This document shows positions 1 through 64,000 of a DNA stretch of 64,000 nucleotides, in pieces. The stretch is from the NCBI GenBank assembly GCA_963575745.1, contig CAUYUJ010001715.1, positions 17,501 to 81,500 on the forward strand, written 5' to 3'. Both the position numbers and the translations under genes were made by a program. The DNA is from Prorocentrum cordatum. Its lineage: Eukaryota; Sar; Dinophyceae; Prorocentrales; Prorocentraceae. Numbering within the stretch: the stretch's first letter is position 1; each line of letters opens with the position of its first letter. The notes below the pieces were generated by a model. That model saw only the letters and a program-made list of their open reading frames with translations, did not search any database and was not told where the DNA came from.

Positions 1-1090
1 GCTGGGTGGTCCCGTCGGCCCTCAGTCGTGTCCGCGTGTGTGAAATGCAACTGGCCGCTGACACCATCCTGACAGTCCTCCCAACCCGGAGGCAACGGCG
101 GGGGGCTGTCGACGGGCAGCCCTGGCGGGACCAGGGGTGACAGCTCCGGGGCGACAGGGCGCCGTGGCGGGCGGCACCGAGCCCCTGGTGCTGAGCTGGG
201 CGCAGGCAGCCCGACGTGGAAGCGGCTGGGCGGCACGGGCGGCCAGCCTGCGGCTGAGGCGGACTTCGGCGACAAAGCGTAGCCGCGCAGAGGGGGCGCG
301 CCAATCCAAACCACGGGGGCGCCAGGGTCTCCCGGCAGCGGGCCGAGGCCACCCGGCGGCGGGGAATGCCGGGCGAGGCCGGCGCTGTCGGGCGCAACCT
401 CCGTCAGAGCTAACGGCGACTCCTCGCTTGGCGCGGCTGCCGACTGGCGGCGGCGCCTGTCCGCTTCGTGGGAACTGCGGCGGCGCCGATCTCTGGTGGT
501 CGCGCTCGACGGAGTAGGGGAGCGGCGGCGCCGGCCCCGCGACCGGAGCGCTGCGGTGGTCTATTCCCATCGTGAGCGGGGCAGCGAGGCCCGAGCGAGC
601 TGGCAGGGGTCAGGGGGGACAACGCCTCGAGTCGAGGGGCCGCGGGGCGTCGAGAAGGCAAAAAGGCGGGGCACCGCGGAGAGCAACACCACCGCACAGC
701 ACAGCACCGCACGGCACGACGCAGCACAGGCAGCACCGGCACAAGGGCATCACGCAGCACCAGCACCGCCCAACAGGCACAGCACCCGTGCGGCGCGCCC
801 AGGGCCCGCGAAAGTCAGCCGAGGTGCCCGACAGGTGGTCGGCCGTTGGGGGGGACGTGACGGCACAAGGCAAGCACATGGCAGCCATGGACGAATCACA
901 AGCGAGGGACCTCTGCGATGCAAGACGGCGCACAACGACCCACAAGAATGGCACGATCATAACGTAAACAAACAGTACCACAGTACACCAATCCATGCAA
1001 GCAACCACGGTCGACAGACAAGGGGGGCGCAGCACAACGGGCGCTGGTGGGTCACAAGGGAGACCGTGGAAGTCTTGACCAGGCCACGCG
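1..1090. other. GC-rich stretch, no gene supported
   Basis: Open frames exist on both strands, but their predicted proteins are arginine-, alanine- and proline-rich in every frame. That is what GC-rich non-coding DNA gives. I see no domain, motif or repeat here. Confidence 0.5.
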
Positions 1091-1091
1091 A

Positions 1092-1275
1092 GCCAACCCG
1101 CCAGCCAACGCCTCAACGTCGGAATAAGGCCCACCTGGAGAATTTCCAACGTGAAGACCCCGTAACGTCGGAAAAGAGCCCAGCTGGCGAATTTCCAACG
1201 GTAGGACCCCGTAACGTAGGAAAAAGAACCAAGCTGTCGAAATTCTAGCGCGAAGACGCCGTCACGTCGGAAAAT
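1092..1275. repeat. Tandem repeat, about 50 bp, just over 3 copies
   Basis: Copies begin near 1141, 1190 and 1240, with a partial copy before them. Each contains a variant of AATTTCCAACG followed by CCCCGTAACGTCGGAAAA. Copies differ by several substitutions, so the array is not recent. Confidence 0.8.
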
Positions 1276-1488
1276 CGCCAATCCCTCCCTCTAAGAGCGG
1301 TCAACGGCACCAGCCTGCCTCTGGCCCCCAGACGGCGCGCGTGCAATCATATATGGGCGGAGAGAGATGCAGCGCGCTAGTTTTTCAGGCGCGCTGTCGC
1401 TTGCTTTTAGAAGCCTCCTCGAGCAAGCCAAGGTCCAGGTGCTGCCGCGTCTCCAATCGCCATGCAGACGACGTCCCAACAAACCATG

Positions 1489-1491
<3 letters not shown>

Positions 1492-1525
<34 letters not shown>

Positions 1526-1545
1526 AAAACACACACACACACACA

Positions 1546-1587
<42 letters not shown>

Positions 1588-1599
1588 CACACACACACA

Positions 1600-1630
<31 letters not shown>

Positions 1631-1631
1631 A
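1492..1631. repeat. (AC)n microsatellite
   Basis: About 140 bp of CA dinucleotides with a few interruptions (CAAAAC, ACCAC, CAACAC, CATAC). Long Cys-Val and His-Thr ORFs over this region are artefacts of it. Confidence 0.97.
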
Positions 1632-1958
1632 CCCACCACTGACATATCAAAACACGGATGAGAAGGCGGCCTCCTGGGACCGTAAAGCCCAACTCCTGCG
1701 CTGCAGCTCCCTCGTCAAGGATTTCCAAGTCGAATGTGGTGCTGGCACATTCAGCTGTCACGGCCGAGATCGAAAAATCTGCGCGGTCACCCAAGCCAGC
1801 CAAGTGCAGCGCCAAAGCGCAACGATTTGGCATTAGGTTTCGAGCTTGAAAGACGCGGCTATGGCCTGGGCCTGTCGGCAAGGCACCTTTCCGCAGCCAC
1901 TTGCAATGCCTGCAGGAGGCCGCCGAGTGACCCAGCTGTCTGAAGACCTGCATCTACG

Positions 1959-2402
1959 CTAAAAGGTTGTCGATCTACCGTTGGGAAGGATCTTAGCTAC
2001 TACGCCGGTAACAAATTGAGCATTGCGTGTGTACTGGGCCCAGATGTGCACCGCACTCCGCTCAGTCGGCCTGCGGGCATCGAGTGCCTCACAGAGATCT
2101 AACTCAGCCGAATAAAGCCCATCCTCATTGGTAACGGCATGGTTGTTAACAGCAGCCACTGCCCGCTCGAGGGTGAGGGGCGCCCCATTTTCTCCGACAA
2201 ACGGGCTAGCTAAACTACATATGCGGATACCCCCGGGGCCGGATCCACGCTGTCTGACAAAAGAAACAAAAGTTTGCTGTCTGCCGGCGCGTAGTTGCCG
2301 GGGGAGAGCGTCGTCTGGAGCTCCACTCAACAAAACTTGCTCCTTCTCCACCTCCTCCTCCTTCTCCTCCTCCTCCTCCGCCTCCTCCCGATAGGGCAGC
2401 AA
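1959..2402 (-). CDS. Unrecognised 147-codon ORF with acidic start
   Basis: I do not recognise this ORF. The first 20 or so residues are glutamate-rich because they translate the CTC-repeat tract. The rest is less biased than neighbouring frames, with stretches such as GLYSAELDLCEALDARRP. No catalytic motif, signal peptide or membrane segment is visible. It could be an exon or a decayed retroelement fragment, and it may equally be non-coding. Confidence 0.18.
   Translation of the reverse strand: MLPYREEAEEEEEKEEEVEKEQVLLSGAPDDALPRQLRAGRQQTFVSFVRQRGSGPGGIRICSLASPFVGENGAPLTLERAVAAVNNHAVTNEDGLYSAELDLCEALDARRPTERSAVHIWAQYTRNAQFVTGVVAKILPNGRSTTF
2340..2392. repeat. (CTC)n trinucleotide tract
   Basis: Pyrimidine-rich CTC/CTT repeat on the + strand. 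It encodes Glu runs on the minus strand and Leu/Ser runs on the plus strand. Confidence 0.9.
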
Positions 2403-2888
2403 TTAAGCTCCAGCATGCAGGGGGGCTCGGGCCAAACATCGCGTTGCAGAACAGCCGCGCGCGACCGCGACGCATACAAGACACAGACAAGCACGCTTGC
2501 GTTGCACTCGGCTGCGCGCGCGGGGCCGCGCCGGGCCCGCCCAACACCAACCTCACGACGCATGACAACGCGGGTGTGCACGCGAAGCCGGGGAATGACA
2601 GGACGGGGAGGGGCAGGGGGCGAGGGAGGAGAACGAAGAGAAAAGGACGCGGGGCGAGCGTTGCGATGCACACAAGCGGGCGCGGCATCAGGAGCAACAG
2701 TGCACCACGTCATCAAGCAGCCAAGGAAATTCCGCGACACAGGCATGACACAAAGAAAAAGCATTGAGCACGCGTGCTTGCAAAACAACAGGTGCACATG
2801 CACGTGACGACGCCGGGCCCCCACAGCGAAGTTTCCATCACGTTCCACCCAGCACGCGCGCAAACCGTCGGACAATGCATTACTGGGC

Positions 2889-4426
2889 GTCTTATCGGAG
2901 AAGACCGTCCAGGCAGATATCCCCCCACGTTGGGTCCTCCAGAAGTGCCCAGAGCACTGGGCTCTACCTGCAGAAGTGGAGAAGTGGGCTACGGACCGCG
3001 GCTTCACTAACATCGCGGGGGTCACCAGATCCACGAAACGCACTTGCTTCATGAGGGCCGACCTTGCAGGAGCGCCCAAGGACCAGATCTGCACGTTCAC
3101 GAGTGGCATCGTTGCATCGCTTGCCCCACAACGCCGAAAAGCCAGACCTGCACCACAGAGTCGCGGCACGACGGCGTGGGGTACTCCAGCAGCGGCCCGA
3201 CCCACACTTCCGGCAGCGCAGGCATAGCAGCCAGCAGCAAAGCAGGAAGAGGACGAGGAGATGCCGCAGCAGAAGGCACCAACTCCTCCTTGCAAGTCCG
3301 ACGGTGAAGCTCAGGAACCTGCAGCACCACCAGCATCGACGCCAGCATCGACGCCAGCATCGACGCCAGCCCCTCCCCCATGGCAGCAGTACTTCAACGA
3401 AGTCAATTGTGGAAGTGGCGGAGACTGCTTCTTCTGTGTAGCTACCCAGAGCACGCGTGCCCTCTCGACCAACCCGAAGCCTTGCCCGCCGAAGGACCTC
3501 TTGCCAGGGGGACCTCAGCAGGCTGTTCTTCGCCAATTGGTGGCATCCGAGATCATGAATGGCAAGGAGAACGCGAATGTGAATAGTACCTGGGCGACCT
3601 CGACCATGGCAAGAGCCGCAGCAGCGGCGACCAAGACGAATTTCTGCATCTGGAAGCGCTCTGCAGCAGGGGCCTGGCAGATGTACGTGGCGCCCACTGG
3701 AGTATCCACGTCCAGGACGGTGTACATGACGCTCAAGGACAACCACTACATGTTCCTTGCACCGACCACGCCACTACCTCCAGAGTTGGCAAAGGCGCGG
3801 GCGGCTTCGGCATACCCACACCTACACGCTTCACTGGCGGAGGGGCGAAGTCGGATTGCTCAGCCAGTATTTCATCACGCAAACCACGAAGTGTACTTGG
3901 CATTGACAAGGCTGAGTCTTCTGAAGTTTCCCCACGCAAAGCACGGAGTATCCATGGTCTCAGTCCGACATCGGTTGCGAAGGCCAGGAGCATCCCGGGC
4001 CTCAGCCCCGCTTCCAAGCGCTCCAAGGGGGCCAGCGCCAAGGACAAGAGCATCCCTGATCTGTCGGAGGCTCAGGACATCGACGACGGCATCGACCTGG
4101 ACACGGGCAAGCCGTTCAAGCCAGAACGCTTCGGATACTACAACTGCCCTACCGAGGACTGTGGATGGAAACCAAATCCTGATTGCAAACCTTGTCAGAT
4201 GTTATACGATGCTCGCGAACATTGGCGCGAATGCTGTGGGAAGTTGCCTCCCAAGAAAACACCCGAGACGAGGAGTGATCGACTTCGGAATGGCGAGCAC
4301 CAGAAGTGCCTTGACCGTGGCAAACGACTGAAACTGCGATCCTCACGAAGACCTTGCGTCGTCGCAACAGGCGACGCGCACGGACACAAGGAAGGTCACG
4401 AAGTACTCATGCATCCGCTGTGGTAG
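2889..4426 (+). pseudogene. LINE-O ORF1 region with OTU-like cysteine protease
   Basis: One frame runs from about 2889 to 4331 with a single UAG at 3225-3227. Counting from the Met at 3261, residues 53-56 read GGDC and residue 162 is the His of DNHYMFL. This matches the OTU Asp-x-x-Cys and C-terminal His arrangement. Between them lies an LRQLVASEIM helix, as expected for OTU proteases. These enzymes normally cleave ubiquitin-type isopeptide bonds; in a retroelement the role is unknown (polyprotein processing or host deubiquitination are guesses). Near 3830 the sensible frame shifts and continues through a Ser/Lys-rich linker to a Cys-rich segment (CPTEDC, CKPC, then HWRECC) at about 4145-4245, probably a zinc finger. 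A truncation, UAG and frameshift make it non-functional. Confidence 0.65.
3331..3370 (+). repeat. 12-bp coding repeat, 3 copies
   Basis: Unit CAGCATCGACGC repeated three times, encoding the Ala-Ser-Thr-Pro repeats just before the OTU-like domain. Confidence 0.9.
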
Positions 4427-4810
4427 AGTGAATGAACTCCATCGCTTCCAAGCGGCACATCGCGCACTCAGGCCATGCAAGAACCCTGCGATTCCACGCG
4501 GGGACACCTCGACTTACGACTACCAAGCTCTGGTCGCCGGCAAGGAGCCGGCGGACAAGTGGTACGAGATGGGGAGGAGGGCGGCGCACCGCATGATGCT
4601 CAAGGCGAGGGCCATGTTCGGCAGGGCCCCCCTGCGTCCTCGTGCTGTACGCCAGCGGCCTGCGGCCGAATCCTCATCGCGAAGGGACCCGTTCCTGGGA
4701 GGGAGCTCCCAGGGGCAGGAAAAGAAACGCACAGCTTATCCTACGACGGTGGCGAGGTCTACGCGGGCTCGGCCATCAATACCAAAGCAAGCACGACTGA
4801 GGTCCTGATC
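4385..4810 (+). pseudogene. LINE-O zinc-finger and linker segment
   Basis: After a frameshift near 4390 the frame reads KYSCIRCGRV, then a His-containing helix and RPCK: a C-x2-C...H...C zinc-finger pattern. A basic stretch follows (WYEMGRRAAHRMMLKARAMFG), probably nucleic-acid binding. It sits between the OTU-like region and the endonuclease, where LINE ORF1/ORF2 proteins usually place zinc fingers. Frame is lost by 4810. Confidence 0.45.
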
Positions 4811-5267
4811 GACCTCTCCTGCTACCTCCAAGAAGGTTCGAACGATGACGGCAGCATCTGGTGCGGCCTCATCTTCAGCTTGTGCTACGACGGCTTCAAA
4901 GCAAGTATGCCAGAGATCCAAGCCGACTTCCACTGCTACCTCAAAGATGTCCCTAACGACGACGGCACCGACAGCATCGTCTGGAGCAGCCTCGTCATCC
5001 GCGGGTGTCTCTACATAATCTCCTTGTCTCACATGTATCACAGACTCCAGCGTCCAGACCGCGTGTTGGACCACTTCACTCTTATGACGTTTCACTGGAT
5101 GAAGTTGAAGGCGTTAGATCGCAAGTCCCTACCCTCAGGTGCACCCAAGCGGTAAACAGCGCGAGGGGTAGGACAGTCGCCACAGGATAGAACGCAAGTC
5201 CCTGTCCCCAAGGTAAACAGCGAGAGGGGCATGGCTCAGTCGCCAAGTTTCCAGCCGAGTCAGGTTT

Positions 5268-6073
5268 ATCGGTTGCCTCAATCAACGTGACAAGTCTCAC
5301 CGAGGCCATATTGGAAGAGGTTCTGGAAAGCTTGGATACGTCAGTGGATATTCCATGCATGCAGGAAGTCCGTATGCCTGACCTACGTTCCCAGTGGCTT
5401 ATTCGTGCTGCTGGACACTTGTGCCGGTCGGCTGCTTGCTCATCCTCCTGGTCCTACCTCAGACGGCAGACATGCCATTGTTTGGCGTAGGTCGCTTGGC
5501 CGCGTCACGATCATCCGCGACGAGGACCGCCACCGTCGCGATCGCATCATCGGCCTCAGGACCACCAAATGCACAGTCTTCTCAATCTACGGATCACATA
5601 GCTACGATCGGCATTGGTGGTCGGACACACTGATTGGTTCCAGAAAAAAGAGCCCCCTGGGCCACCCTACAATCACCAGGGGGGTCCTCAATTGGCGGGA
5701 TACGTACAATACTTTACTTACGATTGGCTGGAAGCTGGATGACTCCGCGGACGCCACTCCACCAGTTACGACGGCTGTCGGGACAGCACCCACACGAGCT
5801 TTGGCTCGGGGGCCGCCTCAGGCACCAGCACCACGGTTCAATGGCTGCAAGCTACTGCCTGGGAACCACCACCATGCTCTTACTACGCGCGAGCTGAACA
5901 TACCATATGTCGAGCTGCCTGCGTTCCGTCTCCACCACACGGCTGGCTACAAGCAGGTACGTGACTCGAACGACGCGGAAGTTGAACTACTCAGAGAGTT
6001 ACTGGACATGGAATGCGGACCACCTCACGACGGCACCATCGACACGGATTTGGACGATATCGGTTTTACTTGA
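5268..6073 (+). pseudogene. LINE-O APE-type endonuclease, frameshifted
   Basis: The stretch 5268-5372 reads SINVTSLTEAILEEVL, then DIPCMQEVRMP. This is the APE N-terminus, with the conserved Asn (INVTSL) and the catalytic Glu in MQE. Later pieces in other frames (CTVFSIYGSH near 5575, and a stretch around 5930-6000) look like the strands before the remaining active-site residues, but the canonical SDH motif is not clear. At least two frameshifts occur. The APE domain would nick target DNA for target-primed reverse transcription. Confidence 0.5.
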
Positions 6074-6205
6074 TGGATCGCCGGCAACACTGGCACCATA
6101 GGGCTGAGACGGCCCTGCAGGTGGCAGCACAGAGAGGGGCAGTCGACATGACGCGCACGCAGGAGAGACCGAAGGGCTCTCCCCCGACCCAGCGGCCAGT
6201 GGCCA

Positions 6206-6710
6206 GTGCTCCGAGGCACCGCCCCGAGCAGCCAATTGCTCACCGCCGCCTCCTTCGGTTACACCGTCAGTTCTCGGAGCACCTCCGCCAGGGGGCGCCC
6301 ACTTCAGAGTATCTCGTCCCACGCCACTTTCAGAAGTACGCCATGGCTGCATTCGATGGGTATCCTTACCACGGACGGCCTTGGCACAACAACATATGCT
6401 GACGCTCTTGCCCGCATCACCTCGGCCATCACGAGGGAAAATGTCAAGCTACAACGTGCTGCACGGCCCGCCTGGAAGACGAAGTTTGCGAGCTGGACCA
6501 GCGACATCTTCGCCATGGCCACACCTATGTTCAGAACGACCCCACCTTCCTCCAGCTGCCATGCGAGTGACATGAGCGAGCAGTGGGAGAAGCAATCGTG
6601 CCCGACCAACTGTGACGGCACTGGCCACGCGGCCCGCCGGCGCCAGCACGCCTCGCAGGTGGCCTTCGCGCCCGCAACTTTCTCGGCTGACTGGCCACCG
6701 CCACTCGAGA
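6206..6710 (+). pseudogene. LINE-O RT, 5' part, cut by YR-1
   Basis: The frame running into YR-1 ends ...ADWPPPLEK. Joined in silico to base 13321, it continues without a shift into FQRAIKHSKGCPGLDGWSF. This is the RT N-terminal signature (Gly-x-Asp-Gly) seen in LINE reverse transcriptases. It shows that this half and the half at 13321-13817 were one gene. Confidence 0.65.
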
Positions 6711-6835
6711 AGTCGCGTCGAGGCTGGGCCCGCGCTAACGCAGGGCACAACCGTCGACTGGCGCAGGCCCAGGCCAGGCGGTGGGGTGAGCGCGAGTCGG
6801 CGTCGCGGAGCCGAGCAACCTCGCCGACGCCTCCC
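6711..6835 (-). repeat. YR-1 split direct repeat B2 (3' end)
   Basis: 125 bp, identical to B1. It is the 3' terminus of the element; a 92-bp spacer separates it from A2. Confidence 0.95.
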
Positions 6836-6927
6836 CCAAGCCTGGCGCTGGGTCAGCCCAGCCTCGACACAACTAGCAGCCACTGCGACGCCAGTGCGCT
6901 CGCGCAGCAGGGTCGGGCGGGTGGGGA

Positions 6928-7140
6928 AAAACGCATCCCGCCAGCGGGACGGCCACGCGTGAGACAAATCCCATTCACCTGCGACGAGAACGCGCTCGCG
7001 GGCGCGCAGGGTGGGGATCCGCCTCAGCCGTGAATAGCCGTCCCGCAGCATTAGAGACAAGCAAGAAGATAGCCAATAGGGGCCACGACGCTCGCGCGAC
7101 TTCTCCCCGCGCTCAAATGCTGCCCAGAGCGCCCATGAGA
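6928..7140 (-). repeat. YR-1 split direct repeat A2
   Basis: 213 bp, identical to A1. The B1/A2 junction (7137-7141) carries the GAGAA core also found at both outer ends. Confidence 0.95.
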
Positions 7141-7265
7141 AGTCGCGTCGAGGCTGGGCCCGCGCTAACGCAGGGCACAACCGTCGACTGGCGCAGGCCC
7201 AGGCCAGGCGGTGGGGTGAGCGCGAGTCGGCGTCGCGGAGCCGAGCAACCTCGCCGACGCCTCCC
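7141..7265 (-). repeat. YR-1 split direct repeat B1
   Basis: 125 bp, identical to 6711-6835 (offset 430). It lies directly beside A2, so B1 and A2 form one composite block downstream of the recombinase. Confidence 0.95.
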
Positions 7266-7699
7266 GATGCATGCTCGGCGGAACGACGCCCAAGCGCGCT
7301 CTAAGCAGACCGCAGATGCCTGGTCTGCTTGACTCACGGCCTGGGCGGCCCCTGCACCGCTTCCGCGGCGATCGGCGCGTCCTGCGCGCCACGCGCCGCC
7401 GCGGAGCCCCGACCCCGATGCCTGCAGGGCGGCGCCTCGTCGGAATCGGAGTGCGCGATCTCGGCTTCTGCCGCCAGCACCATGGCTCGCGTCTTTGCGG
7501 CCGGGTACCTGTGCGCCGCCAAGCGCCGCGCCCTCGCGACCCAGGCAGCGCGGCCGTGCCCCCTGTCGGAATGGAGTGCCCGAACGCGGCCACAGATCTC
7601 CAACCCCCTTCGAAGAACAGCGCTGCTGGCCCCCCGGTGCGGAGTGCCTGCGTGCGAGAGACACGAACTGCGCGCGGGCCCTGGGTAGGCAGGGGACGG

Positions 7700-8860
7700 C
7701 AAGGGGAGCCCATGCCTGGTCGGCCCCGCCGCGCCTGAAGCAATGCGCCCCCCACTCCAATGCCCTATGGAGCCCGAGGTGGGCAGCGGCGAGCTTGACG
7801 CAAGCCAGCCCGTCCACGTAAGAGACGCCCGGCAGGAGCTGCTCGCCGGGCCGGAGCGAATGCCGAATGATGCAGACCGCACACAATCGTTTGCCCTGGA
7901 GCTGGCATACGCATACCCTCCAGACCTCGCGATGCGGGGAGCCCGGGGCGCGCCCCGCCGCGCGCGCGCGCTCGGCCCGCCGGGTCGGGAGCCACTCTCC
8001 CCTTCCGCTGGCGGAATTGCACCTGCACCTGGTGCTTTCCTACGTCTACGTGGAGCGAGACGGCACTATGCCCAGGCGCATTCAGCCCCACTACTTCGGA
8101 GCCGAAGCGCAAGCAGAACTGCCAGCATATGACGAAAGCGTCGGCCATATCGCCGCGTCCGATCTGCCAAACGCCAGGCCCGCGGGCCGGCACGCACGGC
8201 AGGCCGCTTAGTTCGAAGAGCGCGCGGCCGCGCCTCGCGCAGCCAATCCGACATCGCGCGCACGTTTTCGGCCGTGGCGCGCGCACGAAATCTTTGCGCA
8301 CCAGGCGGTTCCGCCTGCCGCCGATATCATGGGCTCGCGGCCGACGCGCGCGGCGGCCGTACCTTTCGGGCACCGAATACCAGGGTCCGCGTGTCCGCCA
8401 AAGACCCTGTGTCTGCGCGGAGCAGATGCAGGACTGAGCGAATGCCCTGCAAATAGTTCGACAGGGTCCCCAGGCGGCGACAGAGCGCCACCATCATGTC
8501 CCGCGCGATGGCGCACGGCGGCCAGGGCGGGACGCCTGCCGCATCGCACGCCTGGCCGTACAACTCCACCGCCGAGGCATACGGGTATGCCGAGAGCTTC
8601 CACGCGTGGAATTCTCGCCACAGCGCGGCCATCTGGATGCGGCGCATGCACTCCAGTCCTGCTCCTGACACCCGCAATTCCTCGGCGCGCCGACGAGGTG
8701 TTCCTGGCACCCGCCGCACGCCGATGTCCTGCCTCGCGCGCACCTCCCGCGGAATGCCGCCTTCGCTTATGAATATCGCGGGCGGAGCCTGGAGTTTCGT
8801 CAGCTGGCGGATTGCCTCTGCCAGCATCGGCGGCGCTGGTACCTCCGCGCCGCGCGCGGT
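7700..8860 (-). pseudogene. YR-1 tyrosine recombinase, frameshifted
   Basis: The frame at 8827-8327 gives a helical core-binding domain (ALWREFHAWKLSAYPY, then LSNYLQGIRSVLHLL). A second frame carries FCLRFGSEVVGL (box A Arg, about 8110) and a basic RQRKGR strand. A third piece has HCFRRGGAD, the His-x-x-Arg box II motif (about 7760). I cannot locate the nucleophilic Tyr with confidence. This enzyme would integrate a circular DNA copy, which fits the split repeats and the absence of target-site duplication. Confidence 0.6.
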
Positions 8861-9488
8861 GCACGAGGACGGTGGCGCCGCGCGGTGGTGCCTGCCGTGC
8901 CTGCCTTGCCGCTGAGAGCAACGCGAGGGCTTCTTGAGGCGTCAAACCCCCGCCGGGCCGGCGTTTCGCGCGCAAGCCCGGTGCCGGTGCCGGGCACTTG
9001 GCCGCTTTCTCGAGTAACGTTTCCGCCGCCTTCGCGCCCACGGGTCAGCGGGCGGCGGCCGGCCTTGCTTGCTCCGCCGGATGGGGCGGAGTTGCGCGCG
9101 CGCGCTCGACCTGGGAGAGCGATACCGCTGCATCGTCCTCCCGGGGCCGCTTTGCCTTTTCGTGGGTCAGCTTACGCGCGTGAGTAATAAGCGTCACGGT
9201 GAAGCACTCTGACCACTCCCGGAGGCACGGGAACACTTCCCTTGTCTCCTTCGCCGTGAATCCGGACAGGTCGGGGGGATACGCCGCTCCTTCGGCTGCG
9301 AGCATGGATGTCAGACACTGCAGAGCTTCCGCGCCTACCGGATGCGAATCATTTTCGGGCGTCCACCGCGACGCGGGTGATAAGCACGCAAGCATGGCGC
9401 CCGCGGGCCCCCTCTCGCGGCGGGCCTGGTCGTCACGCGCTCGCCGCGCAAGCCTTTGCGCCCCCTACAAATTGCCCTGTGCTACTTG

Positions 9489-11675
9489 CTATGCATGCCC
9501 GCGCGAATGCCAGGGCGCCGCGCGGGGCCATGGCCACGCCACTCGGGTGAAGCCCTCGCGGTGCATGGCCGCAATCGCGGCCGCCTTCGTGGCGGGCCGC
9601 GTAGGGGCGTCTGCCACGTTGAGCGCGGATGGCACATACCACGCGCTCAGGAGGCACCGCGCGGTCGCTGCTGCGAACCAAATATCTGCCACGAGCGCGT
9701 TATAATCTGCCTGGCGCGAGGTCCCGCGTAGGAGCACCCCGAGCGCGGCCTGGCGCGGTCAGCGGAGCATCGCACGGGCAGCTCGGCGACCCGCGCCCGG
9801 CCGCGCCTTCGAATCGACAAACAACACGATTTCCGCATCGCGCAGCGTCGCGAGCAAATGATGCAAGGCGCAAACGGCCGCGACGAGTTCCCATGCCGCG
9901 ACCTTTCGCAACACGGCGGGCTGTCCGCCAGGCTACGCGTGGCCGGGGCGCCCCCGCCTGCGTCTTGCGGTGCTTCGTCCACCGCTTGATCGACGAAGGC
10001 ACATCAGCCGCTGCATAGCGCTTACCGCTGGGCCCAATGATGACCCACGCGAGCCTGCGGAGGCGGGGCGGGCCGGGCAATGCGGGCGCCGTTCCAAACA
10101 GGCGCGCGCGTATGTCGCCTGCCGCCGCCCGTCGCGTCGGAATGAACGAGGTAGCGTGGCCGCTCCGGGGTCACCCGCAGGGGCACCGCTCGTTCCGGCG
10201 CGCTCCGGAGGAAGCGCAGCCACCATTCCAATGCCCCGCGGAGCCGCGACTTCAACCTCCATCCCCGCTGCTGCGCGTGCCAGAACAGCGGGGCGAGGTA
10301 TACCCGGGCACCTGCCGTCGCTCTCGCGCGCGCGTCGCTCGCGCGCGGGAGCTTGGGCGTGCCTCTGCCGAACACCGCAGAGGAGCCCCATCCGAGTCTG
10401 CCGGCAAGTTTTGATGCCGCCGCCGGCGACATTCTCCCTGCCTCCAGCACCCACTCGATCTCTTGGATCCATTTGTGGCGCTTGTCGCCACCGATCGCGA
10501 ATACTAACGAGAGCTCATCGCCCGATCCGCGCACTTCCGCGTCGACGCCGAGCACAGTGGCCCTCGGCTCGGCAACAACGCGTTTGCCGGCGTCCAGGCG
10601 CCAGCCCAAAAGGTCTTCGACGACCGCCCTCAGGACCTCTGCGGCATCGCGGGGGCCGCCCGTGCCGGGCCCCCTGTCCGCGTCGGCCCGGAACAGATCG
10701 TCCACGAATCGGCCCGAAGCGAGCGAGAACAGCTTGGCAAGGATGGCCTGCCGCGCTCGCGGGGCGCTCGCCGTGCCGCCGCGGCGCTCGCGCCTCGCGC
10801 CTGGAGCGCCGCCCCAACGCGGTCCCAAGCGTATCCGCTGCCCACGGCGCCGAAGGGGCAGCTCAAGAGTTGCAGACAGTAGCCCTCGCGGGCTCCCTTG
10901 GCCCATACCGAATGGGCCAACGGGAGGTCGGCGCCTCGCACGGGCAACGTTTTGTAAGCACCGATGAAATCTTCTTTGCTCAGCACCGGCGTGCCGGCCG
11001 CGGCCGCGATCCGCGCCAGCTCGACCAGAGCATCGAGAGAATCCACCCTACGCGCGGTCGCGGCGACACGGGAGAGCGGACAGCGCGCGCGAGGGGCGGG
11101 GGGGGGGGAAAGGGCCCGCCTGCACCTCTCGGCTGCGGCGGCGCAGTCATTAACGCCCGTGGCAGTGAAATCGTCGATCGCGCGTACCTGGACGCGTTGG
11201 CTCCCGGCGCGGCGCCCAGGGGAGGGGACGGTGCATGCCGCGGCGAATGCGCCATTCCTTGCGTATCCATTCTTCCAACTTCCAGCGCCATCCCTCGTCT
11301 ACAGGGAATCGCGGGTTTAACACCGCCCCGCGTGGCAGGTCGGACAACCGGACCCACGCTGCCTGGCCCGCGGCCACCTGCACGCTCGCGGACGTCGCAG
11401 CATGGGCGACTGTCCCCGCTGGCTTGCGCGGCGCGCGCCTCTTCGTATGCTTTATCATGCAAAATCTGGGTGACTTCCGCGTCGGTCCCCAGATCCCGAG
11501 ACACGCGCTCGAGGGTGGCGGCGTTCAAAGTGTCCGCTCGGCTGCGCAACTCGGATGGGCATTCGGCTCCCTTGGGGGTCACGGGCGCGTTCATGCCCGA
11601 GCGCGGCAGGACCCCCACTAGCGGGAAGCCCCGCTCCAAGTCACGCGTCAAATTCTCGTCGGACGCCTCAAGCAC
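9489..11675 (-). pseudogene. YR-1 reverse transcriptase and RNase H
   Basis: In order on the minus strand: LNPRFPVDEG then AIDDFTATGVN (about 11150-11340, the region before motif A in DIRS RTs), KEDFIGAYKTLPV (motif A), LLSCPFGAVGSGYAW (motif B region), FVDDLF (motif C with both aspartates, about 10700), then an RNase H with VHSDATGGG (first Asp, about 10120) and YVPSALNVADAPTR (last Asp, about 9600). RNase H motif order is canonical. The pieces lie in several frames, so frameshifts have accumulated. The RT copies the element RNA and RNase H removes the RNA strand. Confidence 0.7.
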
Positions 11676-11735
11676 GGAGCCGCGCCCCGCTGTCGCGCGC
11701 GCGCGCTGCGTCGCTGGTCACCCCTGCAGCTTGCA

Positions 11736-12479
11736 TCATTTCGGCCAAAAGCAACAAGTTCTTGTCAGGCCCAAGGACGGAGCGCACATGCCATGGTAAC
11801 TTCGCATAGCGTGCCTCGCCCGACCGCGCTCTCCGCCGGTGCTTCGCGGTAGCGGCGTGCCGGGCGGCGCCTTCCATTCTGAAGCCGTCACACGTTTGCG
11901 CTCTCGCCAAAATTGCAACGCCGCCTCGCGCCTCTCTTGCAAGAGTGCGTCGCTCGTCTGGCTCGCCGCCACCGCCGCATCGCGCTCAGGTCCCGCAAGC
12001 GGCGCTATCTCGCGGACTCGCGGCAAGTGTGCCGCCCAGGCGGCGTGGCAAAGAGGGCTCATGCCCGCCCTCTTGTCTTCGTCGTCGAGCAACGCATCCA
12101 CGGCGGCTTTGATCTGCGCGCGCGCGCTTCGCGGCTCCGCCCCCGTAGAGTGGCGGGCAAGGGCCTCTTCAAATGCGCAGCCGGCATCGTGGATTTGCTG
12201 GGGGCAAAGGTCGCCGCCCCCGCCTTCGGCGCCGTCGTCGGAATCAACATCCGCGTCCTGCGCTGCGCTCGCCGCGGGCGGGGCGGTCTCGCGCGCGGCG
12301 CACTGGCGGCGCCTCCTGCCCCTCGGGCGACGGCCCGCGCCACACTGCGCCCTCACCGCTGTCGGCAGGGTGCAATGGGGAGGCCCCGTCGTCTGCATCA
12401 CTGGCTGGCGCGGCGTCCCCGCGGGGGGGCGCGCGCGCGCGCGCGCGGAGCGCGCCTCGGGCGGGCGAATAATTAGCAT
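11736..12479 (-). CDS. YR-1 gag-like region
   Basis: I place this as the gag-equivalent by position, between the 5' repeat and RT. The frame has an acidic patch (DADVDSDDGAEGGGGD) and predicted helices (IKAAVDALLDDEDKRAGM, then ALQFWRERKRVTASEW). No zinc knuckle is visible. Family membership cannot be shown from motifs alone, and the boundaries are approximate because neighbouring GC-rich frames are also open. Confidence 0.4.
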   Translation of the reverse strand: MLIIRPPEARSARARARPPAGTPRQPVMQTTGPPHCTLPTAVRAQCGAGRRPRGRRRRQCAARETAPPAASAAQDADVDSDDGAEGGGGDLCPQQIHDAGCAFEEALARHSTGAEPRSARAQIKAAVDALLDDEDKRAGMSPLCHAAWAAHLPRVREIAPLAGPERDAAVAASQTSDALLQERREAALQFWRERKRVTASEWKAPPGTPLPRSTGGERGRARHAMRSYHGMCAPSLGLTRTCCFWPK

Positions 12480-13107
12480 GCACAGCGCCGGCGCCCTGGC
12501 TTCACCACCGCCAGGACTCCTTTCGCTCAGGCTTGTGCCACGAGCTCCCCGCGTCCTTGGGAGCCCCTCCCTTGCCGGCCTTTCCGCTCCCCTTCTTGCT
12601 GAAGGTATCGCGGCGGGGGCTGCGCGAGCGCTGGCGGAGGACAGGGCTCACCGGGGTCCGTGGCTTCGCCGCCTCGCGCGCCGCGACGCGTGCTCGCGCT
12701 CGCGGGGCGCGCACGCGCGGGCTCGCGCCTGGTCGCGCCGGTCGTTGCCGCCTTTCTTGCCCCCGCCCTTGGCGAACGCCGCCTGGCGGTCCGACTGCTG
12801 GACTCTCTCCTACAGCGCGCAGCGCGATGCACGATGCAAGGGCGGCGGCCACTCAAAAGCGCTGCGCTCCTTGGCGGCGCGCAGAATGTCCCACGACAAC
12901 GCAGTGAACGAGGCCGTCGCATCCTCGTCGCCGTGTTCCAGGTCTTTCGCCACTTTCTGGCGGAGAAGCAAATCGCACGTATAGGAAACCTGGGCGCGGC
13001 GCGGGCTCCCGCGCGCGGCTCCCTGGGCATCGGGCCCGCCGCTCCGCGGACGCGCCTTGACGCCCCCGTGCTCCTCGCTCACGCGCGCGAGCTGGTACAT
13101 GTATCCC

Positions 13108-13320
13108 AAAACGCATCCCGCCAGCGGGACGGCCACGCGTGAGACAAATCCCATTCACCTGCGACGAGAACGCGCTCGCGGGCGCGCAGGGTGGGGATCC
13201 GCCTCAGCCGTGAATAGCCGTCCCGCAGCATTAGAGACAAGCAAGAAGATAGCCAATAGGGGCCACGACGCTCGCGCGACTTCTCCCCGCGCTCAAATGC
13301 TGCCCAGAGCGCCCATGAGA
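13108..13320 (-). repeat. YR-1 split direct repeat A1 (5' end)
   Basis: 213 bp, identical to 6928-7140 (offset 6180). It forms the 5' terminus of the minus-strand element. Confidence 0.95.
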
Positions 13321-13817
13321 AATTCCAACGCGCCATCAAGCACTCCAAGGGCTGCCCTGGACTGGATGGCTGGTCTTTTCAAGAAATGCGAGCGCTCATG
13401 AAGCTATTGCCCCAGCTGATCGAGGAGCTTTTCACGCGTTGGAAAGACGCGATGACCGTATGCGCGCAGTCCCGCAGCCATCCTCCAGACGACATACTCA
13501 ATCACCTCTTTGCCTGGCGAGTGGCAGGTCTCCCAAAGAACGAAGAGGACACCAGGCCGATCAGCGTCGGGTCAATCCTCCTCCGCATCTGGCTCAGGGC
13601 GTTAGCTTCATCCACGCCCAAGCCACCCACGAACCAGAGGGCCAACTGTAAGACAGTCAGCGTGGCCCGCGCGATTTCCTCATGGTTGCGTGACCGCGAA
13701 GAAAGTACGGATGGCATTGCGCTGGACCTTTCAAAAGCATATGATAATATGTGTCATGAGGTGGCGGACGCCGCTAAGGTCGCAGCCTCCATTCCGTTTC
13801 GATTGCCCCCGCGGTGA
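13321..13817 (+). pseudogene. LINE-O RT, fingers and palm motif A
   Basis: This continues the frame broken at 6710. It contains CPGLDGWSFQEM (fingers), DTRPISVGSILLRIW (template-grip region) and IALDLSKAYDNM (motif A, first catalytic Asp). Motifs B and C should follow, but the frame ends at 13817 and the next recognisable piece, at 13907, is beyond them. A deletion has therefore removed the rest of the active site. Confidence 0.7.
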
Positions 13818-13906
13818 TGATAGCCACTCTTACGCCACGGCAGCCGTTGTCTCGCTCAGCTGCCTGTATAGACGACCGCTCGTTGACGGCGCAACCCAGT
13901 GACTAG

Positions 13907-14340
13907 TTGCACCAAGCACTGGCCAGCACAGCTACGTTAGACGCGGATGTTGGATTCACGGAGGATACAAAGAAGAGGCAACGTTGGTCGGACTCCCAGG
14001 CGCCTGTTGAGATCGAACACCTGACCATATTGGCCAAGCCGACAGACACCAGCTGGGGTATTGTACCACGGCAGAGGTGGACAAAGCTGGACATGGCAAT
14101 CGAGATGTTGAAGACGGTACCTTGCATTCATTTGTCTACGTTTCGTTTCGCCTTTGTCTACGTACGACCGCTGTGGCTTTGGGCCTCTCCAAGTATCATC
14201 CTACCACCGCCAGAGACAGGCAAACGTCTTGCGGCCGCCATTTGGAAGTCACAAACCACATGGTGGTGCCTGTGGTGGTGAGCACTGCACATTTCACTAC
14301 AGCCTAATTTTTCAACAGCGCTGCATGGCTTTGCCAAGAT
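13907..14340 (+). pseudogene. LINE-O RT, post-palm fragment
   Basis: The frame from 13907 reads ADVGFTEDTKKRQRW and then EIEHLTILAKP, which looks like the strand and loop after RT motif C in LINEs (fixed-length loop before the thumb). The second half is frameshifted. It has no catalytic residues of its own. Confidence 0.45.
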
Positions 14341-14356
14341 CCAAGACTGCCGCCTG

Positions 14357-14953
14357 ATGTGGAGTAGTTTCTTGGACACGACTTTCGGCCACTACGCAGC
14401 TACGTTAGGCGTCCGCTTCATACGGTATTCGGAGCAGCTGGGGGCCCTCCTCGAAGTCCGTATATCGGACGACTTCAGAATCGATAGGGTGCTCAAACGC
14501 TTGATGGACGATCAACGACAGTTTTGGACGGGCTCCAAGAGAGCCCAACACGCACTCAGAGCTATCGCTCGCATACGCTGTTTGCAACAGGTAAGCAAAT
14601 CCACACCGGACACGCAGGAGATAGATGACGCGGACGTTGAGGCTTGTTCCAACAAGGACTACTCAGTCTACTCATCTTGGTTATTGAAGCTTTCAATACA
14701 TGAACACCTTTGTGTCTTGATGTTCCGCTCTAGTGCGGCGACGACGGAGACGCGACGCCAATCTTGCAGGTCATGCAAGGTATGTGGCGAACGTTATCCG
14801 TCTGTGCGGCATTTGGTGCGTGAATGCCCGAAGTTCCGTGCTGCACGGGCTAACGTTGAGATAATCTCTGCCAGCGCTGTTTTGGTATTCTCTCCCTCAA
14901 GTGACGTCCAACAGCGGCTGGGTGACGTTTGCCCTATCGGAGTGCAATGTTGA
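14357..14953 (+). pseudogene. LINE-O C-terminal region with zinc knuckle
   Basis: The segment reads as a helical thumb/linker region and then SCKVCGERYPSVRHLVREC: C-x2-C-x8-H-x4-C, a zinc knuckle like that near the C-terminus of many LINE ORF2 proteins. I see no restriction-like endonuclease motif after it. Confidence 0.6.
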
Positions 14954-14999
14954 AAGAGCCCGTTTCTTGGTGGCAGCGCGTTCTGTTGGAATGCAGGTT

Positions 15000-16150
15000 A
15001 TCACTTATCAAGCTGGGTGTGACTGAACTGCTACATGATCCTGGCGCCTTTCGGCGCGACCACGGTCTTCGTGTACAGTAACCTCCACAATTGGATCTAC
15101 CTCTCAGAAAGGGTGTTACACAACAAAGTGCGCGCGTGCACTTCACATACTTACGGGTATACGTTCCAACCCTGCCCTCCGCACCCGCTTCCTCCAGCAA
15201 TATACAACATACGAGGACCTTCTCAAGGTCTGTCGGAATAAGTATCAGTATAAGCTGGGAAAGAAAAGAGGGTGGAGAAACTCATGTACCATAGATCATA
15301 TGAACATTGGTTTTCCACACACCACGCCTCAACTACTACCTAATGTGGCGTCACGCTGACTTGGTACGTTACACGCTACATGTAAGGACATTGGCCAATA
15401 GATTACCACCAGAGCCGCAACGAGTTGCGCAAAGTAAATTGGAACGCCTTCTCCACAGCGGAACCTTATCAGTAAACGACCATTACAGATCGAAGTTTCC
15501 CAGGACCACCCAACGGTCATACAGCGCGCAAAACATCTGTTTAACATATACCTCAAGAGTATCAGCCAAGGAAATGATGTCATGCATGCGTACCTGCGAG
15601 CTAAGACCACAGTGGTTTGTAAAGCGATACCTAGTTTTGCAAACTCGTTGGCGCAACATGTCCAACTTGCTAAACAGCTGTCGGCCCACACGTGTGAATA
15701 CCTTAATGAAGCAACAAAGTGTGAAGGGATACGTGTATAACATGTTGTCTGGAACAATACTTGTCAGCGTCCCAGAGCTGCCAGGCCTCCCAAATACAAG
15801 GAAGCAACTGCAACACCAGATGCAGAAGAATTGTTGAACGTCTCTATTCACTGGTGATTTCCCTTAAATGCAGCAGGCGCAAGAGCGAATCTTCACTGAC
15901 CTTGCCAATGTCCTACCCTCCCACGTTTTTTCCCAAGAGACACCTCTGACAGACCTCAAGCAGTGCATCCAGGAGACACTCACCAGGGTGGCTTGAGGTA
16001 GGGTTGACAAGGATGCACATAGGAAGACAAAAATGCACTGGCAGACATATTTGTGGTTGTTGGGGACAACGAGTTTTTGACGACATATCCCACTACACTT
16101 TTTTGATCCGCGGGTCGAGAACGAGCCTCTTCCGGTCGAAGCTAACCGGG
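15000..16150. other. AT-richer stretch, no gene recognised
   Basis: Base composition drops to near 50% GC. A 176-codon plus-strand ORF (15307-15837) and overlapping minus-strand ORFs are present, but none has a recognisable motif. It may be the 3' part of LINE-O or unrelated intergenic DNA. Confidence 0.3.
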
Positions 16151-16229
16151 CCGCGCACAGCCTTCACTGACACAGGGGGGAAGGCAGAAGGAGGGGCCTC
16201 ACGTCAAGGCCAAGAGAGGGCAAAGCCCT

Positions 16230-16640
16230 GGAATCAGGCAGCGCCGAAGGCGATGTGCACGCAAAAGAACGCCTTGTACAGGATACCGGTGGCGAAGAAC
16301 CGGAAGAAGCTAAATGCTGCGGTGGCGGCGCCGTCAGCGGCGCGTCGTGCACACCAGCCTCAAATGACCGCGGGAGAAAGCGCACCACGTATCCAGGGCG
16401 ACGCCCGAGAGGGTGAGGAGCACAGCTGGGCCGGAATGCAACGTTGTGCCACCGAACAGGATGCAGGAGAGGCCCAGGCCGCGGTTGTCCAAGGTGCCAC
16501 GTACACAGGGAAAGAGAGCCACAGTCTGAGGCGCGGCTGTCAGGTCAAGCCAGGAACATGCCGCCCATGACCGACAGGGTGCCGGTATGCTGCAGGGAGG
16601 ACGCCTGCCCCGCAGTGGCGAGCGCGTGGGATTGGGCCGA
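16230..16640 (-). CDS. Possible exons of a membrane transporter
   Basis: Minus-strand pieces read LQHTGTLSVMGGMFL (about 16620-16570), LSCILFGGTTLHSGPAVLL followed by SGVALDTW (about 16470-16390), then FRFFATGILYKAFFCVHIAF (about 16310-16250). The alternating hydrophobic segments faintly recall C-terminal helices of drug/metabolite-type (nucleotide-sugar or triose-phosphate) transporters. The pieces are in different frames, so introns or frameshifts would be needed. This is a weak resemblance only. Confidence 0.2.
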
Positions 16641-16919
16641 AGCCGCGCACGTTGCGCTGCCGCTCCGTGGTGCCCAGGGCCGGGCCGAGGCCGCGCCGCG
16701 CCCAGGACCGCGGGGCCGCCGAGGCGGCAAGGTGCGAGCGCCGGGCACCGGGCCGAAGACGCGCTGCGCCGGGCACTGCCGCCATGGGAGAGGGGGGTAG
16801 GGAACGGGGAGGGGGAAGCCGGCAGGGAGGAGAGGGGCCGGCGAGGCGGGCCAGCCGCCGCCAGGGCAGCCCCGCGCCAGCAGCTGAGCGTAGCGTCAGT
16901 GCTGGTGGCAAGGAAATCC

Positions 16920-17520
16920 TGCGGAGTCAGGGGGGACTAACCGCCCCAGATTCAAGTAAAGGAAGGGGGAGGGAGGGGGGGGCAAGTTGCCGAAGACGTC
17001 GACCAGGCCGTACTCGAAGAGAACGCCGTGGTGCCAGGGCCAGGAGGGGCGGTTCGGGCGAGGTGCCTGGGGTCGAGAGGTGCGTCAGCGCTTGGGCGCT
17101 GTACCCCGTGTCAGTGTCCATTCGGAACGCGTACCGGGCCGTCACCCGCGCCCGTCGTGCATGGCCGTACCCAGGTGCCGCCGGATTCCTGATGCAGGGC
17201 ACTTGCAGCCCCAGTCGATATCGCAATTGGCGCGGGATCAGGAGGGCCTAACCGCCCCATAATCAGGCGCGTAGGAGGACGGGAGAGGGGGGAGACAGGG
17301 TCGGGCGCCGTGGACGGCGACAAACTGGTCGCACCCAGAGTACAGCGCCCAGAGGCCTGCTAGGGACAGGAGAAGCGGCTGGCGCGGCACCCTGGGCGGC
17401 GTCGCCAGGGGGGGGTTCAGGGTAGGTCAGCGCCTGGGGCGCTTCCCCGCCCAGTTGTCGGTGCACCCAGAGCTGCGTGCTCGGCCATCTCCGCGCCCTT
17501 CGCCTTTGACCACCTCCCGT
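16920..17520 (-). repeat. Diverged tandem duplication, about 315-340 bp
   Basis: Two copies of a CTAACCGCCCCA-containing block (about 16923 and 17238) and two copies of a GTCAGCGC(T/C)(T/G)GGG block (about 17085 and 17427) are spaced alike. Read on the minus strand, the first block is a pyrimidine tract running into CTGACTCCGCAG, like an intron 3' end. It may be a duplicated exon-intron pair. Confidence 0.4.
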
Positions 17521-18770
17521 TTCCGCTGGAACTCCTGGCACAGGGCGTTCTCGCGTTCCCAGTCGACGTAGACGCCCGCTTTCCGTGACCAGGCGCCCAC
17601 GTCGTAGCGGCTGTTGGCCATTCCCTCCAGAAGCGATCGGTCATGTCGGGCTTCTAGCAGGACGGATCGACCTTGACTTGGCCCCTGGTCTTGCCCCGTT
17701 CCTGGCCCATATGCCTGCACCAAGAGTGCCAGGCTGCGGTGAAGTAGTAGCCTCCCTCGGCCGTCAGCCTCTTCAAATGGGCGGCCGCCGTCTCGTCTGG
17801 GCGCCCCGGCCAGTTGACGCGGCGGTCTTCCCAGGGGCGGTTGTGATCAGGGCGGCGGCGTTCATCCTTGTGTTCAGGGTTGCGGCGATGTCGCGTCGCT
17901 GCCAGGAGCCTCACCCTCCGCTCCTGTCGCGATCGCGGCCCTGGTCGCGGTCGCGCTCTCTGGCTCGGTCCCGGTCGCTGGTATCTCTGGACGGGCGCCG
18001 CGCCGTGCTGTCGCATCGTTCCCAGGGACCCGGGTCACTCACCCTGCTGCGCGCGCGACCGTACTCGCGCGTAGGGCGGGGGTCGGGCGCGGTGCGCCCG
18101 GCCCCTGCGGCCGCAGTCCGGAGCCGTGTGTGCAGGGCGCGGTCGTCGGCGCCGGCCATCGCGAGCTCGCTCCCCGTGGATTCGCGGGCACGGCGGGCCC
18201 GGCGCGTCGCGTCGGCGTCGCGCTCAGGGCTGCTGCGTCGCACCTCCCGAGGGCTCGTCCCGATGCGGACCTGCCGATGTGCTCCAGGGTCTGGGGAAGG
18301 TGAGACCGCGTGGACTGTGCCTGCAGCCTCCGCCAGCCTCTGAGCCTGTTCCTCCTCCTGGTCCTCGTTGGCGTAGTCGGGGATCTCCTTATTGGAGTGC
18401 CCGCACGGAGGCGGCTCGTGCGCGGGGCCCCGTGCGACCGTCCGTGGCGCGCGGGACTGGGGCCTGGATTTGGGCTGAGCCCCTTTCTGCAGTCGCCGCT
18501 GTGGCGTTCCCAGGGTCGGCGTCGAGCCAGGAGCTGGCAGGGGCCGCTGGCTCCTGCGGTGCTTGTGCCTTGTCGGGGGGCCCCTCCAGGAAGGCGGCCG
18601 CACGGTTCGCCGCATTGCCGCGTAGGACGTCGGCGCGTAGCGCCTTGGTCCCGCCACCCCAAATTTCAAACCACTCGCTGTCGATTTGGACGATCAGGGT
18701 TCGTCCGTCCATCTCGCGGATCTGGACGTCGCGGATTGGTCCGAATACTGCTCCGCCCCACCCCACCGCT
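17430..18770 (-). CDS. Unrecognised minus-strand coding region, Arg/Asp-rich
   Basis: Pieces with protein-like composition are GRTLIVQIDSEWFEIWGGG then KALRADVLRGNAANRAA (about 18700-18590), an alternating Arg/Asp tract (DRDRARERDRDQGRDRDR, about 17990-17930), HLKRLTAEGGYYFTAAW with WCRHMGQERGK (about 17780-17680), and DVGAWSRKAGVYVDWERE (about 17600-17550). They lie in different frames, suggesting exons or decay. The Arg/Asp repeats resemble low-complexity tails of RNA-binding proteins. No catalytic motif is visible. It lies downstream of YR-2 on the same strand and could belong to it, but I cannot show that. Confidence 0.3.
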
Positions 18771-18779
18771 TTAGTTTGG

Positions 18780-19590
18780 CGTGGGTGGGTGGGACCTCCG
18801 AAAAGAAGCGGCGCGGCCCCCTAGGAGCCTCGAACGAAAAAGGGCCGCGGGGAGACGGGCGAGGGGCAAGAGGCAGGACAGGGGCAAGGGCGGGGCTACG
18901 CCCGGCAGGGAAACCCTACGTTCTAACAAACGCTCACGTTTCCCCTCCGCAGCTCCGCCCCTCGACCTCGGGCGGATCGCGGCTTTTTGGCCTCGCGAGG
19001 CCTGGGCCGCTCAGGCCGCCCCCCGTCTCCCCCTACACTTCCTCCTCTTTCACGGCGCTCCCCACCTCTCCTCGGATGTCGATGATGAGGCGCCTTTTCA
19101 TGGCACAAGGCGCCTCGGCCACGCTCCGGCCGAGGCGCGAGCTCCGGGCGGCGCGCCTCCCTGGCGCGACGGCCCACGACCCCTTCGCGCTCTGGCGCAC
19201 GCTGCACCTCGAGCCGCGGGGCCCACCTCGAGGGCCCCCGCTCGCACTGGCGGGGGGACCTGGCCCCACTAGTGGCCCAGAACTCCTATACTGCCCGGCA
19301 CTTCGCCCGGGGCGGTCGGGATCTGACGCGCCCAGGGTAGGCTGTCGCCAGGGCCTCCAGAGGTACTCGCCCCTCCTGGCCCCTCCCCCGCCGCCCCTCT
19401 CAAGGCCTCCGGCGATGTCCGCCCCGCCTCGCCCACAGACCTACCTCTGTGCCTCCTCCTCTCATAACCCATCACTGGGTTGCCTCCGCCGCCTTGCCGG
19501 CCTCGACGCCCCCCTGCGCTCCCAGCCCAAGGCGCGCGGCCGCAAGCTGCCCACGCGCCGCGAGCCTCAGGCCACTACGGCTGCTCGGCC
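18780..19590. other. GC-rich stretch between YR-2 and the flanking ORFs
   Basis: No domain is recognised on either strand. It contains the strong inverted repeat listed at 19110-19138 and may be the 3' non-coding end of YR-2. Confidence 0.3.
19110..19138. repeat. Perfect 11-bp inverted repeat, 7-bp loop
   Basis: GCGCCTCGGCC and GGCCGAGGCGC flank ACGCTCC. It lies about 450 bp downstream of the recombinase on its coding strand, so a 3'-end structure is possible. Confidence 0.85.
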
Positions 19591-19591
19591 G

Positions 19592-20947
19592 TTAGACCAT
19601 TGCGATGTCCGCGGCGGCCACGCTGCGAGCCACTCCTTCCGCCATGCCGCGCGCCTCCCAGAGGCGCCCCTGAAAAGCATCGCGCAACCACGTGCCCCAG
19701 CGCTGCACGAGCGCCGTGTCCTTGAACGCCGCGTAAAGCGCTGAGGCCCCTCCAATCCTCAAGCTATGGGAACCTAGGTCGTTCGGGCCCATGCCCTCCG
19801 CCACGGCCGACTGCATCACCACGCGCTGGACGCCCGCCCTCGCGACAAGTCGCACATCGTCGCAGGCGAAGAGCGGGTCGCACAACCGCGCCCCGGAAAA
19901 ACGCTCTCGCGCCCATCACTCGTAGATCTCCAACGCCTCCACCACGCAGATGCGCTCGTCCTTCACTGCGCCCGACGGAACTTCGACCCGGAAGTGGTTG
20001 CGCCACTCTCCTCGATTGTACTGGTCCGCCTTGCTGGCCCTGATCTTGATCACAACCTCGTTCGCTTCCTTCCAATCCCGCGTGGGATCCCCACCCGCCT
20101 TGGGGGTCACATCCGCGCCTCGGAGACCCATGCCGCCAGCGTAGCCGTTCTTGTCGCCGGAGACATACTCGCTGGCCCTCAGCAGGAAGAAGTAGCCCGT
20201 GGCCACCGCGGCCCACAGAGCTGCGCCCTCCCTCGACCTCCCTGGCTGCAGCTTCTGCCTGATCCACCTCATCATGCGGGGCGTGACCGGCTTCTTGCGC
20301 TTGGTATCCCCGTTGCGGCTCCAGAGCCCGTCAATCGCCATCCAGAGCCCGCCGGCCCCCTCGGCGAGGTCACCCATGCCGAGAGCGAGATGCTGAGCCC
20401 GAACCGAGCTCAGGCACTGCTTGATGGCCCCTGCCTTCTTGCAGCCTCGGCGCGCAAAGTGAATGACGAACTCCAGCAGCAGCTCCTCCTCACCCCTCCT
20501 ACTCGCGACCGTGACCTCCCGCAGCGGGCTGACGCCCCTAGTCCGGCAGAAGAGGGTCCACCACATCCAACCCAGGCTGTACGACTTGATGGTGGAGCTG
20601 GCCAGCTTGTCGAGGATGAGCTCCAGCTTGGCCCTCTCCCAGTCCTCGCGCGTCTTGAGGTCTGTCATAGTGAGGTCGCCTGGGCGGGCGCTGGACCGCA
20701 CAGCCTCCGGGTCCAGCAGGTTGGGCGCCTTGTTCTCGTCGGGAGCATGCCCCTTGCTGCTGCCCCTCTTGCCCCTCCTCGTGGACGCCCCTGCCTTGCG
20801 ATCCCGACCCTCGCCTGCACCCAACGCTGCTGGAGAGCCAACCCCCCCTCTGGTCCGGGTAGCCCCGCACCCGCACGAGCGCCTCCAGCCCCTCCTCCGC
20901 CTCGGCCTGCTCGAGGCATCCGCTTCGGCGGTCGTCTCCGCCTCCAC
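19592..20947 (-). pseudogene. YR-2 tyrosine recombinase
   Basis: The 343-codon frame has a core-binding domain (TIKSYSLGWMWWTLFCRTRG ... GCKKAGAIKQCLSSVRAQHL), then the catalytic domain: YFFLLRASEY (box A Arg, about 20170), KIRASKADQYNRG (beta-strand Lys). An in-frame UGA follows IYE at about 19918. The same frame then continues to SHSLRIGGASALYA (His-x-x-Arg, about 19760) and VQRWGTWLRDAFQGRLWEA (about 19690-19640). In related recombinases a Tyr is expected about where Arg stands in GRLW, so the nucleophile appears lost. Role: integration of the circular DNA intermediate. Confidence 0.8.
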
Positions 20948-20949
20948 CT

Positions 20950-21645
20950 ATGACCTGCCTCACAGTCGCGACGCCGGCCCGATCCCTTCGCCATGGCCTC
21001 GAGGGGCGCGCGCGCACCCGCCTGGCTGGGCCCAGCGCCGCTAGAGCCTCGCACGTCCGCCAGGTAGCGTGCCACCGCACGCGGGTCGATCTCGACGTCC
21101 TCTCCCGGGATCAACCCGTGGGCCGCACGCGGGCCCTCCTCGCCCGGGACCCGCCCGCGCTGAGCCCCCTCCTTCTGGGCCCCCTCAGCTGCCTCATCCT
21201 GTCTGCGATTGATATTGATGGCCTCCTGGACACCCCCCGAAAGCCCTGGCCCGGTTGAGCGCGCCGCTGACGCCCCTGCCTCCCCCTCGTCAACGATGGC
21301 GACGCCCTTACGGGGTGGGCTGCGAGAAGACGTCCTCTCTCGGGGCATGGGCATCGGCAGCGGCCCCCTGGCCCTCCAGAAGTCGGCTCCACGCGTAGGC
21401 CGCGGCGGGGCAGACCGCACCTTCCGCTTAGGGCTCGGGGGGCGCCTGCTTTCCTCCGATGACCTCGACCCTTCCTGTTCTTCAGTGGCGCTCGGCTCCC
21501 GCACGGCGTTCCCCCCCCTGCTGCGTGCGTCCCGGATCCGCGCCTTGAGGGCCTCAGCCTCCTTCAGGGCGCGCTCGGCCTCAGACAGGGCCCGCTGGAA
21601 ATCTCGGTCGATCTCCTCCAGCTCCGAAGTAGAGCGGCCCTCCAC
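20950..21645 (-). CDS. YR-2 coiled-coil-like linker before recombinase
   Basis: The start reads SELEEIDRDFQRALSEAERA then LKEAEALKARIRDARS, a heptad-like amphipathic helix of about 40 residues, probably a coiled coil. A Ser/Pro/Arg-rich tail follows. It may mediate oligomerisation of the recombinase polyprotein. No family is recognised. Confidence 0.4.
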
Positions 21646-23500
21646 CCGCTCCGAGACTCCGAGAGCCCCTTGTACATGCGCCCCACCGCCTCGCGCGCGC
21701 CGCCCCTGGCCCCCCTCCTGCGGCCATGGCAGGCCGACGCCAAACCAGCTGATACCTTCGCGCCCTCACCCTCGGAGCGCACCTCCTCCTTGACAGTCGG
21801 CGGCGACATCCTTGCCGTCAGCTTGACGCGCTCGCCTGGCTTGTTTTTGCGAGTGGCCCTACGTGCCGCCTCGATGTCCCGAGGAGGAGGAGCCTTGACT
21901 CGAGCCTCTGCCTCTCTCCTCCTCCTGCTGAGTTCGTTCGGCGACGGCGGCGGGCACTCTGGCGACGACCCGCTACTCCCAGAAGCAGCGGCGGCGGCAG
22001 ACACGGCGGCCTCGATCACAGCGGCCACATCGCCGGATGGGGCCTGCGTTTTCTTCCTCCGCCAATTCCGGCCGCCGCCTCCGCCACCCGCGTTCGGCTG
22101 CTGATCCTCGTTCTGGCCGTGGGGCGCCTTCTCGCAGTACTTGTAATGGTTGACGCCGCCCTCTGCCCAATCCTGCCCGTCGTGCCGGCCGCCGCACTTG
22201 TCGCAGCAGTAACCCGGTTTCCAGAGCTCCCTCGGATCGCTATGCTCCAGGTAAAGGCACCCCGGGTTAAGGCCTGGGGCGAGCGCCCTGGCTCGCGCCC
22301 GCCCCCTTGCCTCGGCCTGCGTCACCCTAGGTAGTGCCGCCACCGCACCTGACGTGCTGGCCGCTCCAGGCGCGGGCGCGTCCGGACCCTCCGCCGTCTT
22401 GCCCCAACGCTCGTCGTCGCCCACTGCACCTGCCCGCCTGTCCGACCCACTGGCTCCACTCCCCGCGCCGCTCTGCGCATGCCGAGCTTCACGCGCCGGT
22501 CCGTGACTGCGCCCCAACGTGTACCAGCACGTCCTGCAGCAGTAGAACACTGGGGTAGACAGCTCCGGCAGCCTCCTCCAGCAGCCCTCCATATGGAAGA
22601 CGCCCTCCTCCTCTGGGTTGATCCTTCTGCGCCTGGCGCGGGCCTCGCCCTCGGTCTCCTCGTAGCTGAGCTCCTCTGGCCACTGGGTGCCCCTGAAATC
22701 CCGCCCCTCGCGGTCCTGGCCGATGCAGACGTACGACACGTTACTGATACTGCCCTCCGCCGTGTTCATGTCCGCCCCTATGCCGCAGTAGAACGGCACT
22801 GCGAACGGCGGCGCCTTGGGCAGGCTGGCGGGCTGCACGACGGTGGGCGGGATCGGATCGCCCCCCTGGAAGTCGTTCGGCACCGCTCTGATAAGCGAGG
22901 TGTCCTCACTGGCTGGGATGGCGGCGGCGCTGGCCGCCCCTGCCGCCCCCTCCTTGGCCCTCGCGCGGCCCTGGGCCATCGAAATGGGGCAAGTGCGATT
23001 GCACATCGGGCAGCTCGCGTCTCTCCCCGCACCCTGCACGCCGCAATATTCGCACCAGGCATACTGGGCGTCCGGGCCCCCCCCTGGGAATGGCACCGCG
23101 CGCTCCTCGCCACCTCCTCCTGCGCTGCTGCCTGGCCTCGTGCTGCCGACCCTCCGTCAGCGGCTGAACCTCCTTGGCAGGCCCCGCTGCCCGACGCCGC
23201 CTCCTGCTGGCGCCTCCGGAGCTCCTCATGCCTGGCCTCGCATCCCGGCCCGTGGTTGGCCACGTCGGTGTTCCTGCACGTCCTGCAGCAATGCCAGCCC
23301 CAGCCATGGCCCAGGTCCGCGCAGCGCCTCCCACATTCGTTCCAGCACGGCGGGCCCCCATCGGGGCCCCTGCCCACTTGCAGCAGGATCACATCTGGGC
23401 ACGGGTCCTCCAGCAAGTTCTGCGCTCGTCTCCAGCCGCGCTCGTCGTCGTCAGGGATCATGCCGCACTTACCTGGGGGGTCCGCTCCTTTGATCGCCGC
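21564..23500 (-). pseudogene. YR-2 multi-zinc-finger region
   Basis: Three Cys/His clusters are visible: CGRRCADLGHGWGWHCCRTC with a following HGPGC (about 23340-23230); WCEYCGVQGAGRDASCPMC then NRTC (about 23070-22990); and GYCCDKCGGRHDG with NHYKYC (about 22220-22130). An FYCCRTCWYTLGRSHGP motif at about 22545 repeats the CCRTC...HGP pattern of the first cluster. Between them are acidic and Gly-rich linkers. A C-terminal Lys/Arg-rich stretch could bind nucleic acid. Treble-clef-like fingers next to a recombinase may serve DNA targeting; that is inference. Confidence 0.5.
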
Positions 23501-23649
23501 CACCCTTCCCTTCGGGTCGTGCGGGCACTCCTTGCACGCTCGCAGCCACATCTGCAGCCGCTCCCACAACGCATCCTCTCTGGCCAACGAGCAGACCCCC
23601 TCCTTGGCCGAATCCCGCCTCTGCCTCACCCGGTCCAGCTGGGCCAGCG

Positions 23650-24560
23650 CCTCCTCGACCATGGCGCCCCGAGCTGCGGGGTGGCCGCCCGGGTGCCCCA
23701 TGCCGCGAGGGGCTCCTGATGGGGCCCCCTCGTCAGCCGCTCTGCGAAAGATCGCCGGGGCGCCACCCGCGAGCTTCCAGATCTCCTCGCCCCCCAGCTG
23801 CCACGCCCCAGGAAGAGGATCCCGCGCATCATGGACAAGAATACGCTCTCCTGGCTTGGCAGCTACTGCCGCGCTCCTGATGCTCGGCGACGGCCCGTCC
23901 ACCGTGAACACCAGCTCCTTTGCTCCCCCTCCCTTCGGATGCCAGTGGCCACAGGGCCGAGCCCCCTCCGGACCTCCTCGCTTAGGAATGCGCGGGTCGA
24001 GGACCAGCTCGCCGTCGTCGCTGCTCAGCCTGGCGACGCTCGGGCTCGGCCTACCCACGCACGAGCGGATGCTCATGGGCTCAACGCACTCCTGGCCTAT
24101 GCTCGCAGCCTCGCCGCCTCCTCGGACCGCCACGACTACGCGCCGCTGCCTCGCAACAGAGTCGCCGAGCCGGGCGCAGCAGACCTCTACCTCCTCCCAG
24201 CTGTAGCCCGTTCCCTTGAGCCGACGCATCGCCGGGCCCAAATCCGCCGGGCCTGGCGCGTCCGCAACCGCGACCCCCGCTCCTGCCTGGATGACGAACT
24301 CCGACCACCGCCGAGCCCCCCCACCCCCATCGTCGGTCAAGCTGGCGGTCACCACGTCCGCCCCACCAGGGCTTCGAGCGCCCCAGTCGGCAACGCCTGG
24401 TGGCCAAACAATGCGCCCAGCGCCCGGGCCCCCAGGAGCCGCCAACATCCAGACGACTGCACCTCGCCGCGCCCCAGCCTTGCACAGGGCACCTTTTGAC
24501 CCGCGCCACTCGACGAGGGTCACAGCCCTGCCAGGCGCCAGCTGCAGTCCTGGGGCGGTG
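23650..24560 (-). pseudogene. YR-2 methyltransferase-like domain 2
   Basis: Downstream of RNase H the frame reads AMRRLKGTGYSWEEVEVCCA then RLGDSVARQRRVVVAV, which resembles the region of C5-cytosine methyltransferases between motifs VI and VIII (Leu-x-x-x-Gly-Tyr ... Gly-x-x-x-x-Arg-x-Arg). Further on are VDGPSPSIRSAAV (about 23905-23870) and WQLGGEEIWKLAGG (about 23810-23765), like motif IX. Upstream, DVVTASLTDDGGG could be a diverged earlier strand, but motif I and a Pro-Cys motif are not evident. It may supply the target-recognition half missing from domain 1, or be a degenerate second copy. Confidence 0.45.
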
Positions 24561-24649
24561 CGGCTCGCGCCGGGCCGCCGCGAGCTGCTTAGCCACCCTG
24601 GCGCCCGCGTCGCTCTGCCCCTCCCAAACGAGCGCCCGGCGCAGCCAGC

Positions 24650-26300
24650 CGCGCTCGAGATGCTCCGCCCGACTGTCCCGCAGGCTGACGACCACCAGGC
24701 CCCTGGACTCCGCAAGCTCCTTCGCCTCCTCGCTCTCAACCCTGGAGAACGTGTCCGCCGTGACGTTGTGGTAGGCGCGGAAGTAGGCCGTCGCCACCTC
24801 GTAGCCGTGCACCGCCTCGAGGCACGTGACCACCATGATCAGGAAGCTGGCGTAGCGATTATTGGCCCTGCGGTTCTGCAGCCAGCAGTGGACGTTGTAG
24901 TTGTCTCCGCCGTACATCACCACGCCTCTCTCCCACCAGCCCTCCGCGCCTGCCTTGGCTGCGAAAGACACGAGGTTCATGAACTCGGCGATGGCGACGA
25001 TGGCCTCCTCGTCCTCCTCTACGCCGACTGCCTCGCGCAGCGCCTGCATGAACTCGGGCGCTGCATGGAAGGCGCACTTGGAGTTCACCCAGTCGACCGT
25101 GGCGATCCGCTGCGGGGCGGCATCGCCCGTGACCCAGATCACGCGGCAGCGCCAGCCCGGGAGCGCCAACTTCTCGTCGATGGAGAGGATGCCCGGCAAC
25201 GCTCCCGCGAAGCGAGAGCTCCACTTGGCCCGATCCGATGCGAGAACCCGTGCCACCTCGGTAGCCTGCAAAAAACCCACCCACGCCAGGCGGCCATGCT
25301 GGTCGTCCCCCTTGGGTCCGGCCAGCCTCCTCGGGCGACCCCGCATCAGGGCGTCAGTCGCGCTCACGAGGCATCGCCTGGCAGGCATGACGAAGCACCA
25401 GTACTGCCGGTTGCCCCTGTAGACCTCCAGGAAGTTCCAAGGAATATTCTGCTGTCCGTAATCCAGGGCGGGATCCGCTGCCTTCTCGATCTTGGGCTCC
25501 GGCATATCAATCGTGCCCTCCCGGGTACGATACAGGAGGCCCCAGCAGATCTTGGACGTCCCCCAGCCTCCCCCCTCAAGGTCTTTCTCCTTGTTGATCG
25601 CCTCCTCGCCCAAGCATGCCCTGATCCCTTCCAGCGCTACGTCGCCGCTCTGAGCCGCCCGAGTACCGATGTCGGGCTCAACGAGCACCTGGTCGCCCAT
25701 GAGGAAGGAGCTGTGGAACGCGACATCGTCATCCCACCTCGCGTCCGCGGGGCGGTAGGCCGCGTGGTAGCACTTCGCCGCCCACGCCCAGATCATCCAC
25801 TCGCCCGGGCTCCACCTTCCAGGTCCGCCCCAAAGATGCACGCGTCCACCTCGTGCATCACCACCCACCCGAAGGCGCCCTTGACGTCCTTCTTAGCCAA
25901 AACGATGCCAGCCCCCGGCATCCTGGCCTTTCACCAGAGGATGATGCGCGCAAGGTCCGCATGCCTCGGCTGGTCCGCGGGGGGGCGATCCTCCCTGGGG
26001 CAGCTCTGGTTCTGCACAGTACCGTCCCAAATGAGGCGGACCCTGTCGCTCATGGTGCGGTCCGGGTTTTGCTCGAGCACCCTTACCATGGGGGCGCTCA
26101 CCACCTTGCTGAGGAAGTGCTCGTGGAGGTTGGTGCACAGCAGTACCCGGCCCCTGGCCGCATGCTTCCACAGAGCATGCATGACCTCATCGAGGTGATC
26201 CTTCGCGCTGGGGCGCGGCAGCGCCGTCGAAGGCGCGTCGGCACGCCTCAAAACCTCGCCCTCGCCCCCTCCCTGGCCACCTTCCGGGCGTACTCCAACA
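24650..26300 (-). pseudogene. YR-2 reverse transcriptase and RNase H
   Basis: 26251-25931 has VVSAPMVRVLEQNPDRTMSD (RT fingers). After an in-frame UGA comes IVLAKKDVKGAFGWVV (motif A Asp, about 25890). After a shift, EWMIWAWAAKCYHAAYRP and SSFLMGDQVLVEPDIG (about 25670-25715) stand where motif C should be, with Gly-Asp-Gln instead of x-Asp-Asp. NIPWNFLEVYRGNRQYWC is the connection to RNase H. RNase H follows in canonical order: WVTGDAAPQRIATVDW (Asp), AEFMNLVSFA (Glu), MYGGDNYNVHCWLQNR (Asp), RAYHNVTADTFSR (Asp). The element therefore kept a full RNase H, while RT is damaged. Confidence 0.65.
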
Positions 26301-26399
26301 GCGCGCCCTCTACTAGCGGCTCTAGGTTCTTCTCAAAGATGCCCCCCAGGTGATAGCCATGCCTCTCCCACCAGACCCCCCGCAGCGCAATGATCGCCT

Positions 26400-27948
26400 T
26401 CTCGAGCGACCCCGACCCCCAGCACCGCATCTCCTCGCCCCACGACCTCCTTGACCTGATCCGTCTCGCAGTCTGGATGGTCCTGGAGAAATCGTAGTAG
26501 TTCCCTGGCCGCGACATCCTCAGCCCTCGTCGAGTCGCTCTCAATGGGGATCTCGCCCGCGCGAGTCGACACCTCTGCTCCGCCTCTCGATGCTCCGCCA
26601 AGTTCGCGCTGACCGTCCACCCCCCCTCCGTGCTCCTCATCTCTTGCTTTGCGATCTCGCCGAACCCGCTGCAGCACTGTCCGGGCGACCAGCTCAGCAA
26701 TCTCCTGGGAGTAGGTCTCGCTGCGCTGGGTGACCGCCTTGCCCTCCACGAGGTCGCGAACGTGGTCGCCGCTGCAGCGGAGGTTGAGCGCGCCCGCGAT
26801 GTCCTCCGAAGTCGAGACAATGCGCGTCGGCTCGAGGTGAAGTCCGCCTGCAGCGCCCCTGAGGTTCAGCGCGCACTGGTCAAGACGAACCTGATGCCAG
26901 GCCGGGTCAGCCAGAAGCCCAGCCAGGCGACGACAGGCGGTCGATAGCCAAGGGTTCTCGCCCGAGCAACCTCTGCCTTTGGCTGCCCTCTCAGTCATGA
27001 TCTGCTTGGCCAGCGTCAGGAAGACCGCACACTCCTTCTTGACCTTGGAGAGATCGACCCCGCGCGACTCGTTGAGCGCGACGAGGGCACAGAACGCGGT
27101 ACAGGATCGGCTGATCCACGTCTCGCGCGGGTCGTAACGCTCGATCATGGAAACCAACAGCTCCCGGCCCCGTCTGCTCGTCCTCCTTGCTGCACCACCG
27201 CTTGGGAGACGCGCGCCTCGCCCGCGAAGATCTCGAGGAAGTCCAGGCGGCACCCGCGCGGCGGCAATGCTGCCGCCTGATCGCCCAGCCAACTGCGGAT
27301 ATCATCCTCCGAGAGGTCCGGGTACATCTCGCCTACCTTGTCGCCGTCCTGGGCCTCATCCTCCTCAACCTCTCCTGCCACAGCCTTCTCGAGGAAGAGT
27401 GCTGACTTGGCAGGGGTCTCGTCGCTCAGGAGACCCACCAGGATGCCCGAGGCAGGGCGCCGCGTAGCCGAAAGCCCCGCGGCCTCCGCGCAGCGCTGGC
27501 ACGCTAGGGCCGCTAGGGCCCCTGGGAGTGCTGGGGGCGATCTGGTGGACAGCGCCAGCTCCAGTAGCGCCCCCCAGCCGAGGGCAGGCAGCTCTTGGAC
27601 GTCAATGCCAGCCCCGTACAACTGCCCCGCGACGCCCGCTCCCGGCGGGACAAGCACCCACACGTGGCCCTTGTGAACCAACACCCATAGAATATCCTCC
27701 CCCCTCCTTGTGAACTCCGCGCCGATGATGAGCTCAACTGCCGCCCTGCCGTAGCAGCCCACGCGCACTGCCCCTAGCGCTTTCGCGCGCAGGAGGTCCG
27801 AGGGCAGCGCCGCGTACATGCGATAGTCCTTGTCGTGGTCTCTGTAGGTGCGGTCGCGGCAGAAGATGCGGAGGTCCGCCTGAGCCTGGGCCGAGAGGCC
27901 CGGGACCTCACCTAAGACACCCTCCGCGATCTGCGCCGCCTGCAGCAT
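26400..27948 (-). pseudogene. YR-2 methyltransferase-like domain 1
   Basis: The frame at 27948-27145 ends in LDFLEIFAGEARVSQAVVQQ, which matches the SAM-binding motif I of C5-cytosine methyltransferases (Phe-Ala-Gly-x-x-x-x-Ser). After a shift the frame at 27160-26400 carries RETWISRSCTAFCAL (motif IV region; the catalytic Cys is kept but the usual Pro-Pro before it is Arg-Ser), GRGCSGENPWLSTA (motif VI Glu-Asn) and VRLDQCALNL. C5 methyltransferases act on DNA cytosine; whether this divergent copy could is doubtful, given the altered motif IV and the frameshift. It sits directly upstream of the RT fingers. Confidence 0.55.
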
Positions 27949-28209
27949 CTCCTTGCCTCCTTGCGAAAGCGGAGACCCTCCTCCTGGACGGCGATCGCTA
28001 ACGGCTGCTCCCCCGTCGGGGTCGCTCCCTCATTGATCATGTTGGCCGCTATCACGTTGATGATCGCGCACTCCCTCAGCTCGATGTCTGGAGGCCCCTT
28101 ACACGAATGCGGCAGGCCATCCAGCGCCTCGACCGTCTCCGGGTCCAGCGCAAGCTTGTCGCGGTAGTGGAGCATCGTCCATTTCGCGCCCGCCAGCACA
28201 AGCGCACCC

Positions 28210-29100
28210 TTACCACGCTCGTCGCCCTCTGCCCATACGATAGGCCCCACGACGGCCTGGTGCGCAGTGACCTCGCCCGCCTTGGCGCCGCTGCAGGAAT
28301 GCCTCCGCCGCCTCCGCTAACTCGGGGCAACCGTAGTCCACAGCGTGCGCGGCCAGGGCCTCGACGTCGCACTCCTCTCCTGCCTCCTTAGTCGCCCTGA
28401 CACGCTTCTGGAGGTAGCATCCGCGCAGGCCAGGCGCCGCCGCCACGTGCGCGAGGGCCGGGTCGGCGTCGATCTCGCGCACGATCTCCTTGCGTCTGGC
28501 TAGCTGCGGGATTGAGTCTTGCAAGGAGGCCCGCTGCTGCTTGGCCTGGTGATGGTTGCCCAGCCACTTGGCGCCCGGGCCCTGCATGGTGATTGGAAGG
28601 TGCTCCTCAAGCTCTGTCGGGTTGAAATCCTTGAGCTCCTCAGGCGCCCCCACCCAGCCTGACGGTGGCAGCGTCTCCGGGCCCCCGCCAGTGCGGCTGG
28701 CCCTCTGCGCAGCCGCTGACGGCTCCTGCTCGGTCACGGTATTGATGCTGCCGCACTTCTTGCCGCTCCCCCTGGCGCCCGCCGCAGGTGTCTGCCCCTT
28801 CCCCGGGGCCCCTGCCGCTGCCGCCTCACCTGCCCTCTTGGAAGCCTCCTCGGCATCATGCGCCTGTCGCAGAGCGGCGATCCTCTTGTCCGCCTCCTCG
28901 CGCGAGCCCACCTCAGGGCCGCCCTTGGGGCCGCCCCTCTTGATCAGCTGCATCTGCACGGTGCGATCGAGCAGGCCTACCTTGCCAATCGGCCTGTGCG
29001 AGCGTGGGCATGACGAGTTCTGGCAGCCCTTCAAACTGGAATTGGCCAAGCATATGGCGCGGCCGCTCGCGGGGGACTTCGGACGGCGATCGAGGCTGCT
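28210..29100 (-). pseudogene. YR-2 CCCH zinc finger and linker
   Basis: At about 29060-28985 the frame reads ICLANSSLKGCQNSSCPRSH: C-x7-C-x4-C-x3-H, a CCCH finger of the kind that binds RNA. A Lys/Arg/Glu-rich linker follows (about 28900-28700), then VGAPEELKDFNPTELEEHLP, ITMQGPGAKWLGNHHQAKQQ, and a helical region ending near ELAEAAEAFLQ. In a retroelement this fits a nucleocapsid-type RNA-binding segment. Confidence 0.5.
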
Positions 29101-29289
29101 ACCGTACTCCTTACGAGCAAGGGCATGCCCCAGCAGCCCTGCACCCCCTCGACCCCCTGCCGCTCCCCCCGCTGCGCCCCCCCCCCGGCCCACCAGCCCC
29201 CACCCTGCTCGCTCTGGGCCCGGGCCTGGGGTGGATCGCCTGCGGGGCGGGCACCGCATTGGAACGGAAAGCCGTCTGCCACTGCGACC

Positions 29290-30034
29290 TCGTGAGCTCA
29301 TTGTGATGCCTGGCCATGATGTCCGTCATGAAGTACTGGTCGGGCTCATCGAGGAAGTAGGTGCGCGGCATCCGCAGCCACGGCCCCGGGTCCTCGCTGC
29401 TGGCGGGGGACGTGCATACAAAGCGGATGCGGCCCCAGGTCGGGTTCTCATCTCCCATGAGTTCCAACATGCGCGCCCTCTGCATGCGCAGCTCCTCGCA
29501 CCAGCGGCCTCGGAGCTCCGCCCATATGCCGAATATGACGTTGGGCGGCCATGCGTACTCCGCCTCGTCGTTGAGGCTGAGCAGGTGCTCCGCGGCTCTG
29601 ATATGCTGGTCGCAATGCCCCTGGCCGCAGAAACAAGCCCAGGCCCACGACTCCCGCTTGGCGTCTTGGAACCAGTGCTGGGGCGTAGGCGCATGCCTCG
29701 GCCGTGCCTCGAGCTTGTAGTCCTTCGGCGGCGCGTAGTTGTCCATGTCGGCCTCTGTCGCCTTCGGGAAGTTGGCGCAGCTGAGGCAATAATCCAGCAG
29801 GTGGATGTGATCACGCCCGCCGTGCTGGAACGCCGCGTAGCCATGCCCGATGCTGTTCGCGATATTCGCGGGGAACTTGATCGACCAGAAGAGTGGCCGA
29901 AAGTTCTGACCCACGGACCTCAGCGCATGATAAGCGCCCTTGCCCAGCAGCCCTGGACACAACGTGACAGCGTAGTAGTCGCAGCCACTCGCCATGAATG
30001 TGAGCTGCTCCTCCACGCGTCCGATGCTGGCCAA
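29290..30034 (-). CDS. YR-2 gag-like region
   Basis: A well-composed frame with many aromatic and Cys/His residues: DYYAVTLCPGLLGKGAYHAL, FPANIANSIGHGYAAFQHGG, WAWACFCGQGHCDQHIRAAEHL, WPPNVIFGIWAELRGRW, and YFLDEPDQYFMTDIMARHHN at the end. I do not recognise a named domain. Position upstream of a CCCH finger and RT suggests a capsid/nucleocapsid role. The frame past about 29290 appears shifted. Confidence 0.45.
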
Positions 30035-30069
30035 GGTACCCTTGGCTGCGCCCCCAGACCCCCCGCATG

Positions 30070-31760
30070 CTAATTGGCTCGACCCCGCTCGCGCACCAGG
30101 CTCCGAAGCCCAATGCCGACCTCAGACTCGGGCGACGGCGCGCCCAGGACCCTCTCCTCCTGCGGCATCGACGAAGCCCCTGCATGCCACTCTCGCGGCC
30201 GCGTGGCGCGCCCCACGAAGGAAAGCTGCCGGGGCGGTCCGGCGGTCCAAGACGCGGTCGAACTGGCCCCTCCGGTTCCGTAGAACGCACTCGAGTTGAA
30301 GCTGGCCTGCGCCTCCTGCCGCGGGGGCGGCCTCTGACCGAAGCCTAGGAAACCCAGGTCCGGCGGGTGCCCTGCAGGGGGCGGCCTCGGCGGGGCCGCT
30401 GGGCCCGCCTGCCCGCCCCTTGAAGACCAAGGCGGCACCGCCGCCCTCTGCCCCCCGACAGCCACCTCTTGACCGTCGCAGGGTGCGTAGGCCGGTGGCG
30501 GCGCGGGGGGGCCCTCCGCCCCTCCTGGGGGACTGGCCTCCTTCTCCTCCCTCGAGCTCCTTGCTCCACACCTCGCGGCATCCTCTAAGAAGACTGGCGC
30601 CCACCTCACTGACACCTCCTCCGTGCGTCGCGTCGGCTGCCTCGATGAGCTCTGCGAGCAACTCGTGCCTGCCCATGCCGCTCTCGGACGAGATGGCCCC
30701 TCTGGCCGCACCGTCGGTGGGCCCGTCGGCGCGCTTGGCGAGGTAGGCCGAGGTGAGCATCGACCTCGGGCCCTGGCTCCGCTGCTCCTCATCCTGCCCC
30801 TGAGCCCCCCTCGACTTCGCGTCGAAGTCCGACTGCACCTCTCGCATCGTCGGGGCGGTGCTGCGGCTCCTGGACCGCGCCCGCTTGGCGAGGTGATGGC
30901 GACTGCGGTCATTGCTGAGCGCCAGGCGGACGCTGGGCTCAAAACGCCCCCCCAGCAGTTCGCGCCGTCGCCGTGGTCCGAGAGCCGCAGCGCTGCACCG
31001 GAGCGCCAGCAGATGGCAGGTGGCTGGGCCCCCACGAACTCGTCGAGAAGCTCCGGCCCTGGGGCCGAGAAGGCGCCATCCGGGATGGAGAAGACCAGCC
31101 CCAAGCCGACCGCCTCGACGTCCGCCCGCGGGTCGCCGTCGCCGCAGTCCTTGGCCGGACCGACGAAGCGCGCCGGGAAGCTGTAGCACGCATCCCACGC
31201 GTGCTCCGCGTCGGCCAGGGGATCCCGCACATGTAGCAACCAAGCAGCCTCAACCTCGGCCTTGGCGGGGCTGCCTTTGCGGCCTGAAGCCCCTGGAAGA
31301 CGGCGAGCTGCGCGGCCCTCGCCACCCCTCTCCGGCCCCTTGCTGCTTGACCGCCGATCCCGAGCTGCATCTGCCTGGTGAGGCGTGGCTGAGCGGCTAC
31401 GCCAGTCCACCGTCTGGTCGGCTGCGTAGGCCGCGCAGAGGGAGAAGCCATCCTTCTCGACCACGCGAGCGCGATGACACTGCGAGCGCGCGCGCCTCCG
31501 CAGCGCCGCCTGGCTCTCGTAGATGCCAGCATGATGAGCACATGCCCGGAAGACCCGGGTGCCTCCCCCCTCCTGCATCTCGCGCACGTCGGATACAGCC
31601 GTGTCCTCGACCAGCACGAAGACTGGATCCTGCCTGGCCGTGTCCCTGCAGCACGAGGCGCTCAGGACTTGGGCGCCGTCCTTGGTGACATACGCCACCT
31701 GATCGGCCTGGCAGACATCCACGCTGGGCTCTGACTCGGTCTCTGAGTTGGGGCCCATCT
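30070..31760 (-). pseudogene. YR-2 Cys/His-rich and low-complexity region
   Basis: The frame from about 31760 reads QADQVAYVTKDGAQVLSASC, VFVLVEDTAVSDV, then RACAHHAGIYESQ and a Cys-containing basic stretch, suggesting a zinc-binding fold. Further on is ACYSFPARFVGPAKDCGDG and FSIPDGAFSAPGPELLDEF. After a frameshift near 30920 the sense moves to SDFDAKSRGAQGQDEEQR, SAYLAKRADGPTDG and GRHELLAELIEAADATHGGG. This looks like a gag-region linker. No enzyme motif is present. Confidence 0.4.
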
Positions 31761-31799
31761 CCTCGGCCTTGCTGGGCGGCTGCCCCAGTTCAGGGTGCC

Positions 31800-32606
31800 T
31801 CAACCTCCTCCTGGCACAGCACCGGAACAGCCTCCAGCCCGCGTTGCCCATGAGCAGCGCAGCCAACTGCCGATACTAGCGCGTCCTGCTGGGGAACGCT
31901 TGGCCGAGTCCGCCACGTCAACTGGGGGGCCGCGGGCCACCACGCACGAGGAGCAGACGTGGACCATGGGCTCGTCGCCAGCGGGGAGGGTGCAGGGCGA
32001 GGTCGCGCACAAATGCGCCAAACCAATCCCCTCGTTGGCCCGGGCGCCCTCCAGGTCGGCCTTCAGGTGGCGACGAGAGCTGCTCTTCACCTCCCTAAAC
32101 TTGCACACGTAGCCGCGACGCGCGACGCGGCCGCCCTTCAGCGGCCCCTGCTCGAGCCTAGCAACAGAGCCTCCCGACTGGATGATCAGATCGTTGGGCA
32201 TCATCTTCTCGGCTCCGCCTCCTCTCGCCCGAACCTCGTTCTTGACATAGTCCTCATCAACCGCGATCGCCTCCGAAGGGCCGTGCCAATTGAGAACCCA
32301 TGCTGAGTTGCCGTCGAGCGCTAGCCTCACGCCATACCCTGTCTCGTTGCCCTGCGCGAAACCCCGGAGCGTCGCCAGCAAGAGTGACACGTAGCTCCAT
32401 GATGTCTTCAGGAACCAGACGAGGAGGCTCACGGCTGAGCCGAGGACCGTCGCGACACCGATAGCTGCCATCCCCATCGCCGCCCACTGCAACCTTGCCC
32501 AATAGGCGCCAGTCAGGTAGCGGCCCATGGAATCGACCAGCCCCATGATGAACGCGATGAGCTGGTGGAGGAGCGCACCCAAGGCGCACCCGATCCTCTC
32601 CCCCAA
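31800..32606 (-). CDS. YR-2 N-terminal ORF with membrane segments
   Basis: The frame is open to the hairpin repeat, so its true start is unknown (the first codon is not ATG). Hydrophobic stretches IGCALGALLHQLIAFIMGLV and AAIGVATVLGSAVSLLVWFL could be membrane helices near residues 4-25 and 45-75. A hydrophilic part follows with YVCKFREVKSSSRRHLKADL and Cys-containing HLCATSPCT and HVCSSCVV. I do not recognise a family. It may be the first product of YR-2 or a separate gene; same strand and near-contiguity favour the former. Confidence 0.4.
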   Translation of the reverse strand: MGERIGCALGALLHQLIAFIMGLVDSMGRYLTGAYWARLQWAAMGMAAIGVATVLGSAVSLLVWFLKTSWSYVSLLLATLRGFAQGNETGYGVRLALDGNSAWVLNWHGPSEAIAVDEDYVKNEVRARGGGAEKMMPNDLIIQSGGSVARLEQGPLKGGRVARRGYVCKFREVKSSSRRHLKADLEGARANEGIGLAHLCATSPCTLPAGDEPMVHVCSSCVVARGPPVDVADSAKRSPAGRASIGSWLRCSWATRAGGCSGAVPGGG

Positions 32607-32608
32607 CC

Positions 32609-32640
32609 ACTGGGCGCCGGCGGTAAACCGTCAACCTTTC
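32609..32640 (+). repeat. Hairpin-repeat left arm (truncated by LINE-A)
   Basis: Starts ACTGGGCGCC, then GGCGGTAAACCGTCAACC. The right arm is missing here because LINE-A begins at this point. On the far side of LINE-A, at about 35277, the flank resumes with GGGGGACTCGTAGAGC. Confidence 0.9.
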
Positions 32641-35276
32641 TTTTTGCGGACTTTGCGGTCGACTGTGCAGGCTTTCCAGCCTAGTCGGAAGCAAGGAGCG
32701 GGCGCATCGGGAGTAGGCGGAAGCCTCACCGATCCAAACGATCAGAGGCGAAAGCCAACTCTTATTAGGAGGATGAGAGGTCAAGCACACACACACGACA
32801 AACGAGGGCATGGCGTGAGTGAGCACAATCAAAATCACATCATATCCTGTCCGAAATACGCTTGTACAACCCGCGGCAAGATCATAATCGTATGCTCAAC
32901 GGCCGAGACCTCGGCATCAGTCACTGTTGAAGTTGGATCAATCGAGAGTGCCGCACTGTACACCTCCGTCCAAATGATCTCATGGCTGAGTGGCTGCCTT
33001 GAGAGTCTCGATACCCTTCCAACATCTATCCAGCACCCGACTCCCACGCCGTCGCAAGAGACACCACCATCGAATCCAGCTCTGATGGCACAAACGCGAA
33101 ACACCTGTTGTAACTGAGGGGCGTGAAGCCCTATCCTATCTCGAATCACTGGTGGCCCGACGCGGGCCGTATGAGTGAGTACATCTGCACGCGTGTTCCA
33201 TTCCCTATATGTGTGGTCAATAATTTCCCTCCCGTGACAGGCAGGCCTAATTCCATATCTTTGACACATGTTGTCGAGTTGGTTTATCATTCTGTTGATC
33301 CTATCCTGATACGTACGATTAAGCACCCTCCAGACACCCTGCAGCCAAGACACCACCAGAAGACTGTCCCCAGAAATATACACAGGGATCCCAAATGAGT
33401 CGAGGTCGTACTCAACCTCCTTCATATTTTGTAACGCAATACGTTTGGCCAGTTTGTCGTTGAACGCCGCAGTGCCCTCTTGGGCCCCATAGGTGTGTAG
33501 GTCGTTTTGTGTGATAGTAAGTACCTCCTGCGGGGCCCCACCTGTTGTACCGTACCCTTTTCTTTTCTGAAAATAACTCAGCATCGTCCGTGTACACATG
33601 TGCTCGCAGAACTGAACATACGCAGCATCTGTCGGCACAAAGGACTCCCACCATTTGAGTCCGTAGAATTCGCAGAAAGAAAATAGCCAGCATCTCTGGC
33701 CGACAGCTCGACCTGAACTAACATGTCTCCTTTTTAGCTGCGAAGCCTCTTGGAAGTGAAACATACCCCGCAAGCACTCAGACGCATCCGTCCTGAGTCT
33801 GTCCCACAATGGGCCATACGCAACCGTAGTCATGTGGTGATCTCTCCACGTACGTTGCGTCGAAGATATTTCCTCATGAGAAGCAGTACACATCATAGAA
33901 ATGAAATCAGCAGCATCCTTCGCGGAGTTCCACACCATACGGAGAAATCTCTGCACCAAACTCGCAAATCCATAAGATCGGAATTGCTCTCTGGCCTCGT
34001 GGTACCGTCGTCGGTTCCAGTCCGCCATAGTCTCCTCCTCTCTCCTCGGCCGTCGAAACATACGGCACAAACACCATCCCTCGAAGGCATTGAGCACGTG
34101 TAGCGAGGAAGCATCCGCAGTACATGTCTCTAGACAATACAACGCCATACTCTGCACCTTGTCTTGATAACGGCAAAACTTATCACGAACAGCTACCGCT
34201 CTGTTACGAAAGAAATTCGACTGTCCAATGAAACAAGCTCGAGCCTCCTTGATGCGATATTCAACATCAGGATGAGCAGGCACTAAGTATGTGGAGAAAA
34301 TCTCATGTCCGAATACTTTCATACTGCCAACACGTCGAAGTCTAAAGCCCTGATATCTCGAGCACGCAGGTATACACAAATCCTCGCTGGTAAGTATATG
34401 TCCGTCACCGTCCACTTTAGCATTCTCCCCACATGTCATGTACAACAGGCTGCTATCCTTCCATCTCATCCCCCAGTCATGTAGTGGTAGTGTTAGATCG
34501 TGCATCATCTGAGCCAACACAGTTGAGGAGGCAGAGACAAGGTAGCAGTTGTCCGCCCACACAAAGTGGTTCACTGTTGTCCGTCGCTCATACTCACCAC
34601 AGACGCCCTCCAGCACATACCCCACACCTCTACTGTCCCAATCCCGAAATATAGGTCCCCACATGGCACATATGATAAGATTAAATAGAAGAGGCCCCTC
34701 AGGGCCGCCCGTCCGTATGCAGACGTCCCAGTTGATGTCGTGAATGGCCATACCCTCGACAACTAACGACCCCGTAGTGCAAACCAGCGGTGATAGCAAA
34801 GCATACTGGAGATAGGCAGGAATATTGGCATGGCACATAGCTCGTTTGGCGTTTAGAAGGCTGCAGTGGTCGAACGCTTGTTTGATATCGGCGTTAGCGA
34901 TATGGACCGTCTGATCTTTTCCCCAGATGTCCCCGTGTTGAGCCAGAGCCTTGAGGGCCCCCACAATTTCCACCGTCTTACGTCCCTCCTGGAAGCCGTA
35001 GATGCCCAGGGGTCCCATGAGGCCAGCCCGAGACACAAATTGTTCGACCAAGATCACCACGCAAGCAGAATACCAACGGCTGAGACTGTTTTGCAGACAG
35101 AGGTACCGCGCATCTGTCAGCGATGTCAAGCTCGGCAGCTTGGGCATGAAGGCGATCAAAATTTGCCTCCAATCCTGCGGATACTGCCGTGCCAAGCGAA
35201 ATATCTCATCAAACATCCGAGCAACGCCACGCAAAGTCGCCCACGGCAATGCCTTGAGGATTTCACAAGGCAGCCT
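32641..35276 (-). mobile_element. LINE-A: 5'-truncated LINE, intact RT-RNase H ORF
   Basis: The minus-strand LINE has lost its endonuclease and starts inside the RT fingers, as usual for incomplete target-primed reverse transcription. Its 3' end runs through about 190 bp of non-coding sequence to an A-rich end beside the hairpin arm. Its 5' end abuts the distal hairpin flank (CGGGGGACTCGTAGAGC). No clear target-site duplication remains; a few bases of the hairpin right arm seem deleted. Confidence 0.85.
32835..35249 (-). CDS. LINE-A RT with circularly permuted RNase H
   Basis: An 804-codon open frame without stops. RT: LTSLTDARYLCLQNSLSRWY (template grip), IANADIKQAFDHC (motif A), IRTGGPEGPLLFNLI (motif B), HFVWADNCYLVS (motif C, Asn in place of the second Asp). 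After a long linker come RNase H motifs in unusual order: YISGDSLLVVSWLQG (D628) and EWNTRADVLTH (D689) first, then RAGFDGGVSCDGVGVGCW (D727) and TVTDAEVSAVEH (E780) at the very C-terminus. In ordinary RNase H the D727/E780 half precedes the D628/D689 half. Start codon unknown because the 5' part is missing. Confidence 0.85.
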   Translation of the reverse strand: MPWATLRGVARMFDEIFRLARQYPQDWRQILIAFMPKLPSLTSLTDARYLCLQNSLSRWYSACVVILVEQFVSRAGLMGPLGIYGFQEGRKTVEIVGALKALAQHGDIWGKDQTVHIANADIKQAFDHCSLLNAKRAMCHANIPAYLQYALLSPLVCTTGSLVVEGMAIHDINWDVCIRTGGPEGPLLFNLIICAMWGPIFRDWDSRGVGYVLEGVCGEYERRTTVNHFVWADNCYLVSASSTVLAQMMHDLTLPLHDWGMRWKDSSLLYMTCGENAKVDGDGHILTSEDLCIPACSRYQGFRLRRVGSMKVFGHEIFSTYLVPAHPDVEYRIKEARACFIGQSNFFRNRAVAVRDKFCRYQDKVQSMALYCLETCTADASSLHVLNAFEGWCLCRMFRRPRREEETMADWNRRRYHEAREQFRSYGFASLVQRFLRMVWNSAKDAADFISMMCTASHEEISSTQRTWRDHHMTTVAYGPLWDRLRTDASECLRGMFHFQEASQLKRRHVSSGRAVGQRCWLFSFCEFYGLKWWESFVPTDAAYVQFCEHMCTRTMLSYFQKRKGYGTTGGAPQEVLTITQNDLHTYGAQEGTAAFNDKLAKRIALQNMKEVEYDLDSFGIPVYISGDSLLVVSWLQGVWRVLNRTYQDRINRMINQLDNMCQRYGIRPACHGREIIDHTYREWNTRADVLTHTARVGPPVIRDRIGLHAPQLQQVFRVCAIRAGFDGGVSCDGVGVGCWIDVGRVSRLSRQPLSHEIIWTEVYSAALSIDPTSTVTDAEVSAVEHTIMILPRVVQAYFGQDMM

Positions 35277-35277
35277 G

Positions 35278-36477
35278 TCGGGGGACTCGTAGAGCTTCCG
35301 CCGGGAGACTCGTAGAGCTTCCTGACAATATATAATGTGGAAAAAATGTTGAGAACGAATGATTTTTCAGCCCAACCGATTTCAGACCTCTTGATGCAAC
35401 AGCCGAACGCCCCCGATGCTTCTGGATTGTCTTCTGTACGAGCTCTGTTAGCCCGAGTAACGCGCGTAAATCGACAGCACCTCTCAAGATAAATCGAACA
35501 ATACGAATAGTTTGGCAAACCTAGCTCGAGTATCAGACCAATTCCAGACCTCTGAATGCGACAGGCGGACGCGTCTGATGTCTCCGAATCGATTCCTGTG
35601 ATTACCAGCCCTGCAGCCCCTCTACAGCCCGAGTTGAGTACAGAAAACCGGCAGCACCTCTCAGGATGACTCGAACAATACGAATAGTTTTGCGGATCTA
35701 ATTCGGGCAGCAGATCGAGCTCCGAGCTCTGGACTCGACAGACGGACGCGCCTGATGTCTTCAAATCATTTCCTATGACTGCCAGCACTGTAGCTCCCCT
35801 GCAGCCCGAGTTGAGTACAGAGACCCGACAGCACCTCTCAAGCCGACTCGAACAATACGAATAGTTTCGCGATTCTAGATCGGGCAGCAGACTGAGTTGA
35901 GAGCTCTGTATTCAACAGACGAACGCGACTGATCATTCTGAATCAGGTTCTGTAAGTATCAGCTCTGTAGCTGTTATATAGCTCGAGTTCAGTACAGAAA
36001 ACCGAGAGCGTCTGTCAAGATGACTCGAATAATACGAATAGGTTTGCGGACCTAGCTCGGCTAGCAGACCGAGTTCAGACCTCTGGATTCAACAGACGAA
36101 CGCGCCTGATGATTCTGAATGGAATAGGTGTGCTTACCCGCTCTGAAGCTGCCCTACAGCTCGAGTTAAGTACAAAATACCGACAACGCATATGAAGATG
36201 ACTCGAAACGGCCGATCCCGCCAGTGTGCTTTTTGGCAGTAAAAGGTACCCGATCGAGCTGAGATCGAGATGGCGAGCGGGAATAAGATGGAATATCACG
36301 GGAAAAAAAAACTAGAGCTCTAACGAATGGTTGAATTTCGAGATCAAAATTTTCAACCGCCCAAAAGTCATCAAAAGGTCTGTCGAGATTTTTCTTGCCA
36401 ACTAGCTCTCCAGCGCGCCGGAATTACTCTTAAGCTTCCAGCAATAACTTGCTAAGGGAAGCTCTACGAGTTACTTG
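35278..36477 (+). repeat. Family A element, full length
   Basis: Begins with a doubled CTCGTAGAGCTTCC terminus and ends GGAAGCTCTACGAG followed by TTACTTG. Inside are diverged tandem units; the conserved (C)RACAG site recurs at 35397, 35559, 35736, 35913 and 36090, a period of 177 bp for the last four. Each unit holds small hairpins such as CTCGG/CCGAG and AGGCG/CGCCT. Confidence 0.85.
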
Positions 36478-37245
36478 AGCACCGCTTCAACCAAGAAGTT
36501 GACCGCTCCATAGAGAACATCCCTCCACCTGGCGCCGCATCCGAGGTCCGCGGCCCGGGGCTCGTCGGGCGCAGGGAGCGCCGCCGTGGCCGGTGGTCCG
36601 GAAGGCGCCGCAACCACTGGAATCCCGTCGCTGCCCCCTCCTCGCAGCTGACTGCGCCGGACGCACCTGGGTCCACTGGCTGCCCGCGCGGTGGAACCTC
36701 ATCATCCTTCTCGCCCGGTCCCGCCTGCTCGTGGCCTCCCTCTTCGGAGCCCGTCACGATGGCGGAAGCGTGAACCGTCGCATACCAGTTAACGCCGAAC
36801 GACACGTCGGGCCATGTAGCCAACGCACCCATGGCCAAGGCCAGGGCGCACTCAAGCCCGTGAACAGGCCTCATGATCCTGCCCACAGCCTGGGTGTCGA
36901 AGCGCGACGACTGCAAGTCCGAAGGGTCGAAACAAGGGGCACGTGTGCCATAGCCCTTGCACAAAAAGGAAGGGAGAGAAGAAGCAGGGGGAGGTGGAGG
37001 AGAAGGAGGAGACGAAGGAGGAGGAGGAGGAGGTGGAGAAGGAGGGGGGAAGAGGAGGCAAGGCATCGCCCTCTGGACCCAGCAACGGGGCCCAAGTCCC
37101 AGGTGGGACGGCGGGAAGGCCGGCGCGCGTCGCGACGCGGAGTAAAGTGGTCGGAGCGGAGGGGGCACAGAGCGGAGGTCCCACTGGGGCGCTGGGGGCG
37201 CGGAGAGGAGGGGGGGCGGTGTGCGCAGGAACGCGGAATAAATGG
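36478..37245. other. GC-rich segment between family A and B copies
   Basis: A unique GC-rich segment, unlike the repeats around it. A minus-strand frame contains GLECALALAMGALATWPDVS and FGVNWYATVHASAIVTGSEE, which could be a membrane helix with a short luminal part, and a purine-rich tract (36985-37050) encoding low complexity. No family recognised. It may be a captured host fragment. Confidence 0.3.
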
Positions 37246-37580
37246 GAACCGGCGGTAAACCGTCAACCAAGTTACCGCTGGAACCCTCGTAGAGCTCTTT
37301 TCTCACACCGCGCTCCTCGGAACACATGAAGGAAGCTTCTGGGGCGAGGCCCGCAAAACTTTAAAAATTACGTTTTTTGATTTTTATCCGACGACGGTTG
37401 CTCCAAGCGTTTTGCTAGTAATACTGTACCTACGGGCCTGAAAATTTCACAGGCGCACGCATCATAACCCATTACAGGTGCGAAAAATCTGCTTTCTCAA
37501 AATAAATTGCCAAATATCTCTCAAATCTTGACACAACCAACCCAAAGTCACCACTTTGTCTCTAAAGGCCGGGTCGACCA
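37245..37580 (+). repeat. Hairpin plus family B element, 3'-truncated
   Basis: Hairpin arms GCGGTAA/TTACCGC (37252-37279), then CTCGTAGAGCTC and the family B body (marker: GGTGCGAAAAATCTGCTTTCTC). It stops short of the right terminus, where the next hairpin begins at 37581. Confidence 0.8.
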
Positions 37581-38505
37581 ACTGGGCGCCGGCGGTAAAC
37601 CGTCAACATTTCTTACCGCCGGGGGACTCGTAGAGCTTCCTGACCATATATAATGTCGAAAAAATTGAAGAGAACAAATAGTTTTTCAGCCCGAGCGATT
37701 GACATCAGCCGAGTTCAGACCTCTGAATGCGACAGGCAGACGCGCCAGATGTCTACGAATCGATTCCTGTGATTACCAGCCCTGTAGCCTCTCTACACTA
37801 CAGCCCGAGTTGAGTGCAGAAAACCGACAGCATCTCTCAAGATGACTCGAACGATACGAATAGTTTCGCAGACCTAGCTCAGGAGGCCGTTTTCCGAGCT
37901 GTGGATTCGACAGGCGAACGCGTCTGATGCCTCCAAATCGATTCCTGTGATTACCAGCCCTGTAGCCCCCCCTGCAGCCCGAGTTGAGTGAAGAAAACCG
38001 ACAGCATCTCTCAAGGTGACTCGAACAATACGAATAGTTTCGCGGACCTAGCTCAGGCAGGAGACCGAATACCGAGCTCTCAATTCGACAGGCAGGCGCG
38101 CCTGGTGTCTCCAAACCGATTCCTGTGATTACCAGCTCTATAGCACACCTACAGCCCGAGTTGAGTACATAAAACCGACAGCACCTCTGAAGATGACTCG
38201 AACAATACGAATAGCTTCGCGAACCTAGCTCGGGCAGCAGACCGACTTCAGAGCTCTGGATTCAAGAGAGAAACGCGCCTGATGTTTGCGAATCGATTTC
38301 TGTAAGTGTCAGCTCTGTAGCTGTCCTATAGCTCGAGTTATGTTCAGAAAACCGTCACCACGTGTCAAGATGACCCGAAACGGCCGATCCCGCCGCAGCT
38401 TTTTGCCAGTAAAAAGTACCCGATCGAGCTAAGATCAAGACGGCGAGCGGGAATAAGATCGAATATCACGGGGAAAAAATACTAGAGCTCTAACGAATGG
38501 TTGAA
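37581..38505 (+). repeat. Hairpin plus family A element, right end missing
   Basis: Hairpin arms GGCGGTAA (37591) and TTACCGCC (37613), terminus CTCGTAGAGCTTCC, then units with conserved sites at 37730, 37908, 38086 and 38263 (spacing 178, 178, 177). It breaks off in the right-end region at about 38505. Confidence 0.85.
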
Positions 38506-39286
38506 TCGCCACGCCCCGACGCCCGCGCCGCAGCGCCGCGCGGCCGCCAGCGCACCCCCAGCCACACGGGGCCGGCCGGGGGGGCGCGCACGGCAGGCGC
38601 GGCGCCTGAGCGGCGCTGGACGCGCTCTCGGGCTTCTGGCACTGGCCGGAGGCTCGGGAGCGCGAACCTCCTCACTCCGGTCCAGTCCTCGGACCGGAGT
38701 TCTCTCTTTCTTGCCTCGCCGCCTCCTTGGAGCTCTATAGCACAGCCGTGCCGGGGTGCTATGGAGACCTTGGAGCACGACATCGGGAGCCGTGCCGGGC
38801 CCTTTGTCGTGTCGGGCAGACCCAATAGCACAGCCGTACTGAGAGGCGCACAATGGACGTCGTGAGTCCTGGGTGTTGGGCGATGCCGGAGGGTTTTGCG
38901 TTGGCTCGCTCCTCTGGCTCGATTCGGGCCACGCAAGTGCGCTTACTGCTTCAGCGATGACGTCGGTTGCTCGTCATTTCGATGGGTCCGCTTTGTGGGA
39001 ATCCACTTGGTGATACTCGTGCTGGTTTCCTAGTTATTTTTGCATTTTAATAACGGCATCCTTTGATTTCACAGCGATCGTGTGTTCTATTGCTTGGCTA
39101 GTATTCGTGCTCGTTTTCGAATTGCTTCTGGATTGTGGTACTGAACTGACATTCTTCGATTTCATATTCGTGCTTGTTTTCCAATTGCTTCTGGATTGTG
39201 GTACTGACATTCTTCGGTTTCACAGCCATCGTGTGTTCTGCTGCTTGGCTATCCGGGTTTTGGACAACAACAGGTAACTCGTAGAG
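38506..39286. other. Unique segment between inverted family A copies
   Basis: The first half is GC-rich without a recognisable gene. The second half (about 39070-39250) is AT-rich and internally duplicated: a block containing GAATTGCTTCTGGATTGTGG-like sequence and another containing ATCGTGTGTTCT each occur twice. It is flanked by family A copies in opposite orientation. Confidence 0.5.
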
Positions 39287-40357
39287 CTTCCCTTAGCAAG
39301 TTGTTGCTGGAAGCTTAAGAGTAATTCCGGGGCGCTGGAGAGCTAGTTGGCAAGAAAAATCTCGACTGACCTTTTGGTGACTTTTGGTCGGTTGAAAATT
39401 ATGTTCTCAAAATTTGAACATTCGTTAGAGCTCTAGTATGTTTTCCCGTGATATTCGATCTTCGTCTCGATCTCAGCTCGATCGGGTACTTTTTACTGCC
39501 AAAAAGCACTGCGGCGGGATCGGCCGTTTCGGGTCATTTTGTCACGCGGTGACGGTTTTCTCAAGATAACTCGAGCTTTAGGACAGCTACAGAGCTGGTA
39601 AGCACAGCAAATCGATTCAGAATGATCAGGCGCGTTCGCCTGTTGAATCCAGAGGTCTGAACTCGGTCTGCTAGCAGAGGTAGGTCCGCAAACCTATTCG
39701 TATTATTCGAGTCATCTTGACAGACGCTCTCGGTTTTCTTTACTTAACTCGAGCTACAGGACAGCTACAGAGCTGATACGTACGGAATCTGATTCAGAAT
39801 TATCAGTGGCAGTTGTCTCTTGAATCCAGAGCTCTGAACTCGGTCTGCTGCCCGATCTAGAATCGCAGAACTATTCGTATTGTTCGAGTCATCTTGAGAG
39901 GTGCTGTCGGTTCTCTGCACTTAACTCGGGCTGTAGGGGGGCTGCATGGCTGGTAATGACAGGAATCGATTCAGAGACATCAGGCGCGTCCGCCTGTCGA
40001 ATCCAGAGCTCCGAACTCTGTCTGCTGCCCGAACTAGGTCCGCGAAACTATTCGTACTGTTCGAGTCATCCTGAGGTGCTGTCGGTTTCCTACACTTAAC
40101 TTGGGCTGTAGGGGGGCTGCAGGGCTGGTAAGCACAGGAATCGGTTCAGAGATATCAGACGCACCCGCCTGTCGCATGCAGAGGTCTGAACTCGGTCTGA
40201 TACTCGAGCTAGGTTTGCCAAACTATTCGTATTGTTCGAGTCATCTTGAGAGGTGCTGTCGATTTACGCACGTAACTCGGGCTGTAGGAGAGCTACAGAG
40301 CTCGTACAGAAGACAATCGAGAGGCATCGGGGGCGTTCGGCTGTTGCATCCGAGAGG
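39277..40357 (-). repeat. Family A element, inverted, left end missing
   Basis: Starts at the right terminus (AACTCGTAGAGCTTCC in this orientation) and runs through about five tandem units. With 37581-38505 it forms a large inverted repeat around the unique centre. Confidence 0.85.
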
Positions 40358-40480
40358 TGACTCGTAGAGCTTCCCTAAGCTAGCAGCTGGAAGCTCAAGA
40401 GTAATTCGGACGCGCTGGAGAGCTAGTTGGCTCGAAAAATCTCGACGGAACTTTTGCTGACTTTTGCTCGGTTGAAAATA
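40358..40480 (-). repeat. Family A right-end fragment, inverted
   Basis: GACTCGTAGAGCTTCC and about 110 bp of the family A right-end region (AGAGCTAGTTGG, GAAAAATCTCGACGG), then truncated at the family B terminus. Confidence 0.75.
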
Positions 40481-40702
40481 CCTCGTAGAGCTCTTCGTTA
40501 TCAATGAGCTAGAGGAATTCCGGCGCGGGGTGGAGCTAGTTGGTCGACCCGACCAGAAAGGACAAAGTGTGACTTTCGGTCGGTTTTGCTCAGATTTGAA
40601 AGATACTCGAGCATTTATTCTCAGGAAGCAGATTTTTACACCGAGCATTGGCATATAAACTTTGTTCCCTGAGCAGCTCAGCTCTCGAGAGCCAGTTTCA
40701 GT
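40481..40702 (-). repeat. Family B element, inverted, truncated
   Basis: Starts TACCTCGTAGAGCTCTTCG with the family B right-end block (GGAATTCCGGCGCGGGGTGG) and ends at the next hairpin. Confidence 0.8.
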
Positions 40703-41690
40703 ACTGGGCGCCGGCGGTAAACCGTCAACCTTGGGAGACTCGTAGAGCTTCCTAGCTCGACTTAAGTTGAGAAAACCGACAGCACCTACCAACATTCCGA
40801 CTCATAGTGAATATTTTTTGACCTCTGAATGCGACAGGCGGACGCGTCTGATGTCTGCGAATCATCTCCATTACCAGCCCTGCAGCCCCCCTACAGCCCG
40901 AGTTAAGTGCAGGAAACCCACAGCACCTCTCAGGATGACTCGAACAATACAGTAGTTTTGCAGACCTAATTCGGGCAGCAGACCGAGTTCAAAGCTCTGG
41001 ATTCGACAGGCGGACGCGCCTGATGTCTTCAAATCGATTCCTGTGACCACCAGCACTGTAGCCCCCCCTCAGCGCGAGTTGAGAGCAGAAAACCGAGAGC
41101 ACTTCTCAAGATGACTCGACCAATACGAATAGTTTCGCGATTCTAGATCGGGCAGCAGACCGAGTTCAGAGCTCTGGATTCGATAGGCAAACGCAACTGA
41201 TGATTCTGAATCGGTTTCTGTAAACATCAGGTCTTTAGCTGTCCTGCAGCTCGAGTTACGTACAGAAAACCGAGAGTTTCTGTCAAGATGACTCGAATAA
41301 TACGAATAGGTTTGCGGACCTAGCTCGGCTAACAGACCGAGTTCAGACCTCTGGATTCAACAGGCGAACGCGCCTAATCATTCTACATCGATTAGCTGTG
41401 CTGACCAGCTCTGTAGCTGTCCTAAAGCTCGAGTTATGTTCAGAAAACCGTCAGCCCGTATCAAGATAACTCGAAACGGCCGATCCCGCCACAGTGCTTT
41501 TCGATAGTATTATTAACCCGATCGAGCTGAAATCAAGATAGCGAGTGGGAATAAGATCGAATATAACGGAAAGAAATACTAGAGCTCTAACGAATGGTCA
41601 AATTTTGAAAACATAATTTTCAACTGAGCAAAAGTCAGCAAAAGTTCCGTCGAGATTTTTCTTGCCAACTAGCTCGCCAGTGCGTCCGCA
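40703..41690 (+). repeat. Hairpin left arm plus family A element
   Basis: The left arm and loop are present, but the right arm is deleted (GTCAACCTTGGGAGACTCGTAG). Family A units follow, then the right-end region up to AGCTCGCCAG. Confidence 0.8.
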
Positions 41691-42089
41691 CTGGGAACCC
41701 GCGGTAAACCGTCAACCAGGTTACCGCCAGGACCCTCGTAGAGCTCTTTTCTCACACCGCCCTCCTCGTAACACATCAAGAGAGCTTCTGGAGCGAGGAA
41801 CGAAAATATCGAAAAATCACGTTTTTCTGCTTTTACCCAACGTTGGTTCCCCCAAGTGTTTTGATAGTAATACTGTACCTACGGACCTGCAAATTTTACT
41901 GGCGAGTGCAACATAACTGACTACAGGTGCGAAAAATCTGCGTTCTCAAAATGAATTGTCAAATATCTTTCAAATATTCGCAAAACCACCCAAAAGTTGT
42001 CACATTGTCCGCCTCGGCCGGTGGGCCGACTAGCTCCACCCCGCGCGGGAATTCCTCCAGCTCATCGACGACGAACAGCTCCACGAGGT
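41691..42089 (+). repeat. Hairpin plus family B element, complete
   Basis: ACTGGGAACC, arms GCGGTAA/TTACCGC, terminus CTCGTAGAGCTC, family B body, and right terminus near CAGCTCCACGAGGTA (one base different from the consensus). Confidence 0.8.
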
Positions 42090-42375
42090 ACTGGAAACCG
42101 GTGGTAAAGCGTCAATCAGATTACCGCCGGGCACCTCGTAGAGCTCTTTTCTTGCACAGCGCTCCTCGGAAAACATGAAGGAAGCCTCTTTAGCGAGAGC
42201 CGAAAAATTCGAAAAATTTCGATTTTTCGTTTTCTATCCAAAAGCGGTTCCTGCAAGTCTTTCAATAGTAATGTTGCAGCTACGTACCTGAAAATTTAAC
42301 TAGCAGACGCGGCATAACCCACTTAAGAAAAATATGGTTTCTAAAATGAATTCTCAAATATCTTTCAAATCTTAC
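42090..42375 (+). repeat. Hairpin plus family B element, truncated
   Basis: A diverged hairpin (left arm GGTGGTAA, right arm TTACCGCC, one mismatch as a G-T pair) and the family B left part. It ends abruptly at a family A unit. Confidence 0.75.
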
Positions 42376-42918
42376 CGACAGGCGAACGCGCCTGATGTCT
42401 TGAAATCGATTCCTCTGACCACCAGCACTGTAGCACCTCTCAGCGCGAGTTGAGTGAAGAAAACCAGAGCACTTCTCAAGATGACTCGACGAATACGAAT
42501 AGTTTCGCGATTCTAGATCGGGCAGCAGACCGAGTTCAGAGCTCTGGATTCGATAGGCAAACGCAACTGATGATTCTGAATCGGTTTCTGTGAATATTAG
42601 CTCTGTGGCTGTCCTACAACTCGAGTTAAGTAGAGAAAATCGATATTTGCTGTCAAGATGACTCGAATAATACGAATAGGTTTGCGGACCTAGCTCGGCT
42701 AGCAGACCGAGTTCAGACCTCTGGATTCAACAGGCGAACGCGCCTAATCATTCTACATCGATTGGCTGTGCTTACCAGCTCTGTAGCTGTCCTAAAGCTC
42801 GAGTTATGAGAAACCTTCAGCGCGTATCAAGATGATTTAAAACAGCTGATCCCGCCACAGTGCTTTTCGATAGTAATGAAAAAAGTTACACAGAAAACAT
42901 AGTTGTTCAGCCCAAGAA
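42376..42918 (+). repeat. Family A internal units
   Basis: About two and a half tandem units without termini. It runs into the next hairpin at 42919. Confidence 0.7.
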
Positions 42919-42950
42919 ACTGGGCGCCAGCGGTAAACCGTCAACCTTTG
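42919..42950 (+). repeat. Hairpin-repeat left arm beside LINE-B
   Basis: ACTGGGCGCCAGCGGTAAAC and loop GTCAACCTTTG, then the LINE-B 3' end. Confidence 0.85.
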
Positions 42951-43025
42951 TTTTTGCGGTTTGCGGTCCGCCACTAGAATCCGAATCCGAATCGGCGGAG
43001 CAGTGCAACTGAGCCCCCCACCATC

Positions 43026-43560
43026 TTAGGTAGGTCGCAGCAGAGCGCACGCCACCTTAGCAGCAGCTCTCGTCAGGGCAGCGCAGGCAGTTAGTTCACA
43101 GCAGGTTACTGTGCTACCAGGAGGCAAGCTCATCGCCTCCTCGGCCACATCGTGCCAATGGAAGCTGTGCGAGCTGGTGCAGGAGGAAGAGGAGGAGGAG
43201 GAGGAGGAGGAGATGGGAAAATCAACCTGCACGCTGGAACCCCTACCTACAACGCCAATCTGAAGCCACCACCCACCTCCACATCCTTCATTACTGACAC
43301 CCCCATCGAATGCACCACGGAGAGCAGTCTTACGAGTACTGAGGAACTTATCATATGCAAACCAGCGAGTAATAGTTTGGCCACCTCTGGCCTCCCACGA
43401 TCCTCCACGGATGCGTCTGATACAATGTCTCTGTTGTCGTAAATATATGAAGTCAGAACACTGATACATGAATTGATAGCAACACGAACAGCACGGCCTG
43501 TAGCTCTCATGGGTCCAGCCAGCGGGGAGCCAAAGGGAGAGCAAGCGGGGAGCAGGGAAG
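43026..43560 (-). pseudogene. LINE-B RNase H C-terminal half
   Basis: Reads RGAFDGGVSNEGCGGGWWLQ and, after a Ser run, STVTCCELTACAALTRAAAK with a stop soon after. These match the FDGG and TVT--E halves at the C-termini of LINE-A and LINE-C. The partner half (GDSLL, RAD) and all of RT are missing, so this is a deletion remnant. Confidence 0.65.
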
Positions 43561-43642
43561 CCCAAGGAGCCAAAGCGAGCCCAGGGGCAGAAACAGCGGG
43601 GGAGAGGAAGGGACAAACACAACAGGATCATGCGTAGTCAAT

Positions 43643-45118
43643 TCAAATAATTCCATCAAGCTCTCCGCTGCTCTGCAATTCACATAATTCCATAAAGTTG
43701 TCATAGAGGTGTTTCGCCTCTTTCACAAGAGCAGACGGCTGGGCAGCACTGTCCATAACCTGCTGAAGGTCATGTAAGACGGCTTCGATTGAATCGTGAT
43801 CCCTGAAGGTTTGGAACGCATCCCAAATCCAACAGTCCCGTTCGTCCTCATCGCAGGCTCGAAATTCAGAAAGGAAATCTGGCACGTGCACCGTTGACAC
43901 GACGTCGTCCGTAGCAGTCGTCCGTACAAATCTGTATTTTCTGATACGAAGATTTAGCGCCTTCTCCAGGTACAGGCGGAAATCCTCCTGAGCCACCTCC
44001 TCCTGCTCCATCTGAGCAACAGCTTCAATATGAACATTCTCCTCCTCCTCGTTCTTGCAGCCAGGGTTCGATGCCACGACGAGCGTGACATCGGATACTG
44101 CCTCCGACTCCTCCTCCGCCTCCTCAGTCACTTTCCCAAGAACAGTTCCTCGTATGTTGGCGCCTTTAGAGCTCTTGGCCGGCTTGGCGCTGCTATGATA
44201 TCGTTGGCCTTTGCCTCTGCTTTTGCGGTGACCTCGTACAGGCTTCGATACCTCATTGAGCGTGACGGGACGATTCAGACAGCCCTGGGACGCACCTGAC
44301 AAGGCGCGGCTATCGGAATCAGACTGCACGTTCGGAGAAGACTCCGCACTCGAGGGCGCCTCCAGCTCCTCCTCCGCCGCCACGGTCACTTTCCCAAGAA
44401 GAACTCCGGAAGCTCCTCCCTCCATCCCAACGACACTCTCTGTCTGACAGCCGACTTCACAATGAGAGTCCGCAACATCCATACTAGAAGAAGCCTGCAC
44501 TCCAATATCTACCGAGGAGACCCGTGGGCAAACCACCATCATCTGAGAGAACTGATCGCCTCCGAATCCCTGACCAACCTCCTCCCGCATCAAACTGCAA
44601 GAAAAATTGTCCGAGAGTGTCGCAACGGCAGCTTGCTCCACCTCCAAATGATTATACCGAGTCTGCAATCCAACATCAAACACGGAATCAGCAGCCAGCA
44701 CTCCAGCATTTGCCGAAGGGGCACATGGATATTTGGCTTGAAGCATACGGCAAGAAAGATTTCCCGAAACGGTCGTAATGGCAGCCTCCTCCTCCTCCAA
44801 ACTGTATCTAACAACAGGTGGATCGCGCAACAAGAGATAATCTAGAACCAAATCGGCAGTCGTCCGTTCCAGCCCTGGTGGTGGGAGACACGTAGGTGGC
44901 ACCAAACCTTCCAGAGGCAAACGAACAGGTGAATGCACACAGTATCCGTTTTGAACAGCCAGCGCCCGACGCATAATGCGAGCACTTGCACTCCGTACGT
45001 GTGGCATAGCGAAAGATTGCAGAGACTGCCTCGGAAGCACCCAGCAAAACAAATCAATTGAAGACCACTCAAGGCGATCAAACGTGTCAAATGAAAGGCA
45101 GTGCAATATCACTCTAGG
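43643..45118 (-). CDS. LINE-B ORF1-like protein
   Basis: A long frame open from the 5' end of LINE-B; its start is uncertain. It is acidic and Ser-rich with internal repeats: EEEEAAITTVSGNLSCRML resembles VEQAAVATLSDNFSCSLM about 60 residues on, and LLGKVTVAAEEELEAPSS resembles VLGKVTEEAEEESEAVS. A basic patch (KPVRGHRKSRGKGQRYHSSA) may bind RNA. The last 100 residues (FLSEFRACDEDERDCWIWDA) are better structured. No zinc finger or RRM is recognised. Its place before the RNase H remnant suggests a LINE ORF1 or N-terminal ORF2 product. Confidence 0.5.
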   Translation of the reverse strand, partial: PRVILHCLSFDTFDRLEWSSIDLFCWVLPRQSLQSFAMPHVRSASARIMRRALAVQNGYCVHSPVRLPLEGLVPPTCLPPPGLERTTADLVLDYLLLRDPPVVRYSLEEEEAAITTVSGNLSCRMLQAKYPCAPSANAGVLAADSVFDVGLQTRYNHLEVEQAAVATLSDNFSCSLMREEVGQGFGGDQFSQMMVVCPRVSSVDIGVQASSSMDVADSHCEVGCQTESVVGMEGGASGVLLGKVTVAAEEELEAPSSAESSPNVQSDSDSRALSGASQGCLNRPVTLNEVSKPVRGHRKSRGKGQRYHSSAKPAKSSKGANIRGTVLGKVTEEAEEESEAVSDVTLVVASNPGCKNEEEENVHIEAVAQMEQEEVAQEDFRLYLEKALNLRIRKYRFVRTTATDDVVSTVHVPDFLSEFRACDEDERDCWIWDAFQTFRDHDSIEAVLHDLQQVMDSAAQPSALVKEAKHLYDNFMELCELQSSGELDGII

Positions 45119-45300
45119 CGACAAACGTGTGACTCCCTGACGCCGCAAACAAGTGCAGGCGGCCTGCTTGCCTCGGGAAGCAAACAAATGCCGCAAACAA
45201 GTGCAGGCAGCCGAAGTCGCCGAAGTGGCCCGATCGCCACGCGCCCCCCGCGCGGCGGGCCAGGGGCAGGCTGCCTGACTGCACGATGCAGCTTGAGCCA

Positions 45301-46408
45301 GGGAGCTTCCTGGCACCATATAACGTAGAGCTTCCTGGCACCATATAACGTAGAAAAAAATTACACATAAAATATAGTTTGTCAGCCCAAGCAATTTCAA
45401 ACCTCTCGGATGCAACAGCCGAACGCCCCGATGCTTCTGGATTCTCTTCTGTACGAGCTCTGTAGCTCTCCTACAGCCCGTGTTACGTGCGAAATTCGAC
45501 AGCACCTAGTGTCAGACCGAGTTCAGACCTCTGCATGCGACAGCTGGACGCGTCTGATATCCGCGAATCGACTCCTGTGATTACCAGCCCTGCAGCCCCC
45601 CTACAGCCCGAGTTAAGTGCAGGAAACCAACAGCACCTGTCAGGATGACTCGAACAATACGAATAGTTTCGCGGACCTAGTTCGGGCAGCAGACAGAGTT
45701 CGAAGCTCTGGATTCGAAAGGCGGACGCCTGATGTCTCCGAATCGATTCCAGTGATTACCAGCCATGCAGCTGCCCTACAGCCCGAGTTAAGTGCAGAGA
45801 ACCAACAGCATCTCTCAAGATAACTCGAACAATACGAATAGTTTTTGCGATTCTAGATCGGGCAGCAGACCAAGTTCAGAGCTCTGGAGTCAACAGACAA
45901 GGGCCACTGATGATTCTGAATAGGGTTCTGTACGTATCAGCTCTGTACTGTCCTTTAGCTCGACTTAAGTACAGAAAACCCAGAGCGTCTCAAGATAACT
46001 CGAATAATACGAATAGGTTTGCGAACCTAGCTCGGCTAGCAGACCGAGTTCAGACCTCTGGGGTCAACAGGCGAACGCGCCTGATTATTCTGAATCGATT
46101 AGCTGTGCTTACCAGCTCTGTACCTGTCCTAAAGCTCGAGTTATCTTGAGAAAACCGTCACCGCGTGACAAGCTGACCCGAAACAGCCGATCCCGCCGCA
46201 GTGCTTTTTGGCAGTAAAAGGTACCCGATCGAGCTGAGATCAAGATGGCGAGCGGGAATAAGATCGAACATCACGGGAAAAAATACTAGAGCTCTAACGA
46301 ATGGTTGAATTTCGAGAACCGAATTTTCAACCGACGAAAAGTCATCAAAATGTCCGTCGAGATTTTTCTTGCCAACTAGCTCTCCAGCGCCCCGGAATTA
46401 CTCTTATA
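45301..46408 (+). repeat. Family A element, left end duplicated, right terminus lost
   Basis: AGAGCTTCCTGGCACCATAT occurs twice at the start. Units continue to the right-end block, which is cut at 46408 by the next hairpin. Confidence 0.75.
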
Positions 46409-47525
46409 ACTGGGCGCCGGCGGTAAACCGTCAACCTTTGTTACCGCCGGGGGACTCGTAGAGCTTCCTGACAGTATATAATGTGGGAAAAAATTCAAGA
46501 GAATTTCAGCCCAAGCCAGACCTCTCAAGATCACTCTGGCAAAAAAAACGAACAGTTTGGAACCCAGCTCGAGTGTCAAACCGAGTTCAGACCTCTGAAT
46601 GCGACAGGCGGACGCGTCTGATGTCTGTGAATCGACTCCTGTGATTACCACCCTACAGCCCGAGTTCAGTGCAGAAACCGACAGCAGCTCTCAGGATAAC
46701 TTGAATAATACAATAGTTTCGCGGAGCTAGTTCGAGCAGCAGACCGAGTTCCGAGCTCTCGGTTCGACAGACGGACGCGCCTCATGTTTCCAAATCGATT
46801 TCTGTGACCAGCAGCACTGTAGCCCTGCCCAGCACGAGTTAAGTGCAGAAAACCGAGAGCACTTCTCAAGATGACTCGAGCAATACAAATAGTTTCGCGG
46901 ACCTAGCTCCGGCAGCAGGCCGAGTTCAGAGCTCTCGATTGAACAGACGAACGCGCCTGATGATTCCCAATCGGTTCTCTGACTATGGGCTCTGCAACTG
47001 CCCTAAAGCTCGGGTTAAGTACGGAAAACCGAGAGCGTCTGCTACGATGACTCGAATAATACGAATAGGATTGCGGATCTAGCTCGGCTAGCAGACCGAG
47101 TTCAGACCTCTGGATTCAACAGGCGAACGCGCCTGATCATTCTGAATCGATTAGCTGTGCTTTCCAGCTCTGTAGCTGTCCTGAAGCTCGAGTTATCTTG
47201 AGAAAACCGACAGCGCGTATCAAGATGACTCGAAACGGCCGATCCTGCCGGAGTGCTTTTTGGCAGTAAAAGGTACCCCATCGAGCTGAGATCAAGATGG
47301 CGAGCGGGAATAAGATCGAATATCACGGGAAAAAATATTAGAGCTCAAACGAACCGTTGAATTTCGAAAACAAAATTTTCAACCGACCAAAAGTCAGCAA
47401 AAGGTCTGTCGAGATTTTTCTTGCCAACTAGCTCTCCAGCGCCCCGGAATTACTCTTAAGCTTCCAGCAATAACTTGCTCAGGGAAGCTCTACGAGTTAC
47501 TTGCTAAGGAAAGCTCTACGAGTTA
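46409..47525 (+). repeat. Hairpin plus family A element, complete
   Basis: Hairpin arms GGCGGTAA/TTACCGCC (46420-46448), CTCGTAGAGCTTCC, units, right-end block, and two copies of AAGCTCTACGAGTTA at the end. Confidence 0.85.
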
Positions 47526-47551
47526 TGGTAGCGTCCACTTGGTAGTGTCCA

Positions 47552-47584
47552 ACTGGGCGCCGGCGGTAAACCGTCAACCTGGTT
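47552..47584 (+). repeat. Hairpin-repeat left arm and LINE-C target-site duplication
   Basis: ACTGGGCGCCGGCGGTAAAC and loop. TCAACCTGGTT at 47574-47584 recurs at 53598-53608 on the other side of LINE-C. Confidence 0.9.
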
Positions 47585-50500
47585 TGTTTGTTTGTTTGGA
47601 CTCGCGTTCCCAGCTGAGTGCATCTGGGCGAGGACCGGTCCCGCAGAAGCACACGGGCAGCGCTGAGCAGCGCTTCGGCTGCCGACAATTCACATTCTGC
47701 GACTGTAGCTCCTTCGAGGAGCCACGCGGCCTCGGCCACATCCCTCCAAACGAGGGGCACGGCACTAGAAACAGCAAACTCATGCCCAGCAGGGAAGGGG
47801 CCCACGGTTCTCGCGGAAGCGATGCCTATCTCACTGGGATTGCACTGAGTATTGATTAAGCCGATCTGAAGCCAGAAACCACATCCTGATCCTTGCTGGT
47901 CAACCCCGCCATCAAAGCCTCCCCTGATAGCGAACGGTAAGAGATAAGTTTCGAATGGATATAGATAACAATGAGTTCTGTAGAATGTGCGGCCACATCT
48001 GGCCTCATGCGTCAATTCATCCGCTCGTGTATTGTCCTCCCTGAATTCGTGTCTCCATATCTCACGTCCCAAGGCAGCAGGCCTCAGATTGAAACACGCA
48101 GCGAGCTCAAAGGTACAATCAATCATGGCAGCTGTCCTCTTGCAGTAGCCACGATTCTCACATCTCCATTTCCCCTGTAGCCAGGAGCAGATAAGTAATG
48201 AGTCACCCTTGAACTCAGCAGCAAAACCCTCTGAGGATATATCCCACACAGTCGCACGTTCCTGGATCATAGCATAACGTATTGCAAGCTTGGCGGACTC
48301 TTTGGGGTCGTACTTGGGGTGCAGAGGGTTGGTCGCGATGTCGACCGCCTCAGCATCGGCCTTCTCTCGAGCCTCAGGGGAGCCTCGAGGTCCATTAGGA
48401 GAGCCCTTCCAAGACACCACAAAGTAATCATAGACCTTAGTTTTGTTGTATTGTGTAAGGAGTTGCTTCCATACCTCCAAGAACTGAACCCAATCGCCCC
48501 GTACAGACTCCCACCACTTTTCCCCAAAGAACTGACTGTAGGGGAACTGCCAAGACCGACCGCCCACAGACACAGGGCCTCCACGAAGCCGCTTGCCCGA
48601 GCTAGATAAGGCCCTGTTGCCATGTTGTCGTAGAACCTCTGTTATTGTGTCGCGAGCCGTGACCCAGCCAACATTGTACATCATAAGCGCACGTCGGGAG
48701 TCTCGAAAGGCCCTCCTCCCCTTTGAGACGGCAAGTGGCTCGTCTCTGAGAGCGTGGGCAGCTCCCTCTCCAGAGGGCATCGGCTGTGAGCGGGCAATGG
48801 AACAGGCGACCTGCGAGCAAAGATCCTCCAGCCGCCTCTCCATATCCGTAATCCTCCCCTCCACCTCCATCACAGTCGCTGCAGGTACATCCTCCCCCCG
48901 TCCATCCGCAAAGCGAACACGTTTAGCACGTTGAGTCGTTGATCCCTCCACCTCAACCTCCGTCCTTGCCGTCCTGTCCTCCTCCAAAGATAGTAAATAT
49001 TGCCTCGTGGAGCGCATCATGCCCCAGCTCTTCCAACACAGCATCTGCACAGCCGACGGGAAACCCCCATCGCAGAAGATTGTCCTGACTCGTGTCAGTG
49101 CAGCTGGCCGCCATACCTCCCACCCCACATCTCCTGGCTTCCTCCTCCCTGACATTCTCAGAAGACACATACCCTCGAACGCATGGATAACCCTCACACA
49201 CTCACTGTCAATCGTGATGACCTCTGCTGCATATAAAAGACGGCTCTGCACAGTCGATTGATATCGACGAAACTTCTTCACCAGAGGCAGCGCCCTGCAC
49301 GTAAAATACTGCACCTGCGCAAAGAATGCCATTCGGGCCTGCTGGACGCGCTCCTGCACATCCGTGTGGATAGAAGTGAAGCTTCTGGGAATCTGATACC
49401 CCAGCACATTCAAACTCTCAACATGCTTGAAAGGAACAATCCGCGAGCCAATCTGAACCGTGACCGTATCAGTGTACTGAGTACCACACACCATCATCTC
49501 TAGACTCTCCTCCTTCCACTCCATCCCTCAATCCCTGAGAGCAGTAGCGAAGGCAGTGGCCGCTACCTGCGCCTCCGATGCTGACTTGGCGGCCAGAAAA
49601 ATATTGTCAGCCCAGAGAGCATGATTCCAACGTGCATACCGACAATGATCATCATGGCATGGCATCTCGACTCCGACACCGCGCTGATCCAGGCGAGCAA
49701 TCACATCACGCCACATAGCAATAGTGACAATAGTAAACGCGATAGGTGATTCGGTACCCCCAGTACGGAGCGACCTATCCCACTGCACATTGGGGATTGT
49801 CACTCCTTCAAACAGCACCGTGCATGAAGTAGATGAGAGAGGCTCCAATAACGCATACTGTAACCGTGCACTGATCCCAAGGGCCGTCATCGCTCTCGAG
49901 ACTGTCGGCAACGTCACAGCATCGAACGCCCGCTCGATGTCACAGCTGAGGAGCCACGCCGTTTGATCTCGCCCCCATGTGGAAGCATGTTGTGCAATAC
50001 ATTTCATGGCCGATGAAATCTCCCAGCAACGTCGTCCGCTGGTAAAACCGTAAACCGCCATATCACTCATGAAGGGTTCCACACATCGTTCCAGTAAAAT
50101 CGTCACACACGTGAGATACCACTTGGCCAAGGTATTTCCGACAAGCAGGTTCCTTGTTTGTCGCAATGTTTCCAGTTTGCTCGTTTTCGGCATAAGTGTT
50201 AGGTATACTTCCTGCCATTCCCTTGGCGTCGGGCGAAGCCCGTTGAATATATCAGAGAAAACCTTACCAATAGAACGCACTGACCTCCACGAAAGAGATT
50301 TGAGAAGTTCAACCGAGATGCCGTCGGGCCCACAGGCCCGTCCTGTTCGGAGCCTGCTCCGAGCCTGCAGAATAGTAGAGTATGTAATCGTAAGTGCGTT
50401 GTCCGAAGAGGTTGTTGATTGAGATGCATGGCGACGCAGTGCGGACACAAGCTCCCGATTGCGGGCTCTGGAGTCATCACAAGTCATACTCTGCACAGCA

Positions 50501-51789
50501 TATCGCTCCACCTCCTCCGCCCACAGTTCCCTGTCCTCCGTCATCATAGTCGTAGGCCCCATATCCCCTCCCCCAGTGTCCGTCACCCTCAACTCCGTCA
50601 CACGTGTCCTCCTCCCCTTCCTAGATGGTAGCGCCTCCCACTCCACCTTCCGTCGGCGATAATCCCGCGCAAGCGGTCTGATGCGACGTCGAAGGTCCCG
50701 AGCCAACGCTCTGTCCTTCCTAGCACGTGCCTCTCTGAGTTGTACCTCCAGCTCGGCATGCTGAGGAGTCCTACTCGGCGGGGGCCCTCGAGAGTACCTG
50801 GGGGCCCTCACCGTGAGGAGCGGTAACGCATGTCCAGCAATCGTTTCAGCAAGACGTTGTGGGGGCACCGTCGGGATCTGGACGTCCGCCAGGACCTGAA
50901 ATTGGGCCTCCTCCCGATACGATTGGAACTCTTTGTGGCTTGTGTGGTGGCTAGGGGGGCCTTGATATTTCGTGACCTGAGGGTTCTGCATATGGAACTC
51001 GGCGTAGACACAGGCATGATCCGAGAAGTTGGTAGTCGGGGTCTCTGGGATCCAATCCGTTCGGCATTCAACCAAGTCACCCTCCCAGGATTGTGGGACC
51101 ATGAGATAGTCAAGCACTTTTGGCGCAATAGTCTTCGCCCCAGACTTGCGTCGAGCATTATTCGCACGATGCACGAAAGTCGGCTGCCGAGAGTACGGCG
51201 AGCCAAGAGAATTGACTGCCAGCAAGCGCATCCGACACAGCCACTCCTGCAGCTGAGATCGCCACATGTCCTCCTCCCACCGTCTATCCTCCGTATCATT
51301 CCCATATCCCCTCCCGTCGAGAATCTGCACAGCACCTCCAGTCACCGTGCCTCCTGAACAGGTGATGTCGGGCGCAAGCTCAACATTAAAATCCCCTGCA
51401 ATCACAAGCTCACATGTGTATCTGCATTCCTCCTTCCACCTCCGATAAGTTGTTTCGATTGTTTTCAGCATCTCAAAAGCCACCTCCAATGAACGATTCT
51501 CCGATCTGTTCGGAAAATACGCAGAGACAAGAAAGATACACGGATGACGCAAGCACACAATAGCAAGACGAGCATGATTACTCCAAGAGCGAACTATGTT
51601 GTGACAAGACTTCCCCCTCAAAGCTATGGAAGCCTTCCTGTCACTTGAATAAACTAGGTGCCAGCCAAGCAGCTGAATTGAATTGGACGGTAAGTGTTCA
51701 CACTCCTGTAAACAGAACACTTCACAGCCGTGAGAAAGAAGTGCCCTCATGCAAGCAAATCCCCGATCTGCTGTAGCCCCTTGTTTCAT
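47560..51789 (-). pseudogene. LINE-C ORF2: APE, RT, permuted RNase H, one UGA
   Basis: APE: FCLQECEHL, VIAGDFNVEL, SDHACVYAEF; the N-terminal strand with Asn (GTQNLMKQG) lies partly upstream of the Met at 51789, so translation probably enters from ORF1. RT: RACGPDGISVELLKSL, LLSCDIERAFDAV (motif A), RTGGTESPIAFTI (motif B), HALWADNIFLAAK (motif C with Asn). UGA at 49530 stands where LINE-A has Trp (HDWGMRWK). Then zinc-free linker, EFKGDSLLICSWLQGKW, EDNTRADELTHEAR, and last RGGFDGGVDQQGSGCGFW and TVAECELSAAEALL: the same permuted RNase H as LINE-A. The frame has no stop before the 3' tail and runs into the hairpin. Apart from the UGA it appears intact. Confidence 0.8.
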
Positions 51790-51793
51790 AAGA

Positions 51794-51858
51794 TTCTGGG
51801 TGCCTAGCCTATGCTGGGCTGTGGGGCCACCAGCCCGACTGGCACCTCTGCACCGTCA
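51794..51858 (-). promoter_or_regulatory. Candidate UGA-CGG stop-codon readthrough signal
   Basis: The ORF1 stop is UGA followed by CGG. Nine bases after the UGA, GGTGCC begins and can pair with GGCACC farther on; inside this lies GGGCTG pairing with CAGCCC. UGA-CGG plus a stem-loop about 8 nt downstream is the known type II readthrough arrangement. No other stop lies between ORF1 and ORF2. Confidence 0.55.
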
Positions 51859-53172
51859 CACCCTGCCGGCAAGACTCGTAACAAATGTGTCGTATGTAGT
51901 CGTCACACCGCTTCGCATAAGTACCCCCTCCCAGATCTCGCGGTCCACTGTCCACCCCGTATTGATACGAAAGGATGCCAGTTCCACGGGTCGATGCTGA
52001 GGGTCCTGCGGCTTGGTCCACATTGTGCTCCGTCCGTTGGGTCCCGATCCTGTCTCCCCCCTGATCTCCATAGCCTCACTGTTGGTACACTCGCGGCATG
52101 CCCCATAGAAGCGTCCCACAGCCCCGATATGATCACGTTTCCAAGGTGGGGCCTCTATGCGTACGCGGACCCGACTGGGTCGTTGTAACATGCCCTGGAA
52201 CATGCTGTCATAATCTGGAGGTGACCTCGAAACCTGGGCCGCACTCCTTTGGGGATTCGGAGTTAAAGCATCATCAAAAGCACGCTTCACGTTGTATAAT
52301 GTCGAAGAGTCGGTTCCTACAATGAATTTGATTTTGATCGTACTCAAAATCATTCTACTTCCATTCATACGTAATGTGCCCTCGTAGTCGATCCTAGCTT
52401 CATCCTCTGCTGCGATAGCCGTCTTCAAATTAGTGATGAATTGTGCAGCGTCCGCGTCTCTCATCATACTGGCCGAACGTGTAACCGCTGTCCCATTCCA
52501 GTCTGTCCAGCCTGTGAGCTCCACATAGCTGGGACTGAAACTGGAGGGCCCTGGGAGTCCTGGTGGGCCCCCTCCGTAGGAAGGTGCCGTAGTCGAGGCT
52601 GCACCTGATATCACACAGGGGTTCTTCTTGAGATCCTGCATCTGTCGTTCCAAGTTGTTCATCCTGATGTCGGAGGCCTCCTGACGATTCGAGATGCTCT
52701 GAATATCGGCCCTGATTTCGACGTTTTCTTGTTGCCTAACTTTGCTCTCAAGCACGTTGAGCTCCGCGAAGGCCTTGAACCAGGATGGGGCCTCGTCCGA
52801 GACCACACTGAGTTTCTTTCGCTTCTCCTCGAGTTCTCCCAAGAGTGCCTCGTGAGGACCGTTGACACGATGTTTGACATTTCGTTGGGCGTCGTCGCTA
52901 ACACCCTGCATACCCTGACGCTCCCCAGCACCTTCAGGGACAACAGCCGCTTGGGCCGCCGCCTGTTGTGCCTCCGTGGGCATACCTGGGGGTCCCCCTA
53001 GAGCACCTTGTGGAGCTGGGCCTCTAGGAACAACAGGAGCGCCTCCAGATCCTTGACCTCCAGGACTGACCTGACCTACTGGAACCCCTCCCGCACGCCC
53101 TCCGTTGGTTGTAGCTCCCGCCACAGCTGCGTTGGAAGGAGTCTGCATCATATTCATGAGTCCTGTATTCAT
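51856..53172 (-). CDS. LINE-C ORF1 protein
   Basis: The first Met in the element is at 53172, although the frame is open upstream into the flank. The N-terminal half is Gly/Pro/Gln-rich. It is followed by a coiled-coil-like stretch (ALLGELEEKRKKLSVVSDEA ... NVLESKVRQQENVEIRADIQ ... DIRMNNLERQMQDLKKNP) and then a folded C-terminal domain (AAQFITNLKTAIAAEDEARI, KIKFIVGTDSSTLYNVKRAF, RVRVRIEAPPWKRDHIGAVG). Coiled coil plus an alpha/beta domain resembles LINE ORF1 chaperone proteins that bind the element RNA, though no RRM signature is certain. It ends GRV-UGA, with ORF2 in the same frame. Confidence 0.75.
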   Translation of the reverse strand: MNTGLMNMMQTPSNAAVAGATTNGGRAGGVPVGQVSPGGQGSGGAPVVPRGPAPQGALGGPPGMPTEAQQAAAQAAVVPEGAGERQGMQGVSDDAQRNVKHRVNGPHEALLGELEEKRKKLSVVSDEAPSWFKAFAELNVLESKVRQQENVEIRADIQSISNRQEASDIRMNNLERQMQDLKKNPCVISGAASTTAPSYGGGPPGLPGPSSFSPSYVELTGWTDWNGTAVTRSASMMRDADAAQFITNLKTAIAAEDEARIDYEGTLRMNGSRMILSTIKIKFIVGTDSSTLYNVKRAFDDALTPNPQRSAAQVSRSPPDYDSMFQGMLQRPSRVRVRIEAPPWKRDHIGAVGRFYGACRECTNSEAMEIRGETGSGPNGRSTMWTKPQDPQHRPVELASFRINTGWTVDREIWEGVLMRSGVTTTYDTFVTSLAGRV

Positions 53173-53597
53173 ATTCACAAATGAAGGTGGGACAACACAA
53201 TGGCTATCACTATCTGGTGTGGAGTCGGCAGTATTCAATCTCCCGTCCAATGGAAGGTCACGTACAATCTGCTCGGTATCCTGAATTTGCCTCTTCCGAG
53301 ATGCCCTCTCAACAGCAGAATCTGGTCTCTGTCCGTAATCCTGTGAGTACTGCAAATATGGTACAGTCGGGGAAATATCCTCCAGCTGGAAGCGTCTCGC
53401 AAGCACTGAAAAGTCGTACCCGTCCGTCTTTGCACACACGACAAACAAAACAACAATTACAGCACTGCTTGCCTGGAAGATGCCGTACTCGTCGATGGCA
53501 GCGATGGCCGCCGCGCCGCTTCCCCGCGGCGCCGACACCCCCTGAGCTCCTGTGGGATCCAGGAGCCCTAGAGCCGAGATGTCTTGAGCCGATGTCT

Positions 53598-53710
53598 TCA
53601 ACCTGGTTGCCGCCGGGGACCTCGTAGAGCTCTTTTCTTGCCCAGCTCCTCGGAACACCTAAAGCAAGCTTAAGCGAGAGGCAAGAAACTCTAAAAAATT
53701 GGATCGCATA
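53598..53710 (+). repeat. Hairpin right arm plus family B left end
   Basis: The target-site duplication, GCCGCCGGGG, then CCTCGTAGAGCTCTTTTC and about 60 bp of family B. Confidence 0.8.
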
Positions 53711-54250
53711 CAAATAGTTTTGCGGACTTAGCTCGAGAAGCAGAATCTGTTCAGAGCTCTAGATGCTTCAGCCAAACGCCCTTGATGATTATGTATCGGT
53801 TTCTGTGCGTACCACCTCTGTAGCTATGCTACAGCTAGAGTTAAGTGCAGAATACCGACAGCGCCTCTAAAGAGAACTTGAGAAATACGAATAGTGTTGT
53901 GGACCTAGCTCGACTAGCAGAACGAGTTCAGGCCTCTCGATGCAACAGACGCAAGCGCCTGGTGATACTGAATCAGTTTATGTGCGCACCAGCTCTGTAG
54001 CTCCTCTGAATCTTGAGTTGAGTACAGAAAACCGGCATCACTGGTGAAGATGACTTTTACGGACCTAGCTGAGTAGCAGACCGAGTTCAGGCCTCTGGAT
54101 GCAACAGGCGAACGCGCCTGATCATTCTGAATCGGTTTCTGTAAGTATCAGCTCTGTAGCTCTCAAAATCTCGAGTTAAGAACAGAAAACCGTGAACGCG
54201 TGTCAAGATGACTCGGAACGCAGTTGGTTCCAGCAAGTCTCTTGATAGTA
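53711..54250 (+). repeat. Family A internal units, diverged
   Basis: About three units with more substitutions than other copies (for example GATGCAACAGACGCAAGCGC). No termini. Confidence 0.65.
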
Positions 54251-54650
54251 ATACCTCGTAGAGCTCTTCGTCATCGATGAGCTAGAGGAATTCCGGCGCG
54301 GGGTGGAGCTAGTTGGGCCACCCGGCCGAGGCGGACAATGTGACAACTTTGGGGTGGTTTTGCGATTTTTTGAAAGATATTTGACAATTCATTTTGAGAA
54401 ACCAGATTTTTCGCACCTGTAAACGACTATGAGGGCCTCTCTGTCTTAGTATGAGCTCTGTAGGCGCACTTTTACTATCAAAGGACTTGGCGCAACCATC
54501 TTGATGTCGACACGAAAAAATCATTTTTTCTCTTTTTCGAGAAATGCCTCCAGAAGCTCTCTCTTTCGACTCCGAGCACTCTTTCGCGTGAAATCAGCTC
54601 TACGAGGTTCCCGGCGGTGACGAGGTTGACGGTTCACCGCCGGCGCCAGT
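54251..54650 (-). repeat. Family B element with hairpin, inverted, complete
   Basis: Begins TACCTCGTAGAGCTCTTCG and ends AGCTCTACGAGGTTCCC, then hairpin arms GGCGGTGA/TCACCGCC and CGCCAGT. It is the only complete hairpin in the reverse orientation in this window. Confidence 0.85.
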
Positions 54651-54870
54651 ATTGCAGCTACGGGCCTGAGAATTGAACTGGCAGACGCGGCATAACCCAG
54701 TACACGTGAGAATAATACCGCTTCTCAAAATGAATTGTCAAACATCTTTCAAATCAAAGCAAAACCGACCCAAGGTTATCACATTGTCTCTTTTGGTCGG
54801 GTCGGCCAACTAGCTCCACCCCGCGCCGGAATTCCTCTAGCTCATCGATGCCGAAGAGCTCTACGAGGTA
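54651..54870 (+). repeat. Family B element, left part missing
   Basis: Starts mid-element and ends with the family B right block and GAGCTCTACGAGGTA. Confidence 0.8.
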
Positions 54871-55935
54871 TTTTTGGACTGCCAACGTGAAGTCGGTCCC
54901 TGGCTTCGCTCGGGGGAATTTTTCGACGAAATGAACTAAGAATTTGTGAGGTAACTTCTGTAATGCCAAGCTTCGCTCTGCGCAAATAGCAGCCCAAACG
55001 ATTGTTAGAACTGCAAAATCGGCTGAGCCAGGCCGCGGAAGGTATGATCGCGTCCCGTTTGGACATTTCGCCAACTAGCTCCACGCTGTCGCCGAATTCC
55101 TCCAGCTCTTCTACCCTCAGAGCTCTACGGGCACTAGAAGTGCCTCAGAGAACTAGAAATGCAAGCAGCTAGCTCCTGATGACATTTTCTGCAAAACTGG
55201 AAAATTGAATTTTTGGGACTGCCAGTGTGAAGTCTCCCCGGTTTCGCTCGGGAAATTTTTCGACGGAATGAACTAAGAATTTGCGAGGTAACTTCTGTAA
55301 TGCCAAGCTTCGCTCTGCGCAAATAGCAGCCCAAACGACTTGTTAGAACTGCAAAATCGGCTGAGCCAGGCCGCGGAAGGTATGATCGCGTCCCTTTTCG
55401 ACATTTCGCCAACTAGCTCCACCCTGTCGCCGAATTCCTCTAGCTCTTCTACCATCAGAGGCACTAGAAGTGCAAGCAGACACCTGAGAGAACTAGAAGT
55501 GCAAGCAGATAGCTGCTGCCCAAACGAGCTAGAACTGCAAAATCGGCTAAGCCAGGCCGCGGAAGGTATGATCGCGTTCCTTTTCGACATTTCGCCAGCT
55601 ATCTTCACCCTGTCGCCAAATTCCTGTAGCTCTTCTACCATCAGAGCTCTACGAGACACTAGAAGTGCAAGCAGACGCTTGAGATAACTAGAAGTGCAAG
55701 CAGCTAGCTCCTGATGATATTTTCTGCGAAACTGGAAAATTGCATTTTTTGGACTGTCAACGCGAAGGGTCCCTGGCTTCGCTCGGGAGAATGTTTCGAC
55801 GGAATGAAGTAAGAATTTGTGAGGTAACTTCGTAATGCCAAGCTTCGCTCTGCGCAAATAGCAGCCCAAACGAATTGTTAGAACTACAAAATCGCCGAGC
55901 CAGGCCGCGGAAGGTATGATCGCGTCCTGGACATT
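54868..55935 (+). repeat. Family C tandem repeat, about 340 bp period
   Basis: The marker GGACTGCCA or GGACTGTCA occurs near 54877, 55217 and 55752. The block CTGAGCCAGGCCGCGGAAGG recurs near 55025, 55365, 55550 and 55900, so one partial unit (about 195 bp) is also duplicated. Units contain AGCTCTACG motifs like the family A/B termini. Confidence 0.8.
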
Positions 55936-55941
55936 TCGCCA

Positions 55942-55963
55942 ACTGGGCGCCGGCCGTCAACCT
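55942..55963 (+). repeat. Hairpin left arm, partly deleted, beside LINE-D
   Basis: ACTGGGCGCCGGCCGTCAAC: the GGTAAAC part is deleted. The LINE-D tail follows. Confidence 0.8.
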
Positions 55964-56332
55964 TTGTTTGTTTGTTTGGACTCGCGTTCCCAGCTGAGTG
56001 CAGCTGGGCGAGGACCGGTCCCGCAGAAGCACACGGGCAGCGCTAAGCAGCGCTTCGGCTGCCGACAATTCACATTCTGTGACTGTAGCTCCTTCGAGGA
56101 GCCACGCGGCCTCGGCCACATCCCTCCAAACGAGGGGCACGGCACTAGAAACAGCAAACTCATGCCCAGCAGGGAAGGGGCCCACGGTTCTCGCGGAAGC
56201 GATGCCTATCTCACTGGGATTGCACTGAGTATTGATTAAGCCGATCTGAAGCCAGAAACCACATCCTGATCCTTGCTGGTCAACCCCGCCATCAAAGCCT
56301 CCCCTGATAGCGAACGGTACGAGATAAGCCTC
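55964..56332 (-). mobile_element. LINE-D: 5'-truncated copy of LINE-C 3' end
   Basis: About 365 bp nearly identical to 47583-47944, with the same (CAAA)n tail. Target-site duplication CCTTTGTT flanks it, and the right flank is the distal hairpin arm (TTACCGCCGGGGAACTCGTAG). Confidence 0.9.
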
Positions 56333-57352
56333 CCCTTTGTTACCGCCGGGGAACTCGTAGCTTCCTGACAACATAATGTCGAAACAAATTACACGGAAAT
56401 TTTTTTTCAGCCAAAGCAATTTTAGACCTCCCGGATGAACAGCCAAACGCCACCGATGCTTCTGGATTGTCTTCTGCACGAGCTCTGTAGCTCTTCTATA
56501 GCCTGAGTTACGCGCGTCAATCGACAGCAACTCTCAAGATGACTCGAACAATACGAATAGTTTGGCAAACCTAGCTCGTATCAGACCGAGTTCAAACCTC
56601 TGCATGAGACAAGCGGACGCGTCTGATGTCTCTGAATCGATTCCTCTGATTACCAGCTCCGCAGACCCCCCTACAGCCCGAGTTAAGTGCAGGAAACCAA
56701 GAGCACCACTAAGGATGACTTTCAGAATAGTATAGTTTCGCCCTAGTTTGGGCAGCAGACAGAGTTCGAAGCTCTGCATGCGACAGGCAGACGCGCCTGA
56801 TGTCTCCGAATCGATTCCAGTGATTACCAGCCATGCAGCCCCACTAGAGCACGAGTTAAGTGCAGAGAACCGACAGCATCTCTCTAGACAGAGAACGACC
56901 ACTTATGCTTCTGAATCAGATTCTGTACGCATCAGCTCTGTAGCATTCCTGTAGCTCGAGTTACAGAGCGTCTGGCAAGATGACTCGAATAATACGAATA
57001 GTTTTGCGGACCTAGCTCGGCTAGCAGACCGAGTACAGATCTCAGGGTTCAACAGGCAAACGCGCCTGATCATTCTGAATCGATTAGCTGAGCTTACCAG
57101 CTCTGTAGCTGTCCTGGAGCTCCAGTTATGGTAAGAAAACCGTCACCGCGTATCAAGATGACTCGAGACGGCCGATCCCGGCGGAGCGCTTTTTGGCAGC
57201 AATTGCTAAATTTCGAGAACAAAATTTTCAAACGAACAAAAGTCAGCAAAAGGTCCGTCGATATTTTTCTGCCCAACTGGCCCTCCGGCGCCCCGGAATT
57301 ACACTTAGCTTCCAGCAATAACTTGCTAAGAGAAGCTCTACGAGTTACTAAC
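56333..57352 (+). repeat. Hairpin right arm plus family A element
   Basis: TTACCGCCGGGG, AACTCGTAG (internal AGAG lost), units, right-end block, GAAGCTCTACGAGTTAC. Confidence 0.8.
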
Positions 57353-57365
57353 TCCACCTGTCGCG

Positions 57366-57514
57366 AATGGCGCCGGCGCTGAACCGTCAACCTGGTCAGC
57401 GCCGGGAACCTCGCACAGCTTCTTTCACGCGTAAGAGAGCTCAGAGTCGAAAGAGAGAGTTTCTGGAAGCATTTCTCGAAAAAAATTAAATTATGTTTTT
57501 CGTGTCGACATAAA
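57366..57514 (+). repeat. Variant hairpin plus family B left end
   Basis: Hairpin arms GGCGCTGA/TCAGCGCC, a variant with a complementary change in both arms. It is followed by CTCGCACAGCTTC (diverged terminus) and a truncated body. Confidence 0.85.
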
Positions 57515-57914
57515 ACTGGCGCCGGCGGTGAACCGTCAACCTGGTCACCGCCGGGAACCTCGTAGAGCTCATTCCACGCGAAGGAGTGCTCGGAGTCGAA
57601 ATAGAGAGCTTCTGGAAGCATTTGTCGAAAAAGAGGAAAATTCATTTTTTTCGTGTCGACATAAAGATGGTTGCGCCAAGTGTTTGAATAGTAAAAGTGC
57701 GCCTACAGAGCTCGTACTCAGACAGAGAGACCCTTATAGTCGTTTACAGGTGCGAAAAATCTGGTTTCTCAAAATGAATTGTCAAATATCTTTGAAAAAA
57801 TCGCACAACCACCCAAAAGTTGTCACATTGTCCGCCTCGGCCGGGTGGGCCAACTAGCTCCACCCCGCGCCGGAATTCCTCTAGCTCATCGATGACGAAG
57901 AGCTCTACGAGGTA
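57515..57914 (+). repeat. Hairpin plus family B element, complete reference copy
   Basis: Arms GGCGGTGA/TCACCGCC, CTCGTAGAGCTC, body, GAGCTCTACGAGGTA. About 400 bp. No coding capacity. Confidence 0.9.
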
Positions 57915-58018
57915 TGCTTCGTCCAAGTGTTTTCATAGCAAAAGTACGCCTATGGAGCTCATACTAAGACAGAGGGGCCCTCATAGTCGTTTACAGGTGC
58001 GAAAAATCTGCTTTCTAA
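57915..58018 (+). repeat. Family B internal fragment
   Basis: About 100 bp with CAAGTGTTTTCATAGCAAAA through GGTGCGAAAAATCTGCTTTC, cut on both sides. Confidence 0.75.
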
Positions 58019-58966
58019 ACTGGGCACCCGCGGTAAACCGTCAACCTTTCTTACCGCCGGGGGACTCGTAGAGCTTCCTGACGATATATAATGTGGAAAA
58101 GAATTCAGAGGACGACTAGTTTTTCAGCCAAAGCGATGATAGACCTCTCAAGATGACTCTAACAAAACAAACGAACAGTTTTCTAATCTAGCTCGAGTAT
58201 GAAACCGAGTTCAGACCTCTGAATGCGACAGGCGGTTCGACGGACGGACGCGCCTGATGTCTCGAAATCGATTCTTGTGACCAGCAGCACTGTAGCCCTC
58301 CAGCACGATTTAAGTACAGAAAACCGAGAGCACTTCTCAAGATGACTCGAACAATACCAATAGGTTCACGAACCTGGTTTGGGGAGCAGGCCGCGTTCAG
58401 AGCTCTTGATTCAACGAACGCGCCTGATACTCCTCAATCGATTTCTGTGATTATGAGCTCTGTGCCTGCCCTACAGATCGAGTTAAGTACGAAAAACCGA
58501 GAGTGTCTGCTACAATGACTCGAATAATACGAATAGATTTACGACCCTAGCTCGGCTAGCGGACCGAGTTCAGACCTCTGGATTCAACAGGCGAACGCGC
58601 CCGATCATTCTGAATGCATTAGCTGTGCTGACCAGCTCTGTAGTTGTCCTGAAGCTCGAGTTATCTTGAGAAAACCGACAGCGCGTATCAAGATGACTCG
58701 AAACGGTCGATCCCGCCTGCCTGCTTTTTGGCCTTCAAAGTTACCCGATCGAGCTGAGATCAAGATCGCGAGCGGGAATAAGATCGAATATCATGGGAAA
58801 AAATACTAGAGCTCAAACGAATTGTTGAATTTCGAGAACAAAATTTTCAACCGACCAAAAGTCAGCAAAAGGTCCGTCGAGATTTTTCTTGCCAACTAGC
58901 TCTCCAGCTCCCCGGAATTACTCTTAAACTTCCAGCAATAACTTGCTAAGGGAAGCTCTACGAGTT
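58019..58966 (+). repeat. Hairpin plus family A element, complete
   Basis: Left arm GCGGTAA, right arm TTACCGC, CTCGTAGAGCTTCC, units, GGAAGCTCTACGAGTTA. Confidence 0.85.
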
Positions 58967-59326
58967 AAGTGAATTGTGAAATATCAGCTCGTAGAGCTTG
59001 CTAGCTCGACGTAGCTTGAGAAAACCAACAGCACCTGTTCTTGCCAAGATGACTCGAATAAAACGAATAGGTCTGCAAAGCTAACTCGGCTTAGAGGCAA
59101 AGTCAGACCTATAGATCCAACAGGCGGACGCGCCTGATCGTTCCACATCGATTAGTGCTTATCAGCTCTGTAGCTGTTCTAAAGCTCGAGTTATCTCCAG
59201 AGAACCGTTAGCGCGTAACAAGATGACTCACAACGACCGATTCGCAGAGTGTTTTCGATAGAAATATTCACCCGATCAAGCTCAGATGAAGATGGCGAGC
59301 GGGAATAAGATCGAATATCACGGAAA
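58967..59326 (+). repeat. Family A fragment
   Basis: CTCGTAGAGCTTGC and about two units, cut at 59326 by the next hairpin. Confidence 0.7.
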
Positions 59327-60540
59327 ACTGGACGCCGGCGGTAAACCGTCAACCTTGGTTCGCCGGGAGACTCGTAGAGCTTCCAGCTCGACGAAGTTGA
59401 GTACACCGAGGACCTACCAACATTCCGACTCATAGTAAATATTTTGTGTCCTCTCAATGCGACAGGCGGACGCGTCTGACGTCTGCGAGTCGACTTCTGT
59501 CATTACCGGCCCTGCAGCCCCCCTACAGCCCGAGTTAAGTGCAGAAAACTGACAGCACCTCTCAGGATGACTCCAACAATACAGTAGTTTCGCAAACCTA
59601 ATTCAGGCAGCAGACGAGTTCCGAGCTCTGGTCTCCGCAGGCGGATGCGCCTGATGTCTCCAAATCGATTGCTGTCCCCAGCAGCACTGTAGCCTCCCCC
59701 CAGCACGAAATACCGACAGCACTTCTCAGGATGACTCGAACAATACGAATAGTTTTGCGAACCTAGCTCGGGCAGCAGGCCAAGTTCAGTGCTCTCGATT
59801 CAACGAACAAAGGCGCCTGATGATTTCCAATTGATATCTGTGAGTACGAGCTCTGTAGCTGCCCTACGGCTCGAGTTGAGTACAGAAAACCGAGGGCACC
59901 TATCAAGATGACCCAAATAATACGAATAGGTTTGCGGACCTAGCTCGGCTAGCAGACCGAGTTCAGACCTCTAGATTTAACAGGCGAACGCGCCTAATGA
60001 TTCTGACTGCAATAGATGTGCTTGCCAGCTCTGTAGCTGTCTTACAGCTCGAGTTAAGACCAGAAAACCGAGAGTGTCTGTTAAGATAACTCGAATAATA
60101 CGAACAGGTTTCCGGACCTAGCTCGGCTCACAGACCGAGTTCAGACCTCTGGGTTCAACAGGCGAACGCGCCTGATCATTCTGCATGCATAAGCTGTGCT
60201 TACCAGCACTGTAGCTGCCCTAGAGCTCGAGTTATGTTCAGAAAACCGACAGCGCGTATCAAGATGACTCGAAACGGCCGTTCCCGCCACAGTGCTTTTT
60301 GGCCTTGAAAGTTACCCGATCGAGCTGAGATCAAGATGGCGAGCGGAAATAAGATCGAATATCACGGGACAAAATACTAGAGCTCTAACGAATTGTCAAA
60401 TTTCGAGAACAACAATTTCAACCGAGCAAAGTCATCAAAAGTTCCGTCGAGATTTTTCTTGCCAACTAGCTCTGGGGCGCGCCGGAATTTCTCTTAGCTT
60501 CCAGCTATAACTAGGCAAGGGAAGCTCTACGAGTTACTTG
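59327..60540 (+). repeat. Hairpin plus family A element, complete
   Basis: The hairpin right arm is shortened (TTCGCCGGGAGACTCGTAG). About six units, then GGAAGCTCTACGAGTTACTTG. Confidence 0.8.
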
Positions 60541-60665
60541 TAAGCGTCCAAAACCCGGATTGGCAAGCCTAGCGCGGAACGCCGCACGGGGGTCTCTGCC
60601 AGGCCGCCTGAAACAATGCGCGGGACGCCGGAAACTTCGCAGGAGACGCTTGCAGAGGCGCCTTT
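60541..60665. other. Short unique GC-rich segment
   Basis: 125 bp not found elsewhere in the window, except that GTCCAAAACCCGGAT also flanks the inverted family A right end at 39251-39265. Confidence 0.6.
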
Positions 60666-61533
60666 TGCTAAACCGTCAACCTTTCTTACCGCCGGGGGAC
60701 TCGTAGAGCTTCCTGACAATATATAATGTGGAAACGAATTTCAGAGAACGACCAGTTTTCGCTTATGAACCTCCAAAGATGACTCTAACAAAAACAGTTT
60801 CGCAGATTTCGTTCGAGCAGCAGACCGAGTTTCGAGCGATCGGTTCGACGAACGGACGCGCCTGATGTCTCGAAATCGATTCCTGTGACCAGCAGAGCTA
60901 TAGCCCTCCCCCAGCACGATTTATGTACAGAAAACCGAGAGCACTTCTCAAGATGACTCGAACAATACGAATGGGTTCGCGAACCTAGCTCGGAGAGAAG
61001 GCCGATTTCAGAGCTCTTGATGCAACAGACGAACGCGCCTGATAAGTCTCAATCGATTTCTGTTAGTATGAGCTCTGTGGCTGCCCTATAGATCGAGTTA
61101 AGTACGAAAAACCGAGAGCGTCTGCTACAATGACTCGAATAATACGAATAGGTTTGCGACCCTAGCTCGGCTAGCAGACCGAGTTCAGACCTCTGGATTC
61201 AACAGGCGAACGCGCCTGATCATTCTGAACGCATTAGCTGTGCTGACCAGCTCTGTAGGTGTCCTGAAGCTCGAGTTATCTTGAGAAAACCGACAGCGCC
61301 TATCAAGATGACTCGAAACGGCCGTTCCCGCCTGCCTGCTTTTTGGCCTTCAAAGTTACCCGATCGAGCTGAGATCAAGATGGCGAGCGGGAATAAGATC
61401 GAATATCACGGGAAAAAATACTAGAGCTCTAACGAATGGTCAAATTTCGAGAACAAAATTTTCAACCGAGCAAAAGTCATCAAAAGTTCCGTCGAGATTT
61501 TTCTTGCCAACTAGCTCTCCAGCGCGCCGGAAT
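60666..61533 (+). repeat. Hairpin (left arm cut) plus family A element
   Basis: CTAAACCGTCAACC and TTACCGCC, CTCGTAGAGCTTCC, units, right-end block cut at GGAATTAC. Confidence 0.8.
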
Positions 61534-62954
61534 TACTGGGCGCCGGCGGTAAACCGTCAACCTTTCTTACCGCCGGGGGACTCGTAGAGCTTCCTGACAG
61601 TATATAGTGTGGGAAAAAATCCAGAGAACGACTAGTTTTCAGCCCAAGCAATTTCAGACCTCTCAAGATGACTCTAACAAAAGAACAAACAGTTTCGCAA
61701 CCCAGTGAGTATCAGACCGAGTTCAGACCTCTCAATGCGACAGGCGGACGCGTCTGATGTCTGCGAATCGACTCATGTGATTACCAGCCCTGCAGCCCCC
61801 CTGCAGCCCGAGTTAAGTGCAGAAAACCGAGAGCATCTCTCAGGGTGACTCGAATAATAGAATAGTTTCGCGGACCTGTTTCGAGCAGCAGACCAAGTTC
61901 TGAGCTCTCGAATCGACCAACGAACGCGTCTGATGTGTGCAAATCGATTTCAATGACCCACAGCACTGTAGCCCTCCCCCAGCACGAGTTGAGTGCAGGA
62001 AAATGAGAGCACTGTTTACGATGATTCGGACAATACGAATAGTTTCGCGAACCTAGCTCGGGCAGCAGGCCGAGTTCAGAGCTCTCGATACAACAGACAC
62101 ACGCGCCTGATAATTATCAATCGATTTCTGTAACTACAGGCTCTGTAGCTGCCCTACAGCTCGAGTTGAGTACAGAAAACCGAGAGCGTTTGTGAAGATG
62201 ACTCGAATAATACGAATAGATTTGCGGACCTAGCTCGGCTAGCAGACCGATTTCAGACCTCTGGATTCAACAGGCGAACGCGCCTGATGATTCTGAGTGC
62301 GATGTGTGTGTTTACCAGCACTGTAGCTGCCTACAGCTCCAGTTAAGTAGAAAATACCGACAACGCGTATCAAGTTGACAGGAATAATACGAATAGGTTT
62401 GCGGACCTAGCTCGGCTAGCAGATCGAGTTCAGACCTATGGATTGAACAGGCGAACGCGCCTGATGATTCTGAGTGCGATAGGTGTGCTTACCAGCACTG
62501 TAGCTGCCCTACAGCTCGAGTTAAGTAGAAAATACCGACAACGCGTATCAAATTGACTCGAATAATACGAATAGGTTTCCGGACCTAGCTCGGCTCACAG
62601 ACCGAGTTCAGACCTCTGGGTTCAACAGGCGAACGCGCCTGATGATTCTGAGTGCATGGTGTGTTTTACCAGCTCTGTAGCTGCCCTAGAGCTCGAGTTA
62701 TGTTCAGAAAACCGTCAGCGCGTATCAAGATGACTCGAAACGGCCGTTCCCGCCACTGTGCTTTTTGGCCTTCAAAGTTACCCGATCGAGCTGAGATCAA
62801 GATGGCGAGCGGGAATAAGATCGAATATCACGGCAAAAAATACTAGAGCTCTAACGAATGGTCAAATTTCGAGAACCAAATTTTCAACCGAGCAAAAGTC
62901 ATCCAAAAGTTCCGTCGAGATTTTTCGAGCCAACTAGCTGTGGGGCGCGCCGGA
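61534..62954 (+). repeat. Hairpin plus family A element, longest copy
   Basis: Arms GGCGGTAA/TTACCGCC. About seven tandem units; the last three are closest to each other (each with TAGCTGCC then ACAGCTC), suggesting local unit amplification. Right end cut at 62954. Confidence 0.85.
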
Positions 62955-63300
62955 ACTGGCGCCGGCGGTGAACCGTCAACCTGGTCACCGCCGGGAACCT
63001 CGTAGAGCTCCTTGAATCCGTGAGAAAGCTCAGCATCAAAGCGGGAGCTTCTGGGAGCTTTTCTACAAAAACTTCAAGTTGAGATTTTTTCGGAGTCAAC
63101 ATGAAGTCGGTTCCTTCAAGTGAACTGGTACTGAAAATGACTCTAGATGGCCGAGCTGATCAGGGAACGAAGTTTATATCTCAATGCTCGGAGTAAAAAT
63201 CTGCTTTTTCAAAATGAATTGTCAAATATCTTTCAAAAAATTGCAAAACCACCCAAAAGTTGTCACATTGTCCGCCTCGGCCGGCTGGACCAAAGTTCTC
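62955..63300 (+). repeat. Hairpin plus family B element, rearranged
   Basis: Arms GGCGGTGA/TCACCGCC, CTCGTAGAGCTCC, body, and the right part up to CTCGGCCGGCTGGACC. The final terminus is replaced by unique sequence. Confidence 0.8.
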
Positions 63301-63778
63301 ACTCCCAGCGAAGCTATTCATATGAAGTCTCGCGCTCTCAGTGAGAGCGCGAGACCATTCTGCGTCGACAAAAATGCACCAGAACTCTCTAGGTCACCCA
63401 TAGATCGATATAAATTAGAAAAAAATCATCCGACACAAAAAATATAAAATTGTACAAATCGATATTTTTCATTAATTTTGAAAATTCTAATCAATTTGGG
63501 CACTCTCGAGGCTCATTCGATGTCTCGCATGTCGCTGCTTCGATTGGAATGCACCTGGCATGCATAGCATGCACTCAGCTCGAATTATCATCGAAACACC
63601 GTTCGCAACACGCATACATAGAGACGGTATTTCGATCATAACTCCTGACTCAGCCATTTCTAGGAACTCTCGAACTTCCAGTGTGACGTGTCAGATCATT
63701 CTGCATCGACTGGTGTGTGTGAGAGGTCTGTAGATTGCTGACAGCTCGAGTTAAGTAAAGCCACCCACCGTCACCTGC
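63301..63778. other. AT-rich unique segment
   Basis: No gene recognised. Contains the 27-bp palindrome listed next and the repeated CGCAT/GCATGC motifs near 63540-63570. Confidence 0.5.
63328..63354. repeat. 27-bp perfect palindrome
   Basis: TCTCGCGCTCTCA, one G, TGAGAGCGCGAGA: 13-bp arms with a one-base spacer. Could be a protein-binding dyad or the scar of a template-switch event. Confidence 0.9.
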
Positions 63779-63940
63779 CAAACTGTACTGCGGGCAAAGT
63801 CAGTTCCTGCAAGTCTTTTGACAGTAATATTGCCCCTAGAGCCCTGAAAATTTTACCAGCAGGTGCGCCATAGCTTACTGCATGTGAGAAAAATCCGTTT
63901 TCTGAAAACGAATTGTCAAATCTTGCACAAAGTTTCAAAA
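63779..63940 (+). repeat. Family B internal fragment
   Basis: CAGTTCCTGCAAGTCTTTTG through a GTGAGAAAAATCCG block, cut at both ends. Confidence 0.7.
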
Positions 63941-64000
63941 ACTGGCGCCGGCGGTGAACCGTCAACCTGGTCACCGCCGGGAACCTCGTAGAGCTCCTTG
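63941..64000 (+). repeat. Hairpin plus family B left end, runs off the window
   Basis: ACTGGCGCC, arms GGCGGTGA/TCACCGCC, CTCGTAGAGCTCCTTG; the rest lies outside the window. Confidence 0.9.

Follow-up and report, generated by a model that had tools for sequence, protein, structure and literature searches.

RNase H is among the most studied protein folds and has been acquired repeatedly by retroelements. Ordinary RNase H domains strip RNA from the cDNA hybrid, and those of LINEs are thought to act likewise. Among non-LTR elements, an RNase H of their own is carried by the I group, Dualen/RandI, Proto1 and oomycete Utopia, in D-E-D-H/R-D order throughout the available text of PMC4640811; in the target-specific oomycete Utopia the enzyme is archaeal-like, with an Arg, and lies upstream of the reverse transcriptase (RT). 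Plant Ta11 L1 and oomycete L1 elements encode a C-terminal archaeal-type RNase H in ORF2 with a D-E-D-R-D set, aligned in D-E-D-R/H-D order in the available part of PMC5348765. The string 'permut' occurs neither in the main text of PMC5348765 nor in the available text of PMC4640811. SymbioLINE-Dnmt of Symbiodinium combines EN with RT, generates target-site duplications and lacks a poly-A tail (PMC5890265). The available text of that paper, from which we compare by description only, gives no RNase H for the LINE; a joint LINE/DIRS figure legend names RNase_H with its bearer unspecified, and in another legend RNase_H belongs to the Pol of DIRS. A distinct feature is the thumb of the RT in LTR elements, which has been called permuted relative to other RTs (available text of PMC10830420).

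Here we describe three LINE families of Prorocentrum cordatum, LINE-A, LINE-B and LINE-C, in which ORF2 probably has a circularly permuted archaeal-type RNase HI at its C-terminal end. Their candidate domains share with archaeal-type RNase HI (aRNH; S. tokodaii 2ehg and 3aly; 3u3g) the GDS of β4, an Arg in place of His, the R-x-x-N-x-x-AD of helix E, the FDG of β1 and the T-x4-E-x2-A of helix A. They differ from it in that the halves are swapped, the β1–β2 turn is shorter, a long insert precedes helix A in LINE-B and LINE-C, and the domains are too divergent for Pfam cut-offs. The LINEs resemble the Ta11 and oomycete L1 elements in domain type and C-terminal placement, Utopia in the Arg and in target specificity, and SymbioLINE-Dnmt in their general build, and differ from the elements with a D-E-D-H/R-D order in the swapped order of their halves.

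LINE elements in the window

The window, which is the whole 64,000-nucleotide stretch analysed, contains a LINE-A copy whose features are as follows.

32640..35278, minus strand: LINE-A copy (junctions by eye; RVT_1 at E = 5.2e-7; near-identical genome copies with a 1323-aa frame)
~32838..33455, minus strand: putative permuted RNase H region of LINE-A, C-terminal, 206 aa (profile, block and three-family tests)
33156..33419, minus strand: LINE-A first half, β4 to helix E, GDSLL ... REWNTRAD (C-half HMM, HHalign, NCBIfam, PDB)
32853..33092, minus strand: LINE-A second half, probable β1 to helix A, FDGG ... TVTDAEVSA (block test and rotation scan; weak when taken alone)
33366..33368, minus strand: LINE-A D628, expected catalytic Asp of β4 (motif; 30/30 copies)
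33204..33206, minus strand: LINE-A R682, archaeal-type active-site Arg by motif (30/30 copies)
33183..33185, minus strand: LINE-A D689, expected catalytic Asp of helix E (motif; 30/30 copies)
33069..33071, minus strand: LINE-A D727, expected catalytic Asp of β1 (motif; 30/30 copies)
32910..32912, minus strand: LINE-A E780, expected catalytic Glu of helix A (motif; 30/30 copies)

LINE-C and LINE-B are represented by three further copies.

47583..53597, minus strand: LINE-C, at about 6.0 kb probably almost full-length (boundaries counted by eye)
47992..48252, minus strand: LINE-C first half, GDSLL ... REDNTRAD (C-half HMM 16.3 bits, motif)
47629..47934, minus strand: LINE-C second half, FDGG ... 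TVAECELSA (HMM, block test, motif)
55939..56328, minus strand: 5′-truncated LINE-C copy, 96.5% identical to LINE-C, starting just before the second half
43029..43325, minus strand: LINE-B second half alone, in an internally deleted copy (comparison with loci L132, L133 and L134)

The LINE-A open reading frame (P0001; 32835–35249, minus strand) encodes 804 aa and is 5′-truncated relative to full copies; with junctions placed by eye, target motif halves flank the element body on either side. RVT_1 matches above the curated Pfam cut-off (E = 5.2e-7 and 2e-9) identify an RT in LINE-A and LINE-C, and the RNase H domain lies behind it, at the ORF2 C-terminus. Upstream of the RT, GDFN and SDH motifs of a candidate APE-type endonuclease were recognized by eye, and Exo_endo_phos is found in LINE-C below the Pfam cut-off (E = 0.015; 15.5 bits against 24.5). 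LINE-C has an in-frame TGA within the RT at 49528–49530 and ends 3′ in (CAAA)n, with flanking duplications of the CCAGGTTGA type read by eye. Non-LTR hallmarks are 5′ truncation (55939–56328 and 32640–35278), the LINE-C target duplication and a fixed 3′ end, the 3′ junction being common to 28 of the 30 fetched LINE-A loci.

Motif order is shared by three diverged families

The order read in LINE-A by the initial annotation, GDSLL (D628), NTRAD (D689), FDGG (D727) and TVTDAE (E780), is exact in residues and numbering, and LINE-C repeats it as GDSLL, NTRAD, FDGG and TVAECE (codons starting at 48202, 48019, 47911 and 47689). The range given there for the domain, 32835–33300, leaves out the GDSLL codons, and we place it at ~32838–33455. 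LINE-B had been described as retaining the last half. That holds for the window copy, which has FDGG and TVTCCE only, but not for the family: of five fetched loci, both halves are present in L132, L133 and L134, and L131 and the window copy, L130, have internal deletions and do not carry both. The truncated LINE-C copy at 55939–56328 likewise has the second half only.

The LINE-A frame is 36% identical to the downstream LINE-C frame, with both halves conserved, and motif order is on this ground more than chance. For a three-family comparison, the domain was cut from about 30 residues before the GDS through to the end; the resulting A, B and C domains are 33–38% identical to each other. All five of their invariant acids fall in the motifs: the Asp of GDS, the Glu of RE, the Asp of RAD, the Asp of FDGG and the last Glu of TV..E. 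Four are the expected catalytic carboxylates and the fifth is the Glu beside the Arg, so that the D, E, D, D set, predicted to be catalytic by motif, stands at its motif positions in all three families. In the second half, the FDGG Asp and the TV..E Glu are the sole invariant acids. Each family also has RE-x-N-x-RAD, in which Arg replaces the His before the last Asp, and Arg marks archaeal-type RNase H (PMC5348765 and PMC4640811, available parts). Two observations go beyond the first reading: with Arg rather than His, the domain is of archaeal type, and it is present in LINE-B as well.

The first half is homologous to archaeal-type RNase HI

An RNase HI profile was built from 14 sequences (12 of 32 listed plasmid records and two viral contigs), mostly archaeal-type, with two members bearing the E. 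coli-type insert. The first half aligns to its positions 61–123. A C-half HMM scores 18.1 bits on the LINE-A first half (shuffle maximum 5.2) and 16.3 bits on that of LINE-C (shuffle maximum 6.0), scores reached by none of 1000 shuffles and none of 276 natural windows. HHalign of the three-family first half against a template of mostly archaeal-type RNase HI sequences gave a probability of 96.5% (E = 8e-10, template 63–125, 0/200 shuffles). An E. coli-type profile gave weak matches, mainly in the first half.

Database searches agree. A three-family profile retrieved 5 of 177,635 distinct PDB sequences at E ≤ 10, all of them RNases H: 3u3g and 4h8k (ribonuclease H), 2ehg (ribonuclease HI), 4e19 (ribonuclease H1/HI) and 3aly, an entry named uncharacterised protein ST0753 at deposition and S. 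tokodaii aRNH in the available part of PMC5348765. The best E value was 0.0051, and E fell below 0.1 for 3u3g and 4h8k alone. All five matches begin at chain residue 69 or later, with the N-terminal part unmatched. Two-family profiles retrieved three sequences each, 3u3g, 4h8k and 3fi7, the last not an RNase H; a search of PDB sequences with LINE-A in un-permuted order gave a single match, 2iec (E = 0.62), by name no RNase H, which we discarded. In NCBIfam, the later part of PRK07708 (hypothetical protein, E = 6e-4) and of two RNase HI models matched LINE-A, and LINE-B matched PRK07238 (RNase H/acid phosphatase; E = 3.6e-4, model 66–139 of 378), two RNase HI models and PRK07708, all far below curated cut-offs; LINE-C matched no NCBIfam family. 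Pfam searches found no RNase H model in LINE-A or LINE-C, in native or un-permuted order, and in LINE-B only RVT_3 at E = 0.1, below cut-off. These results demonstrate, at the sequence level, that the first half is homologous to archaeal-type RNase HI over the stretch from β4 to helix E.

The second half resembles β1 to helix A

The second half is harder to recognize. Alone against an N-half HMM, its score was reached by 78 (LINE-A), 716 (LINE-B) and 3 (LINE-C) of 1000 shuffles; HHalign gave 15.3 with a probability of 1% (3/200 shuffles), in the correct register, with helix A at template 40–58 and, with the E. coli-type profile, β1 at 10–22. A first two-block test was matched by 69 (A), 2 (B) and 1 (C) of 1000 shuffles, with block 1 misplaced in LINE-C. 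When β1, β2 and helix A blocks were chained on the A/B/C second-half profile, the score was 18.9, against a maximum of 14.0 in 5000 column shuffles, none of which reached it; this count is optimistic, as the β1 and β2 blocks were split after the shorter turn had been noticed, following the two-block test. The first half scores 3.9 on the same N-terminal blocks, reached by 678 of 5000 shuffles (4.0 with the three-family profile, 35 of 1000), and across 68 windows of the upstream A/C alignment the maximum is 7.0, versus 20.6 for the A and C second half. The expression [FYVIL]DG[GAS]-x(30,75)-T-x4-E-x2-A, composed after the motif had been seen, occurs in 25 (A), 43 (B) and 56 (C) of 200,000 shuffled second halves. 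Block matching did not identify β3 in the second half.

These data bear on the idea that the elements carry a truncated, decayed RNase H first half and that the FDGG/TV..E half is unrelated, resembling β1 and helix A by chance. The insignificance of the LINE-A and LINE-B second halves in plain HMM searches would fit this, as would the lack of a Pfam match and the unpredicted structure. Against it stand the block test (0/5000), the restriction of invariant second-half acids to one Asp and one Glu in three families, a T-x4-E-x2-A spacing identical to that in aligned RNase HI sequences, and retention of D727 and E780 in 30 of 30 fetched copies; we consider chance likeness improbable. Because of the block test and a rotation peak that falls at the junction of the halves (below), the second half most likely represents the missing N-terminal half of RNase HI.

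AlphaFold2 models from two alignments of the four window sequences, which lacked the LINE-B full domain found afterwards, had mean pLDDT values of 37.9 and 42.2. The latter model, too low in confidence to count, runs strand, helices, strand, helix, two-strand hairpin, helices, an order that would fit the permuted topology minus β3. Queried with it, Foldseek and VIA returned no RNase H among the 50 matches listed by each; the HpaA, PelC, ProRS and similar matches that they gave are meaningless at this pLDDT.

Rotation places the halves in swapped order

In a rotation scan, the profile was rotated and all five blocks were scored in ordinary order. The three-family profile scores 0.1 in its native order and at best 54.9, at rotations 97–123; the junction between first and second half, at 119 of 218 columns, lies inside this peak. 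Single families behave in the same way, rising from 1.1 to 49.2 (A), from 1.5 to 58.4 (B) and from 5.0 to 57.0 (C). As controls, eight ordinary RNases HI were rotated in steps of 3, namely that of E. coli and, with leave-one-out, 7 of the 14 profile members: the peak includes rotation 0 in six of the eight, and lies at 3 and at 3–6 in the others (L086 and L097). Scanning 315 six-frame segments for the permuted order ranked LINE-C (57.0) and LINE-A (49.2) first, the next segment scoring 21.5.

The ordinary β1-to-helix E order in one chain was not found in these LINEs, and since the rotation peak lies at the junction rather than at the native order, we name the domain a permuted variant. The proposal that it was cut after helix A and its halves swapped, all four carboxylates being kept, is supported at the sequence level by the profile, block and rotation tests. 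YR-2 (24081–25892) had been put forward as a canonical control. By eye its acids do follow the ordinary order, but it matched no Pfam family and its profile scores are barely above shuffles (0.3 bits against the RNase HI profile; 46/1000 shuffles for the C-half and 72/1000 for the N-half), making it a weak, barely recognized control; its best rotation score is 9.2, with rotation 0 included.

No complete RNase H lies upstream

A conventional complete RNase H upstream would explain both pieces, and none was found: the three-family upstream profile (347 columns) scores 3.0 on the N-terminal blocks, versus 18.9 for the second half, and contains no Asp invariant in A, B and C. Upstream score and missing Asp together indicate that a complete ordinary RNase H is absent there. 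What the region does contain is three invariant Glu residues, one of which precedes the GDS Asp by 37 residues in LINE-A, 38 in LINE-B and 32 in LINE-C. A duplication remnant could account for this, with a decayed or diverged ordinary N-half upstream, its old helix A being the helix with the conserved Glu and a K/R-rich face before GDSLL, and the C-terminal half added as a second copy. In its favour, the LINE-A Glu sits within T-x4-E-x2-A, 37 residues before the GDS Asp, and chaining in ordinary order picks up weak upstream pieces, with LINE-A at 40.2 (31.3 from the first half alone) and LINE-C at 37.0 (33.7). The T motif is, however, absent from LINE-B and LINE-C, an upstream DG[GAS] is confined to LINE-C, A and B differing there, and the last 250 upstream residues of LINE-B score 8.2 on the N-terminal blocks versus 15.3 for its second half. 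In aligned RNases HI, read by eye, the Glu-to-Asp distance is about 22. We regard such a remnant as unlikely, and the domain would functionally still be permuted.

The arrangement recurs across the genome

We searched the genome (4.13 Gb, 21,875 contigs) for further copies. LINE-A has at least 56 scored matches from 8,411 first-look candidates, LINE-C at least 66 from 7,049 and the LINE-B half at least 150 from 27,857, the unscored candidates being unverified as copies. Many scored LINE-A matches carry the 1323-aa open frame, and 33 of the 66 scored LINE-C matches have an open frame of at least 1400 aa. In the LINE-A copy set (the best 30 of 56 scored matches, window copy included), D628, R682, D689, D727 and E780 are kept in 30 of 30, and every copy lacks an internal stop and has a TGA terminus. 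Synonymous/nonsynonymous variant codons number 10/6 in the first half, 8/6 in the second and 110/54 in residues 1–598, with per-site nonsynonymous/synonymous ratios of 0.17, 0.23 and 0.14 based on few changes. The LINE-A copies are young and codon-change counts small. Between families, dS was undefined or above 1. Three pattern matches on genome contigs were put down to chance after tblastn, and scans of viral contigs for relatives found none.

That two elements were joined by insertion, or the region misassembled, might be suspected in a stretch rich in repeats. Yet the same order occurs in three diverged families and at 30 of 30 fetched LINE-A loci, and one target motif defines the element 3′ ends; these separate copies already refute an artefact, to which we assign a negligible likelihood.

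Discussion

Motif order, first-half homology and conservation are demonstrated here; a functional circular permutation is probable, with fold and activity read from the sequence. In the chain that we propose, β4, helices, β5 and helix E would be followed by a linker of about 20 residues and then by β1, β2 (possibly β3) and helix A. The domain would have been opened at the loop that links helix A to β4, creating the new ends there, and the linker would join the old N and C termini. All of the active-site D-E-D-R-D set would be present, read along the chain as D-R-D-D-E. Most likely the domain acts on the RNA:cDNA hybrid formed by target-primed reverse transcription, degrading its RNA strand. 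It may have arisen simply, by tandem domain duplication and subsequent loss of the outer halves.

The same sequence evidence would fit a domain swap, in which halves pair across two ORF2 molecules and the second half completes a neighbour's active site; the linker is short. At about 20 residues it should nevertheless permit pairing within one chain, and there is no sign of a dimer, which makes a swap very improbable. Returning to the single-chain permutant, we think it rather likely that a natural, catalytically complete permuted RNase H, fused behind the RT, is used in the replication of an old, site-specific LINE lineage that abounds in a 4-Gb genome.

The initial annotation knew of no LINE described with swapped halves, and we recognized neither such a layout nor a permuted RNase H in any LINE among the CC-licensed full-text papers that our searches listed; novelty is provisional. 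If the reading is true, these would be, as far as those searches go, the first retroelements found to have a permuted RNase H. With the end of helix A forming the ORF2 C-terminus, the geometry in which the nuclease engages the hybrid may differ from that of known RT–RNase H enzymes. Were a natural permutant preserved across three LINE families, this would show that the fold can be re-threaded and keep its active site intact. Permutation would also account for the misses by standard domain searches, and we suggest that elements thought to lack an RNase H be re-examined with permutation-aware profiles.

Copies of the LINE families

The related families LINE-A, LINE-B and LINE-C lie on the minus strand. 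The window LINE-B is an internally deleted copy:
43026–45505, minus strand: 620-aa ORF, after which just the final half of the RNase H follows

LINE-C carries an in-frame TGA at 49528–49530, at the place where LINE-A has a Trp within HDWGMRWK; open frames of at least 1,400 aa are listed for 33 of 66 scored LINE-C matches in its own genome.

Candidate tyrosine-recombinase pieces

Two stretches, recognized by eye, are possible pieces of tyrosine-recombinase (DIRS-like) retroelements:
24081–25892 (YR-2)
19916–20947

The acids of the RNase H-like part, in YR-2, follow the ordinary order (by eye). A Pfam search of this part returned no families, and the RNase H profiles built here barely recognized it.

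Target motif and satellite-like repeat

Much of the 35380–62960 part is occupied by a satellite-like repeat with a period of about 177 bp (match offsets, by eye), for which the palindromic LINE target motif GGAAGCTCTACGAGTCCCCCGGCGGTAACAAAGGTTGACGGTTTACCGCCGGCGCCC is a frequent end point:
35380–36480, 39270–41680, 45500–47500, 56900–62960: satellite-like repeat
32609–32660, 42918–42968, 47551–47589, about 55939–55965: motif at LINE copies
near 46408–46468, 58019–58078, 61535–61594: examples of empty motif sites

The right half of the motif adjoins the 3′ end of all four window LINE copies, the motif being shorter at the 5′-truncated LINE-C copy (55939–56328, minus strand). Its left half stands at the 5′ end of three (LINE-A, LINE-C and the truncated copy); LINE-B is ambiguous. 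Among the best 30 of 56 scored LINE-A matches in its own genome, window copy included, 28 place the right half 192–203 nt downstream of the stop codon. LINE-A, LINE-B and LINE-C look like target-specific elements.
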